A stretch of 64,000 nucleotides of DNA, taken from Lantana camara (taxonomy: Eukaryota > Streptophyta > Magnoliopsida > Lamiales > Verbenaceae). Within the stretch, counting starts at the first letter, position 1; every line of letters starts with the position of its first letter. Of this stretch, positions 1 to 64,000 are shown in pieces. Under the pieces are notes generated by a model. That model did no database searches, had not been told where the DNA came from, and saw nothing but the letters and a program-made list of their open reading frames with translations. A program made the translations under genes and the position numbers. The stretch is taken from positions 36,613,001-36,677,000 of the forward strand of contig CM074855.1 in the NCBI GenBank assembly GCA_037501455.1, read 5' to 3'.

Positions 1-1406
1 ATTTGTGAATTATATGACCTAATTGTAATATTTTATATGTGATCATGAATCATGCATTTTGCCGGGCGTCTTCTTTGGTTCATATAGAGTCTAAGTCTTG
101 GGCTTTCGTGTTTTCTTTTCAGAGGAGGTTGCAGTTGACGAGCACGAGGCGTAGGTTGTTCACGTCTGCTCGTATTTTGTCACGCACAAGGTGAGGTTAG
201 GACTTTTATTAGTTAAGTGACCTAAAGCCTTATGTGATGTTTTCAAGCCGTGCATGTGACTATATATTATATATATATAGATATGTATGTGTTGATTAGA
301 ATATATTTATGACCTTGTGAACAACTTTGTTTTGGGAAAGATACCAAGTAAGCATATATAAGCTAAGTTTTGGAAAAGTTTTTATCTTTCCGTTAGCGAG
401 ATGGCCATGAAAGAATAGGCATATGATATGATTTGTGTTTGTGGATCCAAGGAGCTACGGGTAAGGAGCCCTCGGGACGGTTTGAGCCGTCGAGGTTAAG
501 CCTGTGCGTAGCCTCCATCCGATATATCACATGCGACCCCCGGGAGTTAGGAAAGGTGTGGTATTTCGATGCCTTCGGCGTAAAAATCGGGGAGGGCACG
601 ATGTGGGTTCGCTACCCCTCGTGAGTCTGTATATGTATGGATGGTTAGCACCGCCGGTGGCTCTTCCATCATTGGTGTAGAGGTTGATATGTATGATTTC
701 TGTTTTGTTTGTTCTGAGGAGTAAAGGTTGGAAGCTCGTTCTCGCTGAGCATTGTGATTTGTTATGTTTGGGAAATATGAATCGGGATAGAGTTGTGAAA
801 GATCTTCTAGAGTATATGTAATTGTTTTGAAAGTTTTAGTTTGAAAAACCTATTCCGGTTCATAATTCCACCCTTTGCTATGTGCTTTGCTATATATATA
901 TAGGGTGTGGGTGTGCGTTAGCCCCCCTCACTCAGTCAGTTGACTGACTCCTCGTTTACTCTTTTAGTTGCAGGTTTTGGAGCGTGAGCTAGGCGGAGAA
1001 GTGTGTCTTCTTTATGCACTTGTCGGTCTAGGTCTCGTTAGGTGCATTTACATACCTGCACCTTATTATTTTGTATTGGTATAGTTTAGCTTGTAAATCC
1101 TTACTTATTATTTTTTTGCTCGAGCCGTGATGGCTTTTGTACTGGATTACATGTTGGTACCTATATGTAAATATTATATGGATAGTTATGTGTTGGTACC
1201 TATACATATATATGTGATGGTATTCTACTTATTGTTTATTTTTATTGCTTCCGCGCACTCTGATTCGGGTTGTTTAGCTCCGCCTAGCCTAGAGTGTGTG
1301 TTTGGTCTCCCATTCTCTATGATTCGGATTCGGGTACGGACATTCCATTTTGTATTCGGGTTTGGATTATGGTGCGGGGGATGTGGCCCTACGTGTGGGT
1401 GCTACA
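1..1406 (+). repeat. 5' LTR of element A (3' 1406 bp only)
   Basis: Collinear with 7401-8805 of the right LTR with about 28 hand-counted differences. It holds a TATA run at 891-902, a short hairpin at 934-945, and the inverted pair GCTAGGCGGAG (988-998) / CTCCGCCTAGC (1278-1288). It ends in TACA at 1406, nine bases before the primer site. Confidence 0.93.
891..945 (+). promoter_or_regulatory. Predicted LTR core promoter: TATA run plus start-site hairpin (A, 5' LTR)
   Basis: An alternating TA run at 891-902 is followed about 32 bp later by AGTCA-gt-TGACT (934-945), set between CTC and CTC motifs. The same arrangement occurs in the LTRs of B, C and J with different arm bases. The spacing places the hairpin at or just after the expected transcript start. 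The promoter role is inferred from layout only. Confidence 0.55.
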
Positions 1407-1414
1407 TCCTTAAG

Positions 1415-1426
1415 TGGTATCAGGGC
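1415..1426 (+). other. Primer binding site (tRNA-iMet type) of element A
   Basis: TGGTATCAGGGC begins eight bases after the LTR end. It differs by one base from the usual plant tRNA-iMet-complementary TGGTATCAGAGC, which is intact in B, C and G, so priming may be weakened in this copy. Confidence 0.85.
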
Positions 1427-1637
1427 GCGGTTGCAAAACCGGGCTCTAGAGTCGTGTGGGTCTGTCTAGGTCGTACGGCTTAGGACAATTTGATTGCGTG
1501 ATTGTGTATAAGTGTGCCTACATGATTTGAATATGTGATTACTTGACCAATTGATTACTTGATTATTTTCTTAATTGTATACATATTCATACACTAATTT
1601 ACATGCATCCATATTGCTTGAATTTGTGAATTTCAGG

Positions 1638-2948
1638 ATGCCTCCAAGGAGACAAAATAACCGTGAACGAACCCCTGATTTGAATGAGCCGGCTGTACCG
1701 AATGCACCTCCGCCACCACCTATGAATGCGGAGAATATTGTCCAAGCCCTACTCAATCAGCTCCAACAAAATCAAAGGGGTAATGCAAATCCGGGTGAAG
1801 GACAAGATATATCCGTTGTGTATAAGGACTTCCGGAACAACAACCCTCCAAAGTGGTATGGAGGTGATGATATTAAGGCTGAAGAGTGGTTGTCCGAGAT
1901 TCGAGGAATATGAGAGATATGTCCGGGGAGTTCCCAAGACAAGGCCGTTTGCACAGGGCGTATTATTCAAGGGCCAGCCGCTATTTGGCTTAGAAGTGTG
2001 AGATCTAGGCTTGAGAGAACGGGTATGGAGTTTAATTGGGAGACGTTTGTGCAGGAATTCCATGAGAAGTATATCCCTCATAGTGCACAAGAGCGTCGCC
2101 TTCAAGAGTTCTCCAATTTGAGGCAAGGCAACCGGACGGTGGAGGATTATTTATTGGAGTTTGAGAGGTTATCACCTTATGCTACTCACATCACCGACCA
2201 TGATGATCACAAAGCCCGAAAGTTTCTTCATGGACTTCCCCGGGATATTCAAGAAGCTCTACAGGCCGCCAATGTGAGTACCTGGGCCAAAGTTACAAAG
2301 AGGGCAATTCAAGTTGAGGCCCAAATGACTCGGTTGAAGCCTCCACCTTTCTCTTCTACTCGAGGATCGGGATCCAGATCTGGATCGTGTAAGAGACCCG
2401 TTTCTTATGCTCCACGAGCTCTTATTCCACCGACTTTTCGTCCACAGGGCTTAGGGAACAAAAAGCCCCGTATTACCGGTCCCGTAGCACCTCCTGTTGT
2501 TCCAGCTCGACCGGCTCTGGCTCAGGGACCACCTGTTTGTGCTCATTGCCAGGGAAGACATCCAGTGGAGAGGTGTTGGAAGCTTCTGGGTAAATGCTAT
2601 ACGTGCGGGTCTTCTGATCACTTGATTGATGCTTGCCCGAACAGGAGGCCAGTTGTGCAGGCTCGTGTGTATGCTCTGGAGGGTGAGGAGGAAGCTGCTG
2701 ATGTCGACCCAACTGCCGTGATAGAAGGTACAATAATCATTCATGGCATATCACTACATGCATTGTTTGATCCCGGGGCTGCGCATTCATTTATTTCCCG
2801 GGATATTGTTGCTTCTTTACCTTCACTTGATGAATTATCTGCGCATGTGTATGTGGTGAATACTCCTTTGGAAGGATCTTTGGAAGCTGACAGGGTGTTT
2901 CGGGAGTGTCCGGTGTTGTTTAGGGCCGAGTTTTTCCTGCAGATTTGA
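1638..2948 (+). pseudogene. gag-pro: Element A gag and protease region, frameshifted
   Basis: The reading frame starts at ATG 1638, directly after a splice-acceptor-like TTTCAG. It gives a proline-rich N-terminus and the start of a capsid domain, then stops at about 1911. A frame that becomes continuous at 1998 carries the rest of the capsid-like domain, a basic linker, and two zinc knuckles: CAHCQGRHPVERC (degenerate, one spacing residue short) and CYTCGSSDHLIDAC (canonical C-x2-C-x4-H-x4-C). The pepsin-like protease follows, with active-site segment LFDPGAAHSF; the D-T/S-G triad expected for retroviral-type proteases reads D-P-G. A frame change near 2945 separates this from RT. Gag would form the particle and the knuckles would bind genomic RNA. 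This copy cannot make an intact product. Confidence 0.88.
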
Positions 2949-4522
2949 TAGTTCTATCGTTGAAGAAGTATGAGGTTATTCTTTGTATGGATTTTCTTTT
3001 CAGATACCGAGCTCAGTTGGATTATCATGAGAAGAAAGTTTCGTTGGGGTTCGTGGTTTTTACGGGTGAGAGGTTGAAGTCCAGCCCGTTTGTGTCTTTT
3101 ATTGAAGCAAGTAAGCTCCTCCGGGACGACGCGATAGGTTTTGTGGCTTACCTTCTGAATAAACCGAAGGATCAGGCCAAACTTGAGGAGAGAGAGGTCG
3201 TGAGTGAGTTTCCCGATGTGTTCCCTGAGAGTTTGGGTTCTTTACCACCTGATAGGGACATCGAGTTTGTGGTCGACCTTTATCCTGGAGCTGAGCCTTT
3301 CTCTAAGACACCATATCGGATGGCTCCTGCTGAGTTGAAGGAGTTGAAAACTCAGCTGGATGAGCTCTTGACTTGCGGTTACATCCGTCCGAGTACATCC
3401 CCGTGGGGTGCTCCCGTGTTATTTGTGAAGAAGAAGGACGGGACTTTGAGGATGTGTATAGACTACCGCGAGTTGAACCGGATGACAGTGAAGAATATGT
3501 ATCCTCTACCTCACATCGAAGAGTTATATGATATTTTGCAAGGGTCGCAGGTGTATTCTAAGTTAGATTTGAGGCAGGGATATTACCAACTTCGTATCCG
3601 GGAGGAAGATATCTCTAAGACTGCGTTCAACACCCGCTATGGACACTTCGAGTTTGTGGTGATGCCGTTTGGGTTGACTAACGCTCCAGCCGTGTTCATA
3701 GATATGATGCACCGAGTGTTTAGATAGTTTCTTGACAAGTTTGTGGTCATTTTTATAGACGACATTTTTGTGTATTCTAAGTCTGCAGAAGAGCATGCAT
3801 CTCACCTCAGGATTGTCTTGGAGACACTTAGAGAGCACAAGCTTTATGCCAAGTTTAGCAAGTGTGAGTTCTGGGTCGATAGAGTGGCTTTTCTGGGTCA
3901 CATAATTTCAGGTGAGGGAATTGAAGTTGATCCCTCCAAGATTGAAACCATGGCTCAGTGGGAACGACCGAAGAACGCCTCCGAGGTAAGAAGTTTTCTT
4001 GGGTTAGCGGGTTACTATAGGAGATTTGTTAAGGATTTCTCCAAGATTGCCTGCCCGTTGACTCGGTTAACCAAAAAGGAGGTGAAATATGAGTGGGATG
4101 ATGGGTGCGAGAGGAGTTTCCAAGCTTTGAAGGAAAGACTAACTTCGGCACCAGTTCTTACCCTACCCGAGGGATCCGAGGGTTATTCGGTCTTTGCGGA
4201 TGCTTCTAAGGAAGGACTCGGATGTGTGTTGATGCAAAATGGCCGAGTGGTGGCCTATGCTTCTAGGAAGTTGAAGGAACACGAGAAGAACTACCCCACT
4301 CATGATCTTGAGCTTGCAGCGGTTGTGTTTGCTTTGAGGAAGTGGCGTCATTACCTCTATGGGAGGACTTTTGAGATATTCACGGATCACAAGAGCCTCA
4401 AGTATCTTTTCACTCAGAAGGAGCTCAATAATAGACAGAGGCATTGGATGGAATTCTTAGAGGATTATGACTGCTCGATTCAGTATCATCCGGCAAGGCT
4501 AATATTGTGGCAGATGCTTTGA
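2945..4522 (+). pseudogene. pol: Element A reverse transcriptase and RNase H region, with one stop and a terminal frameshift
   Basis: RT motifs appear in order: [40 protein letters not shown] and the catalytic FIDD box near 3760, where FIDD replaces YIDD as in many plant chromoviruses. A TAG at 3725-3727 interrupts the frame just before FIDD, and the same frame resumes. RNase H follows with [13 protein letters not shown], a DLELAAVV segment and [10 protein letters not shown], giving the expected D-E-D residues. A one-base loss near 4490 moves the frame after the YHP segment, so the linker to integrase is read in another frame and carries a TAG near 4651. RT and RNase H copy the RNA genome to DNA; this copy is broken. 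Confidence 0.92.
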
Positions 4523-5838
4523 GCAGGAAAGCAAGTGTTTCAGGTTTGAGTGCAGAGTCTTCAGGACAGGGTTCGACAGTTGTGGTATCGGTGGCTCGGT
4601 TAGCTAACATAACAGTTCAGCCGGATTTGAAACAGAGGTTATTGGATTCTTAGGCTTCGGATACAGAGATTCAGAGATTAGTGGTTCGGTCTAGGATAGA
4701 CCCCGAGACGAAGTTTGGGTTTGATGATTCCGGTTTGTTCAGGTTCAAGACCAGAGTTTGTGTCCCAGAAGACCTCAAGAGGTTAATACATGAGGAAGGA
4801 CACCGTTCTGGATATTCCATTCACCCCGGTGGTACTAAGATGTACCGAGATTTGAAGGAATTCTTCTGGGGGAATGGCATGAAGAGAGATGTCGCGAACT
4901 TTGTGAAGCGATATCTCACGTGTCAAGTGGTGAAGGCAGAACACCAGAAACCGGGAGGAACCCTCCAACCACTTCCGATTCCTGAATGGAAGTGGGAACA
5001 AGTGACTATGGACTTCGTGTCCGGCTTGTCGAGATCGAGAGGAAGTTATGATGGAATTTGGGTGATAGTCGACCGATTGACCAAGTCTGCTCATTTTCTC
5101 AAGGTGAAAATGTCCTACAAGACCCCGAAGTTGGCAGAGTTGTATTGTGATGAGATTGTGAGACTTCATGGAGCGCCTGCTAGTATTGTTTCTGATCGTG
5201 ATCCGAGGTTCACAGCTAAGTTTTGGCAAGATCTTCAGAGTAGATTGGGTACGAGGCTTAATTTTAGCACCGCTTTTCATCCTCAGACTGATGGCCAGTC
5301 AGAGAGATTGATTAAGTATTTGGAGGATTTGTTACGAGCATGTGCTTTGGATTTCAAGGAAAAGTGGGACAAGCATTTAGCTCTGGTTGAGTTCGCCTAT
5401 AACAACAATTATCAAACCTCTATTGGTATGGCTCCCTACGAGGCACTCTATGGAAGGAAGTGTAGATCGCCTCTCTTTTGGGATATGGAGGATTGGCGGT
5501 GGACAGAAGAGAATAAGCTCGAAAGAGAAACACCTCGAGAGAGACTGGATAAGACCACTGCCAAGGTCAAGTTGATTCAGCAGAGAATGAAGGCAGCTCA
5601 GGACCGTCAGAAGAGCTATGCAGATAAGAGGAGAAGACCCCTCGAGTTTGAAGTCGGAGATAAGGTTTTCTTGAAAGCATCTCCGAGAAAGGGATTTTCT
5701 CGAATAGGTCGAGGTGGGAAGCTTAACCCGAGATACCTTGGACCTTTTGAAATCCTTGAGAGAATTGGAGAAGTGGCGTATAGGTTGGACCTACCGCCTA
5801 GATTGACCGGGATACATAATGTGTTTCATGTTTCGTAG
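4523..5838 (+). pseudogene. pol (int): Element A integrase region
   Basis: A continuous open stretch from 4681 covers the zinc-binding N-terminus (GYSIHPGGTKMYRDLK, then RYLTCQ, where the first Cys of the usual C-x2-C pair is replaced by Tyr). The DDE core follows: first Asp in MDFVSGL, second in IVSDRDPRF, Glu in DGQSERL. The C-terminal GPFEIL/YRLDLPP module of Ty3/gypsy integrases comes next. A TAG at 5836-5838 ends the frame directly before the LRKYYP segment. The core triad is complete, but loss of the zinc-finger Cys and the stops around it make the protein inactive by inspection. Integrase would join the cDNA to the chromosome. Confidence 0.92.
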
Positions 5839-6180
5839 CTCAGGAAATATTATCCCGAAGAATCAACTATTCTCCCTGTTGAAGAGGTACAGCTTGAGTC
5901 GGATTTGACGATAGTAAGGCATCCGGTTGAGATTCAAGACCGGAAGATGCAAGTGTTAAGGAATAAACAGATTCCCTTGGTCCGAGTTCTGTGAAGAGAT
6001 CAGGAATCCGAAGAGTCGACTTGGGAGACTGAGGAGAAGATGAGACAGTTGTACCCGGAGTTGTTCTCAGGTCAGACAGTGAACTTGGGGACCAGGTTCT
6101 CCGAAGGGGGGGAGGTTGTGACACCCCGACTCACAGTCGGTACAGGTAAATTATGTGATTTATCAATATGTGCGTTTTAA
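5839..6180 (+). pseudogene. Element A chromodomain-like tail, running through the polypurine tract into the LTR
   Basis: Reading on in the integrase frame gives LRKYYPEES, then a chromodomain-like block (VEIQDRKMQVLRNKQIPLV, a TGA near 5992 where Trp is typical, then STWETEEKMRQLYPELF). This is the C-terminal module Tekay-type chromoviruses are thought to use for chromatin targeting. After the block the frame stays open across the pre-PPT hairpin (6081-6099), the polypurine tract and about 60 nt of the LTR, to TAA at 6178-6180. The hairpin in A is therefore also coding sequence, unlike its counterparts in B, C and F. Confidence 0.75.
6081..6116 (+). promoter_or_regulatory. Pre-PPT hairpin and polypurine tract of element A
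   Basis: GAACTTGG-gga-CCAGGTTC (6081-6099) forms an eight-pair stem with one T-G wobble. After three bases comes GAAGGGGGGGAGGT (6103-6116), which abuts the LTR. The purine run is the expected primer for plus-strand DNA synthesis. Equivalent hairpins with other arm sequences precede the polypurine tracts of B, C and F. Confidence 0.8.
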
Positions 6181-6949
6181 ATTAATTCTATATGAATTTT
6201 ATGAATTATTTGAACTTATATGAATTTATTTGAAATAATTTTGTGAATTACTTGTTTTAATTGAGTGGACTTGTTTGAGCCCGTATTTGTTAAACCGAAC
6301 CAACTCGAACCGGAAAACCTTGAAACGAACCCGTGAACCGATCGGTCCAGCCTTAAAGGCTGAACCATTTTTCTCCTCCCTCATTTCACGTAACAACAAC
6401 AGCTCTTAAGCCAAGGAAGAAGAGAAAAACCCCAAGTTGATCTCCATCCTTCTCAAGCCAAGATCTCCCTCGTTTCTTCATCTTTTCTCGAACTTAAGTA
6501 TGTTTCGGAATCCCCTCGTCGTGCTTGTCGTTTCTATGTTTTAATTTCAGAGTTTGGAGTGAGTTTGGTGTGCCTTTGCTTCCCTACATGAATAGTAAGG
6601 GTTTGGTGTTTTTGTTGAATACTTGTTCTATGCTTGATGTTATTGAATTCTAGCTTCTTATATGAGTTGTTTATGTTGTATGTGTTACATTTATTGCATA
6701 TCTTCCCTTGGTAGTTGAGCATTTATTGATGATCAAGATTTTAGCTTGATTCTTGTATCCTTGGAGCATGCCTTTAAATTCCGTTTTTCTTGAGTTATTT
6801 GAGTGTTAATATGTCAAGCATGATTTATATGAATTAATTATGCATTTTAAGAGGTTGTGGCAACTTTGAGGCTTGGGATTTTGGCCATTTTGGCAAAAAT
6901 TGAAGCTTCCCCTGCTTCTATAATGTCTGTTTTTGCTCCAGCTTTTCGA

Positions 6950-7256
6950 ACCAGGCCGGAACGGCCGTTCCCGTCCCAGTTATAAACTGGGAACGGCCCT
7001 TTAGGGCCATTTTACTGTTCTTTGCCGAGAATGGGAACGACCGTTCCCAGTTTGTACTGGGAATGGGAAGGGCCGTTCCCATGGCCAAAACCATGTTTTT
7101 AGTTCAACATTACAGACGCGCGGGGAGAGTTCGGGATTTTTGGGAACGACCCTTTCCGTCCCCAGTACAAACTGGGAACGGCCGTTCCCATCTTCCAGAA
7201 ACTTTGAGCGAGAGTGGGAACGCCCGTTCCCTATAGTGAAAGGGTCGTTCCCACCC
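6950..7256 (+). repeat. GC-rich palindrome cluster in LTR A (GGGAACGGCCGTTCCC type)
   Basis: At least seven full or half copies of a palindrome built on GGGAACGGCCGTTCCC lie in otherwise AT-rich LTR; the cleanest is 7174-7189. Centres vary (GGCC, GACC, GCCC) while the GGGAAC/GTTCCC arms persist. The cluster starts about 0.83 kb into the LTR, after a CTTCCCCTG block that also precedes the clusters of B and F. Function unknown. Confidence 0.8.
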
Positions 7257-8289
7257 TTTCCCGAAACCTGGGAGCTGCCACTGCTTCTTTTTGCTTAAAT
7301 TATGCATTTGTATGACTTTAATTGTTATTCTTTTGCATGTTAATTGTTATAACTTGATTTTAATTGTATGATTAATTGTAAATAAATATGTTGTGCTACA
7401 ATTTGTGAATTATATGACCTAATTGTAGTATTTTATATGTGATCATGAATAATGCATTTTGCCGGGCGTCTTCTTTGGTTCATATAGAGTCTAAGTCTTG
7501 GGCTTTCGTGTTTTCTTTTCAGAGGAGGTTCCAGTTGACGAGCACGAGGCGTAGGTTGTTCACGTCTGCTCATATTTTGTCACGCACAAGGTGAGGTTAG
7601 GACTTTTATTAGTTAAGTGACCTAAAGCCTTATGTGATGTTTTCAAGCCGTGCATGTGACTATATATTATATATATATAGATATGTATGTGTTGATTAGA
7701 ATATATTTATGACCTTATGAACAACTTTGTTTTGGGAAAGATACTAAGTAAGCGTATATAAGCTAAGTTTTGGAAAAGTCTTTATCTTTCCGTTAGCGAG
7801 ATGGCCATGAAAGAATTGGCATATGATATGATTTGTGTTTGTGGATCCAAGGAGCTACGGGTAAGGAGCCCTCGGGACGGTTTGGGCCGTCGAGGTTAAG
7901 CCCGTGCGTAGCCTCCATCCGATATATCACATGCGACCCCCGGGAGTTAGGGAAGGTGTGGTATTTCGATGCCTTCGGCGTAAAAACCGGGGAGGGCACG
8001 ATGTGGGTTCGCTACCCCTCGTGAGTCTGTATATGTATGGATGGTTAGGGCCGCCGGTGGCTCTTCCATCATTGGTGTAGAGGTTGATATGTATGATTTC
8101 TGTTTTGTTTGTTCTGAGGAGTAAAGGTTGGAAGCTCGTTCTCGCTGAGCATTGTGATTTGTTATGTTTAGGAAATATGAATCGGGATAGAGTTGTGAAA
8201 GATCTTCTAGAGTATATGTAATTGTTTTGAAAGTTTTATTTTAAAAACCTATTCCGGTTCATAATTCCACCCTTTGCTATGTGCTTTGC

Positions 8290-8344
8290 TATATATATAT
8301 AGGGTGTGGGTGTGCGTTAGCCCCCCTCACTCAGTCAGTTGACT
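8290..8344 (+). promoter_or_regulatory. TATA run and start-site hairpin (A, 3' LTR)
   Basis: TATA run at 8290-8301 and AGTCA-gt-TGACT at 8333-8344, identical in layout to the 5' LTR copy. Confidence 0.55.
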
Positions 8345-8805
8345 GACTCCTCGTTTACTCTTTTAGTTGTAGATTTTGGAGCGTGAGCTAGGCGGAGAAG
8401 TGTGTCTTCTTTATGCACTTGTCGGTCTAGGTCTCGTTAGGTGCATTTACATACCTGCACCTTATTATTTTGTATTGGTATAGTTTAGCTTGTAAATACT
8501 TACTTATTATTTTTTTGCTCGAGCCATGATGGCTTTTGTACAGGATTACATGTTGGTACCTATATGTAAATATTATATGGATAGTTATGTGTTGGTACCT
8601 ATACATATATATGTGATGGTATTCTACTGATTGTTTATTTTTATTGCTTTCGCGCACTCTGATTCGGGTTGTTTAGCTCCGCCTAGCCTAGAGTGTGTGT
8701 TTGGTCTCCCGTTCGCTATGATTCGGATTCGGGTACGGACATTCCATTTCGTATTCGGGTTTGGATTATGGTGTGGGGGATGTGGCCCTACGTGTGGGTG
8801 CTACA

Positions 8806-11273
8806 TCCTTTATCATCCACGACATGTTGAGTAGAGGGTACATGAATCACTAAGCCCGGAACTCCTTTCTCCACTAATCTCCTAGCGGATTCAGGGGTCA
8901 TCCCAATGTGGTGAGGATAGCGCGAGAGTTACCCGTCAGCCATGCTTTCCCGGTTGGCTCAAGCCACTACCCTCGGGCCCAAAGTGAACAATCATGCTTA
9001 CTCGCCTAAAACATGCACGATACATGGCTTGTTTGCAATGGACGGGACTTGCTTGTAATCATGAGTATTTTCAAGGAAAATTATAGCTATAAATACCTTT
9101 TGGCCGAAATCTCATGTAAGGGTTATATAGGTTCTAGGTAACTAGCAATTAAACCTCACCTGACAGGCGACACGACGACTCATGAATGTGTGAACGTGCT
9201 CATGATCAACAATCTCCGCCCTGGAGAAGAACTGGACAAGAAATGGAAACATTTGTGCACTCGTGAGACAGGACTCAATAATGGTACAAAATATGACGCA
9301 CGGCATGATCAAGTAAGAGATGATATGCATTCAGGAATGTAGCATGATATATTCATATTATGGCATGTAATTGATCATGTAATCACAAATTGGGATCAAT
9401 AAAACCATTGGAATTGAAAATGAAAATCTCAATTTTATGCAGAAATTCTTTACTTGCGCACGTTGTAGAAAATTCAACATAACTTATTGCTCGAAAGGTA
9501 TTTTAACGAACCAAAATTCCTAGCAAATGAGATAGCCATATCCTTCAAATGGTATTGGTCTCATTTCCTAAATATTTCTGTAAAATTACAGCTTTTCGAT
9601 CAAAGTTAAACAATACAACAACTTTGCTGCAGTGACACCTTTCAAAGACAGGTTCGTTTACCATATCAAACGAAGTCAGAAAATTCTGAAATTTTATAGG
9701 TATACTCCCAACATATATAGGTACTTTCACATAAAACAGTTTTGTAAAATTCAAAGGTTTACATCATTTGCTCAGTCCGAAAAATCAGATAAGAAATAGG
9801 GCAAAATAGGGGACAGAACAACAGTGTCGTTCGGAATTTTTTTCAGGCATCAAACGAGCTCGGATAAACGCGAAATTTGACAGAGATAAACCTTAATATG
9901 TTTGGAATATGCCATTAAAACAATTTAAAAAAAAGAGGCTATATGAGTTCGGAAATTGGATTTGAAGTCACTGCATACAAGCTGTCACATTTCTAGTTTT
10001 TTCGGAAATACGCATGCTTTCAGAAAACTGAAATATTTTAAGTTTTAGAATTTGGAATTGAGTTTTGTTTGTTGGGTATGAAACTAGACACAAAGAACTT
10101 TCCGATGATGCATGGCTCGTAATTTATTTCAAAGCGGAATCAAAATGGCTTAGGTCCAAATTTGGGTTAATGCAGATTCGCGACAGTTTGGCGGCACTAA
10201 ATTTAAACGACCATAACTCCCAAACGAAAATAGATATTGATGAACCGTAAAAAGGAGAGTGTTCTACACTTCAAATAATTTCTACAGTAGAAAAACTAGA
10301 GCAATTGGAACAGGGGAGGGGAGTCAGGAAAACAGGGGAAGCATGAACACATTCCAAATCTTACCAAAACTCTTATAATTCAATCCCAAATGCTAGAATT
10401 CATGAAAAGGAACCTATATGCATGCTTAAAGTATAATAAAACCCAATATAAACACTTATATGCATGCCTTGATCATCAAAATTTCTCACTTAGAAACCCA
10501 CACATGAACTCATCATATAACTTCCGTATTCATCAATTATATGCATAAATTTCAAGACAAAAGCATGTAATCTTTTTCCAACAACTAAAGCACTAATTGC
10601 TAAGCCTAAAGCATAACCCTAGCTTCACATATTAACTCATGAATCTTTCCAACTAAGCTCATACACCTTGAATCAATGAGAAGAAGGAAAAGATGGAGTG
10701 ATGATGCTTGATTGAGGCTTGTAAGATCCACTTTTACTCAAATTTTAGCTTGATGATAAGAATTCCCACCTTCTTCTTCCTTGCTAGTTGGATCGTGAGA
10801 GGGAGAGAGATATGGAGATGAAGATGGTGTGTATGTATGAAATGAGATGAGATAATAATGAGATATTATATGATTCTTCTACATACTTAGATGACTAAGC
10901 ATGTTTTGCAATTTGGTCCTCAAACTCTATAAGTGATGCAATTAGTTTCTAGTTCATGGAATATGATCACTTAAGTCCAATCTTATTTCATGCAATTAAG
11001 TCCTTAAATTGAAATGAATGGTCAATTAAGGACAATGAAGCAATTAGATCATGTTTGGTAATTAATTCACGTAACAAATGAATTTAATATGAAAATAATT
11101 CTCAAGTTAACAAATATTTCACATATTTTCACATAGACACATTGAAATATAATTCATATCACTTATCATAAAATGTAGAGATTTAATAAACAAAAGAATT
11201 AAAATAAATCATAACTCTCGAAAACTCACACGTGTCGTGTGTACCTGAATAGCCGAAAATTGGGGCGTTACAA
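8806..11273 (-). repeat. Family F LTR fragment, minus strand (truncated by element A)
   Basis: Read on the minus strand it begins TGTAACGCCCC at 11273 and matches the F LTR (49087-49259 and 60105-61714) in order: the opening CAGGTAC/ACACGTGTG block, a GTGAGGTT block near 9160, and the GGGCCCGAGGGTAGT-type core near 8970. It runs past the point where F is cut by element G, to 8806 where A interrupts it. Promoter and U5 parts are missing. Unlike the other LTRs it has no clear GC-rich palindrome cluster; the equivalent place near 10300-10350 holds only a CCCCTG-rich stretch. Confidence 0.8.
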
Positions 11274-13161
11274 TCGTCATCTAGAATTTCCAGTGGTTCC
11301 CCACGCATGAGAAGCTCAACGTAATATAACGAATAGAGTCCACAATCGCCACTGCAAAAAAAAAAAAAAAAAAAAAAAAAAGAAATTAAATCAAAATATA
11401 ATAAAAAAATTTTAAGTTAGTAAATGTTGTATGTACCTTCGTTTATTTTTTGGACACGGAGCAAGTTCCAACTTCCACATGCGGTTAAGGCAGTTACCTA
11501 AATGCCTGATTTTTCCTGTGTGGGCCAACAGTTTGACAAAGTAGACACACAGATGGTTCAAAGCAATTTGGTAATTCCTTAAGTCAAGTGTTCCACCACC
11601 ACCGTTGTAAACTTTGGTGACTTCCTCTTTAGGTAAAATCTCAACGGCCACCCAATGGGAATTTCCTACGTTGACTACGCCATAAAATTTATTTTCTCCT
11701 TCCCATGCCCGGCCATGTAAAAATGGAAAAAAACCAGTTGTATACCCCAGAACATCATCCCGCCACTTGGTTGGATCATTCCAGATACGTTTCATCACAT
11801 CCCATGAATACGAGACAGTCTCGAGGTCGACAGGTTCAGGCACTCTTGTCGTCACAGTCTTCACACCCCTGCCACTCTTGGCACCAAGCCTACCGCCGAC
11901 TTTGTCACCCCTCGGAGCTTTGGCAGCAGTATCTGGCCTATTGGTAACTATGATATTGCCATCTTCACCAATAGCCATTGAATCTTCCTCTCTAATGAGC
12001 CCCTTAATAATTGATTTTAAGATATTGGAAGAAAGTCTCATCAAGGACCAGACAATCCTGAGCATATTGATCTGGGTATGTGTTTTGCTTAAGCCTTAGA
12101 TTGGCCAAACATTCTTGCAAATGCTACAACGAAGTGAACCAAATTAAAAACCGTAAAACTCAAAGAGCGAGAATAAAACAAGGATCATACATGTATTGAC
12201 TAACATTAACTAACTAACTAGTTTACCTCGGATTGTAACCATTCCCTATCTGTGAGGAGGACTTCGAAGAATTTCTTGTCGAAATCCTGACTTTGTCCAG
12301 GAACTCGGTCTTTCGGCTTAGCACTGAACACCCAGTTGTATAAGCAGCTGGAACTTGATTTCTCCTCTTTTTTGGATAACCATCTGTTGAGAGAGAGAGA
12401 GAGATGCTTGTGGAAGTTTCTTCGGTTTCTGGACAAGTTGGTTGGGGTTGAGCCGTTAAAGAGGGTGTTGCTTTTTTAGCCTTGGCTCTAGCTCTTGCTC
12501 TAGCTGTGTAAATCCTTTTAAATTGCTGAGTATACAGCGACAGGAGGTATGTGGGCCTTCTTTTATTTCTCTTTGGTCTTTGACATTTAGTCCCTTCAAC
12601 CTCCTGCACCAATACACTACCGCCTGCGTGGTCTTGTTTTTCCTTCTCCAAATGCAACAATATTTTCTCAACAGTTACCTTCAACGATTCATAATTAGCT
12701 CCCGTTTTCTGGATACACTGTTAAATTTCAGAAGGTAATTGAAATGCAGTAGCTGGTGCAGGTGATGGTGCTGTGGCAGGTGATGTAGCATTTGTGGGTG
12801 ATGTGGCAGGTGATATGGCATTTCAGGGTGCTGTGGCCGGTGATGTGGCAGTTGCGGGAGCTGTGCCAGGTGTTGTGGCAGTTGCGGGTGTGGCTTCCCA
12901 ATCAAATTCTGCGGCGGGTGGTGCTGTCGTTGGATGTGATGGTGAGGGGAACTAATCAATGTTAGAATCCCTGAGATTATCATCTTCTTGGACTGGAGGG
13001 GCATTTGTTCGCGGGGGCAATTCATCGCCAATGATCAAAAGGGTGCACCCTTTTAAACATTGATGTAGATAATCAATGGGTTCATCCTCAGCTTCTAAAA
13101 TTGTTTGTTCAGAAAGGTCTCTGATATAACTCATTTTCTTTTCACTGTTGGAGGGAAACAA
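11274..13161 (-). pseudogene. Ulp1-like (C48) cysteine protease gene carried by a MULE, 3' truncated and frameshifted
   Basis: Minus-strand exons can be followed. 12684-12228 includes a basic region and ends FFEVLLTDREWLQSE at donor CCGAG^GTAAAC (exon end 12227). The intron is 12226-12124, and the next exon begins HLQECLANL at 12123. A frame change near 12000 leads to a protease segment with HWVAVEI and VYNGGG. A second intron (11436-11352; GTACAT...TTTTGCAG) joins NKR to SGDCGLYSLYYVELL, bringing in the catalytic Cys of the GDCG box. His and Cys of the C48 triad are present; the position usually Asp reads Asn. The last exon is cut at 11274 by the F LTR. Plant MULEs of the Kaonashi type carry such proteases. 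Likely dead here. Confidence 0.8.
12735..12900 (-). repeat. Short tandem repeat inside the Ulp1-like gene (Ala/Pro/Thr-rich linker)
   Basis: On the plus strand a GATGTGGCAGGT-like unit of about 12-15 bp is repeated imperfectly. In one minus-strand frame it reads as an ATPATA-type low-complexity linker with one stop, in others as His/Pro-rich. It probably encodes a disordered linker, and it explains the repeat-rich small open frames on both strands. Confidence 0.6.
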
Positions 13162-13499
13162 AAATGGACGTAGCTGACCCTGTTACATCAAAAAATAATA
13201 GACGTTAAAGATATTCAGTGATCCATTCCTTTTAAAAAATTAACAAGAAACGTCTTTACTGAATGATCCATGCCAAAGCAAATAATATAAATTTTGTTCA
13301 AACCTTAGGTCCATGGTTATTATCTTTTGTCGTAGTTCTTCAATATCAATTGGGATCCCTCTCGTGTGCAATCATCTGACCATCCTGGGGAGTGGCAGTT
13401 TGGACATATAGGAATCTTCAGGTACTAGGCCGCCACCATAACTTGCTATCATTGGGCACATTTCTTAAGCCCACGCCTATAAGTCACAAACAGCAAAAG
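13162..13499 (-). pseudogene. Possible upstream exon remnant of the Ulp1-like gene
   Basis: Between 13162 and 13300 I see only AT-rich intron-like sequence. Around 13370-13465 the minus strand reads MCPMIASYGGGLVPEDSYM followed by SKLPLPRMVR and a TGA. It has no recognisable domain but lies in the right direction to be an exon of the same gene. Low certainty. Confidence 0.35.
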
Positions 13500-13778
13500 A
13501 GTTGTATTATACAATTTATTGAGCTGAAGAATCGAGTACGCGATTCATTAAATCGCGTGAGCGATTAATTAATGGGATCAGTGTATAATCTGGTTATGCC
13601 CAAATTCAAGTTCCAAGACGTGGCCATGACCAATACCCTTAGGGAACTTGAATCAAATTTGTAATGAGATCAGTGTATAATCTGGTTATGCCCAAGTGTT
13701 GGGATTCTATCAAACATAATGTTTTGTACATGGTAACAAAGTTGTTGTGTGGGTTTATGACTTAAGGTTGCAATAGAT
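13500..13778 (+). repeat. Tandem repeat, monomer about 338 bp (left part of the array)
   Basis: One monomer, split from 15678-16908 by the solo LTR. Marker phrases such as AAGTTCCAAGACGTGG, GGGATCAGTGTATAATC and GGTTGCAATAGATTATACC recur. Removing the LTR and one TAGAT restores the spacing (336 bp to the next marker). Each monomer has a GAATCGC...GCGATTC-like inverted pair. Confidence 0.85.
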
Positions 13779-15677
13779 TGTTAGGAATAGTGCCCTGAAA
13801 GCCGATGTAATAGTCTGCTTTAGTACTTTCCTTTTGTAAATTACAGACAATCTCTGAATAATACGAATTGAGGCAACACTTCTTTATATGCTCTTGTTTG
13901 ATTGTGTGTTTCCTTTTGACTGCACATGTATAAGAACTCCCCTAATCAATATGACTTATAGGACTCAACCATTTAGGTGAAGTGGTTAATGAGACGAGCC
14001 CTATATCACATAAGTCATGATTAGAAATCACTCCAAGCCGATGAGTCCAAAAGACAGTGGGAGTGTCAACCTGACTCGTTCGAGGCTTGCTCGTGTGATC
14101 ACGCCCTTAAGAAGGACCACCTTGTTTCATGGGGTGCAAAGTGTATAGTTGATACGTGCGTCATACATGGGGGTGCTTACTTATTCTAAGTAGGTACACT
14201 GAGATGTCCCGTGTGAGAAGATTCCTAAATGGGAAAGGAAGTTTCTATATCTGGAAATAGAAACTTCCAGATTTGGAAATATCTCACGAGTCATTGATGT
14301 GATTAAGTGATCCTTAAACTTGAGGTTCCATTGATACTTTATGAGCTAACTTTGTAGTCTTAGGTGTAAGCTTTAAAGGGTGTCGCCTTAGACAACTGAT
14401 TCGAGGTTTATGCCGGGGCTGCACAAGTGGCACATGAAAGTATATGAGAATCAATAAAGGACCTACACTTGCATTAGCAAGAAGATGATCTCTTATTGTG
14501 TAAGTCATTCATATTCCATCTAGGAGTCCTTGGCCAAGGCAATGGATCAAGACATCAAGAAAAGAGTTTCTTGGATTTAGATCAAATGGATATGAAATGC
14601 ACTTAGCATTAAGATTAAGATTATTAGGGTTCTAATTATTCCCTTGCCCTAGATCTTGATTGAGAGATGGGACGTAGGAGGATTGTATCTCATATATGCC
14701 AATAACTTAAAGGTTCTGTTGAATCGAGACATTCTTATTCAGCTAGGGGTCAAACACCTGTTGCTAGACTATGGTCGTTTGATCTGTGGACTAATTTATT
14801 AATTAGAGAATTAATTAATTATGGTCACTGCTAATTGAATTAAGAACCTAGAGGGTCACACACAACAACCCGGTTACGTGGGTTAAGGCTTGAATCGATT
14901 AAACGATTTGATCGAACCATTAAGAGAATGGTGGGGCCCACACGTGTGGAATACGTGGATGACACGTATCCTTGCGTGTAGTCACGTGTTTATATGTATA
15001 TATATTAAATAATTAATGTGTTAATTATTTAATGGACTTTGATTTAATTTTCAATTAATATTAAAGTTCTAATTTGGAGAAATAAAGTCTAATAAATAAT
15101 TAATTATTAGTCTTCAAGTTATTTATTATTTAATAAATAAAGTAAAATAAAATATCTAAGAGAGTTAGATATTATTCTTGCCCAACAAGTTGGTCAAAAG
15201 GTGGACTTTTGGTCAAAGTAAGAGACGTAGTCTCCAAGCAAGAAATCCCTTTCCAACAGAGTTTGGAATTCCTTGTCCAACATTGAGTGGGGTTCGAACC
15301 CTAGCCTCAAAATTAGAGGGGTTCGAACCCCATAGGGAGATGATACACAATTCTCCTTCTCCATAATTATACACTAAACCCTAGAGCCTAAACACCGAAT
15401 ATAAAACTAGCATCTTCCCTATTGGGATCGTGGTCGCGGTTGGTGGACTGTTTCTCTAGAGGGCTACTATCGTGAAGTCTTGAAAGATTCGAAGGAGCTT
15501 TTGGGGATCAAACAGCGAGAAGAGCGTTCTTGGGCGGCTAGAACGTGTCAAGAAAGCTTCTAATTAAGTGAGTTTCTTGATCTCTACGAATTTGGGAATA
15601 GGAATTGCAAGATTCGATCCTTGCTTAGTTGGGAAATTTTTTTATTTCCACTGCGTTTCTGTCTCGTTTTCCCAACA
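13779..15677 (+). mobile_element. Solo LTR, family G, 1899 bp
   Basis: Begins TGTTAGGAATAGTGCCC and ends CCCAACA, matching the LTR of element G (61715-63661) along its length with scattered changes. It is flanked by TAGAT at 13774-13778 and 15678-15682. With no internal sequence and an intact target-site duplication it is a solo LTR left by LTR-LTR recombination. It holds CACGTG-type palindromes at 14939-14990 next to an alternating TA run. Small open frames inside it look accidental. Confidence 0.93.
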
Positions 15678-16908
15678 TAGATTATACCCCACGGCTCAAA
15701 ATCACAATGTGGGCTCATATTATACCCAAAAAATAAGCTAGGGCACTAAGAAAATTATTTAAAAAAAAAAATTCAATTTAGCTGAAGAATCGCTTGAGCG
15801 ATTCCTTAAATCGAGTGCACGATTCAGTAGGTTTTGTGCCCAAATTTAAGTTCCAAGACGTGGGCCATGGCCAATACCCTTAGGGAACTTGAATCAAATT
15901 TGTAATGGGATCAGTGTATAATCTGGTTATGCACAAGTGTTGGGATTCTATCAAACACAATGTTTTGTACATGGTAACAAAGTTATTGTGTGGGTTTATG
16001 ACTTAAGGTTGCAATAATTATACCCCACGGGTCAAAATCACAATGTGGGCTCATATTATACCCAAAAAACAAGATAGGGCACTAAGAAAATTATTTAAAA
16101 AAATAAATAATTAGATTTAGCAGAAGAATCGCTTGAGCGATTCGTTAAATCGAGTGAGCGATTCAGTAGGTTTTGTGCCCAAATTCAAGTTCCAAGATGT
16201 GGGCCATGGCCAATACCCTTAGGGAACTTGAATCAAAATTGTAATGGGATCAGTGTATAATCTGGTTATGTCAAAGTTTTGGGATTCTATCAAACACAAT
16301 ATTTTGTACATGGTAACAAAGTTGTTGTTAAGGTTTATGACTTAAGGTTGCAATAGATTATACCCCACGGCTCAAAATCACAATGTGGAACTACATTATA
16401 CCCAACAAACAAGCAAGGTGATTAAGAAAATTATTTAAAAAATAAATAATTCAATTTAGCTGAATAATCGCGTGAGCGATTCCTTAAATCAAGAGCGCGA
16501 TTTAGTAGGTTTTGTGCCCAAATTCAATTCCAAGACATGTGTCGTGGCCAATACCCTTAGGGAACTTGGATCAAATTTATATCTGGTTTTGCCCAAGTGT
16601 TGCGATTCTATCAAACACAATGTTTTGTACATAGTAACAAAGATGTTGTTAAGGTTTGTGTGGGTTTATGACTTAAGGTTGCAAAAGATTATACCCCACT
16701 GCGCAAAATCACAATGTGGAACCATATTATACCCAACAAACAAGCAAGGTGTTTAAGAAAATTATTTTAAAAATTAAATAATTCGGTTTAGCTGAATAAT
16801 CGCGTGAGCGATTCCTTAAATCGAGTGTGCGATTTAGTAGGGTTTGTGCCCAAATTCAAGTTCCAAGAAGTGTGGGTTTATAACACAAATACAAATCATT
16901 AAGACAAG
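15678..16908 (+). repeat. Tandem repeat, monomer about 338 bp (right part of the array)
   Basis: About four monomers. The marker AAGTTCCAAG occurs at 15848 and 16187, in altered form at about 16526, and at 16858 (steps 339, about 339, about 332). Each monomer carries an inverted pair such as GAATCGCTTGAGCGATTC. A diverged copy lies at 27000-27090 beyond the GRF gene, so the array and the short repeat at 26650-27010 belong to the same MULE interior. Confidence 0.88.
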
Positions 16909-16961
16909 TTACATTATGGATTTCCAAATACAAATCAACAAAATTACTGTTAAAAGACACA
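16909..16961 (-). pseudogene. Separated C-terminal end of the GRF zinc-finger gene
   Basis: Minus-strand continuation of the reading frame at 25823-25532 once element B and one TATTG are removed. It adds CLLTVILLICIWKSIM and a TAA at 16911-16909. The added residues are strongly hydrophobic and, with LYKLIIVN before them, form a likely C-terminal membrane segment. Confidence 0.75.
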
Positions 16962-16966
16962 TATTG

Positions 16967-19794
16967 TGTAACGCCCCGGTTTTTTCATTCATGCATTATG
17001 TGTTATTGTTATAACTTTCATATCATGATATTCATTTTAATTTCATTTCAATGCATTTCCTATTATATGCATAATTTATACTTTTCATCTTATAACATAT
17101 TTTCACTTACATGTATATATATGTATATATATATATGTACCTATTTATATATTTAAACTTATTTTATGAGATTGTTATTTTTTCTAATCTCATTCACTCA
17201 TGCAATTAATTATCAACATGCATTATATACATATATACATTCATGTATTCATGTTACCCTAATACACTCACACATTCATTATATATGTATATAATAATAA
17301 GAGCACTAAAGATTTATATACATATAATATACATAATATCTCCACTTTATTACTTTATACATATATACATTATATCTATAATTATATTACATATATTACA
17401 TACATTCATCTCTCCCACATTTCATTCCATCAAAATAACTCCCACACACACACATACCAAAAACCGATCAAAACACCAAGGAAGGAGGAAGAGGGATTTC
17501 ATCATTTTCCAAGCTAGAATTCAAGGAAGATAATTGCATAAGTGGAAGCATGAATACATGAATGTATATATGTATATAATGCATGTTGAACTCATCTCGT
17601 CCTTTCATCCATTTCTTCTTCCATCTTGAGGTATAGGGAGAATTTGATTGAATCTCTTGATGTGTGATTGAGTAGGGTTTGGTGATAATGATAAGAATTC
17701 CTTGGTTATATATGACTAGAAGCATGATCTTGATCATTTAGCTTGCCAACTTGCATGAATTCTTGAAGAAATGGGAAGTTGATTTCATGAAATACTTTGG
17801 GATTTGGAATGATAATTCTTGATGATTTGATGTATGTTTCCTTGGATTATATGATGTTTAATTGATATATATGAGTTATATGCATGATATATGATTATTT
17901 GGAGCATTTTGGTTGAGTTTGCTTTGGGTTTTCATCCCTTTTCTTCCTTCCTCGAAGCTTCCCCTGTTTTGCCCCTTTTTCCACCTCTGGAACAGTACCC
18001 GGCCGGGTACTTTTTGTGCATAAAAAGTACCCGGGCGGGTAGTTTTCCCCCGTAAGCTTCTGTACTGCTTACCCGGTCGGGGAACTTTTCCCTTGAATTT
18101 TACCCGGCCTGGTACTCCCTCATCCGAACTCCAAATGACCTGATTTTTGATTCGTTGGAAATCTATTGAAGTCTAGAACAATCTCCAAATGGAATCACCT
18201 CAATATCTTTTCCCATTTGTGAGATATTATCAATTCTTTTTGGTGTCGCTGCTTTCCCGACAAACTGCACTCGCCTAACTTCAAGCTTACGCCGTTTTCT
18301 CCTCGCTTTGAACTAGAAAATGACCCATATACCATTTTAAAGCTCTACTTGTATAGTTTCATTCCCAATAAGAAAAACTTAATTCCAAATTCTATATCTC
18401 AAGATATTCCAGTTTTCCCTCAGCATGTACATTTCCAAAAATTGTCGGTTTTGGCCAAACTTCACCAAAACCCTTCTTATCGCATTCTTTTCACTTCCTT
18501 GGCTCCACTATGTGACTTATATGATAAATATACTTGATTAATTGATAAGTATTCTCCTAATTGACATTCCTTGATTGTTATTGCATTATATATTGATCCA
18601 TGACTTTGTCGTTCGTCTTAAATGGTTTATACGAGTCGAGTCTCACGTACACGTGTCCTTGTTATACAGATCTCATTCCCGGTGAAGAGGAGCACGATCC
18701 TTAGGGTGTTTCCTTGCTTCTTTTGGTTGGTAAAGTAAAGGTGAGGTTTAATTTCTAGATACATAGAACCTTTACAACCCTATGTGATCTTTCGGCCAAA
18801 ATGTATCTATATATCTATAATTTTCCAAAACCTTATTAATTTTCAAATAATTTACCGAATTGAAACGATTGATTGATTGATTTGGCGAGTAAAGAATGTT
18901 CACGTTGGGCCCCGAGGGTAGTGTATTGAGCCAACCGAAGAAGCAAGGGCTGACGGGTAACTCTTGCACTATCCTCACTAATTTTGGGATCACCTCTGAA
19001 TCCACCAGGAGGTTTGGTGGAGGAAGAAATCCCGTACGAGGGAGTCATGTTCCTGACGTACACCATGCATGGATGGTTGGGTCTTGCAAGCCCACCATCA
19101 CCCGGAGGAAGAAGGAGTTCATGAAACTGTTAATTGTGCACTGTAATTACTTGCATGATAACCTAATAAATTGAAACACTCATGATTGTACACTTATGGA
19201 GAAAGGTTGGAGAATTGCCCTCACTCGCCGGGCCACGGATTGAATTGATAATGATTGAATTATTAAATTGATTAGTTGTAATCTCGGGCGAGAATTACTT
19301 TAATATTTGAACTTATATTGCTTCTTTTATGAAAACTTACCCGAGATTATAGCCCCTCACTCAGTCTTTCATAGACTGACACCTCACATTTTCAGTTTTG
19401 CAGGTAGAGTGCTTGGCGGGGTCGAGTCAGGTGTTTACCTTTGAGTCTAGCATTTCATTTCATGTATGGATTTTGGAGTATCATGTTAGTGGTTTTTGGA
19501 TATTTATACATGTGTGATGTATAGGAGATGATAATGTATTGATAAGTGTTGGTACCTACTACTATATATATACTTTTGATGTAAATATGGTACCTATATG
19601 TATTGATATAATGCTTCCGTTTTTAATTTATCATGTTTTGGTTTGATTGTGTTGGTGTTAGTCCCGCCTAGCTAGATTGTTTCTTGCTTTGTCACCCGTT
19701 CGCTATAGTCTTGGTTCATGTACGGATTATCCATTTCGTATGTGGACTGAGCTATAGTGCGGGGGTGTGGCATCTCGGCGTTCCGGGTGCTACA
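16967..19794 (+). repeat. 5' LTR of element B (2828 bp)
   Basis: Contains the palindrome cluster 17995-18116, the GGGCCCCGAGGGTAGT core at 18908, the start-site hairpin AGTCT...AGACT (19363-19377), and an imperfect GCTTGGCGGG paired with CCCGCCTAGC at 19663-19672. About 36 bp present in the 3' LTR (25056-25090, including the TATA-like TTATATTTATTTAAA) are missing before the hairpin. Small open frames here, including one duplicated in the other LTR, look accidental. Confidence 0.93.
17995..18116 (+). repeat. GC-rich palindrome cluster in LTR B (GTACCCGGCCGGGTAC type)
   Basis: GTACCCGGCCGGGTAC at 17995-18010, GTACCCGGGCGGGTA at 18027-18041, then ACCCGGTCGGGGA and ACCCGGCCTGGTAC variants. The first two are also linked by a larger inverted repeat (GGGTACTTTTT ... 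AAAAAGTACCC, 18006-18033). The 3' LTR (23730-23818) has lost the first unit. Confidence 0.8.
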
Positions 19795-19801
19795 TCTTAG
19801 G

Positions 19802-19813
19802 TGGTATCAGAGC
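19802..19813 (+). other. Primer binding site (tRNA-iMet) of element B
   Basis: TGGTATCAGAGC, seven bases after the LTR end; exact match to the common plant tRNA-iMet primer site. Confidence 0.92.
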
Positions 19814-21605
19814 CCGGTTGCAAAACCGCGGTTCTAGCGTCGTGTCGTGTCAAGTCTAGGTCGAACGGCATAGGATTAATTGAAAATTTACGAGTCTTGC
19901 ATCTTATTTGGAACTACTTGAAATTATTTGGAATTACATCAACTTACCTGAACATCTTTGAACTACTTGATGACTAGTGCATGACATTGATTCCTGTTAC
20001 TAATTGTTGATTAGTTGACCCTCTATGGTTTGGAAATTTATATGTTCAACGTGTTTATTTTAACTTTTGCAGAATTTATATGTCAACGTGTTTTATCTTA
20101 AATTTAGTTGAATTAACTATTGCATTTTGCATTGAATATGTGTTTAAATGCTAATTATGTGACATGAGCATGCACTAACCGCATGCATTTAACTTTGAAT
20201 TGATTTCTGACTTATAGGCTATAAAGATAATATCAAACCACGGCTAATTTCTATGATAATATCAATCTACCGCAAGTTCCTCTCTCTAGCTTTGGAGTTG
20301 TGAGGAATTCACCGAGGAATTTCATACAAGAATTCAAGAGCCATGGCCTTCTTTATTCGGGTTATAATTTAAGTGACAAGATCCGGGAGAGAAGAAGAAT
20401 TGTGGGAATAGTTCACAAGCTTTAGGAAGTAGAGGATAAAAGAGAAAAGTTTACAAACTATGGTAGCAATGGTGAACCCTCCCTACGATGGAAGGAACCT
20501 TCATTCATGAGAAAGGTGAACAAAGTTTCGAAGATGCTTAGGTTGAGGGTTCTAACACCAAGAAGTGATGTTTATAATTTGCAAAATAAACACGTGAGAA
20601 TATATTATTAAAGAAGTTGGTTAACCGGGGACAAGAGGTTCATTTAACGCAAGAGAGAGAAGAATAGAACATGGAGGTTACCAATATAGCTCTACAGAGA
20701 ATCGAGATACTTTGGATTTTGGGTAAAGAAAGAAGTCGGATACGTGGAACTTAAAGAGAATGATAGAGATAGTGGTTTCAAGTTCATGAAAAGTCAGAAT
20801 ACTCATGATTCCATCTTCGGTTAGATTGATTTGATTTTTTTAGATCCAAGATAAATTACTATGTGGAGAGGTTAAATAGGGAGATATGGAGCAACAAATG
20901 GAAACGGTGAAAGAAGGTAATGATCTTTTAGAGGGAAACTATATGATTAAGTGTAAGCAATTAGAGGGTGAGTTCGCTCGACCATTTAAACTTATACAAA
21001 TTCAACTAAGAACTTCAATTGAGGTGATGGCTAGGGGAGGATTCCGGATAACCATTAGAGGTTATTCTTTGGAAGAAGGCAAGGTATCAATCACATGAAA
21101 GTAAAAAGTGATAAGCTCAAGAATCATATTTTCGACTATAAAATTATGCGGGGTGATACAAGGAAACTTTGATCAAGAAGATGGTTAAGGTGAAGGTTGG
21201 GGCAACACTTAGAAATCAATACTTTGAAAGGAATACTTGGGGAAGGAATCGAGTTCAAGAAATTTCAAGTCTCGAGTGATAGAGATGCACAAGTTGATAT
21301 CAGGGAATTCTAAAGATTTAGAAGACCGTGGGTAACAAGAAATAACCAACAAAATCGAGGCAAGCTCGAAATTCAACAAAACAAGAAACAAATGTCAAGT
21401 TAAAAGATGCAACTACTGTGACAGATCCAACGCATACTTGAGCACGTGCATCATACGCTACTCTAAATCGTTTAAATTCCTTTATTTATATGCGCATTTC
21501 TAATTGAGTTTAATTGTTCCAATGTGTGGAATTTTATTAGTTACAAGTGTGTTACGTGTATGGACATATTAATTCAACATGCATATTCAGTGCCTTAATT
21601 ATAGG
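19814..21605 (+). other. Long non-coding leader of element B
   Basis: No credible coding sequence. Landmarks shared with C and F: GAGCATGCACTAACCGCATGC near 20165, TTATAGGCTATAAAG at 20214, a CAAGAATTCAAGAG block near 20330, AAGACCGTGGG near 21320, and GAGCACGTGCATCAT at about 21438. A second block ending TTATAG directly precedes the gag ATG. The two TATAG-ended blocks look like a duplicated pre-gag leader. Confidence 0.7.
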
Positions 21606-22373
21606 ATGCCTCGAGGTCACCGTCATTGTGATCGTCCTCCTAGGGTTCCCCCACATCTGCGCCATCCGGTTCAACCTCAAGATTTTTTCGATTCCTTGGT
21701 TCGTCTTGTGGATCAGAGGATAAGAGAATATGTCCCTATAGCGACACCACAACCGGCTCAAATTTCTATTATATTTAAGGAGTTTCAGAATCAACAAAAT
21801 CCAAAGATCTCTGATGGAAGTGATATACAAACCGGGCCATGGTTCAAGAAAGGTAAAAGAGTTTGGGAACTTATCCCGCGTGACTCTCAAGAGAAGGTTC
21901 AAGGTATCCCTCATTTGATGGCAAGAAGGCCTAATTCTCAACCCGGACAGGCTTCGGGTTCAAAATTAGGACAAAATTTTAATAAAGGAAAGCGGCCTAT
22001 TTCTCATCATACACCCTTACCTCAAGAAGGGTCTCAAAAGAAGAAAAAGAATCGATCATTTGGATCGGGTTCGGGAGTTTCACATATTTCATCTTCGGGA
22101 AAGCTTCTTCGCACCTATTGCGGATGCGATACACATACTTACGACGGTTGCAGATGGCGTTCGGGCTTATATTTACGATGTGGAAGTGATGCGCATCAAG
22201 TGGACACGTGTCCGAAGCGGCGAGAGTTAGCTGTCGGGGGACAGAGGCCACTTGTTCAGGCTCGTGCATATGCTCTGGAGAGAGAGGTGCAAAATGTGGA
22301 TGTCTATCCGAACGTGGTAGCCGAAGGTATCAACTATATTCATGGCATAATCAACGGTGAACGGTACACCTAA
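21606..22373 (+). CDS. gag: Shortened Gag of element B, capsid core deleted (256 aa)
   Basis: The frame opens at ATG 21606 after TTATAGG and stays open to 22373. The start (MPRGHRHCDRPPR) and an ISIIFKEFQNQQNPKISDG segment resemble the Gag N-terminus of element A. After a few residues the frame passes to a basic Ser/Gly/Lys-rich stretch and a zinc-knuckle region: a degenerate CDTHTYDGC, then LYLRCGSDAHQVDTCPKR, in which the first knuckle Cys reads Leu. The large capsid domain of full Gag is missing. The C-terminus (QARAYALEREV...VDVYPNVVAEG) matches the region just before protease in A and then stops. The absence of stops in 768 nt of an otherwise non-coding element may mean the short Gag was functional, or that the deletion is recent. 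Confidence 0.7.
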   Translation: MPRGHRHCDRPPRVPPHLRHPVQPQDFFDSLVRLVDQRIREYVPIATPQPAQISIIFKEFQNQQNPKISDGSDIQTGPWFKKGKRVWELIPRDSQEKVQGIPHLMARRPNSQPGQASGSKLGQNFNKGKRPISHHTPLPQEGSQKKKKNRSFGSGSGVSHISSSGKLLRTYCGCDTHTYDGCRWRSGLYLRCGSDAHQVDTCPKRRELAVGGQRPLVQARAYALEREVQNVDVYPNVVAEGINYIHGIINGERYT

Positions 22374-22550
22374 CCATGCATATCACGTGCATCATGGATT
22401 TTATTGTTGTTATATTTACTTTCTTGTTAGAGGTAACTTGGTTATATATGAGTGAGGAGTATGTGATTAACGTGATGCTACTTGCCTTATGTGACATATA
22501 CGTGAATGTTTCTACAATTTGCTTTCTTGAATCGTTGTTTTTGCGTGTGT
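22374..22550 (+). other. Element B 3' non-coding stretch
   Basis: No gene. Contains GGTACACCTAACCATGCATATCACGTGCATCATGG-like sequence (about 22366-22400), a second copy of the GCACGTGCATCAT box, then AT-rich sequence up to the hairpin array. Confidence 0.5.
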
Positions 22551-22625
22551 GAGAGACGGGGTTCTCTCATTTCTTGTTGGAGAGACGGGGTGCTCTCATT
22601 TCGTGGTAGGGAGACGGGGCTCTCA
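22551..22625 (+). repeat. Hairpin array of element B (three GAGAGACGGGG units)
   Basis: Three units: GAGAGACGGGGTTCTCTC, GAGAGACGGGGTGCTCTC and GAGACGGGGCTCTC, spaced about 29 bp apart. Each has a short GA-rich arm, a CGGGG-containing loop and a complementary CT-rich arm. Related arrays lie in F and C, always shortly before the polypurine tract. Confidence 0.85.
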
Positions 22626-22663
22626 CATTACTTGTCTTGTGCATCATTTTTAAACTCGACAGT

Positions 22664-22700
22664 GAATCTGGTGACCAGATTCTTCTAAGGAGGGGAGAGT
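22664..22700 (+). promoter_or_regulatory. Pre-PPT hairpin and polypurine tract of element B
   Basis: GAATCTGG-tga-CCAGATTC (22664-22682), a perfect eight-pair stem, then four bases and AAGGAGGGGAGAGT abutting the LTR. The arms differ from those of A at paired positions. Confidence 0.85.
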
Positions 22701-25531
22701 TGTAACGCCCCGGTTTTTCCATTCATGCATTATGTGTTATTGTTATAACTTTCATATCATGATATTCATTTTAATTTCATTTCAATGCATTTCCTATTAT
22801 ATGCATAATTTATACTTTTCATCTTATAACATATTTTCATTTACATGTATATATATGTATATATTTATGTACCTATTTATATATTTAAACTTATTTTATG
22901 AGATTGTTATTTTTTCTAATCTCATTCACTCATGCAATTAATTATCAACATGCATTATATACATATATACATCCATGTATTCATGCTACCCTAATACACT
23001 CACACATTCATTATATATGTATATAATAATAAGAGCACTAAAGATTTATATACATATAATATACATAATATCTCCACTTTATTACTTTATACATATATAC
23101 ATTATATCTATAATTATATTACATATATTACATACATTCATCTCTCCCACATTTCATTCCATCAAAATAACTTCCACACACACACACACACACCAAAAAC
23201 CGATCAAAACACCAAGGAAGGAGGAAGAGGGATTTCATCATTTTCCAAGCTAGAATTCAAGGAAGATAATTGCATAAGTGGAAGCATGAATACATGAATG
23301 TATATATGTATATAATGCATGTTGAACTCATCTCATCCTTTCATCCATTTCTTCTTCCATCTTGAGGTATAGGGAGAATTCGATTGAATCTCTTGATGTG
23401 TGATTGAGTAGGGTTTGGTGATAATGATAAGAATTCCTGGTTATATATGACTAGAAGCATGATCTTGATCATTTAGCTTGCCAACTTGCATGAATTCTTG
23501 AAGAAATGGGAAGTTGATTTCATGAAATACTTTGGGGTTTGGAATGATAATTCTTGATGATTTGATGTATGTTTCCTTGGATTATATGATGTTTAATTGA
23601 TATATATGAGTTATATGCATAATATATGATTATTTGGAGCATTTTGGTTGAGTTTTCTTTGGGTTTTCATCCCTTTTCTTCCTTCCCCGAAGCTTCCCCT
23701 GTTTTGCCCCTTTTTCCACCTCTGGAACAGTACCCGGGCGGGTAGTTTTCCCCCGAAAGCTTCTGAACTGCTTACCCGGTCGGGGAACTTTTCCCTTGAA
23801 TTTTACCCGGCCGGGTACTCCCTCATCCGAACTCCAAATGGCCTGATTTTTGATTCGTTCGAAATATCTTGAAGTCTAGAACAACCTCCAATTGGAATCA
23901 CCTCAATATCTTTTCCCATTTGTGAGATATTATCAATTCTTTTTGGTGTCGCTGCTTTCCCCGACAAACTGCACTCGCCTAACTTCAAGCTAACGCCGTT
24001 TTCTCCTCGCTTTGAACTAGAAAACGAACCATATACCATTTTAAAGGTCTACTTGTCTAGTTTCATTCCCAATAAGAAAAACTTAATTCCAACTTCTATA
24101 TCTCAAGATATTCCAGTTTTCCCTCAGCATGTACATTTCCAAAAATTGTCGGTTTTGGCCAAACTTCACCAAAACCCTTCTTATCGCATTCTTTTCACTT
24201 CCTTGGCTCCACTATGTGACTTATATGATAAATATACTTGATTAATTGATAAGTATGCTCCTAATTGACATTCCTTGATTGTTATTGCATTATATATTGA
24301 TCCATGACTTTGCCGTTCGTCTTAAATGGTTTATACGAGTCGAGTCTTACGTACACGTGTCCTTGTTATACAGATCACATTCCCGGTGAAGAGGAGCACG
24401 CTCCTTAGGGTGTTTCCTTGCTTCTTTTGGTTGGTAAAGTAAAGGTGAGGTTTAATTTCTAGATATGTAGAACCTTTACAACCCTATGTGATCTTTCGGC
24501 CAAAATGTATCTATATATCTATAATTTTCCAAAACCTTATTGATTTTCAAATAATTTACCGAATTGAACTGATTGATTGATTGATTTGACGAGTAAAGCA
24601 TGTTCACGTTGGGCCCCGAGGGTAGTGTATTGAGCTAACCGAGGAAGCAAGGGCTGACGGGTAACTCTTGCACTATCCTGACCAATTTTGGGATCACCTT
24701 TGAATCCACCAGGAGGTTTGGTGGAGGAAGAAATCCCGTACGTGGGAGTCATGTTCCTGACGTACACCATGCATGGATAGTTGGGTCTTGCAAGCCCACC
24801 ATCACCCGGAGGAAGAAGGAGTTCATGAAACTGTTAATTGTGCACTGTAATTACTTGCATGATAACCTAATAAATTGAAACACTCATGATTGTACACTTA
24901 TGGACAAAGGTTGGAGAATTGCCCTCACTCGCTGGGCCACGGATTGAATTGATAATGATTGAATTATTAAATTGATTAGTTGTAATCTCGGGCGAGAATT
25001 ACTTTAATATTTGAACTTATATTGCTTCTTTTATGAAAACTTACCCGAGATTGTAGCTTGCATGGTAATTGCGCTTATATTTATTTAAACCCCTCACTCA
25101 GTCTTTCATAGACTGACATCTCACATTTTCAGTTTTGCAGGTAGAGTGCTAGGCGGGGTCGAGTCAGGTCTTTACCTTTGAGTCTAACATTTCATTTCAT
25201 GTATGGATTTTGGAGTATCATGTTAGTGGTTTTTGGATATTTATACATGTGTGATGTATAGGAGATGATAATGTATTGATAAGTGTTGGTACCTACTACT
25301 ATATATATACTTTTGATGTAAATATGGTACCTATATGTATTGATATAATGCTTCCGTTTTTAATTTATCATGTTTTGGTTTGATTGTGTTGGTGTTAGTC
25401 CCGCCTAGCTAGATTGTTTCTTGCTTTGTCACCCGTTCGCTATAGTCTTGGTTCATGTACGGATTATCCATTTCATATGTGGACTGAGCTATAGTGCGGG
25501 GGTGTGGCATCTCGGCGTTCCGGGTGCTACA
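22701..25531 (+). repeat. 3' LTR of element B (2831 bp)
   Basis: Has the full promoter region (TATA-like 25075-25089, hairpin 25100-25114) and a perfect inverted pair GCTAGGCGGG (25148-25157) / CCCGCCTAGC (25400-25409). The palindrome cluster at 23730-23818 is one unit shorter than in the 5' LTR. Ends TGCTACA next to TATTG. Confidence 0.93.
25075..25114 (+). promoter_or_regulatory. TATA-like box and start-site hairpin (B, 3' LTR)
   Basis: TTATATTTATTTAAA at 25075-25089, then CTCACTC and AGTCT-ttcat-AGACT at 25100-25114, followed by GACATCTC. The 5' LTR keeps the hairpin but has lost the TATA segment. Confidence 0.55.
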
Positions 25532-25823
25532 TATTGACTATTATCAACTTGTACAAAAAAGTTTGCTCCCCTCCTGCTCTACTAATAAGTGGTGTCCTCC
25601 TGCTTGAGACTTTACCTTCATTGTTTTGTGAGTGATGCTCTTCTATTGGATTACACCATTGAGGAAAGCCATGCAAATTGCAACAATAAAATAATCTTCC
25701 CCTGTTACAATTATCTCTATCAACCACCTTGATTGTAGCCCACTCTCCGCATTCCCTGCATTTCTCCTTTCTATATCTAAGAGAATTTTTTCGTGTATAA
25801 GTTGAGCTATTTGAACTTGCCAT
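25532..25823 (-). pseudogene. GRF-type zinc-finger gene split by element B
   Basis: The minus-strand frame starts at ATG 25823 and shows KCRECGEWATIKVVDRDN, then NRGRLFYCCN and GFPQWCNP. This is the C-x2-C, G-R-x-F-x-C and late-Cys pattern of the GRF zinc finger, expected to bind nucleic acid. About 40 residues later the frame runs into the element B LTR and stops. Removing B and one TATTG extends the frame by a hydrophobic tail ending at 16909, giving a protein of roughly 114 residues with an N-terminal finger and a C-terminal membrane segment, an arrangement seen in small plant GRF proteins. It lies between MULE tandem repeats, so it may be MULE cargo or a nearby host gene caught in the nest. 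Confidence 0.8.
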
Positions 25824-25856
25824 GATCTTTAAATTCTTTAATGATCATTAGAAGAC

Positions 25857-25865
25857 TTATATAGT
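25857..25865 (-). promoter_or_regulatory. Possible TATA box of the GRF gene
   Basis: Minus-strand CTATATAAG lies about 34-42 bp upstream of the ATG at 25823. That is close for a plant TATA box plus 5' UTR; the true start may be slightly downstream. Confidence 0.35.
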
Positions 25866-26302
25866 GATCCCCACCAATGGCTATAATACGGATTATAATC
25901 TATAACTACTATAATATAACGGCTATAATATTTTGTAATATTATCATCTTTCAGGGGCTCTTTTGCAAACCCACAAATTTACTCACTATATATATATAAA
26001 TATATAAATATATTATAAATAATTGTTACATTGCCTAACCCTAATTCACTTTTTTGTCTTCCATCCTCTTATCTTGAATTTTTCCGCCGCCGTCGCCAAT
26101 CCAAAGGAACAATCCTTCGCAGATCTGTAAGAGTCTGCCCTATAAGTTTGAATTGCTCTTGAAAATTATCATGTTTGCTGTATGATTTCCGCCAAATAGT
26201 AGGAATCAATAGATGTTTCTTTATTTGGTCCATGTACTCGTTACACGTTGTAGATGAACTACACTGTGGGCAGTAAATGAGAGAGTTTTGAGATGCTTTA
26301 TG
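25866..26302. other. AT-rich intergenic stretch with a 5'-UTR-like segment
   Basis: Repeated GGCTATAATA / TATAATA motifs lie at 25880-25960. At 26035-26130 the plus strand has CCTAACCCTAATTC followed by a CCGCCGCCGTCGCC run and TCTGTAAGAG, which resembles the first exon and splice donor of a plant gene. No protein can be assigned. A captured gene fragment in a MULE is one possibility. Confidence 0.35.
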
Positions 26303-26430
26303 CAGCCTTTGTATAACAATGCAAAGAAACCCTAGAAAATGCGATTGAAGATTTTATATATAATTATTTTTAGTAATAAATCCTCAATCGTGTTTTCCAG
26401 GGTTTCTTTGCATTGTTATACAAAGGCTAC
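26303..26430. repeat. Long near-perfect foldback (about 54-bp stem)
   Basis: The arm starting AGCCTTTGTATAACAATGC at 26304 is the reverse complement of the arm ending GCATTGTTATACAAAGGCT at 26428. Pairing continues inward through GAAACCCT and CGATTGA/TCAATCG with few mismatches, to an AT-rich loop of about 20 nt near 26357-26378. It could be a small MITE, a young miRNA-type precursor or a duplicated inverted fragment. Confidence 0.85.
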
Positions 26431-26649
26431 ACAAAGCTATCAAAGCTCCCTCAGGTATTGCACATTGCATAGTTCTTCTACAATGTCTAACGATCTAGTG
26501 CAAGGCCAAACAAAGAAATCTATTGATTGCTATTGTTTGGCAACAAGTCCTACGGAAATGACAATTTTCATGAACATTTCAATCAAATATGGCAGATTTG
26601 TGATTAAGGAGGAAGATAGACAATCAATTAATTTTATCCACAATTAAAG

Positions 26650-27090
26650 CAAAATCGAAGGTTAAAATCGAGTGCACAATTCAATAAAAAAATAAACAAT
26701 TCTATTTAGCTGAAGAATCTAGAGCACGATTAATTAAATCGAGTGCGCGATTCAATTAAAAAAATAAATAATTATATTTGGTTGAAGAATCTAGCGCGCG
26801 ATTCATTAAAAAAATAAACAATTATATTTAACTGAAGAATCTTGTGTGCGATTAATTAAATCGAGTGCGCGATTCATTAAAAAAATAAATAAAACGATTA
26901 AGCAGAAGAATTGCGTGAGCGATTCATTAAATCGAGTGCGCGATTCACTAGAAAAATAAACAATTCGATTTAGCTGAAGAATCGAGTGCGCGATTCATTA
27001 AATCAAACACTCGATTTAGTTGGTTTTCTCCCCAAATTCAAGTTCCAATACGTGTGAAGTGGCCAATACCCTTGGGGAACTTGAATCACA
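26650..27090 (+). repeat. Short tandem repeat with GAATCGC-type palindromes
   Basis: Imperfect units of about 60-80 bp with the pattern GAAGAATC...GCGCGATTCATTAAATCGAGTGCGCGATTCA separated by A/T-rich links (AAAAAAATAAATAATTATATTT). The final part (27000-27090) matches the 338-bp monomer, so the short repeat looks like an expansion of one subregion of the larger one. No gene. Confidence 0.8.
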
Positions 27091-27169
27091 GAACGCAAAA
27101 AAGCTGTATTATACAATTTATTTATTCACATGACAAATTAGCAAAAACATACAAACTAGATTGCAATGA

Positions 27170-27863
27170 AATATGAGGAATTCTTGATTAGCTATTCGAT
27201 TCTTCGACACCACTGTCACATGTAGACCTTTTATGACCCTTCCCTCCACACTTTGAACAGGTATTGTATCTTTTTCTTCCCTCAGAAGGTGCCCGGAATC
27301 ACGTCATCCTTTTTCTTCCAACACGCACCTTCAGTGGTGGTGGCTTTACTAGTTTTATACCTATATCTTCAGGCAAATCCCACTGTGACTCGGGAGGTGT
27401 AGGAAATATTGTCTTTGAATATGCCTATATGTAATATTCAACAGTGTAAAATTGGGAGCATAAGGAATATATTCTTTGTCCAAACCCTTCTCGGTTTTGC
27501 TCCCTTAATGCCGATAATACATGGGGGCAGGGGATCTTATCCATCTGGAAGACACCACATGTGCACGTCATATTGTTCAAGTCAACCATAACCTCTGCTC
27601 CAAGTCCGCGAATAGAAAATTCATGAGCATTGAACTGTTGTGCAATGCATCCTTTAGATTTCTCCAAATTACTCCGCAGAACTTTCTCTTTTGATGGCAC
27701 CAGGATTGTATTGCAGTTGATCATGTCCGTTCACCGGGTGAGGAACCAATCAGCCAAGATTCGTATGATAGACTCAAACAGAGCAGGGATAGGATACTCT
27801 CTTTCAAATCGAATCCTAGAATTAACAGACTCGGCCATGTTGCTGTTGAGGGTAGAAATTGCA
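27170..27863 (-). pseudogene. Mutator-like (MULE) transposase, C-terminal part
   Basis: The minus strand from 27863 gives STLNSNMAESVNSRIRFERE and ALFESIIRILADWFLTR, the segment after the catalytic core in plant MULE transposases. A TGA follows (27726-27728), then a frame with the SWIM zinc finger: CTCG...IPCPH, i.e. C-x-C and C-x-H. Further on are a PPESQWDLPEDIGIKL segment, an in-frame stop, and a zinc knuckle CSKCGGKGHKRSTC near 27220. The DDE core would lie upstream but is cut off by element I at 27864. Transposase would have mobilised the surrounding MULE; this copy is dead. Confidence 0.85.
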
Positions 27864-29297
27864 TGAATTTAAGCGTTAATTAGACTATAATTGTGTGCCG
27901 TTAGATGTGTTTGCATGTGTATTTTACTCCACTTAGGTGTTTGAGGAGTTGGAGACAAGAAATGGCGGACCGAAGCGAATTCACGCATTTTTGGAGGAAA
28001 AAGGAGTAACTCCCGTTACCCCTTAGGTGCACAATTTTGTTAACCCCCGTTAACAGACGCAGTAGCATTACTTGAGGCGAAGTATGGGAGTAACGCCCGT
28101 TACCCCTGGGCAGAAGAAAAGTGGTAACGCCCGTTACTGCTTATAAAAGCACAACCACAACTTAGGCTAGTAACGGGCGTTACGGTATTTTGTGCGTAGA
28201 TGAGTAACGCCCGTTACCAGCGTCGGCGAGAGAAGTTTAGGGTTGATATTTAAGTGCGGTTAGAAGTCTTTTTGAGGGACTTCTTCCTGGAGTTCGTAAC
28301 CTAGTTTTGGAGAGGGAGTTGCTGAGCTTTTCCTAGGGTTCTTCAGAGATTTCGAGAGGACGAAAGGATCGAATTCTTCAACGATTTTAGTTTTTCCGAT
28401 TTTATTGTTGTTTTATTTTATCAAACTAATTCCTCAAGATTTAGTTTCCATTAGTTTTCATGTTCATTTTTCCAGATTTTGTTGAATGCTTATGGTTTTG
28501 AATTTTAGACTCTGTTTAGATTTTATGAACATGAATTTCTTTAATGCAATTTCCATTAGTTTTATGAGTTTTGCTTTGATTATGAGTAACTAATTCTCTA
28601 GGGCTAGGGGAGTGATGATGAATGCATGATAGGTGTTCGATATAATGCTTGAATGACTCGTGTTAATTCTTAGTTTGAAAAAGGGCTTAATTTGAATTGC
28701 AACGGTCTAGCCAACTTTAACATGTGTTATAATTGCCTAAACATCGAGAGATTGATGGTAATTTAGATTGTTTTCATAACTTGTAAGTTGTAGAATACAA
28801 AGAGATTTGGTTCTAGCTTATACAACGGTAATCTTATTCCATGCCAAGCTGCTAGAATATTGAATTGCAATAGTCTTAATCGTATGGTTTAATTAACTAT
28901 TGATGATTGCGAGAGTAACATTGAACACTAATTATGCACTTGGTTACACCTTGAGAGAGGGTAATACAAACATAAGTGACTAGGTTGTAGAATTACACTT
29001 ATCAAACGAGTATTATATTGACTCTTGATTTTATGAATGATTACCTTCCCCTACCTGCGTAGTTTACTGATTTTAATCCGCAAATTTAGTTGTTACTTGT
29101 GTTCTTTTTAGTTAATTGCTTAAATTTTGTTTTAGTAGATTAATAAACAACCACTTAAATTTCGTTCGGCCTTTAGATTAGAAAGGAGTGTTGAGTAGTG
29201 ATTGATTTCCCTTCCCTGTGGGTACGATCCTATTGTGCTACGTGTATATTAAGTGTACACTTGCCCGATTGGTTTTAACTAAGTAAAACAAACAACA
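27864..29297 (+). repeat. 5' LTR of element I (about 1434 bp)
   Basis: The left boundary is set where MULE transposase coding ends (GAAATTGCA|TGAATTTAAGCG), the right by AACAACA seven bases before the primer site. Without a second LTR in view, the left edge is accurate to a few bases only. TATAAAA at 28142-28148 lies inside a cluster of GTAACGCCCGTTAC palindromes. The rest is AT-rich with no gene. Confidence 0.75.
28006..28217 (+). repeat. Palindrome cluster around the TATA box of LTR I (GTAACGCCCGTTAC type)
   Basis: Six copies: 28006-28019, 28039-28054 (variant arms GTTAAC/GTTAAC), 28090-28103, 28124-28137, 28170-28183 (inverted centre GGGC) and 28204-28217. TATAAAA at 28142-28148 lies between the fourth and fifth, and the predicted transcript start (about 28170-28180) falls in the fifth. 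Confidence 0.85.
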
Positions 29298-29303
29298 AGT
29301 TTT

Positions 29304-29321
29304 TGGCGCCGTTTCCGGGGA
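29304..29321 (+). other. Primer binding site (tRNA-Asp type) of element I
   Basis: TGGCGCCGTTTCCGGGGA; Athila-type elements use a tRNA-Asp complement of this form. The minus-strand site of H is TGGCGCCGTTGCCGGGGA, one base different. Confidence 0.85.
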
Positions 29322-29449
29322 AGGCGTTTTAAATCAATATTACTTAAATATTTTAATCTAGTGCTTTAGACCATTATTTTGTTTTGTGTTCGCGGTCTTT
29401 GTCATTGTGGAATTGAGCTAAGGATTTTCCTTGATCTTGCGTAGATTCG

Positions 29450-30694
29450 ATGGCCGAAGACCCTACCAACGCAAGAGGTGGGGGGGTTGAAGATCCACTT
29501 CAAGACCCACCTCCTCCAGCGATTTGAGATTACAACTTACCGAATGCGGGGGCGATTAAGATTGCAACCCGTCCCCCTATTACAGCAAATAAATTTGAGA
29601 TTAAACCAACTATAATCAACTTGTTGCAGAACAATCCATTTTCAGGATTACCACTGGAGGATCCGACTTCACATCTTGAGTACTTTCTTGAGGTGTGTGA
29701 TACTGTCAAGATCCATAATGTCACACTCGATGCCATCCGAGTTAAACTTTTCCCATTCTCTCTGAGGGAACGAGCCAAGGCATGGCTGAGTACTATACCG
29801 AATGAATCTTTTCTAAGTTGGGAGGTAATTTCTTAGGCTTTTCTAGCCAAAATTTTTCCTCTTAGCAAAACCATAAAGTATAGGAACGAAATTCAAGGTT
29901 TCCGACAGTTGGATGGAGAGACATTTTATGAGGCTTGGGAGAGATTTAAAGAGTTGTAGAAGAAGTGTCCACACCATGGGATTCCTGGATGGTTGTTGAT
30001 TCAGACATTTTACAATGGGATGCTCCCTACTTTCAGAGGAGCAATGGATCCTGCAGCTGGCGGAGCATTTTTGTCAAAATCAGAAATAGTTGTCGCTGAA
30101 ATGTTAGAGAACATGTCACAGAATGATGTTTTTGTGCATGACAAATGCCAATCCCACCCAACCGAGGTTGCAGTAGAAATAAAAGAGCTAGATGGTTTAA
30201 CCGCCATCAGTGCCCAAATCAAAGCTCTTAACAACAGATTAAACCAACTTTCTGTGAACGCAGTTGGGATACAACCCCAACCAGTGCAGGTAACTTGTGA
30301 AATTTGCAATGGTCCGCATGCATTTAACTTATGTCCTTATTCCAATGCAGGTGAGCAGGTGCAAGAGAAATTGATCTACGCAGACAACTCAAATGCCTAC
30401 AACCCTGGCTGGAGGAATCATCATTATTCTTCTAGGTCTAACACACAGAACCTACTCCAATAGCCAGGCCGATACCTAATGCAACCATAACCTCCACCAT
30501 ACATTCCTAACACTCGACCTCTACAACAACAGAAGCAGGGATGGGAGGTTGCACTTGAGAAGTTCATAGCCGTGTCTTCGGACAAATTTCAGAAATTGGA
30601 AACTCAAGTAGAGCAGGTGGTGAATCAGAATAGGAATTTGGAAAACCAGATCGGTCAGATAGCCCACTCGTTGAATATGAGAGGGCAAGGGATG
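29450..30694 (+). pseudogene. gag: Element I gag, interrupted by stops and by LTR J
   Basis: The frame from ATG 29450 (MAEDPTNARGGG) contains the Athila-type Gag blocks IINLLQNNPFSGLPLEDP, VKLFPFSLRERAKAWL, YEAWERFKEL and CPHHGIPGW, plus LIQTFYNGM. It continues to CEICNGPHAFNLCP, a CCHC-like knuckle in which the final Cys fits C-x2-C-x4-H-x4-C, and to a coiled-coil-like KLETQVEQVVNQNRNLENQI. The whole length is in one frame but has in-frame stops near 29525, 29834, 29957, 30461 and 30488. LTR J enters after the RGQGMLP segment, and the frame resumes after 33205. Confidence 0.88.
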
Positions 30695-31109
30695 TTACCT
30701 GTAGCACCCGGAACGCTAGGCGCCACATCCCCCGCACTATAGGCTCAATCCACATATGAAACGGGCAATTCATACATGAACCGAAACTATAGCGAACGGG
30801 AGACAATAAAAAAAAAACACAAGGCTAGGCGGGTACCCTCAATTAAAACCAAAACAACTCAGAGCAATAAAATAGCGGAAGCAAAAGCGTTCAATACATA
30901 TAGATACCATATTTACATATTTACTTATAGGTACCGACAAATCATACCATTACAATATCCAACTAATTAAAATTCAAGATTTACTATAAGACAACAAGTA
31001 TCAACACAAGTACAATGTATGAAGGTGCAGTGCTAGACCCGAATAAAAGACACGAGACCCTAATTCCCGCCTAGCACGAAACCTGTAAAAACTGAAAAGT
31101 TGAGGTGTC

Positions 31110-31152
31110 AGTCCAAACGGACTGAGCGAGGGGTATAAATAAATATATGCGC
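31110..31152 (-). promoter_or_regulatory. TATA-like box and start-site hairpin of LTR J
   Basis: Minus strand: GCATATATTTATTTATACCC, then CTCGCTC and AGTCC-gttt-GGACT. The hairpin's fifth pair is C-G here, against A-T in A and T-A in B and C. Confidence 0.55.
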
Positions 31153-32052
31153 ACGTACATGCAAGTTATAATCTCGGGTAATAATTTTTGGAAATCAAAC
31201 ACAATTATTAGCGTAGAAGGTACTATCGCCCGAGGTTACAACTAATTCCATTTACCAATTAGTTCAGTTCAATACAATCAATATGTGGCCCGGCGAGTGA
31301 GGGCAATTCTCCAACCTTGCTCCGACCGTGTATAATCAATCAATTTGTTAGGTGATTAGGTGATCAAGCAATTATTTACTGTGCACAATTAGCAGTTTCA
31401 GTCCATCCTTCTTCCTCCGGGTGATGGTGGGATTGCAAGGCCCCACCATCCAATCAGTCTGGGCAGAGGGTACATGAATCCCTAAGCCCGGAACTCCTTC
31501 CTCCCCTAATCTCCTAGGGGGTTCAGGGGTCATCCCATTTGGTGAGGATAGCACTCGAGTTACCCGTCAGCCCATGCTTTCCCGGTTGGCTCGAGCCACT
31601 ATCCTCGGGCCCACAGTGCAATTCAATACTCGCCCAATACAATCAATCCGTCAATCAATCAATCCATTTTATCAAATCATTTGAAAGTCATAAGGTTCGC
31701 AAACTATAGATATATATATATACATTTTGGCCGAAATAGTCACATAGGGGTTGTAAGGGTTCTATTTATCTAGAATTTAAACCTCACCTGACCAGACGAC
31801 CAAAAGAAAGCAAGAGGGCACCCTACTGAGCGGGCTCCTCAAAACCGGGACCGTGATCTGTGCAACAAGGACAAGTGTGAAGTAAGACTCGACTCGAATG
31901 AACCAAGTATGACGAACGGCAAAATCATGCACCAATATGTTATGCAATAATTATTTAATGAATGTCAAATACGAGCATGATGTCAATAACCCAAGTATAT
32001 AACACATACACATACATCCAAGCATGCAAAACAATATGCAAGAAAACAGGGA

Positions 32053-32264
32053 GTGACACGCCCGTGTCACAAAATTACACTAAGCCGTGACACCCCCGTG
32101 TCACGGTACAGCGGACCAAAAGCTTGCAAAACAAGGTGACACGCCCGTGTCACCAAAACAAGGCAAACCGTGACACCCCCGTGTCACGGTACAGAAAAAC
32201 CGCCCCAGCCAACCCGCACCCCCGTGTCACGCAAAACAAAGCAAAGGTGACACGCCCGTGTCAC
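32053..32264 (-). repeat. Palindrome cluster in LTR J (GTGACACGCCCGTGTCAC type)
   Basis: Five full copies and one half copy with arms GTGACAC/GTGTCAC and centres GC or CC. The first is 32053-32070 and the last 32247-32264. The cluster lies about 0.94-1.15 kb from the LTR start, close to the position in A, B, D and F. Confidence 0.88.
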
Positions 32265-33205
32265 CTGTGCGTGACAGAAAAACAGGGGAGAAAACAGGGG
32301 TTTCCATGCAAAACCAACTCCAACCCAAATAAATCCCAAACACCAACCAAAACAATTGTTAAAACACCTCATACATGCATCATACTTCAAGTATTCAACA
32401 ATCAAACCAATAAATATGCATCAAATCTCCAAGAATCAAGCCCCAAAACCCCATAATTATTCATATACACCAACCATCACATAACCTCATGTATTAGGCA
32501 AGAATGAAGGGAAAAAGGACCTAAACATGCTTCTATACAAGAATAACCAAGAAAGCATCAAGCTAACATCAAACCCTACCCATGTAGCCAATCAAGAAAT
32601 TCAATCCATTCTCATTTTATACCTTGAAATGAAAGAAGAATGAGATGAGATGAAGAGATGAAGATGTTGATGCTTCTAGCTCCAAAGTTCTTCAAAGTAG
32701 CTTGAGATTATGAGATGAATTCTTCTCCTCCTCTCTTGAAGGTGTTTTGATCGATCCTTAGTGTGTGTATATGTGAGGTTCTTGTGTGTATGTAATGTAT
32801 GAGAGTGTTGGAAGAGATGCATATACTAGATATATATTATATCATCCACTATCTAAACATATGTCCCCAATTTGCAAACAAGTCCCTAGGTTATTTAAAT
32901 GAATGCAATCAAGTATTATCCCTACCTAAAAGATCCATTAGCTCCAAACCAAGTTATGCAATTAAGTCCATAATTTCATGAAATGATCAATTAAAGTCAC
33001 ATAATACAATTAAGCGCACTATCACTTAATTCATGAATTTCACATTAAAATTAATTCATATAAATATAGAGAATTGTATAATGCACACAATATTGTAATG
33101 AAATCATAATAAGCAAGTAAATGTATAAACTTAAACTCCCAACTCCCGAAGACCCGCACGTGGCGTGCTTACCTGAACTTCCGGAATTTGGGGCGTTACA
33201 TTACC

Positions 33206-34040
33206 AAATCAAACCGATAATAATCCTAAGGAACAGTGCAAGGCTATAGCTTTGAGAAGTGGTAAGAATTACAAAGGACCAAAGCTGCTTACAGATTCTA
33301 TTGTAGACAGCGCAGTTGGTAAGAAGGCTGAAGAGGTAGTTGAGACAAAGAAGGAAAATATAGAGGAGAAAAAGAAAGAGCTCTCTTCAATGCCAAAGAC
33401 GAAGGTGGCACCCAAGGAATATGTGCCACCGGTCCCTTTTCCTCAAAGATTACAAAAGTAGAAATTAGAGAAATAGTTTGAGAAATTCTTGAGCATCTTT
33501 AAGGAGCTGCATATCAACATTCCGCTTGCAGAAGCACTAGCACAAATGCCGACTTATGTGAAGTTTCTGAAGGAGATCCTCTCTAACAAGAGCAAATTGG
33601 AGGAATACGCCACGATTGCACTTACTGAGGAGTGCAGTGCCATTATTCAGCATAAGCTTCCCCCGAAGCTTAAAGATCCAGGGAGTTTTTCTATCCCTTG
33701 TACTATTGGCAATTTAACTTTCAGTAAAGCTTTATGTGATCTTGGTGTTAGTGTGAGTTTAATGCCGTTGTCTATTTGTAGGAAATTAGGTTTGGAGGAT
33801 CTAAAGCCGACTACAGTTTCATTGCAATTAGCAGATAGATCCATCACATACCCCACTGGAATCTTGGAGAATGCCCTTGTAAGGGTTGGAAAATTCTATC
33901 TCTTGGTAAACGTTCTTGTGCTCGACATGGAAGAAGACCGAGATGTGCCATTAATTCTAGGAAGACCCTTCCCAGCCACAGCCAGGGCATTGATTGATGT
34001 GAAGAATGGAGTGCTAACTCTAAGAGTAGGGGAAGAGTAA
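33206..34040 (+). pseudogene. pro: Element I Gag end and protease region
   Basis: Continues the gag frame after LTR J: KAIALRSGKNYKGP, a Lys/Glu-rich linker, VPPVPFPQRLQ, stops at about 33459 and 33474, then a long open stretch. It contains the Athila-type protease: LPPKLKDPGSFSIPCTIGN, then ALCDLGVSVSLMP with a D-L-G active site in place of D-T/S-G, and PLILGRPFPATARALIDV. The frame closes with TAA at 34038-34040. Confidence 0.88.
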
Positions 34041-35952
34041 GTGGAGTTTAACCTGTTCAAAACCATGAAGGGCCCAGTGATAGAAGAACAGTATTTTATG
34101 GTAGAGGGCTCTACCTCAATTGTAACACTACGGGATGACCCTCTTGAATTATGTTTGCTGGGATTGGAAGAAAGAATAGAAGGGGAGGAACTGCTTGAAG
34201 AAATCGCAGCTTATTCAAGGGAACTTGAGGCAACCCCATTCGTACCATTTCGGCAAAGGTTTGTTTATGAGGAGTTGGGTACAGGTAAGCCCACCCCTCC
34301 TCCTTTAGTTGTTAAGGCCCCTAGTTTGGAATTGAAACCCCTTCCCAATCATTTGAAATATGCATTTTTAGGTGAATCTGATACATTGCCTGTTGTTGTT
34401 TCTGCTGAATTGACTGAGAGACAATTAGATGCTTTGTTAAGGGTTTTGAGAGATCATAAGAGAGCGATAGGGTGGACTATTTCTGACATTAAGGGGATTA
34501 GCCTAACCATTTGCATGTATAAAATTCTGATGGAAGATGAACATAAACCCTCCGTAGAACACTAGCGCAGGTTAAACCCGAATATGAAAGAAGTTGTTAG
34601 AGCTGAGGTAATTAAATTGTTAGATGCTGGGATCATTTATCCCATCTCAGACAGTAAATGGGTTAGTCCTATTCAGGTTGTACCTAAGAAAGGGGGGATG
34701 ACTGTGGTTAAGAATGAGAATAATGAATTGATTCCTACTAGGACAGTCACAGGTTGGAGAGTCTGCATTGATTATAGGAAGCTGAATACTGCAACACGAA
34801 AAGATCACTTTCCCCTTCCCTTCATTGATCAGATGTTCGAGAGATTAGCTGGGTGCATATTACTATTTTCTGGATGGATATTCGGGTTACAATCAGATTG
34901 CCCTAGCTCGAGAAGACCAGGAAAAATGCATGTTTACTTGTCCCTATGGTACTTTTGCATTTAGGAGAATACTATTTGGACTGTGTAATGCCCCAGCTAC
35001 ATTTCAGAGATGCATGATGGCTATATTTTCTGATTTCATTGAGCGTAGCATGGAAATTTTTATGGATGACTTTTCTGTATTTGGCTCATCTTTTGATTAT
35101 TGTTTGCAGAATTTAACCCAAGTTTTACAGAGATGTGAGGAGACCAATTTAGTGTTAAAATGGGATAAATGCCATTTCATGGTGAAAGAAGGAATTGTAC
35201 TTGGGCATAGAGTTTCAAAAAAGGGAATTGAGGTTGACAGAGCTAAGATTGAAGTGATTGCAAAGTTACCACCACCAACTAACATTAAGGGAGTTAGGAG
35301 TTTCCTTGGTCATGCCGGATTTTATCGCCGGTTTATCAAGGATTTCTCTAAAATTACTTTACCCCTTTGCAAGCTTTTACAGAAGGATGCTGAGTTTATC
35401 TTCGATAATGATTGTTTGATTGCTTTTGACAGGTTGAAGAAAGAGCTTACTTCAGCACCCATTATGGTGGCACCGGATTGGAGTTTACCATTTGAGCTCA
35501 TGTGTGATGCTAGTGACTTGGCCATAGGGGCTGTCCTTGGTCAAAGAAGGGAGAAACGTTTACATGTTATTGCATATTCTAGCAAGATACTTAATGATGC
35601 ACAACTTAATTATACCACCACTGAGAAAGAATTGTTAGCTATTGTTCATGCTTTTGACAAGTTTCGTTCTTATTTGATAGGTTCTAAAATTGTGGTATAC
35701 ACGGATCACGCTGCTATTAAGTACCTCTTGTCCAAGAAAGACAACAAACCACGCCTTATAAGGTGGATTTTGTTACTTCAGAAGTTTGATTTGGAGATTC
35801 GAGACAAGAAGGGGACTGAGAATGTGGTGGCTGACCACTTGTTTAGATTAAAAATTGAGGAGACAACTGAGGAGAAAGAAGAAGCTACAACGGAGAATTT
35901 CCCGGATGAGCAATTGTTTAAGGTGGATTCTGGAGTGCCATGGTATGCAGAT
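34041..35952 (+). pseudogene. pol: Element I reverse transcriptase and RNase H
   Basis: Same frame as the protease from 34041, with a TAG at 34563-34565, up to the RT block WVSPIQVVPKKGG and VCIDYRKLNTATRKDHFPLP. A frameshift near 34850 follows. The next frame carries [21 protein letters not shown] and [13 protein letters not shown] replaces YIDD, as is usual in Athila. RNase H has [14 protein letters not shown], a TEKELLAIV segment and [11 protein letters not shown], so its acidic residues are kept. Coding reaches GVPWYAD, where element H enters; it continues at 43412. Confidence 0.92.
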
Positions 35953-37538
35953 TGACAGGTGTCGAATCCGTCAAAGATAATTATAAATTCGGTGCAACAA
36001 TTACGAGTATAGTGCAACGGGTCGATCCACAGAGATTGGTTGAATTAATTCAATTAATCACGAGAAATTCGTGCAACTAACTAACCAACTAAAAATAGGG
36101 GGGTTTTGGATTTAACTAAACTAATTAAATTAAACTAATAAAGCAATCAAAATTAATAAACTAGAAGAAAACAATAAATCACGTTGGAAGTTGGTTTTGA
36201 TAAATCAATGGGAAATCAATACCTAGCTAGAAATTATAATTCAGTTAAGACATTAATCATAGACGCAAAGATAAATTCAAATATTCAAGTAGATTAGCTA
36301 CAGCAGATAGAGACACTCGACTCCGCCTCGTTTTCTCTTAAATTGTAGAATAATCTAGAGACACTCGACAATTATTCCCTAATCAATTCACAACCCCTAG
36401 AGACACTCGACAGGATTTAATGAATCGACAACATTAAAAATCAAGAAAACACTAACCCGAATTAACCAAGTCACGACACGTGCAAGATTTAAATCCGATT
36501 ATTAACTCCCTTAACAAGTTGAGAACTGCAACCAATCCTTCTTGTTAATGTACCACTAATTATCTATCAAGCACTATATAAACGTCATGCAATCAAGATT
36601 GGCGATATGCAATAAACCTACTTAGATGATCCGGCCGTAATCACTTAAGCAAATAAATCACAATAACACGACACTCGGAGAATTGATAAATACTTTAAAC
36701 TAAATTGAATTATAAAAGCAAATTAGGTCTCATGATGTTAAAACTAAATTATAAAATCCTAGCTAAGTACTAAACAAATTAGCCACTCATAGTTCTAAAA
36801 TACGAAAATATAAAATAAATGAAAAGCATAAGCTAACTAAAATAAAAAGAAGAATAGAAGAGGAATTATTTTGATGCTCTCAGAAGCCTTCAAAAGCTGC
36901 TGCGTCAATCCCCCCACTCTGCCCGAACTGTTTCTTGAAAAGTGCAGCCCAAGGTCTCTATTTATACACGCCTAAAGTCAGCCCTCCAAGAGAATCCAAA
37001 TCCAAAGTGAACTCCTTTTCTTGCGTGAACATGACTTACCGCCAAAGTCCTTTCTCAATTGTGCCTCTTTCCAATTAAATCCAAGAATGATGCGTGCAGC
37101 CCAATTGAGATGTCTAGGCCCACTTTCCAGCTAATACCAACTAATCAACTTCAATTACTACGTGAATGTGAATGTATACCTGGCCATGAAACCTTGTGCC
37201 CAAGTCAGACTTTAAAGTGGACTTTTTCATATAATTTCAACTCTTCAATTCGTGGGCCCCATGCAAATAAAGGCCTGCCACAACAACAATTTAACACCAG
37301 GACATACGTTCTACCCAAGTTTCAGGTACACACGCAGCGCAAAGTGGCCCACATGCACAAGCTTGGCCCAACTCCAGAAATTCATCTTATTTTCAGCCCA
37401 AAAACTCCAATAATATAGAATTTAGCCCAGCTGCACTAAAAACATGAAAATACATCACGGCACCAATTTATATCAAAATTAAGCATTAAAAACGTAGCCA
37501 TTAGACACATAAAAAATATGGAATTAAGCACGTTATCA
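35953..37538 (-). repeat. 3' LTR of element H (1586 bp)
   Basis: Minus strand TGATAACG...CACCTGTCA. A minus-strand TATAAATAG lies at 36958-36966. Three copies of AGAGACACTCGAC (plus strand) lie at 36309, 36357 and 36399. Confidence 0.94.
36958..36966 (-). promoter_or_regulatory. TATA box in the left LTR of H
   Basis: Minus-strand TATAAATAG; the same box is at 42826-42834 in the right LTR, which is the promoter-proximal 5' LTR. Confidence 0.55.
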
Positions 37539-37574
37539 AATTCCCCCACACTTGTCCATTCACTCGTCCTCGAG
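37539..37574 (-). promoter_or_regulatory. Polypurine tract of H with upstream CTCG-AGGA-CGAG hairpin
   Basis: Minus-strand AAGTGTGGGGGAATT abuts the LTR. About 17 nt upstream lies CTCGAGGACGAG (37563-37574), a four-pair stem with an AGGA loop. C and F have an AGGA loop in their pre-PPT hairpins too. Confidence 0.65.
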
Positions 37575-39402
37575 GGAAATAAAAACCAATTTAAACATCA
37601 CACCCATCAAACATATTCACCAAAGCGAACCTCGAATTTTCGCCTAAACGAATCTAGCAATTAAACACATTACTTAATTATATGAAATTGAACTAATTAG
37701 TACAAATATCATACCCTCGTGTGTAGTGTGAATTGAACAAAAGAATGTACAAAGATTAGACAAATAAGTTAATATTTTTCGCATAAGAACCAATTATCAA
37801 CTCCGAATACACCCTTCACTCCAATCTCCACTAATTTAATCAACTCCTAATTCAGGATCGAAAGGTCTTTCGAGCTTGTAATGTAAGCTTGGGTTAAGGT
37901 AGGAAAAAGTAAATCAACGGCTAACACACCAAGCTTACACATTTAAAATTAAACCCCAATTGTTTCCCTTTTATCTCTTCCCAAAAGACTCCCCTTTCTC
38001 ACAATGAATTCTCAACCCTTCTATCGAATTTTCAACAAGGGTCATACTCTCTTTTTCTTTCTTTTCACTCTTGCTTTTTTTTTTTTTTCAATTTGTTTTT
38101 ACTCGATTTCTCAGCTCATTTTCTTTTATTTTCTTCTTGACTTCGCTCTCTTTTTTTTTTCTCTCTTTTGTTTCACCAATCTCACAATTTTTTTCTATTC
38201 AACACAATGAAACTTCCACACTTCAAACCAACTCCAAAAGGGAAGTCTAGACATCATTAATGCAATCCCGAAAAGAAAATGAGTAAGCAAGGCGTGATAA
38301 AAAATAAGGGTAGGAAATTGTATTGTGCATTAGGCTTGTAACGCGGCTAAGAAAGAAATTTTGCACAATACTAAGGCTCAGTGGGGTCAACAGGGCAATG
38401 TTATTTAGTGAAAATCAAATAAAAGGCCAAAAACACCGACAACAAATGCCTAAGTCATTTCCCGAATCATTCGTTAATCAATCAATTTCGCCTCGAAAGG
38501 AGTTAAAATGCATTCTAATTAATTTTCAGAACTTTATTGAAAAATATAACCACCCTATCTAAGCAAAGTACATAAACTGTTCAATTAGTGCGCATAAGAT
38601 AAGGGCATAACAAAGTACTAATTAATCAAACTTCACACAATCTTTCATGTATTCAATTGCTTAATAAGTTCTAGCAAAAATTCACAACTCATGCTTAAGC
38701 AAACACATTCAAAACAGGAATAAATTATTCACAATTTCTAACATCCTCAAATTCAAGTAAACAACAAGTCAAAACATTTGATGCAGGAAAAAAAAAATTC
38801 GAATTTAAGCACATAAACCAAATAATAAATAGGCTTATCCCTCCCCCTACACTTAAATCATGCAGTGTCCTCAAGGCATAAAAAAAATCGAGAGAAAAGA
38901 GGACTTCCCTGAAGCGCAGATCTGGGGGCTTTTTTTTTTTTTTCCGCTAAAATAGTATGAGCGTAGGGTACGGTCACACCTAGGGGTCAAACCTGTACAG
39001 AAACATCAGCAGTGTAACAACAGCAATTCGGAAAAATGTAGCAAACAAAGCGCGCCTGCAAGATAACCAAGAGCATCAATCCACTCAAATGGAGATAGAA
39101 CCTCCATACAAATCCCCTCGACTATGCGGTGATGAATCTTCTAATCCATTGCGCCCTCTAGATTGGGGATGATGACTCCTAGAGGTTCTCAACACTATTT
39201 GACAATTATAAAAAAAAGTTCCACGATCCCTCACAACGACTAGTGGATTCCTGAACTCAAAAAATATGTGAGATCTGAAGAAAATAGTAGTTAGATAATC
39301 AATAATGTCAGCATACCAGTGCGTGACCTCAGAGCGTGGCCACGTCTTACGGTCACGTGTCCCGAAAAACTGCTCATCCAGTCATGCAGATTGTGTAGGC
39401 TT
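37575..39402 (-). other. Element H non-coding region between protease and polypurine tract
   Basis: No gene. Notable is a purine-rich run on the minus strand (T/C-rich on plus) at 38045-38215, with poly(A) stretches up to 15 nt. The small Phe-rich frame this creates on the plus strand is not credible as a gene. Confidence 0.6.
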
Positions 39403-40384
39403 TCAATCTGCATATTGTCCTCCTCCCTTGAATACAGAACTCAGATTACCAAAAAAATTCTTGATTTCCAAAACAGGTGCCTGAAACACGAAATAATTTA
39501 GTTCAGTTATCGCATTAGGCTCATCAAAAATCAGAACATCCCTATTTATAGATTTAAAAGCCTCTAATGGTAAAACCATCCCACAAGGATCAATAGACAA
39601 CCCAATATGCTTCACCTTACTCTCTAAATTTTCAACAAGACTCAGTTCCTCTACATTGTTCAGCTCATTAGGCAAGTTTTCTATCACATCAATGCTAAAA
39701 ACACTAGAAAATTTATTAGGACCTTTACTTGACTCATAAACATTAAACTTCTCAACATCACCATCGAATTCTAGAGTCAACAAACCTTTTTTAACATCTA
39801 TTTTAGCATTGACAGTACTCAAAAAGGGACGACCCAAAAGGATATCAGAGGATTTCTCAGAATAATTATCCTCCATGTCCAACACGAAGAAATCAGCTGG
39901 GAAGGCTAAATCGTTGACTTGAACAAGGACATCTTCTAAAACACCTTCTGGATAAACAATAGAGCGATCCGCCAATTGAATGATGACACCTGTACCTTTT
40001 AAGGGGCCAAGATTAAGTGCATTATATACAGAAAGTGGCATAACATTAATACTTACACCTAAATCACACATCGCCTTTTTAATGCCTAAATTCCCAATCT
40101 TGCACGGAATGGAAAACATACCTTGATCATGACATTTGGGGGGAAGTTTCTTTTGTAAAACGGCGGACACGTTTTCCCCCACGCTTACCTTTTCATTGCC
40201 TAACAGTTTTCTCTTGTTCGTGCAGAGCTCTTTGAGGAATTTCGCATACCTGGGAATCTGTTGGATTGCATCCAACAATGGAATATTTACCTCAACTTTG
40301 CGAAACGTGTCGAGAATACTCTTCTCTTCTTTCTGCTTCTTTGTTTCTGCTAAACGTTAAGGGAATGGAGGCAGGACCACCAGG
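39403..40384 (-). pseudogene. pro: Element H protease region
   Basis: Minus-strand frame ending at 39403. It has LDAIQQIPRYAKFLKEL, KKLPPKCHDQGMFSIPCKIG, then AMCDLGVSINVMPLSV with a D-L-G active site as in element I, and ILLGRPFLSTVNAKIDV. The tail (NFFGNLSSVFKGGGQYAD) ends where pol would start. A stop just upstream (near 40384) separates it from Gag. The arrangement matches I closely in motif order but the sequence is clearly diverged. Confidence 0.85.
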
Positions 40385-41769
40385 GGCTAAGGTTTCACAA
40401 CGAGTTCCATCTCTTTGCCGCGGTTTGAGTTTAGAGTATGGTCATATTCAGAAGTCGTACCACCTGTCTGATCGCCTTTGGACCCAGATTTCCGTCCTTG
40501 ATCTTTTTCCACCGGTGGAGGCAGTTCCTTGCCGCTTCGAAGCCTGATGGAGCTGACATTCTTCCTGGGGTCTTCCGTTTGCGAGGGTAGTTTACCTTGG
40601 TTCTCCATCCTACTTAAGACTGTAGCGATCTGCCCTAGCTGGGTTTCCAAGTTCTTAACCGTGGAGCCTAGGTTCTGAACCGAAGAGCCTAGGTTCTGAA
40701 CAGTGGACTCTAGGTTGTTGAAACGGATGGCTTGGGGATTGAGGTTGTGTTGTGAGTTTTGTTGCTGAGGCTGCGAGGGTCTAGGTACAAAATTCTAGAA
40801 GTTTGGTGGAGGTTTTTGTGGTATTCCTGCACTCATGTTAGATGCTAAAGCAGATATCATATTCTTGAGTTCATCAAACTGGGAAGAACTTACCTCTTTT
40901 ACCTGTCTCGTCATGTCGGACTTGGCGTAGTATTTTTGTGAGGCCTTAGAAATTCTGCTAATCAGTTCTGTGAGTTCTGCAGGTGTTTTGATCATAATGG
41001 AACCACCACTCGAAGCATCCAACTGTCTTTTGTCAGCAGGCATCAGGCCTCTGTAAAAGTTATGAACAACTGAATTTTCCGGCAGGTTGTGATGTGGGCA
41101 CATTGCAAGCATATTCCGGTATCGCTCCCAATACTCATGCAAGGCTTCATGTTCCTTTTGCTTAATGGTAATTATCTCCTGAAGGAGATCCAGGTATCGC
41201 TCAGCTGGGAAGAATCTATCCAAGAATTTGTCGTGCATCTGTTGCTAAGTAGTAATGGTTGCTGAAGGTAGAGAATACAACCATTTTTCTGGTGCATCTT
41301 GTAGGGAGAACGGGAAGGCACGGAGCTTGATTTGGTCCTCGGTAACTCCATGAGGCTTTGTTGAGCAGCAGACCGTGTGGAACTTGCTCAGATGTTGGTG
41401 AGGGTTTTCGTTCTCCAGACCGCGGAAGACGGGAAGTAGGTGAATTGTACCCGTCTTTAGCTCGAAGCCAGCACCCACCTCCGGAAAAGTGATGCAGAGG
41501 GGTCGTTGTGCGTTATCGGGGCGTATCAGATCCTCCATGGTACGACGTTCTACCACTGCCATCGTTAAGGTACGGTCAAACTCTACGGTCAAACCCTTCT
41601 GTTCGTCTCCTGGATGTTCTGACTCAGTGCTGGACTCTTCAGATTGGTTCAGATTAGATTTTTCCGCTAGCTTCTTACGTGTTTTCGTCTGTTTCCTTAA
41701 CGATTTTGCGGTTCTTTCGATCTCGGGATCGAAAATCAGCTCATCAACTCCACGAATGCTCCTGCTCAT
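40385..41769 (-). pseudogene. gag: Element H gag
   Basis: Starts at ATG 41769 (MSRSIRGVDELIFDPE). It carries Athila-type Gag blocks: FELKTGTIHLLPVFRGLENE, a KPHGVTEDQIKLRAFPFSL segment with EKWLYSLP, then past a TAG near 41242 DKFLDRFFPAERYLDLLQE and ALHEYWERYRNMLAMCPHH. Another stop near 40795 precedes a PQQQ-rich segment, a heptad-like SSVQNLGSTVKNLETQLGQI stretch and IRLRSGKELPPP. No clear zinc knuckle is visible. Three stops make it a pseudogene, although frame is kept over most of its length. Confidence 0.85.
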
Positions 41770-41795
41770 AAAAAGAATTAAATTCGATTAGCACC

Positions 41796-41813
41796 AATCC
41801 CCGGCAACGGCGC
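41796..41813 (-). other. Primer binding site (tRNA-Asp type) of element H
   Basis: Minus-strand TGGCGCCGTTGCCGGGGA, seven bases from the right LTR. Confidence 0.88.
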
Positions 41814-41820
41814 CAAAATT

Positions 41821-43406
41821 TGACAGGTGTTGAATCCGTCAAAGATAATTATAAATCCGGTGCAACAATTACGAGTATAGTACAACGGGTCGATCCACAG
41901 AGATTGGTTGAATTAATTCAATTAATCACAAGAAATTCGTGCAACTAACTAACCAGCTAAAAATAGGGGGGTTTTGGATTTAACTAAGCTAATTAAATTA
42001 AACTAATAAAGCAATCAAAATTAATAAACTAGAAGAAGACAATAAATCACGTTGGAAGTTGGTTTTGATAAATCAATGGGAAATCAATACCTAGCTAGAA
42101 ATTATAATTCAGTTAAGACATCAATCATAGACGCAAAGATAAATTCAAATATTCAAGTAGATTAGCTATAGCAGATAGAGACACTCGACTCCGTCTCGTT
42201 TTCTCTTAAATTGTAGAATAATCTAGAGACACTCGACAATTATTCCCTAATCAATTCACAACCCCTAGAGACACTCGACAGGATTTAATGAATCGACAAC
42301 ATTAAGAATCAAGAAAACACTAACCCGAATTAACTAAGTCACGACACGTGCAAGATTTAAATCCGATTATTAACTCCCTTAACAAGTTGAGAACTGCAAC
42401 CAATCCTTCTTGTTAATGTACCACTAATTATCTATCAAGCACTACATAAACTTCATGCAATCAAGATTGGCGATATGCAATAAACCTACTTAGATGATCC
42501 GGCCGTAATCACTTAAGCAAATAAATCACAATAACACGACACTCGGAGAATTGATAAATACTTGAAATTAAATTGAATTATAAAAGCAAATTAGGTCTCA
42601 TGATGTTAAAACTAAATTATAAAATCCTAGCTAAGTACTAAACAAATTAGCCACTCATAGTTCTAAAATACGAAAATATAAAATAAACGAAAAGCATAAG
42701 CTAACTAAAATAAAAAGAAGAATAGAAGAGAAATTATTTTGATGCTCTCGGAAGCCTTCAAAAGCTGCTACGTCAATCCCCCCACTCTGCCCGAACTGTT
42801 TCTTGAAAAGTGTAGCCCAAGGTCTCTATTTATACACGCCTAAAGTCAGCCCTCCAAGAGAATCCAAATCCAAAGTGAACTCCTTTTCTTGCGTGAACAT
42901 GACTTACCGCCAAAGTCCTTTCTCAATTGTGCCTCTTTCCAATTAAACCCAAGAATGATGCGTGCAGCCCAATTGAGATGTCTAGGACCACTTTCCAGCT
43001 AATACCAACTAATCAACTTCAATTACTACGTGAATGTGAATGTATGCCTGGCCATGAAACCTTGTGCCCAAGTCAGACTTTAAAGTGGACTTTTTCATAT
43101 AATTTCAACTCTTCAATTCATGGGCCCCATGCAAATAAAGGCATGCCACAGCAACAATTTAACACCAGGACATACGTTCTACCCAAGTATCAGGTACACA
43201 CGCGGCGCAAAGCGGCCCACACACACAAGCTTGGCCCAAATCCAAAAATTCATCTTATTTTCAGCCCAAAAACTCTAATAATATAGAATTTAGCCCAGCT
43301 GCACTAAAAACAAGAAAATACATCACGACACCAATTTATATCAAAATTAAGCATTAAAAACGTAGCCATTAGACACATAAAAAATATGGAATTAAGCACG
43401 TTATCA
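41821..43406 (-). repeat. 5' LTR of element H (1586 bp)
   Basis: Same length as the left LTR with about 36 base differences. A minus-strand TATAAATAG lies at 42826-42834, and the small conserved open frame also seen in the other LTR is probably incidental. Confidence 0.94.
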
Positions 43407-43971
43407 CAGATTTCGTGAATTATTTGGTTAGTCGAATTGTACCTCCCGACTTGAGTTTCCGCCAGAAGAGGAAATTTCTTTCAGATGCGAAGTATTACTA
43501 TTGGGAGGAACCTTTGCTTTATAGACACTATTCTGATCAATTTGTGAGAAGATGTGTACCTCAGGATGAGATCGATGGGGTGCTTTATCATTGCCATTTT
43601 AGTCCTTATGGAGGTCATGCTAGTGCAAGCAAGACAGCTGCAAAGGCTTTACAGTCTGGATTTTGGTGGCCATCTTTGTTTAAGGATGCACATGAGTTTG
43701 TGATGAAGTGTGATTCATGTCAGCGAACAGGAAATATAGGAAAGAGAGATGAGATGCCCCTACGGTATATTCTTGAGATTGAGCTTTTTGACGTCTGGGG
43801 CATTGATTTCATGGGTCCTTTTCCATCATCCAATGGGAACAAATACATCTTGGTGGGAGTTGACTACGTATGTAAGTGGGTTAAAGCCATAGCATCACCA
43901 ATGAATGATTCCAAAGTGGTGCTGAAATTTCTGAGGAAGAATATTTTTAGTCGATTCGGAGTGCCCAGAGC
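43407..43971 (+). pseudogene. pol (int): Element I integrase, N-terminal half
   Basis: Continues WYADFVNYLV across the H insertion in frame. The zinc-binding domain is present ([20 protein letters not shown]...MKCDSCQ, an HHCC arrangement), and the first catalytic Asp is in [12 protein letters not shown]. The frame reaches [10 protein letters not shown] and is then cut by LTR D before the second Asp and the Glu of the DDE triad. Confidence 0.9.
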
Positions 43972-46165
43972 TGTGATACCCCGTCTTCTCGGTAATCCAG
44001 GTACGACGTCTCGAGAGAGTTTAATTCAGTAATTATATGATTCGCATGCCTTACGTGTCAATTTGAAATTTTATTTAATTATATGCGCAATAGAATTTAA
44101 TTAATTGTACTTGGACTCAACCGTCCAATATTTGCAAATTAGGGACCTAATTCTAATTAGGGTGTTTGAGCCCCGCGGCTACCATGAGCTCGGGAATTCG
44201 AATTCAAATTTCGACTTCACTTTTGGACTCTTTTCGATGATTCGGGTCCATTAGGACTAGCCTTATCTTTTTCTAAAGCCGTTTGACCTCCCTAACGATT
44301 TAATTTCTAATCGTTTGAACCCAACCCATTTTGAACCGAACCGAACCGAACCGATTTTCTTGGCCTTAATAAACCAAACCAACTCTCTTTCTCCCTCATT
44401 TTTGCCTATCTCATTTCTTACAAGAGAAGAAGGAAGAAGAAGGGTTTTCTCTCCCCATACCAAAGAGCTCAAGCCCCGTCTTCAATTCTTGTCTAATCAA
44501 CGATCCGAGGTAAGATTTGAATTTCTCTCTTCGTGAACTTCTTTTCTACCCGAATATATCCCGTCTTTCTTGCTTGTTTCTTTGGACTTGGAGGAGATGA
44601 TGAATAGTGCTATTATATGAAAATTTGCTCCTATATCTTTATCCTTGAATCATATGATCTAAGTTTGAAGTATGTTGTTCAGTTAATCTCCCTCGTTACA
44701 TATTTGTTGGAATTTTAAGTGTTGGTTGCTTATTACTTGAAACTCCATGAATGGAGCTTGAATATGCATTAATGGTGGATTAATTTCTTGTGTATTTTGT
44801 GCCTTAAGATTAGGATATGTGATAGAGCATGTTTACATGAACTTGTGCCTTGATTTTCAATGCATTTGGTTGAGTTTTGAGGTGGTTTCGATCATTTTTT
44901 GTTTCTCCCTCGAGCACCCTTGTTCTGCTATGTTTTTGCTACCCAGAAAGACTCCCCGGGCGGGGAGTTTTTTGTACTAAAACGTACCCGGGTGGGTACT
45001 TTAGTGCAGAAAGGTTTCTGCACTGTTTTCCCCGGCCTGGTAAATTTTGCCTTGTATTTTCCCCGGTCGGGTACCCCTTCATACGATCTCTGATTGACCT
45101 GAATTTTGGACACGACCAACCTTTTTGAGTCTAGAACAATCTCCATTTGGAATCACCCCAAAATTCGTTCTAGATTGTGAGATATAACCATTTTAATTTG
45201 GTGTCGTCACTTTGCCAAAATTCTGCATTCGTTCAACTTTAGACCTCCGCCATTTTCGGATCCCTTTGAACCATGATTCGTGCCATATATCATATAAAAG
45301 ATCTATGTGTCTAGTTTCATTTACAAAAAACAAAGATCAATTCCCATTCCTGAAACTCAAGATATCCCCCTTTTCGTATAGCTTGTGCATTTTGGAAAAC
45401 TGTCAGCTTTGGCCTAATTTCACTCGGAACCCCTTTTTGTGTTTGTATTCCATTTTTCTCGTATCATTCCACCTCCGAACTTGTTCCTAACTTTTTTTTA
45501 TCATGATTATAGGTATGCATTTGTTCTTATATGCCTTTTGTTTACCTTTGGTTGCATTAATTGTGCACATGAACATGCCTTGATGTGTTTTAAGCATATG
45601 TTAAGTTATGAAATGCATTTCTTTGCACAAAATGAGTTTGAATATGAACTTTGCCTAAGTATTTGTATCTCTTACGTGACTAAGCATATATATGCCGTGC
45701 GTCTATATGGTTCATCCTCGAGTCTAAGTCTTGCATTTTGTCTTCAGTTTATCCAGGTGCACCCGGGGTGGTGTTTCGTGATCCGAGTTGATTCCGAGGT
45801 GAATCTTTTATCTCATTCTTGACCACGTCGGTGTAAGGTGAGTTTAGGTTATAGTTAAACCCTATGAAACGTGCCCGTTTTCTATTCATGCGAACTATAA
45901 CCTTAAGTATAAGTAAATATGTGCGAAATATGTATGTTTATGAATTTGTTAAGACTTTGCAATTATAATGAGCTATGTACAAGCCTATGTACGCTTGTTT
46001 CGATTTGTTAATGTACTTGTTCAGTGTTGCAACATTAGACAACGCTTCAAACCGTGTACCTCTTATGAGCCGGAAGATACGCCTAAAGGATTTGACACGG
46101 AGAGGTATGAATAGCGCGGTTGTTGCTAGGTAATGCTTTGTACGTAAGAAATTTGTGAGTTATAG
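43972..46165 (+). repeat. LTR D, 3' truncated
   Basis: Starts TGTGATACCCCG, like LTR A, inside the integrase of I. The stretch GAGCTCGGGAATTCGAATTC near 44185 and the ACACGGAGAGGTA block near 46100 match LTR C, so D and C are related. It contains a palindrome cluster (44951-45076). It stops resembling an LTR near 46150-46165 and passes directly into internal-type sequence, without U5, LTR end or primer site. No coding sequence seen. Confidence 0.75.
44951..45076 (+). repeat. Palindrome cluster in LTR D (CCCGGGCGGG type)
   Basis: ACTCCCCGGGCGGGGAGT (44951-44968), GTACCCGGGTGGGTAC (44984-44999), an AGTGCAGAAA/TTTCTGCACT stem (45003-45024), then CCCCGGCCTGG and CCCCGGTCGGG variants. Outer arms differ between units, yet each pairs with itself. 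Confidence 0.85.
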
Positions 46166-47535
46166 GCTATGGAAATGTTATCAAACCACGGCCAATCGTT
46201 TGACAATTTCGGCCTACTACAAGAATTCCTCTCTAACTTGGGAGGGTAAGAAAGTGTCCCAGAAATTCATACAAGGATTCGAGAGCCATTGTCTTTTCCT
46301 ATCGAGTTAAAATTCAAGCAAGGGGATCCGGAAAGAGGAATCAAGCGTGGAAATCATTTACATAATTCCAGAAGTTGGAAAAAAAAAATTCGAAGAGGCT
46401 TAGGCCGGGGTTCTAGCAATAAGGATGAGGCGATTCTCGAGGAATTAATTATGGAAAAGGTTCGGGAACCATTTAGACAATGATAGTTGGGAAGGAGTTA
46501 GGTTCAAGAAATTTCCAAACCAAGTCATGGAAAGGCCTAATTTGAAGCCGAAGAATCTTGAAGATTTAAGAGACCGTGGGAAAATTTGAGAGTGATCAAC
46601 CGTTCGAACCAAGCTTGCAATTTGTCCAACAAGGAATGGATACCAGATCCAAGCCTAACATTTCTACGGTGATAGGTTCTTCAATGCATTCATAAGCACG
46701 TGCATTATATCTATTGATTAATTGCCTCTCATTTTTATATGTTGCCATATATTGCTATTGAAGATTTCATGCTTGATGTGTTAAATGCGTTATTTAAATT
46801 ATTTAAGTTATTTAAATTTCTTCGTATATACATATATATCCTTAGATTAATATAATTGTCCAACGTATTGCATTTAAAATTATTAGTAAGTGTAATATGT
46901 GCAACAACATTTTAACCGACATGCATTATTTAGTGTTTACTATAATAGGTTCTTTCTCCAATTTTATTTCAACTATCGTCTCAACTAAGATTACATTGAA
47001 TCAAGAGATTGGAAGAAATCTACGTTCGAGTATTATTGAGAAGATTATTGGGATCCGGGAAAAATGTTGATAAGTTCAAGCAGATAAGTGGTCATAGTGT
47101 TGGACTTGCAAATACCAACCCTATGGAAGCAATAGGTGGCAAGTGCAGTGTTGTTGCACTCCTACGGATAGCAGAAATCTACAACCTCCACCTAAGGAAT
47201 TTATGATGGTTGATTATGTCTTTTAGCGGATTTTATTGCTAAAAATTTCAGATATCGGATCAGATTGGTGATATAGTCGGGGAGCTTCAAGTTGAGTATG
47301 TCTTTAGCAGAAAGGACCATAAAAGACCCGGTAATCAAAATCTTGATCAAAATAGCAAGTATGACGCGGAAAAGGTTACGGATGCTGAACAAGCAGAGAA
47401 GCTTGCAAGTGGGGAAGAACAGAACAAGGATAATTAAATATGGGACTTATCTAAAAAGGTGGATTTCAAGAAAAGTGAGTTGGAGAAATTAAGGAGTGGT
47501 AAACAAGCTCAAGGAATTAGAAAATTTCTATTTTC

Positions 47536-47548
47536 TTAAGGGGGAGAG
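47536..47548 (+). other. Internal copy of the polypurine tract in element F
   Basis: TTAAGGGGGAGAG, identical to the terminal tract at 49071-49083 and preceded by a small GAAAAT-ttct-ATTTTC stem. Element C has the same 13-mer internally at 54788-54800. Confidence 0.7.
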
Positions 47549-48761
47549 CCGGTCTGGAAACAAATCAAAAAATGGAGTTAGGTCTCACCAAGGATAGGTG
47601 GAATTTCCAGAAAACTGATTCCTTCTGGAACCCCTTTATCAAAACCATGTGAAAGAAGTCTTCAATAACTTAAACCTTTTCTCCCTCTTACCCAAAGAAA
47701 AGTCCCATCATCGACAGAACCTTTGTTTTTTTTTACCGTCTCAGAATGCGGGTTCTTCTGTTTTATGATCCTTCTGTATTCTCGGGACATCATTTGACTC
47801 AGGGAATAGAGAGGGATTCAATTTGGCTATAAATAAGGCAGCCGTAATGATCTAGAACACTACGCGAACCGTTCCTTCGTGCGTGCTTCCTGCGTCACCT
47901 CCATAAATGTACCAGTTTCCCATGAAATTGATGTTTCTTTCCATGCTAACACATTGGAGAAAATGGAAGCTCTGAGAATTACAGAACGAAGATTGATCCT
48001 CTCCTTCGAGATTTTGCAGAGTTGTTGGATATGTCATTAAATTTCAGGGATCAATGGAAATGTTTCATCGGGACCTGATGCCTTCGGGTTCTATGCGAGT
48101 GTGTTTGTTGAAGTATTACTCTCGAATAGGAGTTCAACCTTTATATTTCAACATAGGGAGTTTCAGATCTTTGTTCCGAGAGAGTGTTTTGCTTTGATTA
48201 AGGAGGTTGATAAGAGGGTAAAATCTATTCTTCCTGTTTGTTGAACAAGAGATTGCTTGGAGCCCCAAAACCAGTTTTCTAAGCTTGGGTACACAATCAT
48301 TCTCTAACAAGAAGTCCAACGGTTACTTCTATTTTTCGGGTCCAGGAGTAAGGGTGTGAATCGAGCTAAGGATGGTTCAACCGGTAAATTAGAAGTTGAA
48401 ATTAGCAGGAGAAGGCAGTGATTAATGATGGTTTACGGATTATGTGAGAAAATAACACTAGGGCTGAGATGGCTATCAAGAATGGAAATATCGGACCGTG
48501 GTAGCATAAAAGAAGCAACCTTGATTAAAGTACCAAGCATACAACCGCACTACTACCATATGAGGAATTTCTATCCACGGTGAATGGTACATTTGAACAT
48601 GCATATCATGTGCATCATTTATATTACTATCGCCGTATATGATTTCTTGTTTATTGTTAAGGGTTCTAGTAAACAATAAATTGTTATTTTCTACCTGCTT
48701 TTTACGTGACAAATGTGTAGATCCTTATCTAAGTGCCTGCTTGAATTTTATTTCGTGTGCG

Positions 48762-48867
48762 TGAGAGAAGGGGATTCTCTCAGGGTAGCCAAGAGACGGG
48801 GTTCTCTTGTTACTTGTTCGAGAGACGGGGTTCTCTCATCGGTTGTTTGGGAGACGGGGCACTCTCG
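48762..48867 (+). repeat. Hairpin array of element F (four GAGAGACGGGG units)
   Basis: Units GAGAGAAGGGGATTCTCTC, AAGAGACGGGGTTCTCTT, GAGAGACGGGGTTCTCTC and GAGACGGGGCACTCTC, spaced about 29 bp. In the second unit both arms changed together (AAGAGA/TCTCTT). Confidence 0.85.
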
Positions 48868-49050
48868 TTATTATCTACTACTTGTTAACTTGTTCAAGTG
48901 GAAGGATAGATTTTCTTTCGAGTGTTTAAGCTCCGGAAAGTTGAGGGTCGTGACTTCACAACGGTGGAGGACTCTTATGGATTGAAGACCTCTTTCGAAC
49001 TAATCCCTGACGGGGAGTGGCTAACCCGCGAGGGATGAATACAGAAGGGT

Positions 49051-49086
49051 TAATCCGAGGACGGATTCTCTTAAGGGGGAGAGAGT
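49051..49086 (+). promoter_or_regulatory. Pre-PPT hairpin and polypurine tract of element F
   Basis: AATCCG-agga-CGGATT (49052-49067), four bases, then AAGGGGGAGAGAGT abutting the LTR. Confidence 0.85.
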
Positions 49087-49259
49087 TGTGACGCCCCAAA
49101 TTCCAGACAGTCAGGTACGCTCGACACGTGTGATTTTCCGAGGGTTAGGACTTATTTAATTCTTTCGTTTATTAAATTTATACCTTTCATGATAATTTTA
49201 GAAATTATATTTCTACATGTTTATTTGAAATACTTGTCAACTTGAGACTTGTTACATGA
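49087..49259 (+). repeat. 3' LTR of element F, first part
   Basis: Starts TGTGACGCCCC directly after the polypurine tract and is cut after CATGA (49255-49259) by element C; continues at 60105. Confidence 0.88.
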
Positions 49260-50957
49260 TGTAACGCCCCCGTTTTTCAGTTTAAATAATGTGATGTAAT
49301 TGTTTATAAATTGCGCAAATTAAGTATTTAATTATATGATTAATTGTTTATAAGTGTTTTTATTTGATTTAAAACCGTAAACTTTTGTTATTTAATTTAA
49401 TTAATATGGAATTTAAGTTTAGTAATTTATTTATAACAATATAAATTCGTTCATGCGCATGAGCGTTCTAATTGTGCTTTGTTCATATATGTATTGATAT
49501 CGAAATGTCGTGAAAATTTAATATGTTGTAAATATGTGTGTTATGAACATGCCTATATGCTCGGTTTATGTTTTCGGATTCATTTAACGTGGTTATGAAT
49601 TTAATTTTGATTGTGGAACCAAATCGGGGGCTAACGAGCAATTAGCGCACCCTTGGTTCCGTGCGTGATATCTTGAGGTCGGGAATTCGGATTCGAATTC
49701 CGTCAACTCCGTTGCCTTCGTATCGACGATTCGGAGACAATGGAACAAGCCTCATACCTTTTTGAGATCATTAAGACCTCCAAAATCCAACCGTAACGGA
49801 CAACTCGTGCAAGAAGAGCCCTTATGTTGACTAGTCTTCATGGTGGGACCCCATAACCCTCCCTAAACTTAACCATACCTTAACCATGCCTTATCCACCT
49901 TGAGTTAACTCCATCCTCTCCCTTTTAGCAGCAAAAACCGAACCATATCTCCCTCATTTCTGCAACTACTGATCGAGAGAGAGAGATAGAGGAGAAGGAA
50001 GGAACCCTTGGTCATCCTTTGTGATTTTGAGCTCAAATCACCATCTTCTTTCACCAAATCTTCAAGGTATGAATATTTATGTCTTCTCTACTCAATTATG
50101 TTTGATTTCATCTATTTAAAACATGATTTGGATCAGATTTGATTAGGGTTTGAATTATGAGTTTAATATGAACTTTTAGGGATTTTTGCTCTAGTGACCT
50201 ATATGTTGGTGTGGCTGAATTTCTTGCTTATATGTGATCATATGAACTTGTTTCTTGGCTTATTTCTTTCCTAACTCATAGTATATGATATTAGGAAGAT
50301 TTCATCTCTTGCTCCTTTTATGAAATTATGAGATATGGAGCTCCAAACTTGATGATCTAATTGATTCCCCTGTTTTTGAACTGCTGTGTGAATTTATGTG
50401 TTGTAGCTTGATCATATGGCCTTCAATTCGTGTGAAAATGCATGGAGTTGATGTACACTTATTGTTATACATGTTAACATTCATGCTTTAAGTATTTGGT
50501 TCCATTTGAAGCCTCAAAACCGAAGTACATGGCCTGTTCTTATGCATGATTGTTGGCAGAATTGTTGCTGTTACATTTTGTAACTTGTTGATCATTCTAA
50601 TGTGCTTTAAATGGTACCATTTTGCATATATATGATGTATATTAGTTGTTTGGTATGTTAGCATGCATTCCCCAAAGTTTCAGATCCAAATTCAAGCCCT
50701 AAGTACTTGATTAAGGCATGATAGAATCATTAGGGCTCATATGTCCGATTGTAGCGACCCAGTTTTGTTTCACGGTTTCGATGATCTTAACGTGTGATTT
50801 AGCTTTTTCACTCTAAATGAAAAATGTTCATAACATGCCAAATATGTTGTATATGAAATTTCAGAGCATTTGGAGTTCATTTGGTATGCCTTTGGATTGA
50901 TTTTGTATGAGTTCTGTTTTGCCGGTAAAAGTGTTCGAGCGGTTTTGGTTCTGTACC

Positions 50958-51083
50958 GTGACACCCCCGTGTCACATTTACTCATAAGAGTGAGACACGG
51001 GCGTGTCACACCCTCTGCTCAGTTCTGTACTGAGCCACGCCCGTGGCTCAGTTGTGCTAGGGTTGGTGACACCCCCGTGTCAC
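50958..51083 (+). repeat. Palindrome cluster in LTR C (GTGACACCCCCGTGTCAC type)
   Basis: GTGACACCCCCGTGTCAC at 50958-50975 and 51066-51083, an inverted-centre copy (GAGACACGGGCGTGTCAC) near 50990, and one unit with changed but complementary arms, TGAGCCACG / CGTGGCTCA (51031-51050). The same cluster is at 57944-58069 in the 3' LTR. Confidence 0.9.
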
Positions 51084-52611
51084 TTCCCATGCGCAGTCTT
51101 CGTTACTTCCTTTTCGGTTTTTGATTTGTTTCCCCTCCTTAATGACCTTATCTCCTTTTGTGTTAAACTATGAACTTGTTTGGCTATATGTTAGGAGTAT
51201 TATGGTGCAATTTCATGATATTTGGATGTGTTTTAGGTATGCTTTTGCTTAATGCCGGTTATGGGTGTTTATGTGTCGTTTATGAATCGCCTCGCTTATT
51301 TTCTATATCTTATCACTTCTTCTTGTTGCCCAACCTTGAATATATGCTATGTTATGTAATATGAAGTATATGGTAACATTATGGGAGAGCTTGAATATGT
51401 TCTATGCTTCTATTTGAGTTCTTGAAATAAATTGATTGGACATATGGATTGAAGAATTTGAGTGATTTATGATCGAACAAGTGAATGAATTGGTTATACG
51501 ATCTTTATGCCTTCATATCATGCTTGAGCATTGCCGTGCGTCATATATGGTTCATTTAGAGTCTTGAGTCTCACGAACACGTCTTGTGGTCTTTTGTTCA
51601 GTTTGTCTCCAGGGTGGAGAGCTGTTGATCGTCAGGCACTTGGTGCTCGATCCTTGTTTCTTCACGGTTAAGGTGAGGGTGTTTTCGTTGTAGCTACGTA
51701 TTAAACCCTACAACCCTTATGTGAAAAGCTTTGGCCAAAACCCTTATGATTATATATATATATGGTTTTCAAATGGAGTTATCGAGTAAATCCTTCTGAA
51801 TTATATGTATGAGCGTACATAAGCTTAAAAATGGTTTTGTAATGAGGCTATGCTCCAAACCGTGTGTCTTCATGCTAGCTATGGATTAGGATGACACGGA
51901 GAGGTACGTATATAGCATATGCCGAATTACCCGGTAAGGTATGATTTCTTATAGTATGTATACTATGTATGTATTGATATGTTTTGGCGAGACACATCTA
52001 TCACTAGTTACAGAACGGGCCCCGGGACTTAGTATATGTGGCTAACCGAGGAAGCAAGGGCTGACGGGGATCCCATATACTAGTCCCACTACTAGACAGC
52101 GGTACTGGACCTCGTCAGGAGATTGGCGGGGAAAGGGAGCTGAGTGCCATCTGGGGAGTCATGTAACCCCTTTTGGTCAAAGACGGAGGTGGTCGGGCCT
52201 TGCAAACCCACCACCAACCCGGAGGAAGAAGGTTGGAATTAATTATAATTGAATGATTGATTGACTGATTGATTACCGATTGATAGGCACTGTGCGGGAA
52301 TGCCGGAAATCGGATTGCCCAAACAAATATATTTAGGATATGACTTGATTTATGGTCTGCCTGTATTATGATATATTGCATGATCACCTAATCAATATAT
52401 TATTGATAATTGTCGTACACGGTCGGAGTTTGGATGGAGGTTGTGCACGCTCACTCGCCGAGCCTTATATTTAAGTATGATTTACGAATGGAATGAATTT
52501 AATATGAATTAGTCATAAAATCCGAGCATTGGTTAATCATTCTCTTGTCCTTTTTGGGAACTAATTGCCAACAAAACCTTGTTCGGAATCTATGACTTGC
52601 ATGTGCATGTT

Positions 52612-52657
52612 TTATATATATATGTATCGCTCCTGCTCACTCAGTCTTCTAGAGACT
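52612..52657 (+). promoter_or_regulatory. TATA run and start-site hairpin (C, 5' LTR)
   Basis: TTATATATATA at 52612-52622, then CTCACTC and AGTCT-tctag-AGACT (52643-52657) and GACCCTC. Repeated at 59598-59643. Confidence 0.6.
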
Positions 52658-53121
52658 GACCCTCTCCCTCCCCCAATCTTTTAGTGCGCAGGTTTGACTC
52701 TGGAGTTTCGGGCTAGGCGGAGACGTTTGGAGTCTGTAAGTTGGTCGAGTTAGGTTAGGAGAGTCTTTGCACTCACTCATGTACTTGATTTATGTTTGAT
52801 TCGATTCTGTAGTTCCGGACTTGAATATTTATGTAACTGTTATTGAATTGACCTTACTGGGCTTTGCTATGTTTTAAAAGAGGCCTGAAGAGCCCGAATT
52901 CCATTTATGGTTTGTATGATCGAACTTTGGTTTGCTATGCATTATATTTTGTTGATTGGTTATCATTGGAGGGTCTAGCTCCGCCTAGCTTAGGAAGGTT
53001 TTTATGTTTGTCTCCCGTTCGCTAGGGTTTGATACGGGTGCGAATTTACTGTTTCGTTACTCGTGTTGAGCCTTAGTGCGGGGGATGTGGCGCCTCACGT
53101 GCGGGGTGCTACATCCTTAAG

Positions 53122-53133
53122 TGGTATCAGAGC
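53122..53133 (+). other. Primer binding site (tRNA-iMet) of element C
   Basis: TGGTATCAGAGC, eight bases after the LTR end; intact. Confidence 0.93.
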
Positions 53134-56024
53134 CCGGTTGCAAAACCGGTGTTCTTGAGTCGTGTCGGAGTCAGTTTAAGTCGAACGGCATAAGGACTAT
53201 GTGATATTGTGTGCATTGCATCGGTCTTGAATATGGAATTTGGCTTCTTTTAAGAATTTTGTTGAATCACTTGTTGCATCTTATACGGATTCTTGTCTTT
53301 CGTATCGAATATGTGTCATGAGCATGCACTAATCGCATGCATCTATTCTTGAAGTAAGCTGTGATTATAGGTTATAAAGATACTATCAAACCCTGGTCAA
53401 GTTCTACGACAAAGAAGATCGATTGCAAACCTTTCTGAGACATGGAGGATGGGCAGGATACTCCGGGGAGGAATGTGGAGAATGTTTGATGCGCGGCTTC
53501 TTAGACTGAGTTGCAATTAACGGTTGGGATTCAGAATGGGAGGTTCGACCTTGGCGAAGCGATAGTAGAGGAACATTTGGGGGAAATGAAATAGGAGTTA
53601 ATCGTGGGGTTATTGAGATTCAAAAGACTAACTTATGAGAATCGGCTACTTGGCGTGCATTAATTGGATCCAACAGGATCTTTCAACCTCAGGAATGAAT
53701 TACACAAAGTCTTGAAGACATTTTGGTCTCGGATTTGGATCAGGGAAGAGGTACTAGTCATTAAGAGGAGTAGAGACAATAGGGGTCCGGCAAAGGTTAT
53801 ACATCAAGGGTCTACAAAGAAGGACTTCGAACTAAGTCTAGTGATTAGAAGTCGGGGTCTAGAAGGCAAGCATTTGGGGAAACACGAATAGAGGGAAGGT
53901 GGCGATATGGGGAACAGGATTTGAGTTCGTTTTCCAAAACCAAGCTGAATTGCCATGTTGTGAAGTAAAATGGAGGATATGAAGCAACAAATGGAAATGG
54001 TAAAGAAAGGAGATCATGCGCTCAAATGTAAGCAGTTGGAGGTGAAATGAACTCACAAAGGATAGGTACGGGATTCTTGATCAAGGTGACAATTAGAAGT
54101 AAAGGTCGAATTGCGAGGAGAAGTGTAGATGCTAACTCAGTGGACGTGGAAGAAGTAAGGATCAAGAAATTGCAATCTCGGGCAGTGGATGATACAAGTC
54201 GATTTACAAAGATGCATGGAAGTCTCGAAGACCGTGGGAAAGGCCAGGAATAATTACCAGGTCAGGTGACGTTGGGATCAGAAGAACGAGGAAAGCTACC
54301 GAGCTAATAACTTCCCACATCGGTGACAGGTTCCAAAACATTCATAGCACGTGCATCATATTTTACATTAGTTATTTATTCTCTTGACTTTATGTTTGAC
54401 CGTACCTTTCTAATTGGTTTCGTTGCGCTAATGCGTTGTATAATTGCTTGATGTAAACGTGACCCATGCATTGTCATTTTAACCCAACATGCATTTCAGT
54501 GTTTACTTGATAGGAAGTCTTTTCTCCTTAACTATCAAGTATCAGTTCAACCGAGCCGCATTTGAGTTATGAGGAAGAGAAATAATAGGATGATATCAGA
54601 AGGAGAAATGAGACTAGAGTTCCGGACAAGATTAAGAAAGGAGTTTCGGATATCAAGAGAACTAGGGAAGGAGTGAAAGGCCAATCCTTGATTTCTATAT
54701 CAGTTAAACTTCACCTAATGGGAATTACTCATCAAGACTTGCGGCAAAAGAAGAATCAATAGAGTTCAATACGGGACAACAGAAAATTTAAGGGGGAGAG
54801 CACGACCGAGGAACAAATTGGACGATTAAAAGGGTGTTCGAAGAAATATTTCAGTAAGAATAACGAAATTGCAAATTAAGGAAGACCTGGGAGTCTTATT
54901 AGTGATGATCAGAATTAAACAAGACGACTTGAATGGTTAAGTTGTTAAAAGGAGAGTTAAGTTACTCAATTCGGGTTGGAGTCCCTCACTAGGGATAACG
55001 GAAATGGCTTGGAGAATGTTCTTATGTATAGAACATGGGTCCGGGAATAACAGACTTATAAGGGGAGCTTCTGGAAACTCCTAAATCAGAATTGACAAAA
55101 GGGAGAGTGTCGAATCAAGCTAGCATAGAATGGAAGGAGGGCAATCAAGAGTAAATCAATAGAGTAAAAAGAAGGTGCAATAATGGCAATATTATCAAGT
55201 CTTCGGTTAGTCCCACGATAATTCGGAAGGAAAATTAAGAAGGAACCAAACCAGAAAAGATGATCATTGGAGGATTTACATCAAAGTAAAACGCATCAAG
55301 AACATTTCATCTTTGATTCAAGAAATGTAGGGTCAGATACGGAATATAACCTTAAAGGGGTTAAAGAGAATGAATGGATAAAATGAACGGAAGCTAGAAA
55401 AGGATTCGTGTTACGGTAGATCCTAATGACGAATACCTCAAGGTAGGGATGGAATCGTCAAGGTTGTCCGGATTAGTTATCCTTGAAGGTATTTTAAACT
55501 CTGATACGGGTAATATAGTAGCTAGGGACATAACTTTGAGACGAATGATCTAAGGGTATTCGGGAGGTCAAACTTGGTTAACTACAAAGAGTTGGTTGAA
55601 TGAAGATTAAGGGAAATGGTGGAGACTGGGAGCAGTACCAGGCAGAATGGATCCAAGAATATGATCCTTAAAGGATTTATCAATAGCTTTACCGAGGAAC
55701 CTTGAAGAGGTTCAAGACAAACTGAGCACTGAATCTATCTTCAGGACAGATGATGCACTGAACAACGACAACTCGCGATGTTAAAACTTCGTGACTACGG
55801 TGAACGGTATTTATAACATTCATGAAGCATACATTCATGCAAATCCAATTTAATAATTTCTTTGTCATATGCTTTGTTTTCGTGTCAAGTTAAATTACAT
55901 GAAGTAATTGATGATTAACGTGGATGATATCTGATATTTACCTTGAGTTGGCTTAAGTGATTTTAAATTTGGTGTTGCGTGAGTTGCTTGGGAGTATTGG
56001 AGACTTCCTTGCTTTATTTTCGGT
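53134..56024 (+). other. Non-coding interior of element C
   Basis: No credible gene. It keeps landmarks shared with B and F: GAGCATGCACTAATCGCATGC near 53312, TTATAGGTTATAAAG near 53368, CTCGAAGACCGTGGG near 54223, TAGCACGTGCATCAT near 54345, a second block ending GATAGG near 54510, and GGTGAACGGTA near 55799. An internal polypurine tract is at 54788-54800. The rest is purine-rich and full of stops in all frames. Confidence 0.75.
54788..54800 (+). other. Internal (central) copy of the polypurine tract in element C
   Basis: TTAAGGGGGAGAG, identical to 56231-56243 at the 3' end. It lies about 53% of the way through the interior. No LTR-like sequence follows it. Confidence 0.75.
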
Positions 56025-56187
56025 TAAGAGACGGGGATTCTCTTATTTTTGTTTGAGAGACGGGGTACTCTCTTTGCTTGCGAGAGACGGGGTTCTCTCA
56101 TTGTTATTGGAGAGACGGGGTTCTCTCATTGCTGCTTGAGAGACGGGGCTCTCTCCTTGTTGTTTGTGAGAGACGGGGAATCTCTCA
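56025..56187 (+). repeat. Hairpin array of element C (six GAGAGACGGGG units)
   Basis: Six units spaced about 29-32 bp. The first has arms TAAGAGA/TCTCTTA and the others GAGAGA/TCTCTC-like arms, with loops CGGGGAT, CGGGGTA, CGGGGT, CGGGGT, CGGGGC and CGGGGAA. The array ends about 25 bp before the pre-PPT hairpin. Confidence 0.9.
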
Positions 56188-56210
56188 TTATTTGATTTCA
56201 AGCGTGTTTT

Positions 56211-56245
56211 GAATCCGAGGACGGATTCTTTTAAGGGGGAGAGAT
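56211..56245 (+). promoter_or_regulatory. Pre-PPT hairpin and polypurine tract of element C
   Basis: GAATCCG-agga-CGGATTC (56211-56228), four bases, then AAGGGGGAGAGAT abutting the LTR. Confidence 0.9.
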
Positions 56246-59200
56246 TGTAACGCCCCCGTTTTTCAGTTTAAATAATGTGATGTAATTGTTTATAAATTGC
56301 GCAAATTAAGTATTTAATTATATGATTAATTGTTTATAAGTGTTTTTATTTGATTTAAAACCGTAAACTTTTGTTATTTAATTTAATTAATATGGAATTT
56401 AAGTTTAGTAATTTATTTATAACAATATAAATTCGTTCATGCGCATGAGCGTTCTAATTGTGCTTTGTTCATATATGTATTGATATCTAAATGTCGTGAA
56501 AATTTAATATGTTGTAAATATGTGTGTTATGAACATGCCTATATGCTCGGTTTATGTTTTCGGATTCATTTAACGTGGTTATGAATTTAATTTTGATTGT
56601 GGAACCAAATCGGGGGCTAACGAGCAATTAGCGCACCCTTGGTTCCGTGCGTGATATCTTGAGCTCGGGAATTCGGATTCGAATTCCGTCAACTCCGTTG
56701 CCTTCGTATCGACGATTCGGAGACAATGGAACAAGCCTCATACCTTTTTGAGATCATTAAGACCTCCAAAATCCAACCGTAACGGACAACTCGTGCAAGA
56801 AGAGCCCTTATGTTGACTAGTCTTCATGGTGGGACCCCATAACCCTCCCTAAACTTAACCATACCTTAACCATGCCTTATCCACCTTGAGTTAACTCCAT
56901 CCTCTCCCTTTTAGCAGCAAAAACCGAACCATATCTCCCTCATTTCTGCAACTACTGATCGAGAGAGAGAGATAGAGGAGAAGGAAGGAACCCTTGGTCA
57001 TCCTTTGTGATTTTGAGCTCAAATCACCATCTTCTTTCACCAAATCTTCAAGGTATGAATATTTATGTCTTCTCTACTCAATTATGTTTGATTTCATCTA
57101 TTTAAAACATGATTTGGATCAGATTTGATTAGGGTTTGAATTATGAGTTTAATATGAACTTTTAGGGATTTTTGCTCTAGTGACCTATATGTTGGTGTGG
57201 CTGAATTTCTTGCTTATATGTGATCATATGAACTTGTTTCTTGGCTTATTTCTTTCCTAACTCATAGTATATGATATTAGGAAGATTTCATCTCTTGCTC
57301 CTTTTATGAAATTATGAGATATGGAGCTCCAAACTTGATGATCTAATTGATTCCCCTGTTTTTGAACTGCTGTGTGAATTTATGTGTTGTAGCTTGATCA
57401 TATGGCCTTCAATTCGTGTGAAAATGCATGGAGTTGATGTACACTTATTGTTCTACTTGTTAACATTCATGCTTTAAGTATTTGGTTCCATTTGAAGCCT
57501 CAAAACCGAAGTACATGGCCTGTTCTTATGCATGATTGTTGGCAGAATTGTTGCTGTTACATTTTGTAACTTGTTGATCATTCTAATGTGCTTTAAATGG
57601 TACCATTTTGCATATATATGATGTATATTAGTTGTTTGGTATGTTAGCATGCATTCCCCAAAGTTTCAGATCCAAATTCAAGCCCTAAGTACTTGATTAA
57701 GGCATGATAGAATCATTAGGGCTCATATGTCCGATTGTAGCGACCCAGTTTTGTTTCACGGTTTCGATGATCTTAACGTGTGATTTAGCTTTTTCACTCT
57801 AAATGAAAAATGTTCATAACATGCCAAATATGTTGTATATGAAATTTCAGAGCATTTGGAGTTCATTTGGTATGCCTTTGGATTGATTTTGTATGAGTTC
57901 TGTTTTGCCGGTAAAAGTGTTCGAGCGGTTTTGGTTCTGTACCGTGACACCCCCGTGTCACATTTACTCATAAGAGTGAGACACGGGCGTGTCACACCCT
58001 CTGCTCAGTTCTGTACTGAGCCACGCCCGTGGCTCAGTTGTGCTAGGGTTGGTGACACCCCCGTGTCACTTCCCATGCGCAGTCTTCGTTACTTCCTTTT
58101 CGGTTTTTGATTTGTTTCCCCTCCTTAATGACCTTATCTCCTTTTGTGTTAAACTATGAACTTGTTTGGCTATATGTTAGGAGTATTATGGTGCAATTTC
58201 ATGATATTTGGATGTGTTTTAGGTATGCTTTTGCTTAATGCCGGTTATGGGTGTTTATGTGTCGTTTATGAATCGCCTCGCTTATTTTCTATATCTTATC
58301 ACTTCTTCTTGTTGCCCAACCTTGAATATATGCTATGTTATGTAATATGAAGTATATGGTAACATTATGGGAGAGCTTGAATATGTTCTATGCTTCTATT
58401 TGAGTTCTTGAAATAAATTGATTGGACATATGGATTGAAGAATTTGAGTGATTTATGATCGAACAAGTGAATGAATTGGTTATACGATCTTTATGCCTTC
58501 ATATCATGCTTGAGCATTGTCGTGCGTCATATATGGTTCATTTAGAGTCTTGAGTCTCACGAACACGTCTTGTGGTCTTTTGTTCAGTTTGTCTCCAGGG
58601 TGGAGAGCTGTTGATCGTCAGGCACTTGGTGCTCGATCCTTGTTTCTTCACGGTTAAGGTGAGGGTGTTTTCGTTGTAGCTACGTATTAAACCCTACAAC
58701 CCTTATGTGAAAAGCTTTGGCCAAAACCCTTATGATTATATATATATATGGTTTTCAAATGGAGTTATCGAGTAAATCCTTCTGAATTATATGTATGAGC
58801 GTACATAAGCTTAAAAATGGTTTTGTAATGAGGCTATGCTCCAAACCGTGTGTCTTCATGCTAGCTATGGATTAGGATGACACGGAGAGGTACGTATATA
58901 GCATATGCCGAATTACCCGGTAAGGTATGATTTCTTATAGTATGTATACTATGTATGTATTGATATGTTTTGGCGAGACACATCTATCACTAGTTACAGA
59001 ACGGGCCCCGGGACTTAGTATATGTGGCTAACCGAGGAAGCAAGGGCTGACGGGGATCCCATATACTAGTCCCACTACTAGACAGCGGTACTGGACCTCG
59101 TCAGGAGATTGGCGGGGAAAGGGAGCTGAGTGCCATCTGGGGAGTCATGTAACCCCTTTTGGTCAAAGACGGAGGTGGTCGGGCCTTGCAAACCCACCAC

Positions 59201-60099
59201 CAACCCGGAGGAAGAAGGTTGGAATTAATTATAATTGAATGATTGATTGACTGATTGATTACCGATTGATAGGCACTGTGCGGGAATGCCGGAAATCGGA
59301 TTGCCCAAACAAATATATTTAGGATATGACTTGATTTATGGTCTGCCTGTATTATGATATATTGCATGATCACCTAATCAATATATTATTGATAATTGTC
59401 GTACACGGTCGGAGTTTGGATGGAGGTTGTGCACGCTCACTCGCCGAGCCTTATATTTAAGTATGATTTACGAATGGAATGAATTTAATATGAATTAGTC
59501 ATAAAATCCGAGCATTGGTTAATCATTCTCTTGCCCTTTTTGGGAACTAATTGCCAACAAAACCTTGTTCGGAATCTATGACTTGCATGTGCATGTTTTA
59601 TATATATATGTATCGCTCCTGCTCACTCAGTCTTCTAGAGACTGACCCTCTCCCTCCCCCAATCTTTTAGTGCGTAGGTTTGACTCTGGAGTTTCGGGCT
59701 AGGCGGAGACGTTTGGAGTCTGTAAGTTGGTCGAGTTAGGTTAGGAGAGTCTTTGCACTCACTCATGTACTTGATTTATGTTTGATTCGATTCTGTAGTT
59801 CCGAACTTGAATATTTATGTAACTGTTATTGAATTGACCTTACTGGGCTTTGCTATGTTTTAAAAGAGGCCTGAAGAGCCCGAATTCCATTTATGGTTTG
59901 TATGATCGAACTTTGGTTTGCTATGCATTATATTTTGTTGATTGGTTATCATTGGAGGGTCTAGCTCCGCCTAGCTTAGGAAGGTTTTTATGTTTGTCTC
60001 CCGTTCGCTAGGGTTTGATACGGGTGCGAATTTACTGTTTCGTTACTCGTGTTGAGCCTTAGTGCGGGGGATGTGGCGCCTCACGTGCGGGGTGCTACA
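56246..60099 (+). repeat. 3' LTR of element C (3854 bp)
   Basis: Same length as the 5' LTR at a constant offset of 6986 bp. Differences seen include changes at about 49507/56493, 49677/56663, 50475/57461, 51537/58523, 52549/59535 and 52688/59674. Confidence 0.96.
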
Positions 60100-60104
60100 C
60101 ATGA

Positions 60105-61714
60105 ACTGAATAAGCTTGTTACGTGAATTAATTGCCGAACTTGTTTTATTGCTTAAGTGTCCTTAATTATCATTTATTTAAAATTAGAGGACCAAATCGC
60201 ATGATTATTTTCTTGGACCTAATTGATCATTTTCCAAACCTTTTATACTTAATTGCATGAACTTATATCTTTGAGGGATTTAATTGCAAATAACACATTT
60301 CATCAATTTCAAGGCAATGAATCACGTTATATTCCTTCTTCATTCTTCCATGATCATTTCATTTCATACAAACATACATATTTGCTCCCTTGTTCTACCG
60401 ATCCAAAACTTCAACCAAAAGAAGAAGGGATTTCATCATTTCTAGCCAAAATCTTTGAGGAGTTGAGAGTCTTGGAGCATCATCTTCATCATATTTTCAT
60501 CTTTTCTTCTCCTTCTTTCATTCAAGGTAGAGTTGGATATATATTTGATTTCTTGAGAATTTTATGTAAAGCTAGGGTTAGTATGTAAGCTTGTCAACTT
60601 GGTTATTTGATGTTGGAAGTATGATTCTATGCTTTTAGCTTGAATTTATACATGAATTCTTGAAGAAATTGGAGTTATAGGATAAGTTGATATGTGAGCT
60701 TGAAGTGATGATTTTGGGAATCAAAGCATGAAACAAGTGTTTATATTGGGTTCTATTGCACCTTGAGCATGTATACATGTTACCTTTCATGAATTACAAT
60801 CTTTGGAATTGAATTATGATGGTTTTGGTGAGATTTGGTAAATGTTCAAGCATCCTTGTTTCATGCTCTGTTTCTGTACTATCTGCGTAACGGGAACGGC
60901 CCTTCCCGTTCCCAGTTGTTTTGGGGAACGGCCGTTCCCATGTTTAAATTATATGCATGGCGGCGAGGATGGGAATGACCCTTCCCTTTTTGGCTCACAA
61001 GCCTGAACGGCCGTTCCCATCTTCGGGGAGCTGGGAACGACTCTTCCATTTTGAACTAAGGGCCGGAACGGCCGTTCCCAGACCTCTGGAGAGGCAGTGA
61101 AGTTTCTGCATAAAATGTGAAATTCCAAATCCTTTACTTTACCTTTAATTGATCCCAATTTATGATTATATGTTCAATTACATGTTATAACATGATAATT
61201 ATATGCTACATTGTTCATTGCACGATATCTCGTTATGTGGTTATGCCGTGCGTCATAATTAGTACCATTATCGAGTCATGTCTCACGAGTGCACAAATGT
61301 TTCCGTTTTTTATCCAGTCTTCTCCAAGGTGGAGATTGTTGATCACTGAGCACGTTCACGCATCCATGAGTCTTCGTGTCGCCTGTCAAGTGAGGTTTAA
61401 TTCTAGTTATATAGAACCTATACAACCCTTACGTGAGCTTTCGGCCAAAAGGTTTTTATATCTATAATTTCCCATGAAAATAATCATGACTACAAGCAAG
61501 TCATTTTAACGCAAGCAAGTCATGTTCATGAAAAGCAAGCAAGCCATGTATCGTGGATGTTTTAGGGGAGTAAGCATGATTGTTCACTTTGGGCCCGAGG
61601 GTAGTAGCTTGAGCCAACCGGGAAAGCATGGGCTGACGGGTAACTCTAACGTTATCCTCACCACATTGGGATGACCCCTGAATCCGCTAGGAGATTAGTG
61701 GAGGAAGGAGTTCC
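60105..61714 (+). repeat. 3' LTR of element F, second part
   Basis: Continues the LTR begun at 49087 after element C and the CATGA repeat. It matches the minus-strand fragment 8806-11273 in order. It holds a palindrome cluster (60892-61080), a conserved CAAGTGAGGTTTAATTC block near 61388 and the GGGCCCGAGGGTAGT core near 61590. It is cut at 61714 by element G; the promoter and U5 parts would follow beyond. Confidence 0.88.
60892..61080 (+). repeat. Palindrome cluster in LTR F (GGGAACGGCCGTTCCC type)
   Basis: Several units, the cleanest at 60924-60939. The arms are the same type as in LTR A, although F and A differ at the LTR start. Confidence 0.85.
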
Positions 61715-62860
61715 TGTTAGGAATAGTGCCCTAGAAAGCCGATTGTATATCCGCTTTGTGCTTTTCCTTATTGTAATCACAGACAATCTTTGAATGAAAT
61801 AACGAATTGAGGCAACACTTCTTTATATGCTCTTGTTTGGTATGCGTTTACTTTAGCTGTGCATGTATGAGAACTCCCCTAATCCTGATGACTTTAGGAC
61901 TCTACCATTTAGGTGAAATGGTTCATGAAACGAGCCCTATATCACATAAGTCATGATTAGTAAAATACTCCAAGCCGATGAGTCCTACAGACAGTGGGAG
62001 TGTCAACCTGACTCCTCTAAGGCTTGCTTGTGGGATCACGCCCCTAAGAAGGACCACCTTGTTTCATGGAGGTGCAAAGTGTATAGTTGATACGTGCGTG
62101 ATACATGAGGGTGCTTACTTTAATAAGTAAGTTCACTGAGGTGCCCCGTGTGAGAACATTCCTAAATGGGAAAGGAAGTTTCTATTTCAGGAAATGGAAA
62201 CTTCCAGATTAGGAAATATCTCACGAGTCATTGATGTGATTAATTGATCCTTAGACTTGAGGTTCCTTGTCACTTTATGAGTTAACTCTGTAGTCTTAGG
62301 TATAAGCTTTAAAGGGTGTCGCCTTAGACAACTGATTCAAGGCTTATGCTGGGGCTGCACAAGTGATTCATGAAAGTGAATGAGAATCAAGAAAGGACCT
62401 ACACTTGCATTTGCAAGGTGATCTCTTATTGTGTAAGTCATTCATATGCCATATGGAGTCCTTGGCCAAGGCAGTAGATCAAGACATCAAGAAAAGGGTT
62501 TCTTGGATTGAGATCAAATGGATATGAAATGCACTTAGCTTTAAGACCGGATTATTAGGGTTCTGATTATTCCCTTGCCCTAGATCTTGGTTGAGAGATA
62601 GTAAGTAGGAGGGTTGTATCTCACATGATTCAATGACTTAAAGGTTCTGTCGAATCCGAACATTCCAATTCAGCTAGGGGTTAAACACCTGTTGCTAGAC
62701 TATGGTCGTTTAATCTGTGGACTGATTAATTAATTAGTGAATTAATTAATTGGGGTCACTGCTAATTGAATTGAGAACCTAGAGGGTCACACACAACAAC
62801 TTGGTTGCATGAGTTGAGGCTTGAAAATGATTAAACGAGTTAATCGGACCAAGAGGGTTC

Positions 62861-62930
62861 CACACGTGTGAATTCACACGTGTGGATCACGTGAGTGACA
62901 CGTGTCACTGTGACACGTGTCACACACGTG
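62861..62930 (+). promoter_or_regulatory. CACGTG (G-box) palindrome cluster in LTR G
   Basis: Six CACGTG cores in 70 bp, including two CACACGTGTG units joined by AATT (62861-62884) and two GACACGTGTC units, followed by a TATATA run. G-boxes are known plant bZIP/bHLH binding sites. The related solo LTR has only two intact cores in the same place. Confidence 0.7.
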
Positions 62931-63266
62931 TATATATATATATATTATATATATATTAAATAATTAATTAGTTAATTATTTAATAGACTTTGGTTTAATT
63001 TTGAATTAAAAAGAAAGTCTAATTTTGGAGAAAATAATCTAGTTAATTAATTATGAATTAATTAATTAGATAAAATAAGTTATTTATTTTATAATAAATA
63101 AAGTATAAAATTATCCAATAATAGTTTGGATATTTTTAAGCTCTCTTCAAAGTTGACTAGAATTAGAATTCAAAGTCAAGGTTGAAAATACTTGATCCTC
63201 AAGTAATAGGAGAGAGGGACCAAAATCCTAGCCCATAAAGGACTAGGAATTTCGGCACCCCCTTGC

Positions 63267-63293
63267 CTATATATAGGGGAGCTCGAGCTCCCC
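63267..63293 (+). promoter_or_regulatory. TATA box and adjoining palindrome of LTR G
   Basis: CTATATATAG (63267-63276) runs directly into GGGGAGCTCGAGCTCCCC (63276-63293), a perfect palindrome at the expected transcript start region. Confidence 0.65.
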
Positions 63294-63663
63294 TTTAGAG
63301 CTAATAGACAATTCTTGGTTCATGTGTTGAACACCTTCCTTTCTCCAAGATTAAATTAAACCCTAGGTTAAGCCCAAACACTAACTAGAGAACTAGCATC
63401 CTTACTAGTTAGATTGTGATCAAGTTGGTGGACTTTCTCTAGAGACTTCAAGTTAGAAGTTTGAAGATTCGAGCTTTACCAAGGAGAGGGGATCAAGCCG
63501 CGTGAAGAGCGTTCTTGGGTGGCTTGAAACGCTTCAAGAAAGAATAAAAGAAAAGTAAGTTTTCTATCTTTACGAATTTGGTTACACGATTGCGAGTCCT
63601 AGATCCTTTTGTTGGGAAAAATTTTTAAATTCCGCTGCTTTCTGATTCGTGTTTTCCAACAAG

Positions 63664-63675
63664 TGGTATCAGAGC
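63664..63675 (+). other. Primer binding site (tRNA-iMet) of element G
   Basis: TGGTATCAGAGC, two bases after the LTR end; it continues CACC. Confidence 0.93.
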
Positions 63676-64000
63676 CACCTCGTTAATCGTGTTTCTGATT
63701 CGTCTCAATTATTCTGAATTTGGTAGAAATTCTTAGGCTTAGATGCGAATTAGGTATTCATGAGTTCTTTTAGAAAGCCTGAATTACGAAACTGTAATTT
63801 TTCCTGAATTTCTAAAACTGTTTTCTCAAATCGTGTTTTTGAAAAATTGTTTTAGTTGAAATTTGTTTAAATCGAATTTTTTAATTTTGGATTGAAACGG
63901 GTTTTGGAGAAACCCGGAAATACGAAACGGGACACGAAAAGAATGGGATTGGGCGTGCTAGCACGTCGCACGCCCAAACCCCATTACCGCCGCCCAGCCC
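63676..64000 (+). other. Leader of element G to the window end
   Basis: AT-rich untranslated leader with no open frame of note. A GGGCGTGC...GCACGCCC stem lies at 63951-63975, close to the window edge. Confidence 0.6.

What the first reader, a model, noticed from the sequence alone, without database searches (positions are those of the whole stretch)
56025..56187. GAGAGA-CGGGG-TCTCTC hairpin array shared by three non-autonomous families
Seen: six units in C, four in F (48762-48867), three in B (22551-22625), at about 30-bp spacing and shortly before the polypurine tract. The CGGGG loop is constant while arms change in pairs (AAGAGA/TCTCTT and TAAGAGA/TCTCTTA against GAGAGA/TCTCTC). Copy number differs between families. 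Autonomous A lacks it. Inference: a repeated RNA motif bound by a shared protein, for example for packaging, export or capture of proteins in trans by elements without coding capacity.
Basis: partly seen in the sequence, partly recalled or inferred. Interest (0 to 1): 0.88.

Follow-up and report, generated by a model that had tools for sequence, protein, structure and literature searches.

The report
Hairpin array of gag-only retrotransposon lineage
In this plant genome a row of short repeats, each predicted to fold into a small RNA hairpin and with its two arms changing in matching pairs, sits just behind gag in jumping elements that encode only the capsid protein Gag and near the same end of relatives without an intact gag gene, and it likely serves as the handle by which Gag picks up these RNAs for packaging.

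Summary
In detail: 13 units (B 3, F 4, C 6), one strand, 27-30 nt apart, before the polypurine tract; GGGG in 13 of 13. The window's 1.27-Gb plant genome holds 20,669 exact GAGAGACGGGGTTCTCTC units (reversed control 0). Arms change in pairs genome-wide: at one stem pair G-C 20,669, A-U 1,307, G.U 286, A.C 137; independence would give about 2 A-U. Arms pair within the unit rather than with the neighbour (85 of 102 untied comparisons). Of 20 array loci sampled with the commonest unit, 5 show Gag sequence upstream and 15 do not, but 18 keep a motif that in gag-only LTR elements is the gag end. Of 20 gag-only gag copies chosen without the motif, 18 have 3-6 units behind gag; 12 of 12 sampled autonomous A-family copies have none. 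Intact gag-only Gags have a capsid domain, usually two CCHC knuckles, and are under purifying selection. Best reading: a G-loop hairpin platform for this Gag, probably a packaging signal, inherited by gag-less derivatives that use Gag in trans; the protein partner is inferred. Folding energies do not beat shuffles; copies are related, so counts are not independent events.

The parts
56025..56187 (+). Hairpin array of element C, six units, 27-30 nt apart
48762..48867 (+). Hairpin array of element F, four units (first has AGGGG loop)
22551..22625 (+). Hairpin array of element B, three units
49260..60099 (+). Element C: LTRs 49260-53113 and 56246-60099 (99.8% identical), internal 53114-56245 without an ORF of 150 aa or more; 5-bp target duplication CATGA; inserted in F's 3' LTR
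16967..25535 (+). Element B: LTRs 16967-19798 and 22701-25535 (95.5% identical), internal 19799-22700
21573..22373 (+). Gag reading frame of B (266 aa): N-terminal part and degenerate zinc-knuckle part of the gag-only Gag, capsid part missing (no Pfam match); ends NGERYT directly before the 3' segment
22356..22391 (+). Gag-end motif and start of the shared 3' segment in B (GGTGAACGGTA...CATGCATATCACGTGC); GGTGAAYGGTA is also at 48579 in F and 55799 in C
48579..49086 (+). 3' segment of element F: gag-end motif, array, PPT; F's 3' LTR starts at 49087 and is split by C
56211..56244 (+). PPT-side hairpin (GAATCCG AGGA CGGATTC) and polypurine tract of C
22664..22699 (+). PPT-side hairpin (GAATCTGG TGA CCAGATTC) and polypurine tract of B
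1412..6117 (+). Internal region of autonomous-type element A (gag, protease, RT, RNase H, integrase; broken by stops), no array
6081..6117 (+). PPT-side hairpin and polypurine tract of A; 3' LTR 6118-8810 follows

Best explanation
The array is a row of about 28-nt units that are predicted to fold into RNA hairpins with a CGGGG loop, sits behind the gag stop codon of gag-only LTR retrotransposons and at the matching place in derivatives without an intact gag, and likely works as a multivalent docking site through which the Gag made by the gag-only elements selects these RNAs for packaging. Shown: position, copy number, paired arm changes, G loop, regular spacing, intact and selectively constrained Gags in gag-only copies, recent insertions with target duplications, the gag-end motif in most gag-less carriers sampled, and absence of the array from sampled autonomous copies. 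Inferred: that the hairpins form in the element's RNA, that Gag's zinc knuckles read the exposed guanosines, that this decides packaging, and that elements without gag (C, F) or with a Gag lacking capsid (B) ride on Gag in trans while pol comes from an autonomous partner.
For: Genome-wide 2x2 at stem pair 4: G-C 20,669, A-U 1,307, G.U 286, A.C 137; about 1.9 A-U expected if the sides changed independently (own arithmetic). With the three outer pairs left free (28,971 places, 93 in the control), the first 100 listed places are 83 Watson-Crick, 13 with wobble, 4 broken; of the 42 that differ from GAG/CTC, 25, 13 and 4. 92 distinct units from 42 arrays: mean own pairing 5.63 of 6, shuffled 3' sides mean 5.20, highest of 2000 5.34; own arm beats neighbour's arm 85 against 17, 14 ties. 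Column count: 27 both-side cells against 10.3 shuffled, 0 of 500. G.U exceeds A.C, 20 against 7 and 286 against 137, as expected if the sense RNA folds. Set chosen by Gag, not motif: 18 of 20 gag copies have 3-6 units behind gag; 29 distinct units there pair 5.57 against 4.99 shuffled, highest of 2000 5.28. Gag-less loci: 18 of 20 loci sampled by the commonest unit keep the gag-end motif. Gag: Retrotrans_gag and Ty3_capsid in L016, L010 and L019; seven of 20 C1 loci have full open frames, six of these with two complete CCHC knuckles; knuckle region aligns weakly to retroviral nucleocapsid chains (best E 0.007); dN/dS 0.06-0.24 in 34 of 36 pairs of nine gag-only Gags. Nucleocapsid knuckles bind exposed guanosines of hairpin loops (PMC7599994, passages).
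Against: No binding, packaging or RNA data. Folding energies of the window arrays are no better than shuffles, and the pair probability of the named hairpins is low for many units in six arrays checked. The number of further pair types in the alignment is not above shuffles (155 of 500). The HIV-1 packaging signal lies in the 5' leader and its tightest nucleocapsid sites are near junctions, not plain loops (PMC7395439, abstract and introduction); MoMuLV nucleocapsid did not bind its isolated packaging hairpins well (PMC7599994, passage). The autonomous family with long open frames does without such an array. Most loci sampled by the commonest unit have no Gag in reach (15 of 20), so the link to Gag in these rests on descent and trans action. 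The best solved-structure match of the Gag (Arc, E 0.0005) covers residues 264-314, before the knuckles. Conserved 3' UTR structures can equally serve stability, export or translation.
Confidence: 0.45

Rival explanations
1. A structured 3' UTR element read by a host RNA-binding protein: it would protect, export or translate the gag mRNA and the relatives' RNAs, with no role for Gag in recognition.
For: Position behind the gag stop and retention in relatives without gag in reach, which need only their RNA to survive and be exported; paired arms and G loop fit any RNA-binding protein.
Against: The A family, which also needs export and translation in the same plant, has no array (0 of 12). The array goes with one element lineage rather than with LTR retrotransposons in general.
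Confidence: 0.25
2. Ordinary tandem-repeat expansion in the 3' UTR with no function; arms look paired because of quasi-palindrome correction or template switching during reverse transcription.
For: Tandem arrays between the coding region and the 3' LTR are common in plant LTR elements (Retand: about half, PMC11963269, abstract and passages). Unit number varies between copies. Folding energy is not exceptional.
Against: Retand repeats are described as family-specific, whereas here the loop and paired arms are kept across gag lineages with synonymous distances of about 1 or more. The excess of G.U over A.C (20 to 7; 286 to 137) and the constant loop are not predicted by palindrome correction, unless mutation itself is lopsided. 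Spacing is 27-31 nt in 118 of 136 neighbours.
Confidence: 0.15
3. A reverse-transcription or integration aid: hairpins close to the polypurine tract shape plus-strand priming, strand transfer or recombination between elements.
For: The array is 45-205 bp from the PPT in the window elements, and these families also carry a paired-arm hairpin right at the PPT.
Against: The PPT-side hairpin is present in autonomous elements too and would suffice; the last unit lies about 335 bp from the PPT in L015 and about 575 bp in L019; the wobble excess points to RNA rather than DNA.
Confidence: 0.1
4. The GGGG tracts act together as a G-quadruplex, or pair with the CCCC at the start of the 3' LTR.
For: GGGG is in 13 of 13 window units, and the LTRs of A, B, C and F start TGTRACRCCCC.
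Against: Tracts are 28 nt apart and paired arms would not be needed; F's LTR matches the loop over only four bases; A has CCCCG without any array. Not computed further.
Confidence: 0.05

Closest known systems
TR-GAG elements (terminal repeats with a GAG domain) of plants
   Same: Two LTRs, one ORF for Gag, no pol, recent copies with target duplications; one such element (AT5TE33540) transposes in Arabidopsis ddm1 (PMC8704663, passages); sunflower examples (PMC9784723, passages).
   Different: No hairpin array or other 3' RNA structure was mentioned in the passages I saw; here the array is shared by gag-only copies and by gag-less relatives.
RLG_Quinta / RLG_Cereba pair of wheat
   Same: A non-autonomous element that lost RT and INT but keeps Gag, with an autonomous partner supplying enzymes (PMC11302176, abstract and passages).
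   Different: That pair targets centromeres and shares PPT and other features; no hairpin array in the passages seen. Here the pol donor is not identified.
LARD / BARE2 type parasites
   Same: C and F are long elements without coding capacity, like LARDs; BARE2 cannot make Gag yet is packaged, with conserved packaging and dimerisation signals (PMC3735527, passages).
   Different: In the passages seen the BARE signals are not described as a hairpin array, and BARE is a Copia element; the LARD definition is recalled, not taken from a call.
Hypervariable tandem repeats between pol and the 3' LTR (Retand, Ogre)
   Same: Same place in the element, short tandem units, variable copy number (PMC11963269, passages; PMC7004042, search listing only).
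   Different: Retand repeats are family-specific in sequence; here loop, spacing and pairing are kept across families.
Retroviral packaging hairpins (HIV-1 SL2/SL3, RSV psi)
   Same: Short hairpins with exposed guanosines read by CCHC knuckles (PMC7599994, passages).
   Different: The HIV-1 signal lies in the 5' leader (PMC7395439); here near-identical units repeat 3-6 times or more in the 3' UTR.

Membership tests
TR-GAG (gag-only LTR retrotransposon) | Two near-identical LTRs and target-site duplication | tested here: met
   LTR pairs 98.6-99.9% in L010, L012, L022, L028 with 5-bp duplications GTAAA, ATATA, CAATT, CTCTC
TR-GAG (gag-only LTR retrotransposon) | Single ORF encoding Gag, no pol | tested here: met
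   Stop-to-stop gag frames of 354-376 aa in L010, L012, L013, L016, L021, L024, L028, no match to A's RT between gag and 3' LTR; 116 of 116 scored genome matches have open frames of 339-396 aa
TR-GAG (gag-only LTR retrotransposon) | Applies to the window elements B, C, F | tested here: not met
   C and F have no Gag match and no ORF of 150 aa; B's Gag lacks the capsid part
LARD-like element (C, F) | Long LTRs, long non-coding internal domain, PBS and PPT kept | tested here: met
   C: LTR 3854 bp, internal 3.1 kb without ORF of 150 aa, PBS TGGTATCAGAGC, PPT; F only partly visible; the definition is recalled
Retroviral-type packaging signal (psi) | Conserved RNA structure with compensatory changes and exposed guanosines | tested here: met
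   compensatory changes; exposure of the guanosines is predicted only
Retroviral-type packaging signal (psi) | Located in the 5' leader | tested here: not met
   between gag stop and PPT at the 3' end
Retroviral-type packaging signal (psi) | Bound by the cognate Gag and needed for packaging | not testable with these tools
   needs biochemistry and packaging assays
Hypervariable 3' UTR tandem repeats of plant LTR elements | Tandem units between coding region and 3' LTR | tested here: met
Hypervariable 3' UTR tandem repeats of plant LTR elements | Unit sequence specific to one family and free to drift | tested here: not met
   same loop and paired arms across gag lineages, gag-less families and B
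Rfam families | Match to a curated RNA family | tested here: not met
   0 matches at E up to 0.5 in window 44000-60200

The most novel reading that the evidence does not exclude
A long-lived lineage of gag-only retrotransposons has turned the place of its lost pol gene into a phased 3' packaging platform: near-identical G-loop hairpins every 28 nt, each a landing pad for its own Gag, so that capsid maker and cargo tag are coupled in one short element; relatives without a working gag keep only the tag, steal the capsid and have multiplied on it. That would be a modular, copy-number-tunable packaging code in plants.
Probability: 0.4. Interest if true: 0.85.

Novelty: new variant of a known kind. 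Interest (0 to 1): 0.74.

Why it matters
How non-autonomous plant LTR elements get packaged and mobilised is open: the 2021 ddm1 study calls the specificity of element proteins for their own copies a poorly understood topic (PMC8704663, passage). Here a compact, strongly covarying motif with 20,669 exact copies of one unit links gag-only elements and gag-less relatives, so it offers a short, synthetic, testable RNA for Gag binding and packaging. It could also serve as a marker to annotate these elements and to ask whether repeat number sets copy number.

Tried and rejected
Considered and rejected: a chance GA/TC-rich palindrome (257 against 7 and 20,669 against 0 in controls); a DNA-only or antisense structure (G.U exceeds A.C); pairing of an arm with the neighbouring unit (85 against 17); an Rfam family (0 matches); a viral relative (exact 18-mer: 0 in IMG/VR). 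A search for gag-only Gag in 5.8 billion proteins gave one 233-aa relative (56% identity) without name, so spread outside this genome is not shown. A Pfam scan of the 66-aa end of A found no chromodomain; my reading of it as a chromodomain end is by eye. Whole-array folding was not informative. A covariance model was not built because direct pattern counts on the genome answered the question.

Limits: 39 of the 42 arrays come from places found with GAGACGGGGTCTC, which is itself paired over four bases, so one unit per array is biased; the Gag-selected set is free of that, and the pattern fixes only the three inner pairs. Units more than 100 nt from any other were dropped. Loop register was chosen by best pairing; the shuffled controls had the same freedom. 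Alignment A2 holds 57 of the 92 distinct units (those best paired with a 6-nt loop, cut to 20 nt). Copies are related, so cells are not independent events; dN/dS is from my own Nei-Gojobori script, many dS values are above 1, and L022's N-terminal frame differs. The 20 Gag-selected copies are 83-100% identical to one query, and the 12 autonomous copies are one family; two further autonomous-type 3' ends (L021 and L028, minus strand) also lack an array, as does L027 plus strand, an integrase end of another kind. Two of the 20 Gag-selected copies fail: L050 has one unit before other sequence begins, L064 none; in L063 the fourth counted match is the PPT, leaving three units. In one search only 850 bp were seen per locus; in L081 and L096 the stretch begins at the gag-end motif, so gag would be out of view, and L094 and L099 lack the motif.

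Full report
Observation. The window (G000:C1:36613001-36677000, a 1.27-Gb plant genome in 378 contigs) holds four relevant LTR elements. A is an autonomous-type Ty3/gypsy element broken by stops: gag with Retrotrans_gag, protease, RT, RNase H and integrase; its left LTR runs off the window and its 3' LTR starts at 6118. B (16967-25535) and C (49260-60099) are complete; C lies inside F's 3' LTR with target duplication CATGA, and its LTRs are 99.8% identical over 3854 bp. Arrays sit at 22551-22625 (B, 3 units), 48762-48867 (F, 4) and 56025-56187 (C, 6), all in sense, 61, 205 and 45 bp before the polypurine tract. GGGG is invariant in 13 of 13 units.

Common descent. B, C and F share several internal blocks at about 61-82% identity, one of which is the 3' segment with the array; A shares with B and C the PBS region, with B also a gag piece and the PPT-side end. 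The segment begins with GGTGAAYGGTA in all three. In gag-only loci this motif is the end of the gag ORF: it is read NGERYT-stop in L010, L012 and L022 and HGERYH-stop in L024, while in L013, L016, L021 and L028 the TGA inside the motif is the stop codon. So the array is inherited behind gag, not adopted three times.

Who carries it. I fetched 10 kb around the first 20 places of GAGACGGGGTCTC on C1 and 700 bp around 19 places on C2 (plus one mistyped place). All 39 lie in arrays of at least two units; with the window that is 42 arrays and 178 units anchored on ACGGGG. PPT and LTR start were recognised by a fixed pattern in 17 of the 20 C1 loci; L013, L020 and L027 have a PPT and a changed LTR start by eye. 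In 17 of these 20 loci a Gag match lies upstream of the array on the same strand (L009-L014, L016-L019, L021-L026, L028; L009 lacks the middle part and L019 is a distant Gag); L015, L020 and L027 have none there. No match to A's RT lies between gag and array in any. L019 carries gag, then the array, then a remnant of the integrase C-terminus, then the PPT, which suggests that the array stands where pol used to be. Full stop-to-stop gag frames of 354-376 aa are found in seven of the 20 (L010, L012, L013, L016, L021, L024, L028); six of the seven have two complete CCHC knuckles, L021 has lost one cysteine. L016, L010 and L019 match Retrotrans_gag and Ty3_capsid; the knuckle region of L016 aligns weakly to retroviral nucleocapsid chains, while the best solved-structure match (Arc) lies before the knuckles. 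LTR pairs of L010, L012, L022 and L028 are 98.6-99.9% identical and have 5-bp target duplications: gag-only copies moved recently. Among nine gag-only Gags, dN/dS is 0.06-0.24 in 34 of 36 pairs; L010-L022 (0.67) and L011-L022 (0.38) are young pairs with dS about 0.04-0.05; L019 and A are too distant for dS.

The zero-spacer variant used there is a minority. For the commonest unit (20,669 exact copies) I fetched 850 bp around the first 20 places that I picked as distinct arrays from the top of the list. All 20 are arrays of at least three units; 18 of 20 keep the gag-end motif; 5 of 20 have Gag sequence before it (L089 and L092 like the gag-only Gags, L083, L088 and L091 like B), 15 have none in view, being closest to C, L015, L027, F and others.

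Test free of the motif. Searching the genome with the gag-only Gag gave 116 scored matches out of 32,082 first-look candidates, all with open frames of 339-396 aa, 61 without a stop by my hand count. I fetched 450 bp downstream of 20 of the 116: 18 have 3-6 units, L050 has one unit before other sequence begins, L064 has none. In contrast, the integrase of A gave 105 scored matches, many in open frames of 1542 aa; I fetched the 3' end of 12 of the 105 and 0 of 12 have an array: the stretch runs to the PPT without one. Two further autonomous-type 3' ends (L021 and L028, minus strand) also lack one. So in the samples the array goes with the gag-only lineage and its relatives, not with pol.

Structure. 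Among 92 distinct units, own arms pair 5.63 of 6 on average, shuffled 3' sides 5.20 with a maximum of 5.34 in 2000 shuffles; of 43 with a 5' arm other than GAGAGA, 29 reach 5.5 with their own 3' side, against 17% with 3' sides of consensus units. In an ungapped alignment of the 57 units with a 6-nt loop, 27 cells change on both sides against 10.3 in shuffles (0 of 500), and the score 0.281 exceeds all slid versions (highest 0.205); the count of further pair types does not stand out (155 of 500). In 116 neighbour comparisons with different 5' arms, the own arm pairs better in 85, worse in 17, equal in 14. Non-Watson-Crick cells are G.U 20, A.C 7 and 18 others (binomial p 0.019 for 20 against 7). 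Genome-wide counts at one pair are G-C 20,669, A-U 1,307, G.U 286, A.C 137. With three outer pairs free, the first 100 of 28,971 places are 83 paired, 13 wobble, 4 broken. Spacing is 27-31 nt in 118 of 136 neighbours and 55-57 in 18. Against this, minimum free energies of the three window arrays are ordinary, and in a partition-function check of six arrays many units have low probability of the named hairpin because arms of neighbours compete. Covariation, not energy, is the argument.

Mechanism. An RNA motif with a G loop, variable but paired arms, repeated at regular spacing, directly behind the only gene of the gag-only element and kept by derivatives without that gene, is best explained by recognition by a protein that the gag-only elements supply. 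Nucleocapsid knuckles of HIV-1 and MoMuLV bind exposed guanosines, though MoMuLV nucleocapsid bound its isolated hairpins poorly (PMC7599994, passages), and the HIV-1 leader binds more than two dozen nucleocapsid copies (PMC7395439, abstract). I therefore commit to Gag binding and packaging at 0.45; a host protein for RNA stability or export is the main rival (0.25). A gag-only element is known to move (PMC8704663) and a gag-only/autonomous pair is described in wheat (PMC11302176); BARE2, which cannot make Gag, is packaged (PMC3735527).

Novelty. Nine paper searches were run; no title or abstract start in their listings named a hairpin array in gag-only or non-autonomous plant LTR elements. 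The library is open-access papers only and I read passages of few, so this is no proof of absence. Tandem repeats at this place are known in Retand (PMC11963269) but are described as family-specific.

Noticed in passing
window 6081-6099, 22664-22682, 49052-49067, 56211-56228; L009, L010, L015, L019, L020, L046, L021 and L028 (minus strand), L069-L080: Directly before the polypurine tract of both autonomous and non-autonomous elements lies a 6-8 bp hairpin whose arms also change in pairs (GGACCTGG/CCAGGTCC, GAATCTGG/CCAGATTC, AAATCTGG/CCAGATTT, AATCCG/CGGATT, GGAATCTG/CAGATTCC); in A it overlaps what reads as the end of the coding sequence. Possibly a general PPT-side structure of this lineage.
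   Followed up: partly
L015 5800-5960: Upstream of its CGGGG array L015 has a second row of hairpins with another loop (TGYNGGAT or TGCTGGA) and paired arms (GAGAGA/TCTCTC, AGAAAGA/TCTTTCT, CAAGAGA/TCTCTTG).
   Followed up: partly
window 21573-22373; L009, L083, L088, L091: B and relatives carry a Gag frame or Gag pieces of the B type; B and L009 have N-terminal part and knuckle region without the capsid part, a possible step between gag-only and gag-less elements.
   Followed up: partly
window 11412-12720, minus strand: Two reading frames (227 and 165 aa) next to an LTR-like start at 11273 on the minus strand; no array there. Nature not checked.
   Followed up: no
window 15678-16872: Tandem repeats with a period of about 339 bp; related pieces at 13518-13779 and 26949-27088.
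   Followed up: no
L009, L024: Two or three arrays in one 10-kb stretch: neighbouring or tandem copies sharing sequence.
   Followed up: no
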